Source of the DNA: Chrysomallon squamiferum
Taxonomy: Eukaryota > Mollusca > Gastropoda > Neomphalida > Peltospiridae
NCBI GenBank assembly: GCA_012295275.1
Contig: CM022674.1
Coordinates: forward strand, 7,766,409 to 7,830,408
DNA length: 64,000 bases
Direction of reading: 5' to 3'
Shown here: in pieces, positions 1 through 64,000 of the stretch
How positions within the stretch are numbered: the first letter of the stretch is position 1
Layout of the letters: each line of letters begins with the position of its first letter
The notes under the pieces: generated by a model
The model's input: the letters and a program-made list of their open reading frames with translations, nothing else
Told to the model about the DNA's origin: nothing
Databases searched by the model: none
Position numbers and translations under genes: made by a program

Positions 1-73
1 ATGATACTTTCAGGTGCGAGATTATTCATTTATTTCATTAAATGTTGACTGCAATATTACTGGGTTTTTTTAC

Positions 74-240
74 CTCATCAATACCCTGGCTAATTCTTTG
101 TTTTGTATCAGGTCTATGGTTGTATTGCCATCTTTGTTTTTTATTGTGAGATTTGCTCCTTGATCAGCCAGCATGTAAAGAATATCAATAGATGTATCAT
201 CTTCTTCTGTTATCTCATTCACATTTTGGATAAAAATGTC
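74..240 (-). pseudogene. Inverted ankyrin-repeat exon of the MIB-ANK-PARP family
   Basis: On the minus strand this 167-base exon has the same length, acceptor (tttcag) and donor (GATGAG/gtaa) as exon 16 of copy B (24,540-24,706), and its translation differs at only a few residues. It encodes the last ankyrin repeats, including the stretch ANLTIKNKDGNTTIDLIQNK. Intronic similarity to copy B continues on the exon's 5' side to about position 490 and stops abruptly there. Beyond the donor (1-73) similarity also stops. The exon is open, but it lies opposite in direction to copy A next door, so it is most simply a displaced piece of that duplicate. It could instead belong to a third copy lying left of the window. 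Confidence 0.8.
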
Positions 241-490
241 CTGAAATGAACAAGACAACATCATATAAATTTATTATTGTTTTAATGATGTTACTGTTTT
301 AATGTATATCTCAGGCGCTACAAATACATGGTTTATTAAAATTCATTATACTTCCAAGTAATTATTTTATTATCATCATTCATAAATTTTGCGATAGTAA
401 AAATAACTAATAATATTACAAGACATATATAATAGACACTGTCCAACTTACATTGATACTGTAGTTTTATGACATTAGTAGAAACTTTAC
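241..490 (-). repeat. Inverted duplicate of copy B intron 15 sequence
   Basis: Read on the minus strand, this stretch matches the 3' part of the intron before exon 16 of copy B (about 24,290-24,539), including the short accidental open frame around KVSTNIIKLQYQ. Together with the exon at 74-240 it forms one inverted block. The block meets + strand copy A sequence (similar to copy B intron 1) near 490-498. Confidence 0.7.
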
Positions 491-497
491 CTATCGC

Positions 498-1385
498 TGT
501 TGTTGTTAAAAACGAACACAATCATCACCGTTATCATTTTATTCTTTTAAGAAGTGTTTCTATATTTTCTTAAATTAGTCATCTTATGTCAGAGTTTATT
601 GTCAAAGTTATGTTTTGCACTGTACTGAAACTGAAAATGTTTTTATTTGGAAAAAAACCTACTAAGATTTTTTGAGGCACATTCTTGTTGCGGGAATATA
701 GACTAGTGCATTTTAGTAACTATACGCATATAATATTTCACTTGATTTATTATCAGTCTTTCCATATTTCATCCATGTACCATGCCATTCGCTCTAGAGT
801 TATCCCTCATCTCTACTAACAGAACACCACAGCTCTGATATATTATACCTTGTTTTACTAACATTTTATAGACTTTAAACTGTAGTGTCAGGAACTTTTA
901 ATTATTTGGCAAGTGTTTTTAGATTGCTAAAACATGTTTTGACAAAACGCAATCTCTCAACCATGAAAATCATGCGGAAATACAGCATCAGTTATGTCCC
1001 TTCTATAGATGTCGTCTGTCACTAGTGTCCGAATTCAGAACCAAAATCTAATTATCTCTAAAAAATAAATAAATAAATAAATAAATAGAATCAAGAATAT
1101 TAAAGAAAACCAAAGCAAAAATGTAATTTTATTTTCTACAAAGGGAAACAATCTTGGAGTAATTATTTTCTCGCTAATAAATGATTAATTTGTAGTTATA
1201 AATAACCATAATGATAATCTAAGACTAATCATACTATACTTAGTGTAACTAGTTTTTGCATGTCTGACACTGTGACAGATTATATCAACATTTATCATCT
1301 TTAGAACGTAATGATTATTTATTGTTATTATTATTATAATCATCATCATCATCAACTCACAAGAACAATATTATGTAATTTTTAG
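498..1385 (+). other. Duplicate of copy B intron 1; no exon 1
   Basis: This stretch resembles 11,445-12,189 of copy B at many points: the GTTGTTGTTAAAAACGAA start, the cttaaattag/tatgtcagagttta block, and the run into the ZZ exon acceptor. Copy B's first coding exon is not present here; the inverted block occupies its expected place. A (AAAT)n run at about 1,061-1,085 is the only other structure seen. Confidence 0.65.
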
Positions 1386-4300
1386 GTTGTGTTCATAATC
1401 ATATTATATGTGATGTTTGCAAAATGGATCCAATAGAAGGTATGCGATGGAAGTGTGCTACCTGCAGTAACTTCGACCTTTGCACTCTGTGTTACATGAG
1501 TGGAAAACATGATCTTAGTCATCCTTTCCTTCTCCATCAAACACAGGCATCTACACTGTAAGTCATCAAACCTGAGATTACATGAATAAAACAACAAAGA
1601 AAAAAATATATATATATATAAAAATAATAAAATTTAAAAACAAAAAGTAAAAAGGCCTTTTACTATTAACAGTTTTGTATATTTATTTTATTTTGAATTT
1701 AAAACCAGTTTATCTTCACAAATGATTTTAAAAGGGAATGTATTAGTGCTTAAAAATGTTCATTTCTCTTAGAGTTCCTATTGATTCAAGAAAGATGCTA
1801 AAACCAGAAACTGTGCATGGAATTTTACCAGGTGCTAGTGTTAAGAGAGGGTTACACTGGAAGTGGAGTAATCAGGATGGTAAGTATTTTCTCAGTAAAG
1901 AGTTCACAGTGAGGTCAGTAGTGTACTTCTTACTATGTTAAAATACATTTATGGTTAAAATGGAAAATTAGAAGAATTTACACCAAGGAGTTTAGTAATT
2001 TTATACAATCATAAAATTTATTTTTTAAATCTTTGTGTTATTATTTATCAATATACTGTATTTAAATGGTGTTTTATTTCAGTAACTATGTGATAAAATT
2101 AATGATATGTTCCTCTGTATTTAATAATGTGATATCTTTTGAAGTTTTTTATTTTTATTAATATATAATAAAAGGAAACAATCTGACAAATATTACAAAT
2201 AAAAGTTAAGAACATTTCAGTGAAATTGTAGAAAGAAAAATATTCATTCATACAAGGGACAATCTGTGTCACACCTGATTTTTAAAATCATAAATATTGA
2301 GCTCACTCAGTAATATAATCATGGATCAAAATGGACAACTTTTTTCATTTAACCTGTTCCTTTGACAGGTGACAAATATATTTTTCATGTTTAATAAATT
2401 ATGAAATCTGAATTCTTTCCCCTACAATAATTGTGACAATAAGCATCACACTATTTTGTAATCATAAAGGTAATTAATTATACTGATTTCATTTAAGTTC
2501 CTTTAACAAATATATTTTTCTGTTTAGAAAATTATGAAAAGTGAATTCTTCAAATTTAGGTGGCAGTAAAGGAGCCGGTGATGTCATACGTTTAGTAAAG
2601 TGGTGAAAAATAGTTATAGAGGTGGTGTTAATGTTAAATGGCAGAATGATTCAGAGAATATCTACAGATACAGATGTGGAGCAGAAGGTTGTATGGATCT
2701 CATTCTGATTGCTGAAACACAACGCACGTATTACTTTCCACAGCATCTTCCTGTGTTAGGTGTGTTTCTTAAACTACCAGCAAATACATAACAACTATAC
2801 TAACAAATAATATCAAAGTGATGAATTAACAAACTAATCTGCATAAACCTGTTACTCATACAAAGTTTTAATAATTTTAGTTAATTATAAAAGAAGCAGT
2901 AATAGATGTACCACAGAAACTTGTAATAGTTTTTGACTTTTATTTTAATATCATTTTTTTTACTTTGATTAAATAATAATAGTAATGATGATAATATTAT
3001 GATGATGATGATAATGATGAAGATAAAATATTAACTAATGTAGTTTATGGGTTTAGATGTGAGAAGCCAGTCAGAATGTCAGCTGAAACCTGGAGACAAG
3101 GTACAAGTGGATATAGATGCCAAAATGGTGAAGAAAATTTTGTCAGAAACTAAAAGAATGTGGAATGAAAAGATATCTGATGTTTGTATTTATTTACTTT
3201 AATTAACTATAACATAAATGTAATTTATTCATTACATATAATACATCATGGAAAAAAGATATCTTTCTATCTGTATATATGAAATTATGCAAGTACCTTT
3301 CTTCTGCACTCAATTGTGTTTTGTCATTCAAATAAACAATTTTCATGCTTTAAATTTAATAATGACTGTGTGTTTCTGACTAAGGATAAGAAGAACAACT
3401 TTTTTTGTTCTATTTTATTGAATCTATTTACTGTTAATTTTTAATTTTATTTATTTATTTATTGATATTTTAAGTATTTGCTAATGCTTGGAACAGTCAC
3501 TGAAATAGAAGGCTCAAGAATAGCAAAAGTTCAGTATGAGGATGCACAGTCATGGTATTTCTTTAGATCAATGTTAACTAAGGTAATCTATTATTTACTT
3601 AATTTAAAATGTACATACCTTTGTTTTGTTTCTTTTTTATATATAATTAAAGAAATATTTATATAGTCTTTATTTAATTTCGAAATGTATCTCTTTAATG
3701 TTTTTTCTTCATTTTTATTTGACAAAGTATCTTCTATTTATGGTCTTTTCTTTATTTTTAGTTTAAAAGTATCTATTTGTAACCTTTTTTTATTTATGTT
3801 GTTTTATTTATTTTTCTGTAAAGAAATTCCATTTTATATTGTTCTATTTATTTTTTAGAAGTATCTTATTTATTTTTCTAAATTTTAAAGGAATGTCTAC
3901 AGATATCTAAATATTCTATATATATTTTTAATATAATTTATGTTTTCTTTTTTTTTTCTTTACTATGAACTAAGAAATATTTATGTGTTTCACATCAACT
4001 ATTTTCACTTTTTTCAGATTCACTCATTTTCTGTTGGTGAGACTGTTCAAATTCTCGAAAACATCATTTTCTTCAGGAGCTGTGAGACTGTTCAAATTCT
4101 GGAAAACATCAATGCTTTAATTCAGGAGCTTCAGATTGTTTTGAAAGGACATTTTGTGGCTGGAATGATGAAATGGCAAAATTATACATTTATTTTTCAA
4201 TTATTTTCCCTTAAATTTTTTTCACAATAAATGGTATCAAAATTAATTTAAAATTGTTTTATGTTTTGCTTCTGAAAAACCAACCATCACATAACACAGT

Positions 4301-5205
4301 CACAACATCTATAACCTAACTAGGTTGCATGAGTTACTTTTCTTACTTAACATAATTATTAATGTGGATTTGATGCCAGGCTCTTGGTGAGTTAGGAATC
4401 ATTGAGGCTGTTGATGATGATGGTGACCTGACAGTCAAAGTAGGAGAACAGCAGTGGATGTTTAGTCCTGTGTGTTGTCAGTATGTAGAGTCAGCTGATG
4501 ATAATGAATGAAAATTTCCAAAACGCCAGGTATCGGAGACACAAATGGAAATAATTTCTGGTGGTAAGTAAAACTGTTCATTTGTATTATTAGTAACAGA
4601 TTCTTCATTTTAAAACAGAACTGTTCAAGAGACTTACAGTAAGTAGCATCTGATGTAAAACAGTTCTGCTGGAAATATGGGATGTCATATATAGATTGTT
4701 AACTAAAAACAATATCCAACAAAGTTTATCAGTCTGCCAAGGTATCATCATCAAATAGCCTGGATCCACAACAAAAAACCCTGCTTACTATAATTATGAT
4801 GAACAGGTACTTCTTATTAGGTTCTGATGTACAAAGAATTAGACAAATTCTTATCTCAGTATTCTGATCATTACTCTGGTTAATTTATACCAAAGTTATA
4901 AATGTATTTTTTTATGTTTTATTTTTATATTTTGTTAATATAATTTTGTTTGTGTGAAAAAACATTAATGTGATTAAAATAAGTAATGAATATGATTATA
5001 TTTTTCTAGGTTTATGTTCAGGGTGAGAGTACTTGTTGGAAAATGTACAAAAGGTGAAAAAGGAATGAAAAAACCACCACCTGTTGACCAATCTGTGCCC
5101 GATGAACTCTATGACAGTGTCGTCAATAAGATAGACGAAACTAAGATATTTGTAATTTTTGACAATGCCCAGTGCTATGCAGAATACTTAATTGAGTACT
5201 ATTAA
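1386..5205 (+). pseudogene. Copy A: truncated, decayed duplicate of the MIB-ANK-PARP gene
   Basis: Recognisable exons by comparison with copy B: ZZ exon 1386-1557 (172 nt, intact); exon 3 1773-1879 (107 nt); second MIB/HERC2 exon 2560-2759; REP exons 3057-3181, 3475-3582, about 4018-4180 and 4380-4563; last PARP exon 5010-5205 with its stop. Lesions: exon 4 has TGG TGA in frame, a lost base and a 6-base insertion. Exon 7 has an internal tandem duplication and no longer has a GT donor. Exon 8 has an in-frame TGA at 4509-4511 where copy B has TCA. All ankyrin exons (copy B 9-16) and the first two PARP exons are missing. The deletion joint lies near 4,880-4,930, since sequence before it matches copy B intron 8 and sequence after it matches the last intron. 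It cannot encode a full protein. The ZZ exon and the last exon remain open and could be used by chimeric transcripts, but nothing here shows that. Confidence 0.85.
5010..5205 (+). pseudogene. Intact terminal PARP catalytic exon of copy A
   Basis: The acceptor tttttctag leads into an open 196-base exon ending in TAA, the same length as copy B exon 19. It contains RVLVGK, the PPPVD loop, ELYDSVV and KIFVIFDNAQCYAEYLIEYY, typical of the C-terminal beta strands of PARP10/11/12/14-type enzymes. It differs from copy B at about a dozen residues with no frameshift, in contrast to the upstream exons of copy A. Confidence 0.75.
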
Positions 5206-5700
5206 ACTGTTCACAAAAATGACAGCTAGACATGACATATGTGTTTGAACTCTTGGTTATAATACATTTGTGATGAAAGTAGTCTAAATATAAGGTGTTG
5301 TTAACTTACATTTCATTAAAGACATTAATAAAATAGATTACTAAAATGAAAAGTGATACAAAATCAATATCAGTGTGATATTCAAAGTTAACAGTCAGTA
5401 ATGAAAATTAATTTTATTAAGACAATTTTATTAATGACTGTGGTGCAGTTGTAATAATTTATATTTTAAATCTGTAGTTTTAAATGGAAACAAAAATTTT
5501 CAACCAGTTATTAAAGTTTTTCACTTAAAGTAATATTTAGAAATTATATTTTCTAAAACTAATTACACTGTAGTTCAGAATTATTTGAACATGTAATATC
5601 AAAATTGGAATTATTTACGCACACAAATATTTTATATTGAAAAACTATATATAATTTGAAAGTATTAGTAGCTAATAACTGATATGACAACTGTTAAACT
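5206..5700 (+). other. Former 3' UTR/flank of copy A
   Basis: AT-rich sequence clearly related to 28,087-28,640 downstream of copy B, starting directly after the stop (tgacagctagac is shared). No gene seen. Confidence 0.6.
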
Positions 5701-5703
5701 GCA

Positions 5704-6050
5704 TGATTCAAATGTATCATAAGATAATAACTGCTACCACTGCTGTAACTACGATTCAAATGTCTCATAAAATAATAACTGCTACATCTGCTGTAACTAC
5801 ATGATTCAAATGTCTCATAAAGTAATAACTACTACATCTGCTGTAACTACTTGATTGAAATGTCTCATAAAGTAATAACTGCTACATCTGCTGTAACTAC
5901 GTGATTCAAATGTATCATAAAATAATAACTACTACCACTGCTGTAACTACTTGATTCAAATGTCTCATAAAATAATAACTGCTACCATGCTGTAACTACG
6001 TGATTCAAATGTCTCATAAGATGATAGTTGAAGCCATAGTTAAAACTGCA
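5704..6050 (+). repeat. Minisatellite, about 50-bp unit, 7 copies
   Basis: Units contain gattcaaatgtctcataa followed by aataataactgct and ctgctgtaactac; successive gattcaaat starts fall about every 50 bases. A related array lies at the same relative place 3' of copy B (28,660-28,975), so it predates the duplication and has diverged independently. Confidence 0.85.
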
Positions 6051-6404
6051 TGATCCTTTTCTACTAGACTTGAATCTTATTCAGTATAAAATATTGCTTA
6101 TTTACTTTGTTTTCTTTTCATAAGAATTTTATCTGTATTTTATATTCTTTACTTTTTTTATAGGAATATTATATAATCTTAATAACTTGTACTAATATTA
6201 TTATTTACGGTTGAACAATATTGCAGATAATATGTAGAATTAACTCTGGCAGTTGTAACACTTCTAGTAACTGTGAATTATAATAAACAAATAAAATTAA
6301 AGTTGTGGCATTCTTTGCAATGGTTTTGTTGTTATTTCATGGGTAACATTATTACTCCTATTTTCTTTAATATTTTATTAACATTTTACTATTATTATTA
6401 TTAA

Positions 6405-6680
6405 ATCTATTTTCCATTATTTATTATTTTATTTTCGTGCTTCTATTTTGTAAAATTTAAAATTTATTTTCCATTATTTATTATTTTATTTTGTTGCGTC
6501 TATTTTGTAAAATTTAAATTTTATTTTACATTATTTATTATTTTATTTTGTTGCGTCTATTTTGTAAAATTTAAATTTTGTTTTACATGATTTTATTTTC
6601 GTGCGTCTATTTTATTGTTTTTAAATGTTATTTTACATTATTTATTGTTTTATTTTCGTGCATCTGTTTTGTTCAATTTA
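6405..6680 (+). repeat. Minisatellite, about 55-65-bp unit, 4-5 copies
   Basis: Repeats of tttacattatttattattt, then attttgttgcgtctatttt and gtaaaatttaaattt. The equivalent place 3' of copy B (about 30,340-30,410) has a single unit, so the expansion is private to copy A. Confidence 0.75.
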
Positions 6681-6702
6681 AATGCTATATGTTTCTATAT
6701 AG

Positions 6703-6822
6703 ATGACTTATACATCAAAAGAAGTAACATATGATAACAGTAGGACAAAAAAAGGAAAAGCGATATTGCGAATCATTGCCTTGCAAGGTGAAAAACTCTA
6801 TTTTAGTTTCCAGGATATTCAG
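6703..6822 (+). other. Exon-like open segment shared by the 3' flanks of both copies
   Basis: Preceded by a possible acceptor (tctatatag) and followed by a possible donor (CAG/gtaatt), this 120-base stretch starts with ATG and is open for 40 codons, with MTYTSKEVTYDNS near the start. The copy at 30,434-30,540 keeps the same edges and an open frame from ATG but is 13 bases shorter. It could be an alternative 3' exon, the 5' exon of something lost, or duplicated non-coding DNA. I do not recognise the peptide. Confidence 0.3.
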
Positions 6823-7580
6823 GTAATTAAACACCTGTTATAGAAACAGTATATATCAGTGAGTAAATTGGGCGATTAATAATATTAAATGAAGAAGAAA
6901 AAAAGTATAATAAAAACAAATTGTCACAATATTTAGTATCACTTATACAATAAATTACAAAGCAAGTAGTAGGCTAGAAAGAGTTTAGGGAATGCGTGAA
7001 AGAAGAATTCTTAAAAGTCCTTTAGAACAAAAAAAAAAAAAAAAAAAAAAAAATGTTTTAACCTTTATTATTATTTTTATTATTTATTTATTTATTTAAT
7101 ATATAATGTTATATAGCTTCATACTATCTGCTTTCCTGTTAATAAAATACTAAAGATTATTTATTTGAAGGATATGAAAATAATCTAGGCTCGTTTCAGT
7201 ATATCTTATATTTCTACACATTAAAACAAAAGGAAAACAAAATAAACGTGCACTGTACATAGTCAAATTAAGATAGTAGCTTTCTCATTTTCCAATTTTT
7301 CTACTGCAGATAATCATGTGAAATGATGAAGACAAACTAAATGGTCACATATCCGTCATGTTTCGCTGATTATATATAAAAATAAAGGAATGATTTGTTC
7401 GGTTCAGTGCTTTCAGCTGAGTTTTCGTTTATTTCTGAACAAAAGTGTATCACTGTTTTATTATTCATTTTTGCCCTGTACTTTGTAAGTAATGGTGTCT
7501 GTGTGGTCTGAGAGATTTTATAAATTTACTCTAGTGTATTAATAAGTTCCTTTCCGGTTTATGTGAAGCAGGTAATTGTC
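6823..7580. other. End of the duplicated block, then AT-rich intergenic DNA
   Basis: Similarity to the copy B flank ends near 6,930. After that there is a poly-A run at 7,030-7,053 and otherwise unremarkable AT-rich sequence. Confidence 0.5.
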
Positions 7581-7603
7581 TGATCTTCATAATGACTCAC
7601 ATA

Positions 7604-7606
<3 letters not shown>

Positions 7607-7676
<70 letters not shown>
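7607..7676. repeat. (GT)n microsatellite
   Basis: About 34 uninterrupted GT dinucleotides. Confidence 0.97.
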
Positions 7677-7678
<2 letters not shown>

Positions 7679-7904
7679 TCTCTTTGGGATTATTATAAAG
7701 TGGTACAAATTGCAGTTTTGTAACATACATTATTATGCTTTATAAAAATAAAAAATAAATATCAGGAAAACACGAATAATAAAACTTTCCTTTCACAAAA
7801 GTCAAAAGAGTTATAACTCTTTAATGATTTTAAAGGATTTCGGAAATTGATACATTCTGTGCAAATATATTTTCTATTTATTTATTCAAACAATATTTTA
7901 TTAG

Positions 7905-7985
7905 GATGTGCGATTCGAACCATCTTCAAATGTAATTCGCCACAGTCTCGAATGCACCCTAACTATGAGCCTGCAAATTATTTAA
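7905..7985 (-). repeat. Possible tRNA-derived SINE head
   Basis: On the minus strand there is a pol III B-box-like GGTTCGAATCGC, preceded at about tRNA spacing by an A-box-like GGCTCATAGTTAGGG. The stem pairing is poor, so this is not a functional tRNA. It looks like the 5' part of a tRNA-derived SINE. Confidence 0.35.
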
Positions 7986-8003
7986 ATTATTACATTCATA
8001 TAA

Positions 8004-8006
<3 letters not shown>

Positions 8007-8094
<88 letters not shown>

Positions 8095-8118
8095 AACGCA
8101 CACACAAACAAACACACT
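8007..8118. repeat. (CT)n-(CA)n compound microsatellite
   Basis: About 32 CT units run directly into about 10 CA units and then imperfect CA repeats. Long open frames over it on both strands are Ser-Leu, Arg-Glu or Val-Cys artefacts. Confidence 0.97.
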
Positions 8119-8960
8119 TATTTCTGATATTGATAGGACTTCAAATTTTCCATTCATACAGTTTTTATACAGATAAAACGTCAAATAGAGAATAAATCAA
8201 GCGTTTAAAAGTCAATAAAAATAGGTCAAAACAGTACTTCGGATGAACAGACGCGCTTCTCAAAATATACTATAACTATTGTAAATCTTTCCGACATTCC
8301 TTTATCAGACGACACCGGTATGTTGAAATAGCTACAAAGTCTGAGGTGAATGTATAGCCAACGAAACCGAGAACAAGGTAGGAGCTACCGCGCTCTATAT
8401 ACTTTAAACGTTTTAATTCAAGAAAGGTACTTTTAAAAAAAATAATTATTCACATTTTAAAGACTGTATAAATGGTTTTAGTTTTACTGTAAAGTTTAAA
8501 CATAACGATAATGTGTATTAATTTATAACATTTTACATACCAGGAAGTATTTAAACAAGCATGTAAAATCTTGTCAAAATTTTCTTTCATTTGTTATTGT
8601 TATTGTTGTAGCTATGGTTGTTGTTGTTGTTGTTGTTATTATTATGGTTATTATGATTATGATTATTATTATTATTATTATTATTATCATTATTAATTTA
8701 TTTACTTCTTTTTTTAAATTTTAGTGAAATTAACATAAAATTAACATAAAACTACTTGCTTAAAATGTTCTAATATTTACATAAGTTTAATATAAACATA
8801 AAATCATCATATATACAAGATTAAATTATTTTATTTTTCGTTGCAAAAAAAAAAAATAATAATAATAAATAATAATAATAAATAAATAAATAAATAAAAA
8901 TAAAATCGAAAGGAAAAAAAAAAATGTCGCTGCTTGTTTCTAGCCATTCGTAACTCGTCA
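8119..8960. other. Intergenic DNA with (GTT)n/(ATT)n and A-rich runs
   Basis: Holds (GTT)n then (ATT)n at about 8,619-8,690 and A/AAT runs at 8,845-8,925. No gene seen. Confidence 0.6.
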
Positions 8961-8977
8961 GCCAATTTTTAGTTGAG

Positions 8978-8978
<1 letters not shown>

Positions 8979-9032
<54 letters not shown>
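8979..9032. repeat. (AAT)n microsatellite
   Basis: About 18 AAT trinucleotides. Confidence 0.95.
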
Positions 9033-9034
<2 letters not shown>

Positions 9035-9439
9035 TATGAAGATTAAACATTTATTAGAATATTGCGTATTATACAAGCTGTACCGGTGTATGATGTCCAA
9101 ACACAGTCGATAGTAATAGGATACGTCACTATGTCAAAAAGCCTACTAAGACTGAAGTAAAGGAAAATTAATAATTATGGCGCAAGTGGCGCGAGAACAG
9201 CCATAAGAGTATCACGCTGGAAGGAAAACCAGTCTTACCCAAGTAATATTTAACATTTCTGTTTTAATCTATGTGTTTTATTTTTAATTATTTAAACTTT
9301 GTTAATTTACTATACACTATTTAATTATTATAATCAATTATAAAATTAAAGCTAAATTTCGAAAGTTATACAGTTTTAAGTTTCGAAATCAACAATTAAG
9401 CTTGAAATCAACAATTAAGATTGAAATCAACAATAAAAA

Positions 9440-9869
9440 TAAATTTTATTCATTTTTCACTCAGTTTTAAGAGAGGCGAGGACAAAAGCAGCGGACAGTG
9501 TGATGCGTCGAGGAAATCCCTGTTACCAAGGTGCGCTGACGCGAGAGCTCTAATGAGGAGTACGGTCTTGCGTCATGCGAGAAGCTGGTTAAACTTTAAT
9601 TAATAATTAATTAAATATCACTTAAGTTTAGTCCGTTAGTTCTAAAGTTATTATGAGTTTGGTGAGCTACCATCACCACTATTAGGTGAGATCAGAGAAG
9701 GGGGCAGGTGTGTTTATGATTAACAAATAATACGCGATCAGTAATAACGAGCAGTGAGAAACGTTGGTGAAAGCTACCTGTTACTGTCTTTGACTAGACG
9801 TAGAACTACCGCCATGATCGGACTAAGATCTTTAGAGGCTCTAAGCACTACAACGATTTTGGTGCAGGT
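9440..9869 (+). promoter_or_regulatory. CpG-richer block, candidate promoter and 5' UTR exon of copy B
   Basis: In an AT-rich background this stretch is distinctly rich in CG dinucleotides (gatgcgtcgagg, gcgctgacgcgag, cgatcag, accgcc). It ends in a fair donor, TTTTGGTGCAG/gtttgtatg at 9,869/9,870. Copy B's first coding exon is preceded by acceptor-like cattgtag, so a non-coding first exon ending at 9,869 is plausible. The ATG in accgccATGATCGG at about 9,814 would be out of frame with the MIB ATG, as an upstream ORF. This is inference from base composition and splice-site look only. Confidence 0.3.
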
Positions 9870-10113
9870 TTGTATGTAACATAAAATATAAACAATAATA
9901 ACATTTATTTTTTGAAACGAAACAAAACTTATAGTAATCTGAAAAATAAAGTTTATTTTGGTGTACTGCCAACTACATTTATACTTGGAACGTTTTCTCC
10001 TATTTTTTTTTTATTTTTATTTTATTTTTTTAAATTCAGTGTTTGCTCAGATCCTCAAAACGTATTTAGTTATTAACGTACATCATTAATCTCTATCATA
10101 ATTCTTATTCGTG

Positions 10114-10114
10114 T

Positions 10115-10169
<55 letters not shown>
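10114..10169. repeat. (GT)n microsatellite
   Basis: About 27 GT units in the candidate first intron of copy B. Confidence 0.95.
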
Positions 10170-10170
<1 letters not shown>

Positions 10171-10354
10171 TGTTTGGATGTGTGTGTTATTTTTTTACAT
10201 TTCATACGTAAGGTCCTTTCTGCAATCCCTGGTTCAGTGGCACCATTTACACAAAATGACTGTTGGTAAATCAGGCTATGGAAAATTTAACTTGACGACC
10301 TAAACACGTGATTATTTATGCGTAATGGTTAATTAATGACAATATTATGTAACA

Positions 10355-10971
10355 CAGCCTGTACCCTATAACGAACGGTTTTAGCAATGAATCTGAGAAC
10401 CTCATAACGAACGCGGAAGAATATTTCTGAGGAATCAGGGGAGAATGCGAACAAGGAGAAACGGCATGTTATTCCAGCCCAAGTACTGAAAGATGTTTTC
10501 TGGAGCTGGAATGAACTTTCCAAAATTGTTAAGGAATATCATCCTGATGTTGGTGCTGTAGAAACGAGACTTAATATTTTTAATGAAACAGTGATGGTCC
10601 AGAAATCCTGGATTCCTTCTTTAAAATACCTCCTACAGACGAACTGCCTGTAGGACAATCACCAAACAGCGCTAGGAAGGATGACTTCTCTCCTTCCACT
10701 TCTTCTCAGTAAATATTTCCTCCCTCTCCTCTTCCTTCTCTCCTGCACGCTCAGCAACACTAAGATAAAATAAAGTATTCTTCATTTCACGAGTTTAAAT
10801 TTTCGTTTATAACTCATTTTACTATATTATACTACATTTGGCATTCTTAAGAAGGTGTATTTGAGGGTCAACAACGGATTACCCCTCATAACAAGTATTT
10901 TAATGGACGAGCGAGCCGTATAACGAACGAGACTCCAGAAACAATTAGATTCGTTATAGGGTACCGCACTG
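10355..10971. mobile_element. Non-autonomous Tigger/pogo-type DNA transposon
   Basis: The ends form an imperfect terminal inverted repeat: left CAGCCTGTACCCTATAACGAA, right (reverse complement) CAGTGCGGTACCCTATAACGAA, with TA next to the right end and CA (decayed TA) next to the left. Subterminal cataacgaacg motifs recur inside both ends, as in Tigger elements. The 617-bp body keeps a decayed + strand piece (about 10,465-10,720) reminiscent of the C-terminal end of a Tigger DDE transposase, around the bases for ELSKIVKEYHPDV. It lies just upstream of copy B. Confidence 0.75.
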
Positions 10972-11134
10972 TATGCTGTTGTTTGATCATTTTATCATTA
11001 GTACCAAAAATATGCGTATAAACTAAAATTATAGTCAGTGACACGAACACCCACACACAGCACAAAGACACAGAGACAGAGAATTTCACTGCAAATGTAT
11101 TCCATTTAATTCTTTTTACAAACATTGTAGAGTG

Positions 11135-11339
11135 ATGTCGGTAGGAGCACGTGTAGTTCGAGGTCCAGACTGGGCTGGTAAAGAGAAAGATGGTGGCGAA
11201 GGTGGTCTTGGAACAGTTGTGAAAGAGGATGTCACTAATGGCAAGGTGAAGGTCATATGGGACATAGGTTGCGAAGGTAGCTATCGTGCTGGATATGATG
11301 GACGATACGAACTCAGAATATATGATAACGCACCGACAG
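11135..11339 (+). CDS. Copy B exon 1: first MIB/HERC2 domain
   Basis: Encodes GARVVRGPDW, the DGGEGGLGTVV segment, a VKVIWDIG strand, YRAGYDGRYELRIYDNAPTG. This is the classic MIB/HERC2 fold signature (GxRVxRGPDWxW..DGG, then W, YRxG..G.YDL). The second W of the GPDW.W motif is not obvious. In Mind bomb this domain binds the Notch-ligand tail. It ends at donor CAG/gtaaaa in phase 1. Confidence 0.88.
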
Positions 11340-14300
11340 GTAAAATATTTAGAAAATGAAAATATCTATCACATCTTCTTCACCAAATGTAATATTATTT
11401 TTATTGTTGTTGTTGTTGCTGGTGCTGCTTCTGCTGTTGTTGTTGCTGCTAAAAACGAATAAAACGTTTATAAATAGTTGATTTTTCAAGATTTTAATCA
11501 TTAACAAAAATGATATATTTACCGTCATTATTTTATTTTTTTAGGATGTGTTTCCACATTTTCCTAAATTAGTTTTGATTTATGTCAGAGTTTATGTAGA
11601 CTTGTGCACTTTTAGTAGCTACAAGCATGTAATATTTCACTTGATTTATTATCCATCTTTCCATACTTCATCCGTGTACCTGCCATTCTCTGTAGAGTTA
11701 TCCCTCTTCCACCGTACTGTTAATAGAACTTTAATTATTCGACAAGTCTTTGCAGATTGTTAAAACATGTTTTCTCTCAACAATGAAAAACATGCGGGTA
11801 TACAACATCAGTTATGTCCCTTTGTCGTCTGACAGTTATGTCCCTTTGTCGTCTGACAGTAGTGTCCAAATTCAGAACAAGAATCTAATTATCTCCACAA
11901 AAAACTTGAATCAAGAATAGTAAAGAAAACAAAAGATAAATGTAATTTTATTTTCTTCAGAGGGAAACAATCTTGGTGTAATTTTGTTTTCTTTATAACA
12001 AATTATTAATTTGTATTTAAAAATAACCATAATGATAATCTAAGACTAATCATATTTTGTAGCCTATACTTAGTGTAACTAGTTTTTGTATGTTTTACAC
12101 TGTGATAGATATATAACATTTTACGATCTTTAGAACATAATGATTATCATCATCATCAACTCACAAGAACAATATTATGTAATTTTTAGGCTGTGTTCAT
12201 GATGCTGTTTTATGTGATGTTTGCGAAATGAATCCTATAGAAGGTATGCGATGGAAGTGTTCTACTTGTCATGACCTTGACCTTTGCACTCAGTGTTACA
12301 TGAGTGGGAAACATGATCTTAGTCATCCTTTCCTTCTGCAACAAACACAGACATCTCCACTGTAAGTCACCAAAACTGATAGAACGTGAAAACCAAAAAA
12401 ATTTAAAATATATTTTTAACAATTTTTCACATTAATTTTATTTTGAATTTAATACCACTGTATTTTCTCATATGATTTAAAAAAAGTATGTATTGTTGCT
12501 TAATAGTATTATTTACTTGTAATCTTTTCACTAATATATATATTAAGTTTCAATTTGTATGATATGTACAGGAGTGTACAGATAGACATGTCTCAGTCAG
12601 AACATGTTCATTTCTGATTTTCAGAGTGCCTGTAAATTCACGAAAAATGCTAAAACCAGAAACTCTACATGGAATTTTGCTAGGTGCTACTGTTAAGAGA
12701 GGGTTACATTGGAAGTGGAGTGATCAGGATGGTAAGAGTTTTCTCAGAAAAGAGCTCACAGTGAGTTAAATAGTGCACTTCTTACTCTGTTACATACATT
12801 TATGATAAAATTAGAGTTTTAAAAAGAAATCACAATTAAAAGAATTTACACCAAGAAGTTCAGTAATCATAAGACTGATTTTTTAAATCTTTGAGTTATT
12901 ATTTATCAGTATACTGTTTTTGATTGGTGTTTTATTTCAGGAACTACATATGTTCCTCTATATTTAATAATGTGATACCTACTGAAGTAATCTTACAGAA
13001 ATATTACAAATAAGAGTGGTCAACATTTCAATGAAATTGTAGAAAGAAAATATTTATTAAAGTGGTAAAGTCTGTGTGCTGCAAACCCACCTAAGACATT
13101 AAAGTCCTCGTAAATATTGAGCTCACTCAGTAATATAATCATGGATCAAAATGGACAAGTAATATTTCTGTCACCTGGTATGATAGGAGTTCAAACATGA
13201 TGTGACATAAACTGTATGGTGGCATAGCAACAAAAATAACAGTTGAAGTGTGATTAACTTTCCCCTATAATAATTGTGACAATAAACATCACACTATTTT
13301 GTAATCATAAAGGTAACTAATTACACTGATTTCTTTTAAGTTCCTTTAACAAATATCTTTTTCTGCTTAGAAAATAATGAAATCTGAAATTTGAAAGAAT
13401 CTGTCTTGCATCTTTTTGAAGAGAATTTTATTTAATTTTGTTCTTCAAATTTAGGTGGCAGTAAAGGAACTGGAGATGTCATACGTTTAGTAAAGTGGGG
13501 AAGAAATAGTTATCGAGGTGGTGTTGATGTTAAATGGCAGAACGGTTCAGTGAATACCTACAGATGTGGAGGAGAAGGTTGCATGGATCTCATTCTGATT
13601 GATGGGAAAAAAGACATGCATTACTTTCCACAGCATCTTCCTGTGTTAGGTGTGCATCTTCAATTATAAACTATACTAACAACTATAATATCAAAGTGAT
13701 AAATTAACAAACTAATTAAAAACTATACTAACAACTATAATATCAAAGTGATAAATTAACAAACTAATTAAAAACTATTTTTTTTGATCTGCACAAATCA
13801 TCCTGAGTTTTAATAATATTAGTTAATTCTAAAAGAAGCAGTAATAGATGTAGCACAGATGATTTTAATACTTTTTGAGTTTTATTTTAATACCATTTTT
13901 ACTTTGATTAAATAAAAATAGCAATAATGATGATGCAGGTGATTAGATTATGATGAAGATAAGATATTAACTAAAGTATTTTGTGGGTTTAGATGTGAGA
14001 AGTCAGTCAGAATGTCAGCTGAAACCTGGAGACAAGGTACGAGTGGATATAGATCCCAAAATAATGAAGAAAATTATGTCAGAAACTGAGGGAATGTGGA
14101 ATGAAAATATATCTGATGTTTGTATTTATTTACTTTATTTAATTATAACATAAAACTAATTTATTCATTAGAATTAATACATAATAAAAAAGATATCTAT
14201 CTATCTATCTATATATATATAAAAATTATGCAAGTATGTTTCTTCTGCACTCAACTGTGTTTTGTCATTCAAATAAACAATTTTCATATTTTAAATTTGT

Positions 14301-17300
14301 CTGTCTGTTTCTGACTGAAGGATAAAAACATTTTTATTTATTGTTTTGTTTTATTGATTCTATTTAGTGTTGGGTTGTTTGTTTTTTAAATTGTATTTAT
14401 TATTATTTTTCATTTTTTTTAAAGTATTTGCCACTGCTTGGGAACAGTCACTGAAATAGTAAACTCAAGAACAGTTAAAGTTCAGTATGAGGATGCACAG
14501 TCATGGTATTTCTATATATCAATGTTAACTAAGGTATTTACTTAATTTTAAATTAAAATGTACATACCTTTGTTTCATGTTGTTTTCTTTATATATAATT
14601 AAAAAAATATTGATACAGTCTTTATTTTTTATTTAATTTTGAAAGGTAAAGAAATATTTTTTTTTCATTTTAATTTATAAAGAGTTCTATTTATATTCTT
14701 TTTCTTTATTTTTAATTTAAAAGTATCTATTTCTAACATCTTTTTTTTTACATTTTTTATTTATTTTCTGTAAAGAAATTCCATTTTGTGTTGTTCTCTT
14801 TATTTATTTTTATAAGTATTTATACAGATTCATTTATTTTCTCTGTTGGTTTTAAAAGTTAAAAAATCTCTACAAATCTGAATCTTCTATATGTATTTTT
14901 TTAATATAATCTATCTAACATCTATTCTTTTCTTTTTTCTTTTTGAAATAAGAAAAAGTTATGTGTTTCACATCTTCTGTTTTCACTTCTTTCAGATTCA
15001 CTCATTTTCTGTTGGTGAGACTGTTCAAATTCTGGAAAACATCAATGACGTTCAGAAGCTGCAGGAAGGACATGGTGGCTGGAATGATGAAATGGAAAAA
15101 GTATAAATTTATTTTAATCTTGATTTCATTTCAAATTGTTTCAAAAACTGTTTAGCAGCACTGAGTCACAATCACAACATGAAATTTGTTTAGTCAATTT
15201 AATTATTATGATTAGTACAATTATTCATTTATTTTTTCAGTTTATTTCTTTCTAAGATGTAAAGTTTATATTTTTCACAATGAAAAATAAAATTATTTTA
15301 TGTTTTGCTTATTAAAAGTCAAACATCATAACACAATCACAACATGACATCATGTATAACCTAACTAGGTTGTATGAGTTACTTTCTGTTACTTAAAATA
15401 ATTATTAATGTGGATTTGATGCCAGGCTCTTGGTGAATGTGGAATCATTGAAGCTGTTGATGATGATGGTGACCTGAAAGTCAAAGTAGGAGAAGAGCAG
15501 TGGGTGTTTAGTCCTGTGTGTTGTCAGTATGTAGAGTCAGCTGACGAGAATGAATCAAAATCAGCAAAACGCCAGGTATCACAGACACCAATGGAGATAC
15601 TCTCTGGTGGTAAGTAAAAGTGTCAGTTGTATTATTAGTAACAGATTCTTCATGTTAAAACAGAACTGTTCAAGAGACATGAATTAGAATTACAGTCAGT
15701 ATCATCTGATGTAAAACTGTTTTGTTGAAAATAACATGGGATGTCATATATAGGCAGTTAACTAAAAACAACATGTAATAAAGTTTATCAGTCTGAATAG
15801 ATATCATTAACAAATAGCCTGGGATCATGAACAAAAAAGACCTGCTTGCTATAATTATGATGAATTGGTACCTCCTGAGATGTAGTCCTCTTAGTCTGTT
15901 TTCATTTACAAAGAACTAGACAAATTCCTATCTCAGTATATTGATCATTACTTAAATTAATGTTCATTTCTGATGTCATTAAAACTGACAAACAACAGAC
16001 AGAATGAAAAATAAAACAGTAAAATAAAATAAAAACAAAGAAAAATTGCTGCAAATAAATAAATATGCCATATCCAAATTTCATTCATTTTTGAAAATGA
16101 GCTGGAGTGATAATTTAAAAAAAACATGAAATTTTTTCTTTATCACTGATATGTATTTTTTTAACACTTTCAGACATTGGGGATAACATTAGTGAAATGA
16201 TTTTTAAAGCTGATACTGCAGGGAGATAAGAAAAGTTTACCTGAACGTCTTATGGAAGCAGCAGCACAGGAAGACATCAAAACTGTAAAAGAAATTCTTT
16301 CCAGTAATCCTAGTTTGGTAAGATCTTTTCCATAACTCTAGTTTCAACAGATATTTTTTCCCCAACCTCTAATTTGGTATCTTTTCTATAGTCACAATTT
16401 TTCAACATCATTTACAAAATCCTTGTTTGCTAACATCTTTCCCATAATACCAGTTTGGTAAGATATTTTCCCATAATTCTAGTTCTGTAATAGTCCAAAG
16501 TCCTAGTTTGTTAATATCATTTCCTATAATCCTATTTTGATCAGATTAAGTAACATCCTTGTCATAGTTCTAATGTCATAGCAATTGTTTCCATAATACT
16601 GTTTAAAAATATGCATTCTTATACCACATACAATTTTTTTTCATATGAAATTTGTCGAACATTGCTTGGTAAGAAATTACAAGATTTCCTTTTTTAAGTA
16701 TTCATGTGTTTACATGATTCATCAGTAAAAGATATTTCATTCCCTCCTAGATTTGTACATGATAAATTCAAAGTTATCTCAAATTAGTGTTAAATCAAAT
16801 ATTTGTGACATGTATACTGAAGAGATTTTCATCAAAGTGTGTTGACTCTATAATTATGTACAGTTTTAAACACAAAAGTTAAATCAGTTCAAGGTAACTG
16901 TCATTAATCATCAAACTAAGATTACTGAGGTAGTTTTCTTTTTCTATATTTTATCTTTATTTTTTTCAGACTACATATTTGGGGCATTTTGTAATGCACA
17001 AAATTTTAAATATATATAATAAGAGAAATGATGGTCAGAAATAAAACATTTTTATTCCATAATGAAAGGTTTTATTAAGAAAAGGTGTATACATATATGC
17101 AGGTGAATGAGATTGTGGATGGAAACAGTCCATTACAACTGGCTTGCTACACAGGTAGCAGTGAAGTTGTGAAAATTCTCTTATCATATAAAGCTGATCC
17201 AAATCTGGTTGATGAAGAAGGAGACACTGCTCTTCATTTTGCTGTTTCTCAGTAAGTTAAACTTTACATAACATCACTTCAGAGGAAGTTAAATCTGTAT

Positions 17301-18240
17301 ACAACATATCATTTCATTTAGCTGCTTTAGAGTAAGATTAAAACAACTCTTTCTTAAGCTGTTTATCAGTAAGTTAAATCTATATTTTTATATAACACAT
17401 CACTTCACCATGTGGTTTCATAGTAAGTTAAATATGTACCTTTAAATTATCACATCATTATTCTCTTTAATGCTGTAATTATACATTAAGTTATATATCT
17501 GTCTTTATATTAGATCATTTCATAATGCTGTTTTACTAATTTATATCTGTATTTTTATATAACATTACTTCATAATGCTGTTTTACTAAATTATATCTGT
17601 ATCTTTATATTACATCATTTCATAACGCTCTTTTACTAAGTTATATCTGTATCTTTACATAACATCATTTCATAATGCTGTTTCATTAAGTTATAGCTAT
17701 ATCTTTATATAACATCATTCCATAATGCTGTTTTACTAAATTATATCTGTATCTTTATATAACATCATTTCATCATTCTGCCTCACAGTAAGTTAAATGT
17801 ATATTTTTATCTAGCATGTCACTTCACCATGTGGTTTCACAGCAAGTTAAATGTATATTTTTATCTAGCATGTCACTTCACCATGTGGTTTCACAGCAAG
17901 TTAAATGTGTATCTTTAAATTATCACATCACTATTCTCTTTTATGTAACACAGATAAACATTGTGTTGTTTCATGATAATTATGTTTTTCAGAGGCAAAG
18001 ATGAAATTGTGAAAATCCTAACTGATAAAGGTGCTGACATGAACAAAAATGAATAAAAAAGGACTGACACCATGTCACCAAGCAGTGACTGCAAACAATA
18101 CAGAAATTGTGAAAATTCTCACTGACAAGGGTTGTGATGTTAACACACAGGTTATATATGTATTCATTTTCATTTTTTAAGATGTCACATATTTTCTTTT
18201 TATTTATTCAAAGGTGTATATGCATGTGTATGTGTGTGTC

Positions 18241-18272
<32 letters not shown>

Positions 18273-21200
18273 TGAGAGAGAGAGAGAGAGAGAGAGAGAT
18301 TAATTTTTAATACAATGACACAGTATATTTTTCCTCAGTATCTTGTACCTGTATTTTCAACTGAAGTTCACAAAACACATTTAAATATATATTTATTTAA
18401 TTTTGAACCTTGATTCTAATTATATTATAGAAAAAACAACACAGAAACCCACCTAAATTGCAAAAATGCCCTTTTCTAATTATTATTCCTGTTTGCAAAT
18501 TTTGCATTGATACATTTATTCTTGTAGCTTTATAATAAAGTTTTAACTTTGTATTGCATCTGTTAATTGTCAGTTTATTGTGATTTATAAAATTATTTCT
18601 TAATAATATAATTTTACATAATTATTTTTGAAAACATGATCTCTAATATTATGTAAACATTGAGTTTGTTCTGACAAAAGGACAATGATGGAGACACTCC
18701 ACTCCATGATGCTATGGATAACTACCCAATTTGTGAGATGTTGATGAAGGTGAAGAAAATTAGATGTGACATTTTCAACAGTGAGGGGATGTCTGCTTTT
18801 CATGTGGCTGTAATGAATAATAAAGAAAAGTATGTACAGCTTTCAGCTGTCAAGTCAGTCAGTTGCCTTTATCAGAATTTTTTAAAGATTTTATTATTAT
18901 TATTATTATTATTATTTTAAACTTTGTAGTCACATATCATTAAGATGATCTCTATAAAGTATCATCATGAAACAAATTTTAAACAACTTAGCTAATTAGA
19001 ATATTAATTGTACCTGAAACAAACCATTTATAGTCTTGGCTGTACTTGAAGAACATTCTGATATGTGAACACTCTTTGCTTTTGTTTTTTATTATGTCAT
19101 TGTCTTTCATGTAATCCTAGGTTTATAATTTGTATGATGTAACCACAACCTGAAAATAAATAAAAGTAAAGTTGTACAATGATTTCTTAGAAACAAAATT
19201 GAAAACGAGAACATTCTTAAAATGACCAGTAACTGCACCACCTCCTTGAATGAGGCACCTTGTTTGTTGTGAGATGTGACATGTGAAGTGGATGATGGGA
19301 TCCTGGTGGTTGAGTCATGATTGATGTCTGCAACTAAGATACATTGCCACTGACAATTATTCACTTTGGTCCAGAGTTCATGCAGCTAACAGCTATTGAT
19401 TTGTTTAATTTTACTAGGAACAAAGATGGTACTACTTATCTGTATCTGTCATTCCCTGAGGCTAGAAAAATGTTGAATAATCTTCATAATTAGTAGCACT
19501 TGTCATATGCTGCTGTTATTAGACTAACTTAACATGGTCAAATGAGGATAAATTTAAAAAGATTTCTGACATTCAGAAAATAAAGAAATGGAATGTTAAA
19601 GTAAAGACAGTTTATTCTAAATCAGTACAGATCTCTAAAGATTCTAAGAATCTTTCAAGAGGCTCATCAGGCTCCCTGGATTGGACCCACTTTTGATGAA
19701 TTAGTTGTTAAATATAATCCCATTTTTTCAGAAAACTTCCCCCAAAGACACTAATATTGTTAGTCACAAATTCAAGGAAATCAAAAACAGAGTCTCCAAG
19801 AAAGTTTTCTTTCTTGTTAATGAAAATATTTCCCAGAGTAAAGTTGCATAAAATACTAAATTTATTGGCTGTAGTCATAAAACTATGTGTTCAGTTTCAG
19901 TTTTAACCTTAAGGACCTTCAAGATCTCGTAGACCAACTCCTGTCCCCTTTTATTCTGATGGGAGATTTCAGTCATCATCACATTTTGTAGGAATATGAA
20001 GAAGGTGAATAACAGAGGTAAATAATTGGAAGATTTAATTCTCTAAAAAGATTTGATTCTTTTCAATGATAACAGCCATACATATTTTCACTCTATAAAT
20101 GGTACAGTCACTTCCATAGCTCTGGCCCTTTGTAATTTGTCTCTTTTTCTTGATTTCTCCAGGAAAATTGGTCCAAATCCTTCTGGTGGTGTCCACGTTT
20201 TTATTTATTTATCAGAATGATGGACAATTTCTTTCCTTGAAGAGTTCAAAGATGGATGCTGATGAAGGATTTAGGATCAATTCTGGCATCTATGCAGCAT
20301 CATCTGCACCAATCTTATTACAGAATTTGATGATCACATATGCTTGTTTACTTCCATCTTGAAGGACATTTCAGAAGAAACTATTCCTAAAACTAATGTT
20401 TCAATAAACCATGGTTTACTAATATTTGAAGAGATGCACTCAAAGAGCACTACAGAGCCCTAGAAAGGTTCATAGGTCTTATCACACTGGTAGAGCTAAG
20501 GCATGGGGAGATGTCTGGCTCATTAAGAAGACATCTTGGAGTAATTATGAATTCCAACATTATTTCCCAAACATCAGTAAAATGTGTAGAATAGGATTTG
20601 AAAAATTGCTGGAAAGTAACACTATCTACCATTTGTTGTGTCACTGCAAATGTATTGGCAAATAACTTTTCTCATAAATTTTCTTATTTTTAAGAAAGTA
20701 ATAAAGCTGAAAAGCATACTGTTAATTTTTTGTCTCAAACTTTTGAAGTACACGACAGTCCCTTCTCAGTAGAAGAGTTGCAGGTTGCTCTATGATGCTT
20801 CAACAGGCACAAACAAAATACACTACTAATTACTTAAACATTTACCAAGCTCTTCTAAACATTTTAATGAAATCTGGATTTTCTGGACTTTCCTTCTGAC
20901 TGGAGGATGGTTATAGTAATTCCTGCTCCAAAGGCTGTTAAGAATCCATCAAGTCCTGCTAATTATTACCCTGTTTCCTTGACAAACTGCATCTGTAAAA
21001 CAATGAAATGAATTATCAGTTGCAGATTTGTCTGGTTTCTTTATTACTAAAATGCAGCATGGGTTCATGTCCAGATGTAACTCAATTGATCAACTTGTTG
21101 GATTTGAAATATTTTGCAGGGAAATATTCATCCACAATAAACATCTAGTTTCAGTGTGTTTTGATTTGGAGAAAGCTTATGATGTAGTGTTGAAGAATGG

Positions 21201-24200
21201 TATTATGAAGGACTTCCACAGCTTCATTCTAAGTGGTCACCCTCCTATTTTTATAGATAACTTTTTTTAAAAGATTTTTAAAAATCTTGGATGACATCTA
21301 CATTTTCAGTTTGCAGCACAAGAGATGGGTGTAATTCAGGATAGTCAAAAACTATATTTTCAGTGAAAATTAACAGCATCACTCAGTGTTTAAAACCTGG
21401 TATTGATTGTTCTTTCTGGTTTGCTACAGATCATCCAAATTAATGGCGTCCAGGGTCAGCTGCAGCTTTGCATGAATAAACTTCAGCAATGGGCAACAGA
21501 TAATGGTTTTAGTTTTCAAAGACAAAGAGAGTCTGTATGCATATCTGCCATAAAAAAGATCTACATTTAAACCCACAACTATGTCCAAATCCTGTTGCGG
21601 AAAAGTTTGAGGTTTATATTTGGAAGGAGGTTATCCTTGGTACTCCATCAAAAATATGTTCAAAATACCTTAAAGACCCTGAGTATTTGAAAAATTACAG
21701 GCAGTAATGAATGCTCCTACTTTGTAGATCTTTTGTAAGGTCTAAATTGGATTATGGATTCAATGAATAATGCCATAACTGTTACTCACAAATGTATATA
21801 TACAGCCAAAATCTTAGACTTTGTTTTGGAGTGTTCAGACTTTGTATTGGAGAGAGCTTGTACCTGTAGATAGTTCTAAAGCCCGGGAACTGATATAAAA
21901 AAAAAAGGCATCCTCATCCAAATGTTTGCAGACTGACTATTTCTGCTATATAGTATGAAGATAAAATCATTACCAAAACATCCTACTTGAAATGCAGTTT
22001 CTGATAACAAATATATATTTGATGTGAGGCCAAGTGCCATTCCTATTTTTTGATTTTGTATCATGCAGTATTTAATCTGCTGCAAGAACTGATTTCTCTG
22101 ACATTTTGGAAACATATTACATATATTTTTTTTAACCATCTTGTTTCAAGCCATCAAAGACTGTGCTACATTTGGTGCATTCGAAATGGAAAAAAAAAAA
22201 TTGTTCAGATGCATCTCTATATCAGCAACTTTTAGTAGACATTCCAGGAAGATACTGTGACTGCATTTCTATCAGTTCAGATGAATCACCTGGATGGGAA
22301 TTCTGTGATGTGCAGTGTTTTTTGCATCAGACATTGACATTTCCATGAGATTGCTGGATTCAGTATGTTTATTACTGTTGAAGTTTGGGCAGACTTTAAA
22401 GCCCTGGAACTAATAAAAAAAGGCTTCATCCCAATATCTTATTTAATTGACACATTTTTTTGTGTCTCCAAGTTTACAACACATGAAGCTGGAACATCCC
22501 TTAATTGGGATAGTGATACAAAGATGTGTATTTTTTAATTTTTCCAATAAAGACATGAGTTTTTGTTGAGTACCAAGCCATGTTAACATAAAGGGTAATT
22601 ATTTTAAACACCACATGAGACAGTATATTTTTATACAGTTTTACCATTTAATTGTATATATAAATAATTTTTATACCTCTGTCTGACACAATAGCTAAAT
22701 TGTTTTATGACCTGGGATGTCATTAAACATTCACTCATTCACTGATTTGTAGACTCAAATGACTACTTATTGTCAATACATTCAAACAGTACTAGACTAT
22801 ATTGTTAGCAATCTAGTAAATAACACTTTTTTGATCTCATTCTTATACATTAATGCTGTTTGATTTCTGAAAGTGTGGTAAGTGAAAAAAAAACAAAAAA
22901 AAAACATGGTTTTTCCTTATATTGTTGATAATTATTTGAAAATTGATACAAAATATTTTTTCTTTTAATTTCAGGTTAGTGGAACTGATATTTAAAAACC
23001 AGCCATCAGTTGTCAACCTAAAGACAAAGAAAGGAGGATACACTGCACTGCACATTGCAGTTATCAATGGATACAGGTCTCTTGTCAGCTGTCTTCTTAG
23101 TAAGGTATTCATTTTCATTAAGAGATAAATGATGAATTGCTATTATTTTATTTATATCTAGTAGGAGCACAATGAATGATTGGTCTTCTATTATACTATT
23201 TTTATATCCAGTAGGAACATCAAGATGGATTTATTTTCATTACTTTATTTATATCTCTAGCAAGAACATCAAGATGGATTTATTTTCATTACATTATTTA
23301 TATCTAGTAAGAACATCAAGATGGATTTATTTTCATTACATTATTTATATCTAGTAAGAACATCAAAATGGATTTATTTTCATTACTTTATTTATATCTC
23401 TAGCAAGAACATCAAGATGGATTTATTTTCATTACATTATTTATATCTAGCAAGAACATCAAGATGGATTTATTTTCATTACATTATTTATATCTAGTAA
23501 GAACATCAAGATGGATTTATTTTCATTACATTATTCATGCATATCTGCAGTAGGAACATCAAGATGGATTTATTTTTCATTAATTATTCATATCTCCATT
23601 AGGAAACATATAACATTTTTATTTTCTCAGAAAGTTAAATCTTTATCTTATTCTAGACCTATCACTGCCTATATTTAACTTTTGATGCTGCTTCTCATAA
23701 GGATTTAACATTGTGTTTTAGGGAAAAGCTGATGTAAATGTTAAGGATAACAGTCACCAGACACCTCTTCATCTGGCTATGATCAGGAAATCTTTGCCTA
23801 TTGTTGACGTTCTTCTTTTCACAAGTGAGATTATGTTAAAGTTATTTTTTCTGCTTACCTATTGCTTATTTCTTAGGATATTTTTCAGTGTGTGTGTTTG
23901 TTTAGTTCATGTGTCTGTGTGTCACTATGTCAGTGGATGGGTCTGTGTGTCACTATGTCAGTGGATGGGTCTGTTTGCATCTGTATGTGTATATGTAAGT
24001 GTCCACATCTGTGTCATAGTCTGTGTTAGTATGTGTCTGGGGTAGGGGGTGTGAAAATGTACTATAATTTTGCTCTTATTTTTTGATAGATGCAGATGTA
24101 AATACTCAGGATATCAATGGAAATACACCATCACATTTGGTTCTTAAAAAACCTTCCTTAAAATTGCTAGTAAGTTATTTAGGAAAGAAAAATATTAATT

Positions 24201-27200
24201 TGATAAAAGTTTTATGTTGAAGTATATTATGCATTATTTAAAATTTGTGATGTCATCATGTCGAGATGGATCTGCTTGTGTTAAAGTTTCTACTAACATC
24301 ATAAAACTACAGTATCAACTTAAGTTAGTCAGTGTTTATTATAAATGTCTTGTAATATTATTAGTTACTTTTACTATCGCAAAATTTTTGAATGATGATA
24401 ATAAAATAATTACTTGGATGTATGAAGAATTTTAATAGACCATGTATTTGTAGCACCTATGATAACATTAAAACAGTAACATCATTAAAACAATAATAAA
24501 TTTATATGTTGTTGTCTGATGTTGTGTTGTTCATTTCAGGACACTTTTATCCAGGATGTGAATGAGATAACAGAAAAAGATGATACATCTATTGATATTC
24601 TTTACATGCTGGCTGATCAAGGAGCAAATCTCACAATAAAAAACAAAGATGGCAATACAACCATAGACCTGATACAAAACAAAGAATTAGCCAGGGTATT
24701 GATGAGGTAAATGCTAGGATTTCTTTATAAGCAGAATTATGAATTTCTCTTTTCAAAGTTTTTTTTTTTTAACACAGTAAATAAATACAGTTGCAATATC
24801 CTGTACTAAACACTTTAGCTAGCCACATGAAATGCAGTCACTTCCTCCTTTAGACTGCTCTCTGCTGAATATTAAACAATTATCTTAGTTATATTGATGA
24901 CTGCAGTTGAGTTATTTAAATTTATGAGTTAAAACTCATGTTCAGATACAGAATTGTTAAAAATTTATAACTAAGTAATATTTCTAAAATGACTCCTACT
25001 TTCAGAACTGCTCAAAATGTTAGAACTAAATCAAAAACAGCCACTGATTCACCCTCGTACTGGCAGTCCATGCAACAAAGTGTCAAAGTCCAGAAAATTT
25101 CTGTGAGTTATAAAGACCCCTTGACATCTGAAGAATATCAGAAAGTTTCCAATGATTTCAAGAGGACGCTCCCTTACAAATCTGTCATAGCAATACACAG
25201 AATTCAGAATCTTGACAGATGGGAACCTTTTGCTTTGTATGTATTCAGTATTCTGAACCTAATTTTCTTACATTTTATATAAGTGTTTGAATATGACATA
25301 TTTTAAGATTTGAGAAAAAAAAAATGTAATTAATGATTTAGCTTTTGATAAAAAAAAATCTATGACTTAAGATTAGTGATATTTTCCTAAAACTGACAGC
25401 AGATTTTATTGTAAATATTTCTTTGTCTGATTTGACTCATCAAATGCAGTTGCAGGAAATGTACTTGCTATTTAGCATAGCACATCATCATACTAAAGTA
25501 AATTCATTTTACATGCCGTCATTTGCCTTCATGAGCAGACATGTCCAAAGTCTTAATATTATCATTTACTTATATTAGACTGCATCCACCTTATCACATT
25601 ATCACATCACATCATTCATAGTAGTCTGTAATTTAAATGGGAAAATAAGAAAACCACATATTCAGAGATATGTGCTCTGATAGCATCATTGAATCAAAGA
25701 CTGCACTTTAACAAAAATATCAAAAATTATATAATAATTCATCTGTCACAAGATTAAAGAGAGAAATTATCTTTAATTATAGTATATTAAAAATTTCTTT
25801 AGCAGTATTATATGAAGAATTTACCAAATTTTGAAATTCCATACAATACTTCCAGGGTTTCCATGTTGCATATGAACCATGTTATATTGATGTCCAAAGA
25901 AATATATATTTGCAACTGATAACAAGGGCCATACTTAGAACATCTTTTTCTGACTTCACAAAGCCATTTTAAATTCCAGGAAAAAACAAATCATGGAACG
26001 AAATTATGGCCTAGATGGTGCAAATGAGCAACAACTGTTCCATGGTACCAAAGCAGACATTGTTGATCGCATTGTAAATCAAGGTATTGACTTTAGAGTG
26101 GTAAAGCGAGCATTGTATGGTGATGGTGCCTACTTTGCTTCAGAATCCAAAACATCTGATGGCTACACAGAACCAAATGAAGAAGGAAACAGGTAACACA
26201 AATTTTTAAAGTTTCATTAGAATGAACATGACCAAAATTTAATTGAAAATAAATACAACTCAGTGTATCTATGTGTGTGTAAATGTTTTAATAATCATAT
26301 TACATATATAAAAATAGTTTTCAAATGTTAATTTTAACATTAACCTGTTTAGAATGTTCATTTATCTGCAAATAATTAATAATTGCATAGTATTTGAACC
26401 TAAATCTTTCATAAAATTGAATTGATAAAAGAAGCTAGGTCAAAAAAAAAAAAAAAAAAAAAAAATAAACATATCAATTTTTTTTTTTTTTATTTTTCAG
26501 TGTAGTCCCTATTGCATCAAAATGCCTATTTTTGACATTATAAACATATCAATTTTATATAAATAATAAAAAACAGAAAAAATAATGAATTGAAAAATGG
26601 TTGCTGTTGGGTTTAATTTTTTTTTTATTTTTTATTTTTATATTTTGTGTTTGTGTGAGTTAATGTAATTAAAATAAGTCATTTGAGAAGCAAAATCTAA
26701 ATGCCTATCTTTGAATATTTCATATTTATATAAATAAAAAAAAAAAGAAGAAAAGAAAATAGTAGTCACAAAACAGGCTGAAAAGCTCATAGGCTAACAT
26801 TATGCCCTTGTGGAATATGACCACATACAGTTTATTTTTCAGTGTATACACTTCTTCCAGTGATGCTGCAGTATTTGGGTCCCCTTGGCATAGAAGTACT
26901 CAGCAGATATACTTCATAATGGTGGTTGTTGTTGGTTTTTTTTCAAAATTTAAAACATGATAATAAGATGGTGATAAATCAGGAGAGTATGGAAGGTTGT
27001 CAATCAGTTCAAGGTCGCATTGCAACCACAGATTTGTATGCTGAGGCATTGTAATGATAAAACAAGACCCCTTCATGAGTTTTCCTTGGATTTGATCTTG
27101 ATAGAGTTGTGCAACTATGTTAGCATGAATATCATCTGCAAGTACTTGTTAATACATCAAATTTTGTCCATTTTCTCTAAAATTTGCTATTAAATACTAA

Positions 27201-28086
27201 ACTCCAGATCCTATCATATAATTGAGTTTACATGGAAATAAAAAGAATGGAATATGTCAGTTATTACAACAGTTGAAATAACAATCAAAGATTTGTTGTT
27301 TGTTACTTCTTCACATTTTTACTTTTTAACCTACACAGGTTCCTCAATATCAGAATATGATATTTGCAGCCCCCCCAAAAAAAAAACACAACATTTTTGC
27401 CCAAATAATTCATTTACCATTTCATTCCAAGAGAAGGTGCCACGTTTCTAATATTGAAATTAATCAGTATTTGCTAGAAAGCAGGGGAATGACCCCCAGT
27501 TCTCACTGGTCAAAAGTCCTGCATAAAAACCTTGCAAACAAAGCAAAAACAATTCTTTGAGAACTAGACATCTTTATTTCACCCACCAACTTTACACAAA
27601 GCTGTGTTTTATTAATAGCTAATTTTTATTCAATGGGCTACATTCAGATTTTAATATTTTAATTACATATGTTTAATAATTTGTCTTTTCTATTTCAATA
27701 AGGCAGTCAAAATCATGTTAAAACATGTACTATTACTATAAATATTTATTAATGACTATTAATATATATTATTTCAATATAGAATTACATGTTTGAGCAA
27801 TGTATATGTGTTCTTTTATTTTGTGGGTGAAGAGACATTAGTTTAATTAAGTTAAAGAAAATTTTAATGAATATAATTATATTTTCATAGGTTTATGTTC
27901 AGGGCAAGAGTACTTGTTGGAAAATTTACAAAAGGTGAACAAGGAATGAAAAAACCACCACCAGTTGATGAGTCAAAGCCAGATGAACTCTATGACAGTG
28001 TCGTCAATAATGCATACGAACCTAAGATATTTGTAATTTTTGACAATGCCCAGTGCTATGCAGAATACTTAATAGAGTATCATTAA
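11135..28086 (+). CDS. Copy B: MIB/HERC2-ZZ-MIB/HERC2-REP-ankyrin-PARP gene, 19 coding exons, three 1-bp frameshifts
   Basis: Exons: 11135-11339, 12190-12361, 12625-12731, 13455-13649, 13993-14117, 14425-14533, 14996-15100, 15426-15609, 16174-16317, 17103-17251, 17993-18150, 18681-18829, 22975-23104, 23722-23824, 24090-24169, 24540-24706, 25006-25236, 25980-26192, 27891-28086. Phases agree throughout once three single extra bases are discounted: GGG for GG in exon 6 (about 14,440), GGG for GG in exon 9 (about 16,227), and an extra T in exon 11 (about 18,054). That gives 972 residues. Domains: MIB/HERC2 2-68, ZZ 71-122, MIB/HERC2 146-224, REP-like 227-385, about ten ankyrin repeats 410-760, PARP 785-972. 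Mind bomb ubiquitin ligases share this order up to the ankyrins and then end in RING fingers; none is present here. The predicted role is target recognition through MIB/REP/ANK and mono-ADP-ribosylation by the PARP domain (inference). The ATG at 11,135 is chosen because the MIB domain starts directly after it. It may be a young pseudogene. Confidence 0.85.
12190..12361 (+). CDS. Copy B exon 2: ZZ-type zinc finger
   Basis: Cysteine pattern CDVC..., WKCSTCHDLDLCTQCY, then H...H in KHDLSHPF, matching ZZ zinc fingers, which lie between the two MIB/HERC2 domains in Mind bomb. All zinc ligands are visible. The same exon in copy A (1386-1557) is also intact. Confidence 0.9.
12625..13649 (+). CDS. 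Copy B exons 3-4: second MIB/HERC2 domain
   Basis: Exon 3 (12625-12731) supplies the linker and VKRGLHWKWSDQDG. Exon 4 (13455-13649) supplies GDVIRLVKW, VDVKWQNGSVNTYRCGGEGC, MDLILI and HYFPQHLPVL. In copy A the same exon 4 is broken by TGG TGA. The intron after exon 4 starts with a 50-bp direct duplication (about 13,660-13,770) that copy A lacks. Confidence 0.85.
13993..15609 (+). CDS. Copy B exons 5-8: REP-like (Mind bomb repeat) region
   Basis: Two repeats of the Mind bomb REP type: GDKVRVDIDP ... MWNEN ... GTVTEI ... VKVQYEDAQSWYF, and GETVQILENI ... GHGGWNDEMEK ... LGECGIIEAV ... LKVKVGEEQWVFSPV. In MIB1 this region binds the second site on the Notch-ligand tail. Exon 6 (14425-14533) is 109 nt against 108 in copy A because CTTGGG replaces CTTGG, which shifts the frame; skipping exon 6 would keep frame. 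The donor after exon 5 is a weak GTTTGT, and copy A has the same. Confidence 0.8.
16174..24706 (+). CDS. Copy B exons 9-16: ankyrin repeats
   Basis: About ten ankyrin repeats across eight exons. Visible helices include SPLQLACYTGSSEVVKILLS, TALHFAV, TPCHQAV, TPLHDAM, SAFHVAV, TALHIAVINGYRSLVSCLL, TPLHLAM and TIDL. The order and the MEAAAQEDIKTVKEIL opening resemble the Mind bomb ankyrin block. Exons 9 and 11 each carry one extra base. Exon 11 also has a poor donor (ACACAG/gttata). The intron between exons 12 and 13 (4.1 kb) holds a LINE. Copy A lacks all of these exons; one equivalent of exon 16 lies inverted at 74-240. Confidence 0.88.
16318..16580. repeat. Degenerate tandem repeat starting at the exon 9 donor
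   Basis: The junction AGTTTG/gtaagatcttttccataa is echoed several times downstream (for example cagtttggtaagatatt near 16,450, cctagtttgttaatatc near 16,505, and further weaker units), roughly every 60 bases. Confidence 0.55.
17252..17935. repeat. Tandem repeats of about 50-54 bp filling copy B intron 10
   Basis: Units of the form aacatcatttcataatgctg, ttttactaaattatatctgt. Early units (17,300-17,430) and late units (17,800-17,910) carry tttca.agtaagttaaat, resembling the exon 10 end plus donor (GTTTCTCA/gtaagttaaac). The last 54-bp unit is duplicated almost exactly. Confidence 0.8.
18240..18300. repeat. (TA)n-(CA)n-(GA)n compound microsatellite
   Basis: Consecutive TA, CA and GA runs in copy B intron 11. 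Confidence 0.93.
19390..22745 (+). mobile_element. Degenerate Jockey-like non-LTR retrotransposon (LINE)
   Basis: Order along the + strand: endonuclease remnants (PFILMGDF near 19,945; YIFSLYK-like near 20,075; near 20,105 the bases for the typical ALCNP segment, then PNPSGGVHVF around 20,165); reverse transcriptase (WRMVIVIPAPK near 20,905; QHGFMSRCNSIDQLVGFE and VSVCFDLEKAYD at 21,055-21,190); the C-terminal domain (KLDY near 21,750, NLRLCFGVFR near 21,810); and an RNase H-like end (PSHVNIKGN near 22,575). The tail taaacattcactcattcact at about 22,720-22,742 resembles the 3' end of such LINEs. Many stops and shifts make it inactive. It sits in the sense direction in copy B intron 12. The 5' limit is uncertain. 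Confidence 0.85.
23210..23590. repeat. Minisatellite, 47-bp unit, about 8 copies
   Basis: Unit: aacatcaagatggatttatt then ttcattacattatttatatctagtaag. It lies in copy B intron 13. The unit's tagtaag...ttttcatta resembles the exon 13 junction CTTAGTAAG/gtattcattttcatta at 23,097-23,120. Confidence 0.88.
23885..24040. repeat. GT-rich region with a 31-bp direct repeat
   Basis: GTGTGT-rich stretch containing gtgtcactatgtcagtggat twice in tandem (23,919 and 23,948). Confidence 0.75.
25006..28086 (+). CDS. Copy B exons 17-19: PARP catalytic domain (mono-ART type)
   Basis: Exon 17 gives EEYQKVSNDF and the IHRIQNLDRWEPF strand. Exon 18 gives LFHGT (catalytic His, about residue 858) and ALYGDGAYFA (catalytic Tyr, about 888). 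Exon 19 gives FRARVLVGK, ELYDSVV and KIFVIFDNAQCYAEYLIEYH, then TAA. In tankyrase and PARP1 the polymerase glutamate sits at the start of the strand that here reads IFVIF, so the triad is H-Y-I, as in mono-ADP-ribosyltransferases such as PARP10 and PARP12. There is no WWE domain before it; ankyrins lead straight in through a Ser/Thr-rich linker (KSKTATDSPSYW). Confidence 0.9.
26442..26490. repeat. Poly-A and poly-T runs
   Basis: About 23 A, then shortly after about 14 T, with atgcctatttttgac-like sequence on both sides of the mariner insertion (26,521 and 26,700). This may mark duplicated flanks. Confidence 0.6.
26683..27862. mobile_element. Insertion in the last intron of copy B carrying a mariner remnant
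   Basis: Copy A's last intron joins aaaataagt to aatgaatat without this 1.2-kb segment, so it is an insertion in copy B or a deletion in A. On the minus strand, about 27,140 to 26,780, it encodes decayed mariner transposase: a piece around the HDNA motif position, ELIDNLPYSPDLSPSYYH (the third acidic residue of the catalytic triad appears as Tyr), then a tail resembling the usual C-terminus. It contains frameshifts and stops. No clear terminal inverted repeats were found. Confidence 0.65.
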
Positions 28087-28655
28087 ACTGTTAATCAAAA
28101 TGACAGCTAGACACAATGTATCTGCTTGAACTCTTGTTTATAATATACTTATGATGAAAATAGTCTAAATATAACATGTTGTTAACTTAAATTTTATTAG
28201 TAAAATATATTTTCTAAAACCAAAAGTGATACAAAATCAACATCAGTATGATATTTAAAACTAACAGGGATGAAAATTAATTTTATTAAGACAATATACA
28301 ACTGGTGTAGTAGTAATCATTTATATTTTAAATCTGTAGTTTTAAAAAGGAGCAAGAGAAACTTTCAACCAATTATTAAAGTTTTTCACTTAAAGTAATA
28401 TTTTAAAAATTATATTTTCTAAAACTAATTACACTGAAGTTCAGAATTATTTGTATTACCAAATTTCTGAAATGCACTTTGTAGAAAGACAGAAAATTTT
28501 ATTTTTTAGTTAGAACAGCACAACAATCAAACGTTTTGTAATTTTCAGTTTTTCTTTGAGCATTTAATATCAAAACTGAAAATATTTATACATACAGATA
28601 TTTTATATTGAAAAACTGTATATATAATTTGAAAGTATTAGTAGATAATATCAGA
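28087..28655 (+). other. Copy B 3' UTR/flank
   Basis: Shared with the sequence after copy A's stop. Runs of aattttattaagacaat and ttcacttaaagtaatattt are conserved between copies. No gene seen. Confidence 0.55.
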
Positions 28656-28659
28656 CTGC

Positions 28660-28975
28660 ATGATTCAAATGTATCATAAGATAACAGCTGATGCCACAGC
28701 TGTAACTACAATTCAAATGTATCATAAAATAATAACTGATGCCACAGCTGTAACTATGTGATTCAAATGTATCATAAAATAATAATTGCTACCACTGCTG
28801 TAATTATGTGATTCAAATGTCTCATAAAATAATAACTGATGCCATGCTGTAACTAAGTGATTCAAATGTCTCATAAAATAATAACTGATGCCACAGCTGT
28901 AATTATGTGATTCAAATGTCTCATAAAATAACTGATGCCATTGGTGAAACTACTTGATTCAAATATGTCATGAGA
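28660..28975 (+). repeat. Minisatellite, about 50-bp unit, 7 copies (copy B equivalent)
   Basis: gattcaaatgt.tcataaaa then taataactgatgcca and cagctgtaactat, repeated about every 49-50 bases. It corresponds to the array at 5,704-6,050. Confidence 0.85.
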
Positions 28976-29039
28976 TATAAAAGCTGATACCAAAGCTGAA
29001 AATATGTGATTGACAAATGAAAAATGACAGATATCTTCT

Positions 29040-30433
29040 TGTCCAGTTTTAACATTTGTTATCATAAACTTTTATTCAGTCGATTAACACAAACATATTT
29101 GAAGGTGATAGATAAACAGTGATATTTACCATCTAGAAAACAGATGATGTTCCACACCAACATGAAATATTTCTACATTTGTTTATAGGAATGACTTCAT
29201 AATGAGCTGTTGCTTTTAATAGTGGTTTTTCTGTGTGATCTTATTTAAAGCATTTACTTTAACAGCTTCAGTGTAAGTGGATCTTTATTTATTTTTTAAT
29301 AAAAGTGTTTTAATAGGATTTGAGTGTAGTTTTACTCTAAGCTAATAGAATTGAATCTTATTCAGTATAAAATGTTGCTTATTTACTTTGTTTTCTTTTC
29401 ATAAGAATTTTATCTGTATTTTATATTTTTTACTTTTTTTAATAGGAATATTATATAATCTTAATAAGTTGTATTGATATTATTATTTACAGTTGAACAA
29501 TATTGGTGATCATATGTAGAATTAAGTCTGACTTTTAGTAATTGTGAATTATAATAAACAATTAATGAAATAAAATCAAAGTTGTGGCATTCATTGCAGT
29601 GGTTTTGTTATTTTATTATATTTTATTTATTTAACTTTTTATTTTTTTTTTTTGGACCTGCTGAGAAATTAAATCTGCCAACAAATCATAGGTTAATGGT
29701 ATTTAATTAAGCTTGGTGTGACCACAGGCAAGTAATGTGAATAGAATTTTGTTTTTAAATGTCCAGTAATCCTTTGATTAATGTGACTGATTAATCTGAT
29801 GTAACTGCAAGTTATGATGTATCAAAATCACATCAATCACAGTTTAGAAATAATTATAATGAATCCTGTAAAATAAAAACACAGTTTAGAATATTATATT
29901 GTTGTTTTAACTTTGAAGAATTTATTTTATGAAGAAAAACTAAAGGCAATTGAAAGCTACAGCATTCGCAGAGTTTTATGTCATCGTTTTGTTAAGAAAA
30001 CAAACAGAAGGCACACAAATAAATAAAATGAGTTCCACACTGTATATGGTGTTGTGTTGGTTCCTATTTAAGGCTACAGTTTTGAGTGTAGTTAATAATG
30101 TCAGGATCTTAAAGATATTTACTGACAGTAAAACTAAACAGATTGTAGAAAAAAGCACATTTTGTATTTTTATCTCTGGTAAGGAAGGCAAGAGGTTCAA
30201 GGGCCGTGTACTTACAAGTATTTATAAGTGAATCTTAGGATGTATTTCACATACTGATCACAGCTTATGAATAGAATGTATTTTAAGAACTTTCCACATA
30301 AACACACAATTACAGTTTTACCACTTGGTAATTAAAGTGTTATTTTACTTATTTTTCTTTTTTTCATGCACCTATTCTGTTGTTTTTAAATGTTAGTTTA
30401 CATTAAATTTAAATGCTATCTGTTTCTATATAG
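29040..30433. other. Rest of the copy B 3' flank
   Basis: AT-rich. Part matches the copy A flank (about 29,350-29,610 with 6,065-6,330), including a conserved aataaaca motif near 29,551 that could serve as a poly(A) signal. About 29,640-30,330 is not present in copy A. No gene recognised; the 93-codon frame at 29,950-30,231 has no supporting feature. Confidence 0.5.
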
Positions 30434-30540
30434 ATGACTTCTACATCAAAAGAAGTAACATATGATAACAGTACGATAGAAAAGGAAAAAGATATATTGC
30501 AAATCATCGCCTGCAAGATGAAAAACTCCAGGATATTCAG
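30434..30540 (+). other. Exon-like open segment, copy B version
   Basis: Same edges (ctatatag acceptor, attCAG/gtaatt donor) as 6,703-6,822, but 107 nt against 120. It is open from ATG through MTSTSKEVTYDNS. The 13-nt difference changes phase between the two copies. Confidence 0.3.
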
Positions 30541-30958
30541 GTAATTAAATACCTGTTATAAATATAATATAGCTCAGTGAGTAAATTGGGAGATTAATAT
30601 TAAATGAAGAAGAAACAATATTATAATAAAGAAAATTGTCACAACTTAACTATTATTACTATATTTTAAACTGTATCTTAACTGATCAACTATACCAGTA
30701 ACAATAATAGAGAATATTTCCATAGTTTAAGTCAGTATCAATCCTCTTTAATATTGTCGTGCTAATTTTGTTTTTATTTCTCTCTTTTATTTTGTTATTA
30801 GTTTTGTTTATCGTAGTTTCTACACTTGTACACATGTAGTTTGTTGTGCACTTTGTTTTCTGTGTTAATTGGTTATATCTTTTATTCTAACCTGCGCCAG
30901 ACAGATTTTTTGTTTTTGCATCCTGCCTGTATTTGTAATAAAAGACGTACATGGAAGA

Positions 30959-30964
30959 TTTATT
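30959..30964 (-). terminator. Candidate poly(A) signal of the guanylyl cyclase gene
   Basis: AATAAA on the minus strand about 200 bases after the cyclase stop codon. Position only; low certainty in AT-rich DNA. Confidence 0.25.
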
Positions 30965-31163
30965 TTGATCTGCAGGTAATTCATGCAATAGGCTAAAAGA
31001 AAATTAATTAAGGCTAAAAACCCAATATACTTCATTTTGTCATAAGACAAAGATGTCATGATGTGGCTGAAGTAGTTGTGAAAATTATTTTGCTTTCTAT
31101 AATTACCTTTATATATATATATATATGATGTCTTCATAGAGTACTGATTGGTTTGTCAGTCTA

Positions 31164-34099
31164 TTATTTAATTTCATGCTCTGAAATTGCCAGAGCCAAG
31201 CTTAAATGAGGCAGTGGTTTTATGAAAGTATCTTTCCCCAAAAGCCAGTAGGTTGTCATAGCTCCCTTACCCTGAAAAAGAAGTAAAATTCAATCTAGTT
31301 TAAAACAAACCTTTTCTGTTAAAACTGCAACAAATTATAGTACTTTTTATCGCTTTATTAAAAAAAAGACTGCTTTGTAAATGAGGTTTTTAATTAATGT
31401 ATTTTTCTCAATTCATTGCTAAACACATTTTACATTAATGGTAGTTTACAGCCCCCAAAAATTGCTGTCAATAGACTTTGTTATTTACATTAACACAGGT
31501 AGTTTATTTTCATACACCAATCATGACATGCAGCTTGACATGAATTGGAAAATACTGGCTCTATGAAGGACTGACTCAGAGACTACATACTTCAGATAAA
31601 GATGGCTTCTAATTTAATTATGTCAGAAATTTACCATCACACTATAGCAGTAAGATTACCTTTACAGATATCTCTCCACGGCATTCATATTCATAACCTC
31701 CAAGTTGATCCAAAATGTCTTTAGTATTTTTACTCATCTGTATTCGTAAAGCTAAAATATATATAAACAGAATAAACACTTTTAATTTGTAAATTCAAAC
31801 AAAGCAATACTGTATAAGTTTTTATTTATTAATTATATTTGGTTTAATACTAAACAATTTCATTATTTTGCACATCTATATATAAATATATTTATATATT
31901 CACTATACTTTTTTTTCCAGTTCCAAAGACTAGGTAAAGATTGTTTATTTGTATTTGGTAATGCATTATTTTGGCATTTGACATCAGGCAATCAAGAATA
32001 GAATGACAATCTCTTCCTGAATTTCACTCAGGATAATAATAATTAATTAAAATGCTGTATTCTCAGTAACTGTTAGATAATACTAAAAACAAACCCAGTG
32101 AACTACTCTCCATTCGAGATGCTGTGTTGACAGTGTCTCCAAACAAACAATATCTAGGCATTTTAAGTCCAATAACACCAGCCACAATAGGACCTGAAAC
32201 AGTCAAAATGTTTTAGCTGTTTACCAACTTAAAAAGAGGGAAAAAAATCTATTCATCAATCTATCTATCTATATAATTTATGAAAAGCATAAAGCATTTC
32301 AACTAATTTTAAAATTTGCCCAATGGACAATAGTACTCAGAATTGAATTTGAATAAATACTGATCAGTTTTTAAGGCTTAGTGTGTTTCAAAAATATTAA
32401 AAGTATTCTAAACAACCATATTAATTTATAATTTAATAATACTTGACTGTTTACAAATATACTGATATTGTTTGACTGTTTTATATACCAGAATGTATTC
32501 CAACTCGGAGTTGAAGCATTCTGTCTGGCATGTGTTTAATTTTAAAACCACTGACTGATGACAGCAGGTCCAGAGACATGGTAGCTATTTCTCCAGCATG
32601 TTTTGTCTCACTCCGTATTGGCAAACCACTGACAACCATGTCTAGCAAAAAAACAAAATAAAATAAAAACAGTTTCCAAGACAGATATTCATGCTCTTGA
32701 CAAGCAGCTGCTGAAACGTAACTTCTGTAATGATACTGTGTTAAACTGAAAATAAATCTATTAATTCTAGAGTGATTTAAATTGAAAATAATTACAATTG
32801 TTTGATATCAAACAGATGAATTTTATATCAATATTTGTAAATTTGACATTTATACATATATATATAATACATATATATATATATATATATATATACATAC
32901 ATATATAATTTTTTGCACTGTAATATGTGGGATTCTTTTTAGTTAGCAATATATTTTTATGTTTAATAAAAAGAAACCACCAAATTACCAGGTAAAATGT
33001 TTGCCAGAGCCAAACTTAAATCAGATTTTATGAATGTATCATAACAAAGGTATTGTTTTGATGTTGGTTATCTAGAGCATGGCCACTTTTCTTCAAAAGT
33101 GAAATAATTTATGGATGGGTGACAACATTTTATATATAAACCCAATTACATTACACAAACTATCATAATAACTTACAAAAAAAATAATTTTTCTAATAAC
33201 TTAAAGTCAGAAAAATACAATATATAATTTAGCATTCAATGTCAAATACTGAAACAGACTATATCTGACTATATGATAACTAAAAAAGAAAAGAAAAATC
33301 TCAACAGTTAGATGTTTGTTATCATTTTATAAACTTGAAAAGAAATAGATATTTAATTCACTTACAACCATAATGTACTGTTTAGGTCTTATACACATCA
33401 CTATATTCATTTGAGAGATGTTTATGATGGCCATTTTATTAGTTCAGTCAAAAGTGATGTGCCATATAGAATACTGAATAATTCACTCACATGCATCACC
33501 AACTGTTTCTACTTTATACACATCATAATTGTCAAGAATTTCATCAAATGTAGTGTACAGATCATTGAGTAATTCTACAATTTGTAGAGGAGTACTCTCT
33601 GTGGCAATTTTTGTAAAACCTACAATGTCACTGCAACATAAACAAAAATAACATGTAAAACAAACAAAACAGATGTGTAGAAAATCATTTGTATATATTT
33701 CTGTTTTAAATCAAAGTTACATTTCATATAAGAATGACGAATTAGATTATTTTGTTTGGAAAAATAAATTTCATAAAATATATGCACAAATACCAGTATA
33801 AATAAATAAAATCCTTAAATATCACTGAAAAGATATTTCTAGATACTGATATTTTTAAACTTCTTCAGATAGTCTCGGTTAACATTTAGAAAGAAACATT
33901 CTTTTTAAACTGAAGACCTGAAAAAGATGGTAACACAGTCAAAGCTTTCAGGATCAACACTGCGTCCATATTTTAAGTCTTCTACAACTTGTTTTGGTAA
34001 CATCTGACGAATAAGCATTTCAGTTTTTTGTTTCTCTGCAATCAGATCCTTTGTTCTCTCAGCAACAATGCCCTCAAGATCTGTGGAATACTTCTGAAG
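31164..34099 (-). CDS. Cyclase exons 30-35: dimerisation helix and guanylyl cyclase domain
   Basis: The coiled coil [18 protein letters not shown] runs into [10 protein letters not shown], then SDIVGFT (metal Asp), [15 protein letters not shown] (guanine-binding Glu and second metal Asp), [16 protein letters not shown], and [18 protein letters not shown] (guanine-specific Cys; Asn and Arg of the active site). All residues needed for GTP cyclisation are present, so it should be active. It ends in a short tail with stop at 31,164-31,166. Confidence 0.95.
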
Positions 34100-37000
34100 C
34101 TTTAAGAAACATACCAAGCTAGTGTACAATAAGTAATCAATAGTACTGATTTTTAGTTTAATAATTAATATTAGCTTTTATTACTGCTCTGTAAGAAAAT
34201 GAACTGGCTTTAAAAATACATTATGATCAACAACAAATATTGTTATATTTGTGAAACACTGACCCCTGAAAACATGTAACATTCATTATAATTTTTAAAA
34301 AAATATGGAGACTGTAAATTTTATTCAAAATATAGATTCTAATTAATAGTCTGCTATTGAAATACTTTTAAATGAGCATACCATGTTTACAAGATTATCA
34401 ATGACATCTCCTTTCATTGGGTAGATCTGATTTAGATTGCTCAGTAAGGTCTTGAAAGTTGGTCGTTCATGTGGCTGTTCATTCCACGTTTCTGACAACA
34501 GCTAGAGAGACAAAACATTTCAAAGTTTACTTATACTGTAGTCTTAATAACACACATAAAAACACAAAATGCTCCTGAGAATGAAGCAATAAAATAGCAA
34601 TTTTTAATATCACACACACACATACACAAAACTGTATTATAAATTTTATTTTATTATTTTATCACTGTCACTATCGTGGATTACTGAATCATATATATCT
34701 TGCCTTTTCAATAACAGGAAAGTAACTATTATGGCCTCTGAGAAACTGCTTACAGACAATCAGTTGGAACATGAAAAAGCTGAATGGGAGCACCATAGAA
34801 GATTAATCAAAAATTAAAAAATACTTTCTGAGTACATGTTTTCATTATTTCCCAATCCAGCCTGAGTTCAATTTTTTATGTTTCAGATATGTACTTCTCT
34901 GACTACTGAGATAAATGATATGCCTCACATCTAGTTAAAATGAATGTTCATAACAAAATAGTTTTAGGTGTTTTAGATTAGTTTTTCATGTATCTTATAA
35001 CACCTGATGGAACATTTTTCATTACAGTCAGGGCTTGGTGTCTAGTTTATCTATTTAAAGAAAGAGATATATATATAGAAGGTCACTGATGTGAGGGGAG
35101 GTGTACAAAAAAAAAAGAAAAAAAAAGATTAACGATTCTTCTATACTGAGCTGCATAGCCTGAACAGTAGAATAAAATTTTGATTGGATGTATCATTAAT
35201 AAAAATACTCATTTCTTACACATATGCAAGATAAATACTATCAACAATTATTTATGAATTTATTAGCATCAAATTAAAATCTTTAATGAATACAATTAGG
35301 GATAAATTTGGCTTGACACTACATCTATTACCTTAAGTATTTGTGTCTTTTCTCTTATGTTTTCAGGCAACATATATGAATCAATATGTGGTCGGAAATA
35401 ATCTTCAACCTCAATATCCAGTGTACTCAACAGCTGGAGAAGAAACCACAGAAATATATTTTATTTGTTTTAAAATGTCTTAAAACAAAAAATGAAAGAA
35501 ATAATAAATAAATTCATTTATGCAATAATAAATTAAAATTACATTATTTTCCGTTTAAATTTTTTTGTTTGTTTTTCCTACCTTTAATGCAGGTTTACAT
35601 TCTGGTGACTCTTTTGACCTAAGCAGATTGAGAATGTCAGCTGAAGAGATCATGGTAAGTTCAGCACTGTATGGTTCTTCACGATTGATGATTTCAGTTA
35701 AAATGATTGCAAATCTGAAAGAACAATCATTTAAAACTATTACAAAATGAAATAAATCTTTCAGTAAACTTACTTCTAATTCAAGACAGGTCACTCTTGT
35801 TCAAACCATAATTGGCTATAAGACCAAATTTTGTTGATTCTCCTATTCAGTTATTTTCCTTTCTAGCCAGTATTTTCTGGCAGCTAATTAAAGGAAATAT
35901 TGATGAAATAAAAAATATACGTATATGAGCTCACAAAATTGAGTGGTATAATCATTTTTTTAAAGATTGTCAAATTTCAATATTAATTATACATACGAAA
36001 AAACATCCCCAGCTTTGGTTCCATTTTTAACATCAGCAGCACATTTTGCTTTTCTTAGCAGCTCAGGAGAAGTCCAAAACATCGAACTATAAATGCAGAT
36101 AACAAAGCTCATCTGAGTATGAATCAAATTCAAATAAATAAACATCAGACTTGTAATTTGTAATCTCATCCTCTCTTCTCTAATCAAAATAGGAATATTT
36201 TAATATTTTTAAAATACACTGCAGATAGGAAGTTTAGTTATCAGCTTTAATGTATTTGTAATCTAGTTCTTCATACACCAACATAGGTGCATGAAACACA
36301 CACACCCACAACAAGATAGGAGAAGGAAAATGGGCAAAGAAACAGAGACAGTGAAAATAGCAGTGTATTTTCAAATATCATGCCTTGGTTTATTCTCGGG
36401 TTCATCATCTGGTACTGATATTCTTGGAGCCAGATATCTCATCGTCGGACATCCATGGCCTAAAATTATCATTAAGAGGAAAAACAAGTTTATATGAACA
36501 AACCACTGCAAATCTATGAAAATGTATTGTCACTGTAATATTATTAATAACTTAAACACAGAAAGGTAAATGGCAGCATCCATAATTTAGGTAATTCTAT
36601 TTTTTTTTTTAAACTATATCATTAATTTATTTTATTAATTTGTACATTATGAGACACTTTCACAAACCTGATATTTTGCATGTCCATCTGTCATCAATGA
36701 GACAGTTTCTAGATTTGAGACGTCCATGTGACTGGAGTGGAGACTGGTGAATGTAACTCATTCCACGACAGATATCTTTGAGAATAGAAAATCGAAAACT
36801 CCAGTCTAATGGTACTGAATCATTGGACAGAACATCTTCTAAGCTTCCCTGTTTGTAATAAGAACAAATAAGAGAAAGAAACTAGTGGAGTTTTTTCTTA
36901 CCGTTTTATAACATTAACATACATGTAAGCATCAGAAAACAGTTATAGTTTTTACATGACTTAAGAGTATACATAAACCTATTTATGCCCACAATTATTT

Positions 37001-40000
37001 AAAATATTATTAAACGATTTACAAGCTATATGTATAAGTTGTATATTTAATGCTATATTTAATACTACTGATAACATCTCAGATTTGCATGGATTAGTAA
37101 AGTATCATATTCAATTTTTATGAATGGGCATTAAACATGAAGACAAAAACAACATATATATAAATACACACAAACACGCGCGTGCGCGTGTGATAAAAGT
37201 TACCTTTGAACAGAGCTCAAGAAGCAGGCAGACATTAGGAGCCTCCAAACACGCACCAATAAAGAGAATAATGTTGTGTTGTTTTAGTCCTTTTATTAGT
37301 AAAATTTCCTTTCTTATTTTTTTACTGCCAACATCCAGGGAATGAATACTGAATCTCTACAACAAATAGATATAAAACAAAATAGATATAAAAAAAATAC
37401 ATACATACACAATAACAAATACCTGTAACCATGCATTATCTTCAATGTTTATTTTTCTAGGTTACTACCAGTGCATAAGATGTAAGTTAATAACATAACA
37501 GATTTCTTTTTAAATGAATGTCAAGTCAATTACACAAATATTTAATGGAATTAAATAGTATAACAATAGAAAGATGTTAGAATTGGAAATAGGATGTGGC
37601 CCTTAGGTAATAGGTAGGATATACTGGAAGCTGTAGCTTGTAATAAAAATTATTTTTAAAAATCTGAACAGTTTATGTTATCTGTGAGGTAATACACTCA
37701 GACAAGCAAATAAACCCCATAGATTTTAAAACAATATGTTGATATAAAACTTCTCATTTAGTTATTATAACAAGAGAGAAAATGTAACAGCCTAGGATAT
37801 GGAATGGCCAAGCAGTTGATATACTCTGAGGATGAATAACAGACAATAAAATATCATTTTTGAAACGAGTTAGTTAAACCAGAATTGATAATACTTATAT
37901 TAAAGACACTTTTGTAAGAGTAATACCTCTGCATAACATTTGCGGTGCTTCCAAGTTACAAATTTAGACCATTGGTATGTTAAACTGCTCTGCATGCTAG
38001 AAACTACACTTGACTGCTGCTCATGCTCTATCACATCAATCCAATCAACAAGCCAGTCCAAATTCAATAGTGCATACCTGACACAAAATCAGACACTTCA
38101 TAACTTAAACTAAAGTAAAGCTTCTTTAGTTCTTTCCTTACAAAATCAAACATTCACTTGCACATTCTTTAGACAAGAATTATAAATTGGTTTAATGTAT
38201 TCCTAAAACAATATGAAATATTCATTAGTGCATTCCTTAAACAAAATCAATCATTCTTTTGTGTATTCGTAAAACAACTATTCTTTAGTCCATTCCTTAA
38301 ACTAAATTAGAAATTTATTAGCCATATCTTAAATAAAATTAGAAGGAAACATTTATGAATTTTGCAAACACAAAAGCAAATGAGTTGTTTTCAAACCTTA
38401 ACCTAGTCACACATTTATAATACTAACCTCCTTCCAATATATTTTATGATAATGAAGAGGGAAATAACACCAAAAACTAACAATGAAACTGTAAAGGCAA
38501 TAGTTCCAATCAAAGAAATTTCACAATTTGCACCAATCCACATTTTATTACAGGTGCATATGTTCGGTCCAGTACATTTCCCATGTTGACACTGACTGAA
38601 ATAAATTAAACAAGGAAATTAATTTATTATGTATATATATATCTATATATATATTTTTTTTTCCTTTATGACACACATACACACCACACATATTACTGTT
38701 TAGAAAAAAGTTATAAAAATTTAAAATTTTGAAAATTAAGCTTTATGCTTAGTGCTTCAATGCTCACAGACAGATTAGAGAAATTTGAATCCAATACTTC
38801 ATATTTGACAAATATATAATAAATAATTATTTTTCTTTTAAGTGAAAGCAAAACAAGAGACATATCAAAAAAAAAAAATTATTAATTTTATACAATTCAA
38901 TTAATTTGAACACACACATACACACACAAAACAGTTTTTGAAATGTACTTACTCACAAAGAGCTTTATCACATCTTTCACCTTTCCAGCCAGTTCTACAC
39001 ACACAAACATTGGGAATTTGACAATATCCATTGTTACATTTACACGTCATTTTCTCACAGCGTGAACCATAGTAACCATCATAACACCTGCATAAATAAG
39101 TATCAGTTAATGAAAATATATGGATATGGCTGTTAGTTATTAATACATAAAATATTAAAAGAACAAAATATATTTTTTTCTTTGAAGAATCGTGGACTTT
39201 GAGAAAAATTCACAACAGTTGCAATAGAAATATAGAAAACTGACTTCAAACTCATGCTTTATAAGATTAATAAAATTAAAAATTTTAGAAAACAGATGTC
39301 TTTAAAAGGTCTTGAAATGATCTCCAACCATTTCTGAATTGCATAATATAAACTAACAAAAATATTTTTGGATTATATTATCCAAAACATGACTTTGTTA
39401 ATGTTGAAAATTACTTTAAACCTTTCAACTAAATAATGGGCAATTTATATAACATCAAGGGCAAAAACATTAATCTAAATATTTTATTTTTACTTACTTG
39501 CATTTATTCATGGCTGTGCAGTTACCAAATTCATATAAATTTATGTTTGTTTCAGTAACTGATTTGCCTCCACAGCCAGACTCGCAGAAAAAAGGAGCAA
39601 CTGCAATTTCCTTGTCCATGAAGAACCCCATTGTATTATTAGGTGGAACTGGTGTCAGTTCAAATCTTTCGCCAACAATCATTCCTGTTGAAGTATTAAA
39701 TCTGCAATATATAAATGTATCTTTCTTAAAATAAAGTCAATATAAAAATAAATTATTAAAATAGGTAACACATTTAAAAGATTCATGATAATTATAACTT
39801 TCATTAAAGTTTTATAAAGAATAAATGGATAACAATCAAAATGAATTATTATATTATGTATTAAAAAAAATATACTCAATGTGTAAACCATGTATTTGAA
39901 GAAATCAATAGATACAAGAATAAACCTGCTATGTATTACATCTCTCATGTAAACTCTCTTTATTAACAAACTACTGACATCTAAAGCTAACCTTGGTAGA

Positions 40001-42982
40001 AGTGGTTATATATGAGATAGTATATTCCATAAATTCATTTTAAACTCAATGTATTATGCAATACCTAAGTGATAAATTACAGAATTCAAATATATCAGCA
40101 TATTTTATACTCTAGAAGTTAAAAGAATATAAAAGTTAATTAAACAATGTACAGAAATAAACAAGTGTTGGTAAAACAATCTACAAAACTGTATCAAATT
40201 CAGGTACTGTGAATATCAAAAAACACTGAACAATAAAATCTCATAAAAAAGTTTATAAAAGGACACAAAATCAGTCCAGAATAATTATGATTCTAAATGA
40301 AATAGTAAAAATCTACTCACAAACGCTTATTAACAAAGTTAGCATTGGGAAACCCTGTTGGAGCTACTTCATAACTCCAAGGTGGGGCGTCCAGTGGAGG
40401 AAGTGCTTGGACATGGGACTCCTGCTGTGGATTCTTGTCAAGCTTATGTATGAAGCGGCTGAAAATTGCTGTCTAAAATTAAACATGCATTAATTTTTAG
40501 ACTGTAAACCACTTCCAAAATAAAAAGGTATTTATTTTTAATTCTGACAATTCTTTCAAGCTGGAATATGAATATGCAGATGAGACATAAATTATTGGCA
40601 TTTCATTTAAACTTAGAATTCATTAAACTGTAGACTCCTTGACTAATAAAAGTGTTTTAATTCTCTGACATCATAATTTTAATCATTATGAATTAAAACA
40701 TTTTTTTTGTTCATGCAAAGACTTTTCCTAGTGATAGCCAAGAATACACTGGTTTCAGCCAAGTCCAACACAGGAAAAGTAGCTTTTAAAAAGTTTATAC
40801 TGTGCAGTGCATGAGTGTGACTCTTATTCAATTACATTATCTAATAAGCATTTCATGAATTACAGGTTGCATCTATCCATTTATTCAGGAAAAAATTTAA
40901 TAAATATTTACCAAAATAAAGTGAAAAAAAGGAGAAAGTTTCACATTTTATTATTTTTTTATTTTTTGTTTTATTTTTTTAATACAGAATTGTTTATTAA
41001 GTTTATTTTACTTACAGTAGATATTAAAGTATCAGATGTTGAAGGATGTGGATATAATGTTACTAAATATCCCATATATCCTGGTCTGTTTCCTTTATTA
41101 TCAAATTTTATTATTCCAGTTAAACCAACTGTCTTAGTCTAGAAAACAAAGAAATATAAGTTCAGAAACATCTTAAACCACACACTTCCCACTTAAACAA
41201 CCAGACTCACAGAAACTATGTATATAAACATACATATAAAAATTAAAAACCACATATATACTCTCAGTTCCTATAATGCATGTTCAAAAACTTGGCAAAT
41301 TTTTATTTATAACTTTTTTAATTTTCAGTATTATGAACATGTTCAAAACAGAAACAAAAATGTTACCTTTCGAATTTGGTGTGCAAGATTTATACCAGTC
41401 ATAGTTTTCTTATTTTTAATAAGCATATTCATTGCAATGGCAAATGTCATCAAGGCGTCATATGCCAAAGAATATATTCCAGTTATCTGTGCAATATCAA
41501 TAGTAATTTAAATACATTTGAGCCAAGTGTAATTTCAGTAATATTTTATTACAAAACTGAAAACAAAAAAATAAAAAGTTATAATAATATAATAAATAAA
41601 AATTTAAAAAATGATGAAAGAAATAATATTTTGCATATTATTTTTTTTAAAAGTGAAAAGAAAAACAAAAATGCAAATATTATTTCATAAATAAATTTTC
41701 AAAAACAAAAAGAAAACAATGAAATGAAAAAATAAAATGGGAAAAAGAATAGCATTAAACAAAAAAGTAAAAGGAATTATTTTCTCCACTGCTTTCGTTA
41801 AATGAGATTATAAATGAATATTGAAATATAGCAATAACAAACTTTCATTCCAAAATTTCATTACCTGATGACTACCATATTCGTTATTTTCTATGTCTAT
41901 CGGTTCTGTCAGAGGATCCATAACTGGATATGCTGATGAAAATGCATGAAGTCCTTTGAAAGCAAAAGTACACGTTGGAAACTGGCATTAGAAGAAGAAA
42001 AACAATTACATTCATTATCATTCCCAGATAAACTGCAGAAGAAAATTAATTATAAGATCTTTTAAAAAGTAGGAAACAGCTATTTCTAAAAAAAACACAA
42101 TGGAGATTAAAAATAATTTGTAATTTGGCACAATACAGGTCAGTCTAAAAACAGGAATTTCTTTCTCTTCACTTCAAGTATTTCTGTTTTTATTTATAAA
42201 TTTAATCATTTTCATTTGTTCATGAAAATTATTAAATAAAATTTACTTCCTTGCATTCTTCATCCTTATTTGTCCAAGGAAACTGCCACGAAAATTCTTC
42301 TAATGTAACCCACTGATAACCATTTATACAAGCCACTTCATTTCTGAAAGAAAAAAAAAAAAAAACATTATTTTTAATGTATCCTTGGTGACATACTGGG
42401 AAACTCACTAATTGTTTTATTTGGGGGGGGGGTCCCACATATTTTAATTAATACAGAAATATATTATAAGAGTATTGTGTAAAAATATACCTGGATGGCA
42501 CTTTATTGTGCAGTGGATGGACTGATTTGCTTCAAAGTTTTATTTAAAGGAGAAAGAATATTTTTTATACAGCTAATTATAACATAATGACTCACGTTGT
42601 AAAGGGATAAAAGAAGAGCTTATAAATATTTTGTTGTCATAATTTGTTAATCAAATTCTTTCTACATTGTAATATTAACAATAATTTCTTCATTTTAATT
42701 CATCAAAAATATATAAAATTAAAAAAGCTGTAATATTTACCGAATTGCAGCTCGAAGAACTCGTGTGTTGTAGGGACTTGGAACTTGAAAAAAAATTATT
42801 CTTATTTTATAACTCTTTATCTCCAGCATTTTAACATCAAGTTCATCGTCATCTAAATCTGTTCCAATACACACCTTAATAGCAAATATAAATTTAAAAA
42901 GAATTGAAATACAGTATATAATTATTTCATGGAATGCTCTAGTGGTTCAGAGAAAAAAAAAAACAATTAACATATAACTTAC

Positions 42983-43013
<31 letters not shown>

Positions 43014-43548
43014 AAAAAAAAGGTCCCTGAAATATTTGGATAAATAAAATTATATTCATTATTGTATAAAAAATACTGAGTCGTATTTAAAAATCTGGGT
43101 GTAAAAGATGTATAATAAAATTATTATTATTGTTATTAATATGATTCATTAATGAATTTTTTTTATATATTTTTATACACTTTTGAATAAATATAAAACA
43201 AATAAAACTGTTAAAATATTGAAAACAAAGCAAACATTTCCTCTATAAATTACTAAAACTTTTTTTCTTTTTTTTACCCTTGATTACCTCTTGAACAATT
43301 CTTATTCCATGTTCACTGGTTCCATCATAAAAAGCTTCATTCATTTTGTGCTCTTCATCACTAACAATAATCTACAAAAATTAAGAATTAGCTGAACTGG
43401 AAAGTTGAGTTAAGGCAAATTAAGACAATTTAAAAAAAATAAAAATAAGAATTTATGTATTAAAGTGATAAATAAAAATAGTTTAATACATCTTTAATAA
43501 TAGTAATAATAATAATAACAATAATGTATTACTAATAGTAATAATGAC

Positions 43549-43598
<50 letters not shown>

Positions 43599-46500
43599 CA
43601 ATAGCAGCACTAATAACAGAAGTGGTAGCAATAACAATAACAGCAGTAATAATAATGATGTCATAATGATGATAATGAAGACAATAATAATAGGAGTAAT
43701 AAAAGTAATTATTATTATTAAAGTAACAGTAGTGTAGTAATAATAAGAATTTTGACAAGGTCTTACAATGTGAGTCCATCGTCTTGACAACGCTGCAGTT
43801 AAAACACTTTTTATTATAGCTCCTTCATCCCAACAGAGACGATTAAAATATGGATAGTGTTTCTGAAATCAATGGGTTTCTTACTTAAACAACTCAAATA
43901 TTATACATATATATATATATTATACATATATATTTTTTCTTATATATATATATAAGAAAAAATGAAAAGGATTAAGATGGACTAAATACAGATTAATGAG
44001 ATCATAAAAATAATTTACTAAGTATAATTTGTTTCTGTCAACTAGTTGAATATTTTAAAATAATTATTTAGAAATTATCTCTAATTACATATAAATATAC
44101 TTATAAAATCAGTTCTGAATAATAAAGTTTATTTTTGGTGAAATTTTAACAGGCTTTTACAGTGTAAGTTCATTGTCTTGACAAAGCTGCAGTTGTCTTA
44201 ATTTACATATAAATATACTGATAAAATCAAATCTGAATAACAAATTAAATAAATGAGATAGATTAAATGCTTATAAAGTATCTTGTACTAAATAATGATT
44301 TATTTAGTTATGAAAAATCATTTCAATTGTTGTAATATAGCATTTCTTCATTTTATTTTAGAAACATTTTCTTTTATCTCTCTCTCTTTTGATTAAGTAT
44401 ATACAGATGAATAAAGTAATTATGAATACTTAATTCTTTTAATTTAAATTCTTTATCAGTCCAGATATCTAGTAGTTAAACAAAATCACCTTTTCACCAA
44501 ATTTTTTCTTATTTTCTTTTACAGCAATTAAAGGCATTTCATCATAGTTCAACAGTGGAGCTAATTTTTCCGTCAAAAGGTTGCTCCCCATACCAATAAT
44601 TCCATGAATCCTTTCATTAGGATTATCCTGAATGTAACAAACAAGATAATGTGTAAATTTAATACATCTTTAATTTTTGTTACGTCATAAAATAAATTGC
44701 TGTGCTGTGCCTTCCACAAGAAAAAAAAACATGTGTAAATAATGAAAGTTTTCATATTGTATCTATATGTCATGTATACTTTTCTTTGTTATAAACACAA
44801 ATAAAATCAGAGACCATGTCTGCTACTTAAACAACTGTGTCAGATTTTACCTCACATCATGAGTGTTTTTGTTATTTATTTGCATTTCTAAATTTCATAT
44901 AAAAAACATGATAATTTTAAAGAAATGCTTTTAATCTAAAAGCACACCATTCCATGTCTGATCATAAGTTCATATTCTTTGGTAGTCTGCAGGACATCTA
45001 GTTTGTTATCAAAATGTTTCACATAAATGTTTCTGTCTGAAAAAAAAAAAAAAAAAAAAAATTTCAGTAGATAATGTATCTAATGTAACACTTATCATGA
45101 AGAAAGTCTTTATGTTGTTATCACATAATTACATTTAAAATTAAATCAAAAGCATTTAAAACTTTCTGTATAAATGAAGGCCAATCAATTTAAGGAAAAA
45201 ACAAATTAGGATACTTCATTAAATTCTGTCTGGATCACTCTAATTAGTCTTGCATTTTCATAGTTTAAAACAAAAATTAAATGAAAATAATAAAATCAAA
45301 ATGAGACAAATCACTCAGATTTTAGTCCTTAAATAATTGCTGTTTTAGCTCATTCAAAAGTAAGACTACTGAAGGAACATTTTTTTGTTTAATAAAGGTG
45401 GAATGGAATGCTTATATAACCTTCTGTCAATGCAAATTGTAATTTTCTGTTTATATCTGCCATATGAAATTAACTTTGTTGTTAATTTCTTAATAATCTG
45501 ATTATTAAATAACACATGATAAAAAATTTTAAACAGTTTTTAAGAAATGTGAATTTAATAGAAAAATATACCATTCAAAAAGGTATAATTTCCAGATTTA
45601 ATTTTCCGTAAAGCATTTTCTATATAAATCTGTTCAAATGAACCTTCTTCCTCATCTTCCAAATAAAAGTTAATGTAATGACCAATATAAATGTCAGCTG
45701 CAAAACCAATATAAAAAATTAAACAGCAGAGAGAGAGAGAGAGAGAGAGAGAGTAAAAACAGCATTAACTCAATTTCAGTTAAATAATTTTTTTAAATAT
45801 ATATATCTCAAATATATAAATGAAAGGTAAAAACACCTGTAAGAAAAAGGGAGTTGTTTAATTTAAAAATTAAATTAAAGTACATGTTCTATAGCCTGTG
45901 TCCAAGAGACAAGACAGCATATCCCATGGTCTTTATTAACCCGGTTTATGAGCTGAGTGAATTATCTACCACAGAGCTAAATACATTTCGAGTTCAAACA
46001 GTATCCAAAAAGTACATATCATATCAAGAGAAATACAATTAAAAATAGATATATAATTTAACTTGCATTTAGATAATGCATTAACATACAAAATTGTACT
46101 GTCAAGCGAGAAACAATTAAAAATAACAATTACCTGTAATTTCAATGTCATTAGTTAGTTTAGATTTCACAACAACATTGTCCATATTTGTAATTTCAAA
46201 GTGCAGTTTCACTGCTGATATTGGCTGGCATATGGAACCTTTAAAAATACCTTTGCCTTTGTACATTATGAAAGATGCATCAGTGGACAGACAGGCTGTT
46301 CCTGGTGTTGCTTTCACTGTTACATGCTAACATATATATACAAATAAAAAAGAAAAGAAAAGAAAAAATTATCCAATATTTATTTCAAACATCTAATTCT
46401 AATCTCCATTTGTAACACCTTTTCAATCAAATCTTTATTTATTTCAAGTAACTATTTTCAAAAGTCCTTTTCAGAAATTAATTATTTTTGTCACTTGGCC

Positions 46501-49500
46501 AACAAAATATTATTATCCCAATTCCTTTGTTTGAACTCAGTGTAATAAAAAAAAGATACTCTTTTATTTTGTGCTCTTTGTATGTACAGTAAATTATTTT
46601 TAAAGTGTAAACTCACAAGTCTAGAGTCACGTCCTGTTTTAATTAAATCTTTTTTTCTATCTATAACTGCCACTTCAATGTAAGGATAAATAGGAAAATT
46701 GGCTCCATTCTTCTTAGATATCGTATTTAATGGTGTTAATATAACAAGTTCTGCTGCAGTTTGGGCTGGAAAATAAAAATCAACATAAAAATAAAAATAA
46801 TATACATCTGTGCACACACACACACCCGCACACACACACACACTGAATAACACTGAAAAAGCACTACCAAGAAAAGTTGGGTTTCTAAAAGATAATCTAA
46901 GAAATAAATGATTATGCTGTGAACAGCAACAAACAAATGATTGATAGAGACAACAAATGAAAAAATGAAAAAGGCCACACAATCATTAATTCATCTACGT
47001 ATAAAAAACATGTGGGATCACAATGAAAAGTCAAAAGCACATTTCATCATTGTCTGCAGCAATATAAATTATTCAACATCTTCTCATTGACCTATTAAGT
47101 CTGTGAATTGTGTTCTGTGGAATATCATTTCATTCCTGCTGTAGTGTTTTTTCCAGTTATGGAACACATAAACATGCATTCACCAAGGCAATCTGAAAGA
47201 TGCTCAACAGGTGCTGTGTGAACTAAGGCATTGTCTTGCTGAAATGTGTGCCTATCCCTATGTTGATGAAATAATGGAATGACATTATCCAGAGTTCTGT
47301 TCAATGATGACAACTACCAATGATCCATCTGCACAAGGCAGCACTGTGGCAATGAACACTATACCTCTGCCATATCTGCAGCTGACCATCAGCATTCCAT
47401 AAATGGAAATGGGATTCCTCAGAAAATACCATTATAATCTTCAATGACAATACCTTTCTGCCAAATACTGACATTCATTTCAGTATCAGTCAGTCAAGTG
47501 AGCATGCAGCCCAGCAATACAACATGGCTGCACTAATAACCTTCATCAAAATGAACAGATGGTTCAGTTCTGGCACCTCACAGTGTACACATATATACAT
47601 ATATATTTACTTCTAATTTATGGTAAAGCAGTTAACAAATATCAATACATTTTAAACTATTTCACTAAAATGCATTAAAAATAGATTCCAAAGTTAGACA
47701 TCAGCTTTTCAAACAGATATTAAAAATTGAAACTTTAATATTAGCAAACAGAAAATAATTCTAATGAATGAAATTAAATGAAAGTTACATCTGTTTTAGT
47801 TACATTATTCATACATTTTGCATTTTTAATCACTGCTTTAGTTTTATTATCAAAAATTTTAAAACTATTTTGTCCATTTAAAATATACAAGAAATAAATC
47901 ATTTATGAAATATTATTTGGCATTTTAAAATCCATTTAAGACTTTTTCTACTTTAAAATAAACCTTTTTCTACATAATTTAATAACCTGCCCCAAATTTA
48001 AAAAAAAATAATCCACATAAAAATGCACATAAACACAATATGACAATAATTATCAGATATACATTTTTGAATAATTTATAATATGACACAAAGCAAATAC
48101 AGTTTTTTCATTTTACCTTTAATAATAAAGGCTTTAGCATGTTTGTAAATTGGAAATTCTGATTTATTCTGGATTCTTAACTCTTTTACACTTTGTGCAA
48201 CTGGCTTCATAGAATTTAAACTTTTCTCATCTTCATCATCTTTATAGATGTCACCAAGAACTGGATAAAGCCCCCATGGATCATTTGATGGTTTGAAAGT
48301 TGCTTTTAGTGTTATATTACCAGTTGCCAAGATCCTGATATCTGAGAAAACTGCCAGTCCTTTTTGTGCTCTCCTTATAACATAGGTGAAACCTGTTTTG
48401 GGATCTGCAGCACTGTTTGTGCCATTCATCTCTACCTTTGGAGAAATATTCAACAACTTAAAATGTAATTATGGTGATACAAATAAATGATAAAATTCTT
48501 TAAAGTTCAAAATTATTATTTTACTACTTTAGACAATCTATCATCATACATAAAGTATGACAATAAAATATTACTACCACAAACCATTGCAGTGCTGATA
48601 TTTAATGCTGGAATAATGATGTTATTGCATACCTGGTAGAAATGTATTTTTCTGAAATGAAATGTCTGAGCAGTACCCATGTACATGATTACAAGGTATT
48701 CTTTGTTTTTTCTTTTTCTAAAACTGTATTTCTAAATTTTATTATTGTTTCTATATATTTTTCAGTTTGCATATCATTTCTAGATTATGAAAATTAAAAA
48801 TAAATAATAAAAGTTAATTGTTTTTATTAAAGAACATTAAGTAAATTGCTTACTGGATTATAATTCAAGGCTACATTTTCTTTTTTTAACCACTGAATCA
48901 TAACAAAGTTTTAATTTCTTAAAGCAAAATTTCTTAAAGAATTCTTTAAACAGTCATATCAAAGTTTTGTAAAATGAAGCTGAAGAATAAAAAAGAAATT
49001 ACATGTGTTCCAACAGTATTATATGCAGCAATAAGAACATAAACTGAAGAATCAAGGCCTGTAGTTAAGCGTTTTTTCTTAAAATCCAGTACTTCCAAAA
49101 CCTGACTGAATCCATTGTTTGCAGTAACTGTGGTAAGATTATCATCACAAAACTGCACATATCTAGCAGTATCTATAATAGCAAAACAGAAATAAAAATA
49201 AATCCATTATATAACATACAAATTTAATTAAATTTTAACAGTATCTATATTTTTATTTTGTAGTGTACACACACAAACACACACACACACACACACAACA
49301 AAATAAATAATCTAGCATTTTTTATAATGCAGTTTATAATGATTGACTTCCACATTGAAATATTAGTTGTACTGTACTTCAGACTGAAAAGACCTAAATT
49401 CATAACTTATAAAATTAAGATATGAACATAGCATAGGTAATAATGAATGTTAAACATTATTTTCTATATTGGTGACATGACAGAGAGAGAAACAATACAG

Positions 49501-51219
49501 TTACTTAACTGACTACTGATAATAAGTAGCAAACAAGTATGCATCTTTCCCAAAGGTGTGTTAATCAGAAAAAACAAACACCTGTAATAAATAATTTGCA
49601 CTTTAGCCTGCTTTTCTGACATAGCTACACACATACACATATCTAGTTATAAATATTTTTCTTACTCTCTCTATAGGTATGTAGACAAATGAGTTATAGC
49701 TTCTTTTTTTTTATTAAGTTCACCAAATGCACAAGAATGTGTTTCTTGCAACTTGAAATATGCATTCCATATATGTGTGTGTATTTGTGTTATAAGAAAG
49801 GAAACCCAAGTTATTCAGTGGACTACTTTTATCAATGTATTTTCCCTAAAAACAAAAAACAAACAAACAAACAAGCTGTTATTTTTCTATTGCATCTATC
49901 TATAAAATATATTTTATATTATTTTGTTTAATTGTTCACTTATTCACAAGAATATTTTTTTATACTGAATATCAGTTCAAGCAGTTATTATTTAGTTATT
50001 TTTAGATAACTGGATCAAGTGTCTTCAGTATTCATAACTGGCTATTTCTCATCACAATCAATGCTCACCATTTCTTTATTAAAAAGGCTTTGCGAAATTT
50101 TTTGTCCATGGAAAGATGAAAAATCAGGCTAAAGTGCTAATTATTTATTATAGGTGTTTGTTTTTTCTGATTAACAAACCTTCGGGAAATTTTTTATAGT
50201 GTAAATAAAAGTGTGAGCTGATCATATTTTAACTCTGTGGATATAAAAAACAGCTGTGTCTATTATTTTGCTTGTAATTATGTGCTTATTTCATTCAGTA
50301 AATAACATTTATTTTTACATTTTTACAATTTCTTACTTTCAATTAACACAGGGTATGTGATGCTTGTCACTGTTGTATTGTCTGGCAACATGACCGTGAA
50401 TTTATATACTCTTTTATTTGAAGGAATTTTAGTTACATTTCGATGATAGTGGAATAAACTGTGTGCAGAAAGCTTCCCTTCATTTAGTCTTAGTAATTTG
50501 TAAAGTTTCAATCTATCTTTGTTTTCACCACACAACAGGCTGAAAGACATAGAACAAATACACAGCATTTCTCATTTACAATTTTAATTTTGTTATTTTA
50601 AAAAACACTTGTATCCACTATATAAAAACACACATGTGGACACACTTATACAGACACATTTTTAACTGATGTATTGTTTTTAACCGCAAATATACAATTT
50701 ACTATGTCATTTTTGTATTATTTCATGTTTTTTAAATTTATGAATTTTAATGAATTTAACTGAACACAATATTTTTATTGTTTATGAAATAAAATATAGT
50801 GATGTTTTCCATATGATTTTTGCTACTGTATATCTACTGTTGAACTACCAGATTTTGTAAAATATAGAGAATCTAAGAATGTAAAAATAATCATAGAATC
50901 TTTTTTTACTTTTTAACATAAAGATTATAATTCTAGATATGTGAGATAAAGTATCTCCAAACATAAATATCTGCAGAATGGATAGAGTTAACCAATACAA
51001 AACAAGCTTGTTAAAAAATATTTAAAGTTGATGCACCACTTTCATAACTAACAAATATTCATTAGAATCTTTGAAGAAAATTTGAGGGATTAATGAACTC
51101 TTTATACCCTTGATAATCTGTGTCATTTGGTCACAGACATAAAGAATTAAATAGAATAATATATATATATATATTTTGTAAAAGTAAATATTTGTATTTG
51201 TAAATTTATATTATTGATA

Positions 51220-51275
<56 letters not shown>

Positions 51276-52112
51276 TTGTGTATTATTATTAAGTTTATAA
51301 TACTGTTAATTCTTAATTTAATTTACAAAGTATCTGTACCTTCGTAGAAATATACCTAGATTAACTTATATTTTCTATGGTATAAATAGCATTATAAACA
51401 TGTTTAAACAATGAAAAAATAGTTTTTCCATAAAATTACTTACTTTCTTTTATACGCAAAAGTAATGTCAAAAATTACTGTGTATTGACACAGGGCTCCT
51501 CCGTCATGTTTCCATTGGTCAACTGCTCCTTTTTTCTTTCTGAACACTTCATAATCAAGTGACTCTATTTTGAAAGGTGATTGAGCGATTGCCCCATGCT
51601 CTGCCGACGTTACTCTAACCTTATCTTTTACCAGGTAAGCAACTATTGGGTAAGTCGGTATATGATTTAAAGGGAGACTATAACGTTTATCATAATCATT
51701 AGGGATTACATATGGTGGTGAATACAGTCGGTCAAAATAAAGTCCGATGTCTCCAAATGAGTAATCTAAATTTTAAATAAATAAAAAATAAAAACAAAAA
51801 TACATTTACACAGATACACAAATATAAATTATTAAAAAGGAGTAATAGTATTAATACATTTAATTATAATCTAAATTGTTTTGATATTATAATTACTCCT
51901 GTAATAGAAAAACTAATATAACATTCATGATTATCATATCGTTATTTATGAAACAAAAAATATATAAGCACAAGTTTAATTATCATTATTATTATAATCA
52001 TAATAATAAACAAATTAACAGTAGACATTACAATAGTTTTTAACATAAAACACATACCAAACAACCAAAAATATCCGAAGAGATTTAACAGAATTTGATT
52101 AATAATTTCCAT
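31164..52112 (-). CDS. Receptor guanylyl cyclase with EGF-like repeats, 35 coding exons, intact
   Basis: Exons from the N-terminus: 52058-52112, 51444-51765, 50337-50539, 49003-49172, 48117-48456, 46617-46765, 46134-46326, 45572-45697, 44948-45036, 44490-44627, 43767-43862, 43288-43371, 42741-42874, 42247-42343, 41865-41981, 41367-41486, 41016-41138, 40321-40472, 39498-39701, 38953-39087, 38428-38595, 37927-38077, 37204-37356, 36668-36848, 36384-36459, 35997-36086, 35582-35714, 35332-35433, 34382-34501, 33918-34099, 33491-33630, 32489-32641, 32095-32193, 31660-31751, 31164-31271. The total of 4,995 nt gives 1,664 residues, phases all agree, and there is no internal stop. The protein is a single-pass membrane receptor making cGMP: an extracellular part of about 1,040 residues, a helix at about 1043-1066, kinase homology, dimerisation helix and cyclase. 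This is much longer than usual natriuretic-type receptors (about 1,060). The ligand is unknown. The intron after exon 25 appears to use a GC donor. Confidence 0.92.
32868..32905. repeat. (AT)n microsatellite
   Basis: About 15 AT units with interruptions. Confidence 0.85.
33003..33050 (-). repeat. Decayed partial copy of cyclase exon 35 in the intron between exons 31 and 32
   Basis: gccagagccaaacttaaat followed by ttttatgaa(t)gtat mirrors 31,191-31,240 (gccagagccaagcttaaatg, ttttatgaaagtat), with indels. Confidence 0.55.
34382..38077 (-). CDS. Cyclase exons 22-29: kinase homology domain
   Basis: Residues about 1072-1407. Shows [61 protein letters not shown] (in place of the HRD loop), [22 protein letters not shown] and [10 protein letters not shown]. 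The catalytic HRD Asp is absent and there is no normal DFG, as in all receptor cyclases, so it is a regulatory pseudokinase. Exon 25 ends CCAAG/gcatga, a GC donor. Confidence 0.9.
38428..39701 (-). CDS. Cyclase exons 19-21: EGF-like repeats and membrane helix
   Basis: Residues about 935-1041 hold three closely packed EGF-like/tenascin-type units: [31 protein letters not shown] and [20 protein letters not shown]. They are followed at once by a hydrophobic helix ([20 protein letters not shown]) and basic stop-transfer residues. Exon 20 uses the GTAAGT donor at 38,952; the nearby GTGAGT would break frame. Confidence 0.85.
40321..45697 (-). CDS. Cyclase exons 8-18: ligand-binding (ANF-receptor/PBP1-like) domain
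   Basis: Residues about 478-902. Recognisable strands and helices: [20 protein letters not shown] (first-lobe pattern), [18 protein letters not shown] (like the F.R......Q pattern of receptor cyclases), [31 protein letters not shown], and [20 protein letters not shown] followed by [20 protein letters not shown], which matches the closing repeat of the ANF-receptor family. Sequence drift from vertebrate receptors is strong. Confidence 0.8.
42985..43020. repeat. Poly-A tract
   Basis: About 29 A with a short tail of similar sequence, in the intron between exons 12 and 13 of the cyclase. Confidence 0.9.
43496..43765. repeat. (AAT)n/(AAC)n-rich trinucleotide tract next to cyclase exon 11
   Basis: A degenerate AAT array runs almost to the donor of exon 11 (43,767). 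Long Ile/Leu frames over it are artefacts. Confidence 0.9.
44090..44265 (-). repeat. Tandem duplication containing a broken copy of the exon 11 end
   Basis: 44,155-44,196 (acagtgtaagttcattgtct, tgacaaagctgcagtt) mirrors the exon 11 donor end at 43,762-43,800 (acaatgtgagtccatcgtct, tgacaacgctgcagtt). The AT-rich block tacatataaatatact.ataaaatca occurs on both sides (44,088 and 44,203). Confidence 0.6.
45036..45062. repeat. Poly-A tract at the acceptor of cyclase exon 9
   Basis: On the minus strand this is a long poly-T directly forming the polypyrimidine tract of exon 9. Confidence 0.85.
45572..52112 (-). CDS. Cyclase exons 1-8: signal peptide and unrecognised extracellular region
   Basis: Exon 1 gives a short hydrophobic start ([12 protein letters not shown]). 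Exons 2-7 (about residues 19-477) form an extracellular stretch I cannot assign to a family. It has recurrent short patterns such as [28 protein letters not shown] and [19 protein letters not shown], suggesting repeated beta-sandwich modules with an FPxYP-type strand; this is only a look-alike call. Possible N-glycosylation sites include NTT, NIT and NKS. Exon 8 leads into the ligand-binding fold. Exon 5's acceptor is ambiguous (48,456 or 18 bases further in). Confidence 0.75.
47030..47600 (-). mobile_element. Tc1-type transposase remnant
   Basis: Reading the minus strand from about 47,480: [22 protein letters not shown] (matching the Tc1 FSDESRF...DGR..VWR core), then around 47,215-47,260 [15 protein letters not shown] (Tc1 FQQDNA.PH), then around 47,080-47,130 a [18 protein letters not shown]-like C-terminal end. 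Several stops and shifts. It lies in the cyclase intron between exons 5 and 6. Terminal repeats not identified. Confidence 0.8.
49262..49300. repeat. (CA)n microsatellite
   Basis: CA repeats with two interruptions. Confidence 0.9.
49549..50186. mobile_element. Foldback/MITE-like element with about 70-bp inverted arms
   Basis: The left arm 49,549-49,618 (tttcccaaaggtgtgttaat, cagaaaaaacaaacacctgt, aataaataatttgcacttta) is the near-perfect reverse complement of 50,118-50,186 (ctaaagtgctaattatttat, taggtgtttgttttttctga, ttaacaaaccttcgggaaa). The 500-base centre has no open transposase. It lies in the cyclase intron between exons 3 and 4. The target-site duplication is not clear. Confidence 0.7.
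51219..51276. repeat. (ATT)n microsatellite
   Basis: About 18 ATT units. Confidence 0.95.
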
Positions 52113-55082
52113 TCCTTCGCTTTTCCTGTGCAGAAGACAACGTCAACAAATGACATCATATTTTTGGCGGGAATATATTGGAATAGTCGATTTCTGTTTC
52201 TCGGTTTGTTTTATATATATATATATTTTCTTTCCTTCACATTTTTAAATCAGGTCTTTTTTAGAGCAGGTCTTTTCTTGTAAAATAAATAAATGTACTG
52301 AATTCTTTCAAGATTTAATGAGGTGGGAAAAGCTAAAGTGAAGATATTTTTCGTCGATAAATTTTGCATACTTTTATAATGGCAAAAGAAAATTTCAAAA
52401 GCGAAACAATGAAGATATATATTCTCTAAGTCAACAGAATGGACATTGTGAACGGGTATTGGCGAAAAGTATTATTTTGTCACCTAGCTATATCATATGA
52501 AATGTACCAAATATAAACTGTCATTCTAGTTTCACATTAAAATATATATATATATATATCCAAAAATTTAGAACAATCTAAACATTCATTTTTTATTTAA
52601 AAATAAATATTACTCTCATTGTTTATTTCTACTTCCGGTATGTTAAATATATTAATACAGAATTTGTATACACAACGGATTAAAGATAAAATAACTTTTT
52701 GGAGTGTGAAGGAAAGATTATTAGGACACTATTAAAGCCAAAATAACAGAACTTATTACAGAAACCTGTACATATTATTATACGTACTCGATAGATGTAA
52801 ATAATATGTGTCTTTCGTTATTGGGGGTTCTCTCTTTTTTTTTTTTTTAAATACTGACTTCGATAAATTTCTTATTATTTGCACACACAGAACTATACAC
52901 ATACATACTTCTCACCGATCTATCTTTTTCTGAAACATTTAATTTACATTTAATATGTTTAAGGGCGACAACTCCTCTGGATCTTATAATAATATCACAG
53001 GTAAAACAAAAATCAGTTATATATATTTTAATAATTATTATTCAGTTGTCCCAATAAACAGTATTATTTTTTTTACTAAATAATGGAACATTTGAAACAC
53101 TGTGTAAAAGTTCTATAGAACTAATTATTTCTTATTTACATTTATGTTTATTTCTCAGTCGATCAGCCATTTTAACAAAATCGTTTTAGAACGTATACGA
53201 TATTTATAGATTATCTTATTACTGAATGTAAGTAATTCTTCATAGTGATAAATATAAACATTAAATCAGTTCAGTAAATCATGTGGCATAAGATTTTTTT
53301 AAAATTATTTTAAAATTTTTATAACGTAATATATATAATTTAATTTTTCTTTTTTCTTTTATTTATTTACTTATTATTATTGTCATTTTTATAAAATTTT
53401 GACTTTAATAGGTCTACGCATTTAAAAAAGTCGATAGACCTACAATTAATCATTATTTTCACCGACTGGACATTAAATTCCAACAACCGCGCAATGTAAT
53501 CTATTTTTACAACCTATGTGAATTGGGTTTTGTTGTTTCGTCAGCTGTCAAAATAGAATTTTTATCGCAGTGTACTTAAAAACGTAGGTTTCACATGGCA
53601 GACATATTTTAAAACTGAATATTTTTCACTGTTTGTTCTAATGCTCCAACATGTATTGACAGACATACCAATCACAGTGCGGGAATGCTGTGTATACATA
53701 CAAGAAGTACCTTTTAGACAGATCAAAATAACGCCGATTCACAACAGACGTACACAAATAGAAAGCGCGCTCTGGTTTCGTCGGCGACAACAAAACGTTA
53801 CGGAGATTTCGTCTGCGTATTATTTATTATCTGCAACGTCAGCTTTTTAAAAATATTTACCTTAGAGGGGTTTTTGCTGGGAAGAGGGGACCTCACATTC
53901 TCGCGCACATGCATTCATTTCTTCGTACCCGCGCTAATAATTTTTAATGCAGTCTTCATAATAAATTACTTCAGAACTAATCATAACAGCATACACATAC
54001 ATAGCCATACCATGGCCTATAATTAAATCATGTACGGGGTACAGACTGGAATGAAAGTAGGGCAATTATCGCATTTAGGAAGACTGAGCTTGAAGACCCA
54101 CCGTCCTTCAAAAAGTCAGCTAACTAAAATAATAAATAGAGTTCTAAGTTTAGTGGTTTCACTAATAATGCATCAACTGCATCAGTTGGAATGGCGAACT
54201 TTTGGTTGCTTTTAAATAAATAACAAAAATAACAATTTAAAAAATAGCAACTAGAAGTCAGCTATTTAGTTATTTTTCTGTGTAATACAAAGGTTAGAAT
54301 GCCGAAATGCAGTGAGGCTCTGCCTAGATAACGTTTTCTGTTATTTTTAAAACGAAATAGTTTTCGTTATGGTTTAATATTGTATAATTATATGGGTCTA
54401 AGTGCAATAATTTTATTTAACGAGACAAAAGAATAAGAACAATTATAATACGTTATCGCAGTTTCTTATTATTATTACTTTGCTACGCAAACTATTTACA
54501 CATATAATCAGGCTATATTTGTATCCATTCAGTGATGCCTTTATGATGAATTTCATCTTGAAATCTTTAATATCTTCACTTTTTTTCTGCAGTCGTACTC
54601 AGAAATTTATGATAAAAAGGAAATAATTCGCCCTCATTGTACGAACGAAAATAACTTATTCCTGTTTCTTTCTCGTCGCTGTTGGCAGTTAATTCATTTT
54701 CATCTATTTAATTCACATTGACAGTATATGAAACTAAATGCAGAAAAAACAATAAATTAAACAAATAATAATAATAATAATAATAATAATAATCACACAC
54801 TCATCAATCAGTCAATAATTTCTCACTATTCATTGATAACTGCGTTTGATGATAATATTATCGACAAGCAAGGTCCTGCTACAAATTCGGGAATTATCGT
54901 ATCTTTCCGCCGTCGCAAGTCTCGCCAGGCTGCCGAGTACATACATGTATGTTACCTTGACTGTGACAAGAGGAAACTTTACATGAGAAGTGTTCAGTAA
55001 ATTTATATGGCAACCGCCCCAGAAAGAGGGTCGCATTGGATGTGAAAGTTTTTCACTTCTCCTTTAGGGAGTTCTTTCCGAA
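52113..55082. promoter_or_regulatory. Divergent intergenic region between the guanylyl cyclase and agrin
   Basis: Three kilobases between two start codons facing away from each other. Most is AT-rich, but about 53,490-53,960 and 54,830-55,080 have clearly more CG dinucleotides (gaaagcgcgctctggtttcg, cgtcggcgac, tctcgcgcac, acccgcgctaat). Either could hold promoters, possibly shared. No TATA box can be singled out in this composition, and no further gene is seen. The 69-codon frame at 53,641-53,850 has no family look. Confidence 0.4.
54771..54792. repeat. (AAT)n microsatellite
   Basis: Short AAT run. Confidence 0.8.
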
Positions 55083-55536
55083 ATGGAAGGAGGTAAAATT
55101 GTGTGTGTGAGTGTTTGGGTTTGTCTCGTGTTTCTTTCGTTTTGTCAACTTCACACTTGCCGAAAGACGGGCTGTCACGAAGAAACTCTTGAAATTCGAG
55201 AGGAACATGCGAATGTCGTTATATCTGGGACTGTCAGAGAAATTATACCTGATTCGAATGGAGATAAAATGTATAAAAGCCGGATCGAGGTGAAGCGAAT
55301 TTTTAAAGGCAATTCCATCGTGAACTCGGTGGCAAATTTTGAAGATCCTGTGACCCATCACAAAATGTTGATGGTAGAAGGATTTGGAGATAACTCTATA
55401 TGTGACAGTGATGTTCGACCACACGACACTAGGATATTTTTACTAAATAACGAATCTTACGGTGTGTTAAAACTTAACTCTAGCATAGTGCCAATTACTT
55501 TAATTAACCTGGAACATACAGACGCCATTGTTAAAG
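55083..55536 (+). CDS. AGRN: Agrin first coding exon: signal peptide and NtA domain
   Basis: The open frame from ATG 55,083 gives an N-terminal hydrophobic signal (VCVSVWVCLVFLSFC) and then the laminin-binding NtA domain: ANVVISGTVREII, MYKSRIEVKRIFKG, VEGFGDNSICDSDVRPHDTRIF and LKLNSSIVPITLINLE. These strands match vertebrate agrin NtA (TGTV.EI, V.R..KG, GFGDP.IC...V..GDTRIF, LNSS..RITLRNL). It ends at donor GTTAAAG/gtacgt in phase 1, so this is the first coding exon of a long secreted proteoglycan. The remaining exons (follistatin, SEA, LamG domains) lie beyond the window or were not found in it. This form is secreted and matrix-bound. Confidence 0.9.
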
Positions 55537-56520
55537 GTACGTTTTAATTTTTCTGTTTTTTTTCTTCTGTAAGTCAACCATTTTATTCATTACATTTTAG
55601 TTATATTTTAAAATAATTTAGAAATTTTATCTTGTATTTAAATAACTTTTACATGATTCACGATATTTTAAAATAGCTAAGCTTGAAAAACATTTAAAAG
55701 ACGCTGTAAATGTGAGGCTTATGATAATAGTTAAATTTCCCGCCTCCAAAATTGTTGCAGTTGCCCAAACTGTTTTTCGTTAACCACATAAATGAATATT
55801 TTGCTTATTAACAATTATACAGATTTAATAACAATATTAAAAAGAAACTTCCTTTAGACTGGAATGTAACTAGATTACTAGGTTAAATCCATTTGGTGGC
55901 TGCTAAACCCGTGTTACACTCTTCCATTGTTGAAAATTACGTCTGGAAAAAAACCCGTCAAGTGACGTCTGACATTGACTGTCGCGTGGCTTATGATCTA
56001 CGTCATGTTTGTTAACATTTACAATATTCTAATCGTCTGCAATCACATTTAATGTTTTATAAAATAAGAATGACAGTATACCTGAAATTTTAAAAATTTA
56101 GTTTGTTTTAAATTAGAAACAAAAGGACTGCCTGTAGCAGTTGGTTGTGATAGTACTAGGTGTGTTTTTTTTTGTTGAATATCCAACATTTGCTGATTTT
56201 TTTTAATAATAATATTAATAAAGCTGAACATATGTTATTCTTTATACATTCATATGTGTAAAAGACAGATATTTAATACAAGTTACAGTTCACTAGTTGT
56301 GATTAGCTACCAAGAATAGATTACCGTTTGAGAGATAACACACTATACTCAATTAGCCACCTACACTTGAGGTATACGTGCGTTTAGTGCTTGCGTGATG
56401 CATAATAATCAGATCTGATTGTTTAGACAACAGAATGGCATAAGCATGACGTGTCATGATTTGATACATTGCTTATATGCATTCATATGTCTTATTTAAT
56501 GTTCCAGAATCTGCTTGTGA

Positions 56521-56591
<71 letters not shown>
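56521..56591. repeat. (TA)n-(GA)n compound microsatellite
   Basis: About 10 TA then about 26 GA dinucleotides. Confidence 0.95.
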
Positions 56592-56594
<3 letters not shown>

Positions 56595-57174
56595 AAGTAG
56601 AAATAACAGTAGAAAATTCCTGTTGAATAAAACCTTTTTTAACAGAATTTTAATTATAGTTTAATATAATTATTGTTGTTGTTGTTGTCACCATCGTGAT
56701 CATCATTTTTAAATATTTATTTATTTTTATACATATCTTCAGACTATTGTCAGTAGTTTAAAATAAGAAGACTGCTTTCATTATCCAAAAACAGATAATA
56801 TTGTTTAAAAAACACAGCAACAGGATATCTGAAAATTATAAATTCATTCTCTTAGTTCTATTTTTACTTATTTATTATTTAATTTTTGAATTGTATTTTA
56901 TTTTATTTTTTAAAATATGTTAACTATTAATTTAACTATGCATTGGTTTTTACACAATGCTATGATATAACTGAACCAGTTGAAAACAAGTCACGTATAA
57001 CTGTGGTTTACATACTTCATTCCTATTCAGCTGCAGTCTCACTCCTTTTGTAAAATAAAAAGAAGAAAAAGATTCTCACACATGCATTTAAACAGTTTTT
57101 TCTTTTATATGTTTATTTGAACTCATTTTTTTCCTCCACCTTTTTTATATTTAATATACAGAAGTTTAAATTTG

Positions 57175-57230
57175 AAAAAAAAAAAAAAAAAAAAAGAAAA
57201 GAAAGAAAAGGAAAGAAAGGAAAGAAAAAC
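57175..57230. repeat. Poly-A/(AAAG)n tract
   Basis: A-run followed by aaagaaaag units. Confidence 0.85.
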
Positions 57231-58063
57231 AGATAAATATAAAACTCATTCCATGATTTACCTGACTGTGAATAAAGACTAAAGTCACCTATTGTTTAAA
57301 TATATACAAAAAAGAGGTTAATATCAGACTTCACTTATTTTTTTTTTTTTCATATAAATATTAAGTTTAACACAACCGATTCCAATACATAGACCTTGGC
57401 TATTTAAGCTACTTTTACAAACAAAAAATTAAAACATAAGAAATAATTATGACACAAAATTGATAATAATAATAATAATAGTAAGAAAAAATTATATATA
57501 AATTATAATTAAAATGGATGGGAAGAACTTTTTCACTTTTTCTTTCACATTCTTTCTCTTTTGCTTATCGCGATTTGTCACACTGCATATCTTAAAATTA
57601 TAATAGATAAATTTAAAAAATATATTTTTTATAAATTATAATTTAAATGTAGACAGGAAATTTTTTTCTCTCTCTCAATTTTTCTCTGGCATTCTTTCTC
57701 ATTTGCTTTAACACACTTTCACCCTGCATATAAATCTTAAAATGGAATTTTATACTTTAATACAGGAGTGACAAGAGGAATTTGTAATTTGTCTGTCTGT
57801 CTGCAGAAAGTGGGTTGTGAGACCTCAAGGTTAAGGTGTTATCTAGAATAATTACATACTTAAGTGATGTGAGTGTTAGCACACCATATATGTTTAATCC
57901 TATTAAATCCAGCAGTTATCTCATTAAAAGTGCACCTTCAAATTTTCTTTCTGTGTTATTTTGTTACAGGTTAATTAAAAAACAGCTATATATTTGGAAT
58001 TAAATATCCTTTTTAAAATAATTATTTTATCACTGATTCTAAATAACTTTAAATTGAATTTTA

Positions 58064-58065
<2 letters not shown>

Positions 58066-58113
<48 letters not shown>

Positions 58114-58143
58114 TACTATTACTATTATTATTATTATTATTAA

Positions 58144-58182
<39 letters not shown>

Positions 58183-58205
58183 TTTATTATTATTATTACT
58201 ATTTA
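58066..58205. repeat. (ATT)n microsatellite with ACT variants
   Basis: About 45 ATT-type triplets. Confidence 0.95.
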
Positions 58206-59589
58206 ATAAACATTTAGTAAAATAACAATGGTGGCACTAATTAGAATGGGAAATAAGCTATACCTAGAATTCTGTATTTTAATGCTTATATTTTTACTAA
58301 TAGTACTTTATTTTTATTTATTTTTTTATTATTATCTTTTTTTTCTTCAGTAATTAGTTTACTAAAAATAAATATAAAACAGACTATTATAGGAGTCACT
58401 GGACTGTAAAAGTGAAGCATAATGTAAATACATACATTTTACAAAAGAAAATTACCATTTTTTTTTTTTTTTTTTTTTTAATCGGTTTGTTAATTTTCAT
58501 TAAAAATATAAACCCTTCTCTGTTTTAAAAGCAAAAGTAAAATTTTAAATAAAAGCAGAACATTTTTAAATGCAAAAAAGAGGCACAAAATTATTTTGTT
58601 GTAAAAATAAAATATAATGGGAAATAACCTTTTTTTTTTTTTTAATTTTAAAATTTAAAATTTTAGTTGCTGTTTTTAATTTTGTATATAATTTGTATAT
58701 TTATAGACTGATTAATGGTTTGATTTGTTGTAGTAATAAAATTATTATAACATCATTTGCATACAAATATCTTTAATAAAAATAGTATTTACAATTTCAT
58801 AGGTGGAACATTTACTTCTTACTACTACCACTGATGCAGTGAAAAACAACATTATATCAACTTCTTGCATATTTAATCTCATTTCAGAGGAATTAAAACC
58901 GTGGGGTATAAAACTGATATTGTCATCATCCTAGTGTATTATTACTTTTATGTCTACTCCTGATCACCTGTTTAAAACCTCATAACCTGATACGCTATGA
59001 AATATTATATATGTACACACCCAGCAGGCTCAATTCATGTTTAATTCTACTTTAATGAACTGTTACTTCCTTTGACTGTATTGTGTTATGTGACAGAACC
59101 ATAAACAGGAGGTAACTGGGTTCACACCTCTGATACCATCTATTAGCCAGAAATAATTAGAAGCCAATTCAGCATTTAGTTTATTCTTTTGAAAGAGGGT
59201 TTTTTTTTAAAGATTTTGATAGAAAAACCATTTATATTTTCACAAAACACAAAGATAATTTTAAATATATGTCTTATTTCATGAAAGTAAATTTTAAAAT
59301 AACTTGATGATGAATAAGATATAAATTTTCTTTTAAACATGAACAGAAGCAAATTATTTAGAAAAAATAATTTTACATATTATCTCATAAAATTTGTTAT
59401 TAAAAATAGTCTGATAAGAAATAAAATATTTATAAAATTCTTACAAAAGTGGACAGAGAAAAATTTGAATGATGAAACAACTACATGGATGTTGGTTGCT
59501 TTGAAGTGTAAATTATATTTCCTACACTAGGTAGATAAATATAAAATGTTAGTGTCTTTGTTGTTTTATTTTTGATATTCCACTGAGAT

Positions 59590-60240
59590 CAGAGTAGAGA
59601 AAAATTCCTTTCTTTATGGTCATGTATACATGAGGCTGGATCTTCAGCCATTCTCACAGCTCTGGTTTCCTGTCCCGCTAGGATTCATCTGGTAAGGGGT
59701 CTCCATTTCTGAGGGAGGAATTTTGAGACAAAACTAAATATCTTGTTTGAAAACATGTTTGCATGGCTGGACGATTACAGTGTATCTGATATTGTGTTGG
59801 AGAGGTGAGCTGTGAAATTGTTGATTACTGGCGAGTGTAGATAAGGGGTGATGTTTAGAAAGAGCTTTGTGTTGTCTGAGCGTTGAGAATTTCATTGATG
59901 AAAACATCCTCCCTGCCCAGCTCAAGCTGAGCGAGTGTTTTTTAATGTGACACAATCTGGAAAATACACAATACAACTGCGTGTCAGAATCTCATGGACA
60001 AATACCTATATTCTGAATTTATTCAAGCTGGTCTCAAGTAGAATAACATGGAAATTGGTTGTAAAACATCATCTGAATTCGTATCATATATGAAACATGA
60101 CCTTCTGAGTGGGGTCATTTTTCATGTGTACTCAAAGAAAACAATTCAAGCATGTATGTCATGGGCACTCTCAACCAACACACAGTTGAGCTCTGTCCAT
60201 ATTGCTTGAATGAAACAGAAATAACTTGCAATAGAAATTG
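59590..60240. repeat. Unassigned block of higher complexity
   Basis: GC content and word complexity are visibly higher than the surrounding intron. It has an 80-codon minus-strand frame at 59,734-59,976 containing HIKKHSLSLSWAGRMFSSMK. It could be a decayed retroelement or processed sequence; no domain was recognised. Confidence 0.35.
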
Positions 60241-60809
60241 CTAATGTGATGGCTTACTGTTAATTTGTAAATGTGAAGAATTGTTTCTTAAATAATAATT
60301 TTAATTAAAATTTTAAGTATCATTTTAGTATTGATTTACAACTTGATACAGTGTGTTTGTGTGTGTGTGCGTGTGTGTGTGATACAAAAATTGTCCATCA
60401 AGATTTGCTGTATGTGGGTAGTGCTCTCTCTCTCTCTGTCTCTCTCTGTCTCTCTCTCCAAATCAAATGTCATAAATTTAAAATTAATACATTAAGTCAG
60501 CTCATTCTTAATTTATTTTTCCTTTTTTATGGATGAATGCACAGGAAACCATTATATTTTATTAACATCTAAGCATAATAAATTTAACGTGAAAACTCAT
60601 AAAAATGATGAATTGCTCACACGTAACACAGCACTTTTGTGAGTAATTTGTCATTTTATGTGACACTTGAAGAGTGACTGTTGTTAAAACCCTGTGATAC
60701 GTATTTTGTTTTAAACACATTTATACATCATTGTTTTCAGTATTTGTTAATAAATTATTATTGTTTAATGATATATTCACTAAGTTTAACGTGTTAGCTA
60801 TTTTATTTC

Positions 60810-61266
60810 ATTTCATTTCATTTTTTAGTTTTGTTTTGTTATTTACTTTTACTTTTCTTTACTTTTACATTTCCTTTACTTTACTTTACTTTTACATTAC
60901 ATTTCCTTTCCTTTACTTTACTTTACTTTTACTTTTACTTTTACTTTTACCTTTACCTTACCTTACCTTTTTACCTTTTTTACATTTACATTTACATTTA
61001 CATTTCCTTTATTTTACTTTTACATTTTACATTTGCTTTTTTTTGCTTGCTTTTACATTTACTTTACTTTACTTTTAATTTACTTTTTACATTTACTTTT
61101 CTTTTTACCTTTTTACTTTTTACTTTTTACTTTACTTTACTTTATCCTTTTACTTTTTACTTTTCTTTTACTTTTACTTTAACATTTATTTTACTTTTTG
61201 CTTTGCTTTTACCTTTACTTTTTTACTTGACTTTACTTTTTTCCATTCCTTTACTTTTACTTTTTC

Positions 61267-61298
<32 letters not shown>

Positions 61299-61445
61299 GC
61301 TTATACTTTTTACTTTTTACTTTTGCGTTACTTTACTTTACTTTTGATTTTAATTTTAATTTAAATTTCACTTTTTACCTTTGCTTTATTTTACTTTACT
61401 TTACTTTACTTTACTTTTATTTTTACTTTTATTTTTACTTTACTT
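60810..61445. repeat. Long (TTTTAC/TTTAC)n pyrimidine-rich satellite-like array
   Basis: Over 600 bases almost without G on the + strand, made of tttac, ttttac, ctttac and acattt units plus a pure T run at about 61,266-61,292. The 115- and 177-codon Phe/Leu/Tyr frames across it are artefacts. Confidence 0.9.
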
Positions 61446-63287
61446 CAAATAAAATATTTTAATATTAAAATTTATTATTTGACAAGACAATATTTTTATT
61501 TAATTAAGATTGAAATGGTAAAAATTGTTCAACATCATTTTCATTTTATTACACGAAAGGAGAAAATCCAGTGCTTTCATTCCATTAGCCACTCACAAAA
61601 TAGCAGTAAGTAAACTTCTTAGGTCACCTTCCTTTAAACTGAAAACCCTCTATAATATAATCTAACCTTTTAATTTTTTTTGTCACAATTTCATCTGTCC
61701 CATCTTCTTGTATTTTCTCCCATGCTTTCATCATATTTCCATGTTCACCATGATCATTAACAGGATAAAATAAAATAAAATAAAATATCTAACAACTGAA
61801 ACTTACTGAATCCACAACACGATCAAGACATTGGTGGGTTTTTTTTTTTTTTATTTTCTTCAGTTGTATACCTTTACTTTTCTTTTTTTTTCATACCTGT
61901 GTCAGGTGAAAACTACTCATGGGAAAAGGGTTAAAATTCCAGCCAACTTTCAAGTGCCATCAAAACAAGCTTTCCCAACTACTTGTTGACCTTTGACCTC
62001 TGAAATGCTTTATTTATTAACTGTTGTTAGCCATTGTTGGTGATAATTTGAGAATACAATGTAATTTTGTTTGAATTTTGAGATAAGCTTGTTTATTTTG
62101 TTTAGAAATAAAATACAGGTACATGCTTTCAATAATGATTATCTCTACCTGTATCATGTAAAATCAGAACATCAACATGTCTTTTAAACAGCTTTACTTC
62201 TATTTCTTTTAAAGACTCTCACAGAAATATTTATTCAAATACTAGATATAAACTATAAATTGCTAATACTAGATATAAACTATAAATTGCTATTACTAAA
62301 TACAAACTGTAAATTGCTTTTGCTTGGTTATGTAACTGGCAATTGTCAACAGTTGCAGAATTTAATGTATATTTAAATAAACTATAATTATTTTGATTTT
62401 AATATTTTTACTCGGTCATATTATGTCACTGAAAGGTAATTGATTAAATACGGTTTAATCAGAACTAAGATTTTATTCAGAAATTAATATTTGTAATCAG
62501 AATTATTATCATTTATTTAGGGATGTTTTAGTTAGAATTAGGTGTTTATTTGTAGATTTCTTTTACTCAGAGACAGGTGTTTTATTCACTTAAGAATAAG
62601 ATATTTATTTAAAATTAGGATGTTATTCAGAGCCTATGATTTTATTCATATTGTGGCTTTTATCTGAAAGGAAAATTTTATTCAGACCTTGATGTGTCAG
62701 TGTTAGATATTTGTTAGAAACGAGTATTATATTCATAGTTCTGTATTTATTCAAACAGATGCTGTTAGATTTGTAGAAGTTCTTCAAACTGATGTGTTTG
62801 TTCAAAATGGTGCCTAAAGGAAAATGTTATATAATTAATATTATCTGTTTTAGGCACTGTCATTGGAAGCAGTCAAGTTAATCATGAAACATTTATATTT
62901 ATTTTACATAATCAGTGTTCTGTACTTTTTTACAATTTTATTTGTTTATTTATTTATTTTGTATTAAATAATCAATACAGTTTTCATTCATTCTTTCTTT
63001 CTTTTTTCTGTTTTTTTTTCTCTAAAGATTAAAACATATACACACAAAATCACGTACACTGAAAACCACGACACACACACTGATTGCTTGACTGCTTGCC
63101 AAAAAAGCAGCAAAAAAATAAAATAAAATAAAATAAAAAAAGCTGAAAGATAGTGAATGATTCATAATACATACTTAGTCCTAAATAATAACCTATAAGC
63201 AATACAGTTTGTTTCTTAGCAGTAAAATTTGACATTTCTTCTTTTCAACCTTTTAATGACTTTTAAATTTTGTTCTAAATACCTATA

Positions 63288-63289
63288 TA

Positions 63290-63325
<36 letters not shown>

Positions 63326-63385
63326 CATATATACATATACACATAAAAATACATATACACATATATACATATACACATAAAAATA
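63288..63385. repeat. (GT)n-(TA)n plus acatatacac repeats
   Basis: Compound microsatellite with alternating TA and CA/GT runs. Confidence 0.9.
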
Positions 63386-64000
63386 AACAGAAAAACAATA
63401 CCAGTAATTCCAACAATAATAAATACAATATATGCGTGCATGCGAGCACACACACACACAGAGAAAGATGGTAATTTATTTTGAATTGAATAATTTAACA
63501 ACTGGGAAGTACTCTTTATGCAGTAAAGTGAAGAAAGAACTTACAATACACTGTGTTGTTTTTTTTTTGAGAACATGAAAACTCCATTAATTTTGTTCTG
63601 GTGGTAAATACGACAAATCAAGGAAACCTGTTTGCTGTGACAAGCAGGAAAGTACACAATATGTCTATTGATGATAACAGAAATCAAATACTGTAACATT
63701 TTCCAAACAACTGCTTCTTAAGTAGAATCTTTTTCTGTGCTTATAAAATCTTAATATATTAATTTGCTTCAGTCTGGTTAGTTGTTTATTTTAGGGTCAT
63801 TCCATGTCAAATTATTCTCAGTGACTGACTCAGAGTTTGATACCAATTTTTATATAAATTTTTTTTAACAAAATCTCACTTGGCTGGATTGCAATGTTCC
63901 ACGTTATTGGGTGATTTGACACTTTAGTGTTTTATAAACAGTGTATGAATATATTTATGAATCATTATGTAACAATTTTGTGTTTGTGTGTGGTTGCAGT

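Follow-up and report, generated by a model that had tools for sequence, protein, structure and literature searches.

The window analysed here, a stretch of 64,000 nucleotides from the scaly-foot snail Chrysomallon squamiferum (contig CM022674.1, positions 7,766,409 to 7,830,408 of the forward strand), carries a gene of 19 exons on the plus strand, which was rebuilt from the raw sequence and extends from an ATG at 11135 to a TAA at 28086 of the window. The encoded domains are arranged in the order MIB/HERC2, ZZ, MIB/HERC2, Mind-bomb repeats (REP), ankyrin repeats, and PARP catalytic domain. Pfam analysis of the read-through protein of the window copy identified two MIB_HERC2 domains (4.7e-34), a ZZ zinc finger (PF00569, 7.5e-10), the Mind bomb SH3 repeat (SH3_15, PF18346, 5.1e-24), ankyrin repeats, and a PARP catalytic domain (PF00644, 8.1e-24) at residues 776-946. 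With 84.7 bits, the latter match clearly exceeds the curated cut-off of 26.7 bits and places the protein in the PARP (ARTD) superfamily.

The exons were delimited with the help of Pfam and of a paralogue termed copy A, which is located 47 kb upstream on the minus strand (about C10:7702600-7719591) and from which the ends of exons 8, 9, and 17 were taken. Exon 1 (11135-11339; 92.7 % nucleotide identity with exon 1 of copy A) contains the start codon and the first MIB/HERC2 domain, and exon 2 (12190-12361), flanked by GT-AG sites and in the same phase in copy A, encodes the ZZ zinc finger. The second MIB/HERC2 domain begins in exon 3 (12625-12731; Pfam and comparison with copy A) and continues in exon 4 (13455-13649), the best PF06701 stretch comprising protein residues 146-210. 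The REP part is distributed over exon 5 (13993-14117), whose counterpart in copy A can be aligned to MIB1 (4xi6), exon 6 (14425-14533), exon 7 (14996-15100; PF18346), and exon 8 (15426-15609), which also encodes a linker and has an alternative donor after 15575. Exon 9 (16174-16317, or from 16222 with an alternative acceptor) encodes linker and first ankyrin repeat. Further ankyrin repeats follow in exon 10 (17103-17251; Pfam and copy A), exon 11 (17993-18150), exon 12 (18681-18829; 149 of 149 bases identical in copy A), and, by comparison with copy A, exons 13 (22975-23104), 14 (23722-23824), and 15 (24090-24169); the last ones are located in exon 16 (24540-24706). Exon 17 (25006-25236; PF00644 and copy A) encodes a linker and the start of the PARP domain, exon 18 (25980-26192; 99.5 % identical to copy A and 100 % to a further copy B) the HGT and YGDGAYFA motifs with the catalytic histidine and tyrosine, and exon 19 (27891-28086) the end of the domain, where motif reading and comparison with copy A assign the third triad residue to the isoleucine in PKIFVIFD, followed by the stop codon TAA. 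Remnants of a non-LTR element, recognised by eye from decayed frames resembling reverse transcriptase (FDLEKAYD), lie in intron 12 at about 20120-21707, and an agrin NtA domain (PF03146, 5.9e-27) is encoded in an open frame on the plus strand at 55068-55544.

The original prediction of one gene with collinear plus-strand exons and matching phases was correct with respect to the exon series, but the reading frame of the window copy is broken by one extra base each in exons 6, 9, and 11 when compared with copy A (in the case of exon 11 also with copy B). The break in exon 9 would be avoided if the alternative donor (15575) and acceptor (16222) were used as a pair; those in exons 6 and 11 would stay. 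An apparent phase clash between exons 5 and 6 was considered as a boundary error and rejected, since copies A and B confirm the boundary and the cause is the extra base in exon 6. In copy A, all 19 exons are open (971 amino acids), GT-AG sites are present and all junctions are in phase, so that the architecture is independent of the broken window copy. Within the upstream sequence examined for copies (C10:7700001-7766500), copy B (C10:7743130-7760923) is frame-broken in exons 5, 8, and 9. A truncated copy with exons 1-12 was found at C10:7681521-7672285, with scattered fragments nearby. In the window itself, a deleted copy at 1385-5202 passes from exons 2-8 directly to exon 19, so that a truncated Mind-bomb part carries a PARP tail, and a lone, inverted exon-16-like piece is located on the minus strand at 73-255. 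Mutually similar tandem arrays of an approximately 50-bp unit lie 3' of the gene (28661-29011) and 3' of the deleted copy (5697-6026), as if the 3' flank had been duplicated too. A second, divergent MIB-PARP gene is present at C10:10310169-10298843, a stretch containing 1,709 N; both PARP exons of this gene are open, with a phase-2 junction between them (read by eye, the open-frame check covering these exons).

The window copy in this gene cluster is thus either a young pseudogene or a carrier of residual assembly errors. That it is a pseudogene without a protein product, while copy A, and perhaps the second gene at C10:10.30 Mb, provides the function, we regard as evenly balanced, and this would be compatible with any of the functional readings discussed below. 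The three single-base frame breaks as well as the adjoining deleted copy and lone exon favor decay, whereas the intact splice sites and the 96.5-100 % identity of exons 12-18 to copy A speak against it. Residual indels are also conceivable in an assembly which, according to the parts of the genome report consulted, is Nanopore-based and Illumina-polished with a heterozygosity of 1.38 % (PMC7142155); in conjunction with the runs of N inside the cluster, one of which (5000 bases, C10:7761409-7766408) stops exactly at the window start, this makes both explanations possible. The dN/dS values between local copies are high (0.57 for A versus C and 0.70 for A versus B), as for relaxed or fast-evolving copies, and their sequences suggest no strong purifying signal.

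The RING fingers of Mind bomb proteins were predicted to be replaced by the PARP domain, with no RING exon between ankyrin repeats and PARP, and both statements withstood the searches. Pfam calls on the read-through protein of the window copy include no RING, and neither a C3HC4 regular expression nor tblastn with MIB2-type RINGs (best E 4.5) detected one in the 130-kb cluster formed by the window and 66 kb upstream, 5,200 N within. Both methods were likewise negative for the 299 bp (24707-25005) of intron that separate exon 16 from exon 17. As a positive control, regular expression and tblastn both recovered RINGs at two RING-MIB loci on the same chromosome; of the two methods, tblastn is the better test, because the regular expression also missed the second RING of MIB2. 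A hidden RING exon was thus found in the cluster by neither method. In the relatives described below, RING is absent from the precomputed Pfam lists of all 40 proteins and from the 25 of 30 families listed in their joint scan. At the MIB1-like gene on C6, neither method found a RING within the 30 kb covered. Judged by its sequence, the window gene is a Mind-bomb paralogue and not a Mind-bomb ligase, the C-terminal RING that defines the ligases having been found at neither the protein nor the DNA level.

Mind-bomb genes ending in a PARP domain occur in gastropods and bivalves. Two protein searches (100 and 38 rows, with returns favoring close relatives) yielded 40 distinct MIB-PARP proteins, and wherever the source was named (28 of 40) it was a mollusc. 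When the first 390 residues of copy A served as query, 37 of 100 rows contained both PF06701 and PF00644, none of the 37 listing a RING; the 25 with named sources were all from molluscs (Gigantopelta, Patella, Haliotis, Mytilus, Ostrea, Saccostrea, Pinctada, Mercenaria, Mactra, Potamilus, Ylistrum, Argopecten, and Mizuhopecten). Of 38 rows retrieved with the PARP region of the Mercenaria protein, 14 had both families, adding Mya as well as further Ostrea and Pinctada proteins; the PARP region of copy A by itself gave four rows with one MIB-PARP relative (Gigantopelta). MIB_HERC2, ZZ, SH3_15, ankyrin, and PARP were each matched in 40 of 40 relatives (PARP at E values up to 0.1). In twelve rows from the source 'lgn', the frames measure 2922-3099 bases and the contigs 3320-4368 bases; we read these contigs as assembled transcripts from their size, because the window gene spans 17 kb for the same frame.

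These data also bear on the idea that two adjacent genes were joined by prediction only. Nothing in the sequences favors it, and we consider it scarcely credible in view of the domain order shared by 40 proteins, 12 of them on the 3.3- to 4.4-kb contigs, and of the phase-2 join seen in copy A and, by eye, in the divergent second gene; a two-gene or mis-joined model was rejected on account of the intact copy A and the common order. The exon 16-17 junction, for which spanning transcripts had been called for, is thus backed by copy A, the same-order proteins, and the full-length frames on transcript-sized contigs. Of the 25 named MIB-PARP rows, 19 bear the name E3 ubiquitin-protein ligase, and UniRef has some members as poly(ADP-ribose) polymerase; the mollusc proteins with the former name are probably not ubiquitin ligases.

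The origin of the fusion was addressed by trees and intron positions. A tree of 61 rows, built from MIB halves, places 32 MIB-PARP rows (copy A, 30 of the 40 relatives, and the snail's own second gene, which occupies 46 % of the columns) in one clade together with a truncated unionid model (bootstrap 100, SH-aLRT 98). Not included were ten MIB-PARP rows that were near duplicates or degenerate, 32 of the 63 rows without PARP from the N-terminal search, and five long or odd rows of a preceding quick tree of 66 rows, in which the clade had a support of 98 and the MIB1-like C6 gene was labelled 'RING' by assumption. In a quick tree of PARP domains, the MIB-PARP members cluster without forming a strict clade (four label changes needed, relevant forks 87-89), and the idea of a single origin therefore rests on the MIB half. 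Inside their group are the snail's second MIB-PARP gene (L007), the long-branch GTPase-PARP proteins P0002 and P0003, and P0107 from Dreissena polymorpha. The last-mentioned protein, named HSP70 12A-like, combines a weak HSP70 match with a PARP domain and represents another bivalve PARP fusion.

The same genome contains a two-RING MIB2 gene (C10:6981955-6994067, at a distance of about 0.8 Mb from the window) as well as the MIB1-like gene on C6; their persistence indicates that MIB-PARP is an added branch and not a replacement of the pathway ligase. Further MIB_HERC2 arrays on C8 (about 0.74-0.78, 7.75-7.78, and 8.54-8.64 Mb), at least one of them followed by a RING pattern, represent a Mind-bomb expansion in this genome, and matches to the PARP catalytic domain above the family cut-off are densely arrayed at C10:15.28-17.43 Mb. 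When copy A was compared with the MIB2 gene, for which splice sites had been selected according to splice consensus and agreement with two bivalve RING-MIB2 proteins, 12 of 16 introns were found at the same residue and in the same phase; three others agreed in phase at positions 2-5 residues apart, and one was absent. Exon 16 of copy A ends in phase 2, like the last ankyrin exon of MIB2 before the RING exons, and the PARP exons of copy A start at this phase-2 intron where the RING exons of MIB2 start, in the same phase and within five residues. The shared introns and the position of the PARP start argue for a domain swap by way of the intron that follows the ankyrin repeats, and the simplest account of these sequences would be that a MIB2-type duplicate exchanged its RING exons for a PARP cassette via that intron. 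P0080, a sister-group protein, has a C-terminus that by eye resembles a partial RING (no Pfam call), which, if right, would fit a loss of the RING on the branch to MIB-PARP.

In polymerising PARPs the third residue of the catalytic triad is glutamate, and by rule enzymes with another residue are mono-ADP-ribosyltransferases. The catalytic histidine and tyrosine were each found in 40 of 40 relatives, and the third position is occupied by isoleucine in 36, by valine in two, and by a gap in two. Copy A contains the motifs HGT and YFA, which recur in exon 18 of the window, and its PARP domain is closest to those of PARP12/15 (also PARP14) at 2e-35, compared to 5e-7 for tankyrase. The H-Y-I/V triad and the kinship to PARP12/15 lead us to predict that MIB-PARP attaches single ADP-ribose units, in agreement with the PARP10/12-type mono domain proposed originally. 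Identity to copy A, determined for eight species, is 47-74 % for the MZM part and 41-67 % for the PARP domain; in the clam Mercenaria, the values are 49 and 47 %, respectively. The ankyrin repeats (31-50 % over all eight species) are the least conserved of four domains in seven species, REP being lower in Patella, and client specificity may therefore have drifted.

Based on these features, we consider it rather probable that the gene represents a mollusc paralogue of Mind bomb in which, by way of the post-ankyrin intron, the RING ubiquitin-ligase end gave way to a PARP12/14/15-type catalytic domain that mono-ADP-ribosylates gripped clients, perhaps the targets of RING-MIB proteins. By analogy with the known families, the MZM-REP part and the ankyrin repeats would grip protein tails in the manner of MIB1, and single ADP-ribose units from NAD+ would be placed by the PARP domain on the gripped protein or on the enzyme itself. 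Less certainly, the targets may overlap with those of RING-MIB proteins in the same cell, i.e. Notch-ligand tails or other Mind-bomb clients, in which case ADP-ribosylation could compete with or modulate client ubiquitination. Mind-bomb-type clients are our best guess for the substrates, and ADP-ribose on Notch-ligand tails instead of ubiquitin would be an inference by analogy.

Mammalian MIB1/2 act on TBK1, and PARPs of the PARP12/14/15 kind are linked to antiviral responses. It is thus conceivable, though in our opinion unlikely, that MIB-PARP is a fast-evolving defence factor with signalling kinases or microbial proteins as targets of ADP-ribosylation and a Mind-bomb half that supplies immune clients. 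The tandem, partly decayed local copies, the elevated dN/dS between them, and the proximity of the PARP domain to PARP12/15/14 would fit such a role, but tandem copies arise in non-immune families too, and copy A is still nearly half identical to the Mercenaria protein in both its MZM and its PARP part. Still more doubtful appears a competitor which has lost ligase activity and occupies and blocks the clients of RING-MIB, with a PARP domain that is structural or self-modifying only. In favor of such a competitor, the gripping modules are the same as in the RING paralogue that this genome has retained, but the invariant triad histidine and tyrosine and a PARP identity to copy A nearly at the MZM level argue for selection on catalysis.

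If the preferred reading of a mono-ADP-ribosylating MIB-PARP is correct, a single intron-mediated domain swap that exchanged the catalytic end and kept the recognition half might have changed the mark written on clients, and the family offers a direct test of whether ADP-ribose can replace, block, or prime ubiquitin on Mind-bomb clients. Deltex-type ligases are known Notch regulators. A far-reaching and rather improbable extension is that molluscs operate two writers on one recognition chassis, RING-MIB placing ubiquitin and MIB-PARP mono-ADP-ribose on the same client tails, from which Deltex-type ligases could build a ubiquitin-ADP-ribose hybrid mark; if true, this would give the clade a switch of its own in immune signalling or in the traffic of Notch ligands. 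Ubiquitylation of ADP-ribose on proteins by Deltex-type ligases has been described, including the auto-modified PARP10 catalytic domain (PMC7615817).

MIB-PARP sequences are known from public databases, their meaning having gone unrecognised. The original prediction had noted no described protein of this domain order; in agreement with this, no description of a Mind-bomb-PARP architecture was found in the portions of the open-licence literature covered, and no Mind-bomb PARP was found in the consulted parts of a 2010 survey of PARP evolution (PMC2964712). With Mind bomb 1 and Mind bomb 2, MIB-PARP shares the MIB/HERC2-ZZ-MIB/HERC2 region, the Mind-bomb SH3 repeats, and the ankyrin repeats. The MZM-REP part of copy A can be aligned to human MIB1 (4xi6) with an E value of 4.7e-82, the MZM/REP part of MIB-PARP, which in Mind bomb proteins binds the N-box and C-box of Notch ligands, matches the fold of 4xi7 (overall fold compared), and most intron positions are shared with the MIB2 gene of the same genome. 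The Mind bomb proteins end in RINGs, whereas in MIB-PARP the C-terminus is formed by the PARP catalytic domain. In contrast to PARP12, PARP14, and PARP15, the window protein has no WWE, macro, or CCCH domain according to Pfam, and its catalytic domain is coupled to the substrate-binding half of Mind bomb. The tankyrases (ankyrin-SAM-PARP) share the general plan of an ankyrin-guided PARP, with ankyrin repeats preceding the catalytic domain, but differ from the window protein, in which Pfam lists no SAM domain, the PARP domain is nearest to PARP12/15, and the third triad residue is isoleucine. A ligase-type domain and PARP within one protein are described in the 2010 survey for the U-box/macro/PARP protein DDB0232928 of Dictyostelium (PMC2964712); there the ligase-type domain stands beside PARP, whereas MIB-PARP keeps only the recognition half of the ligase.
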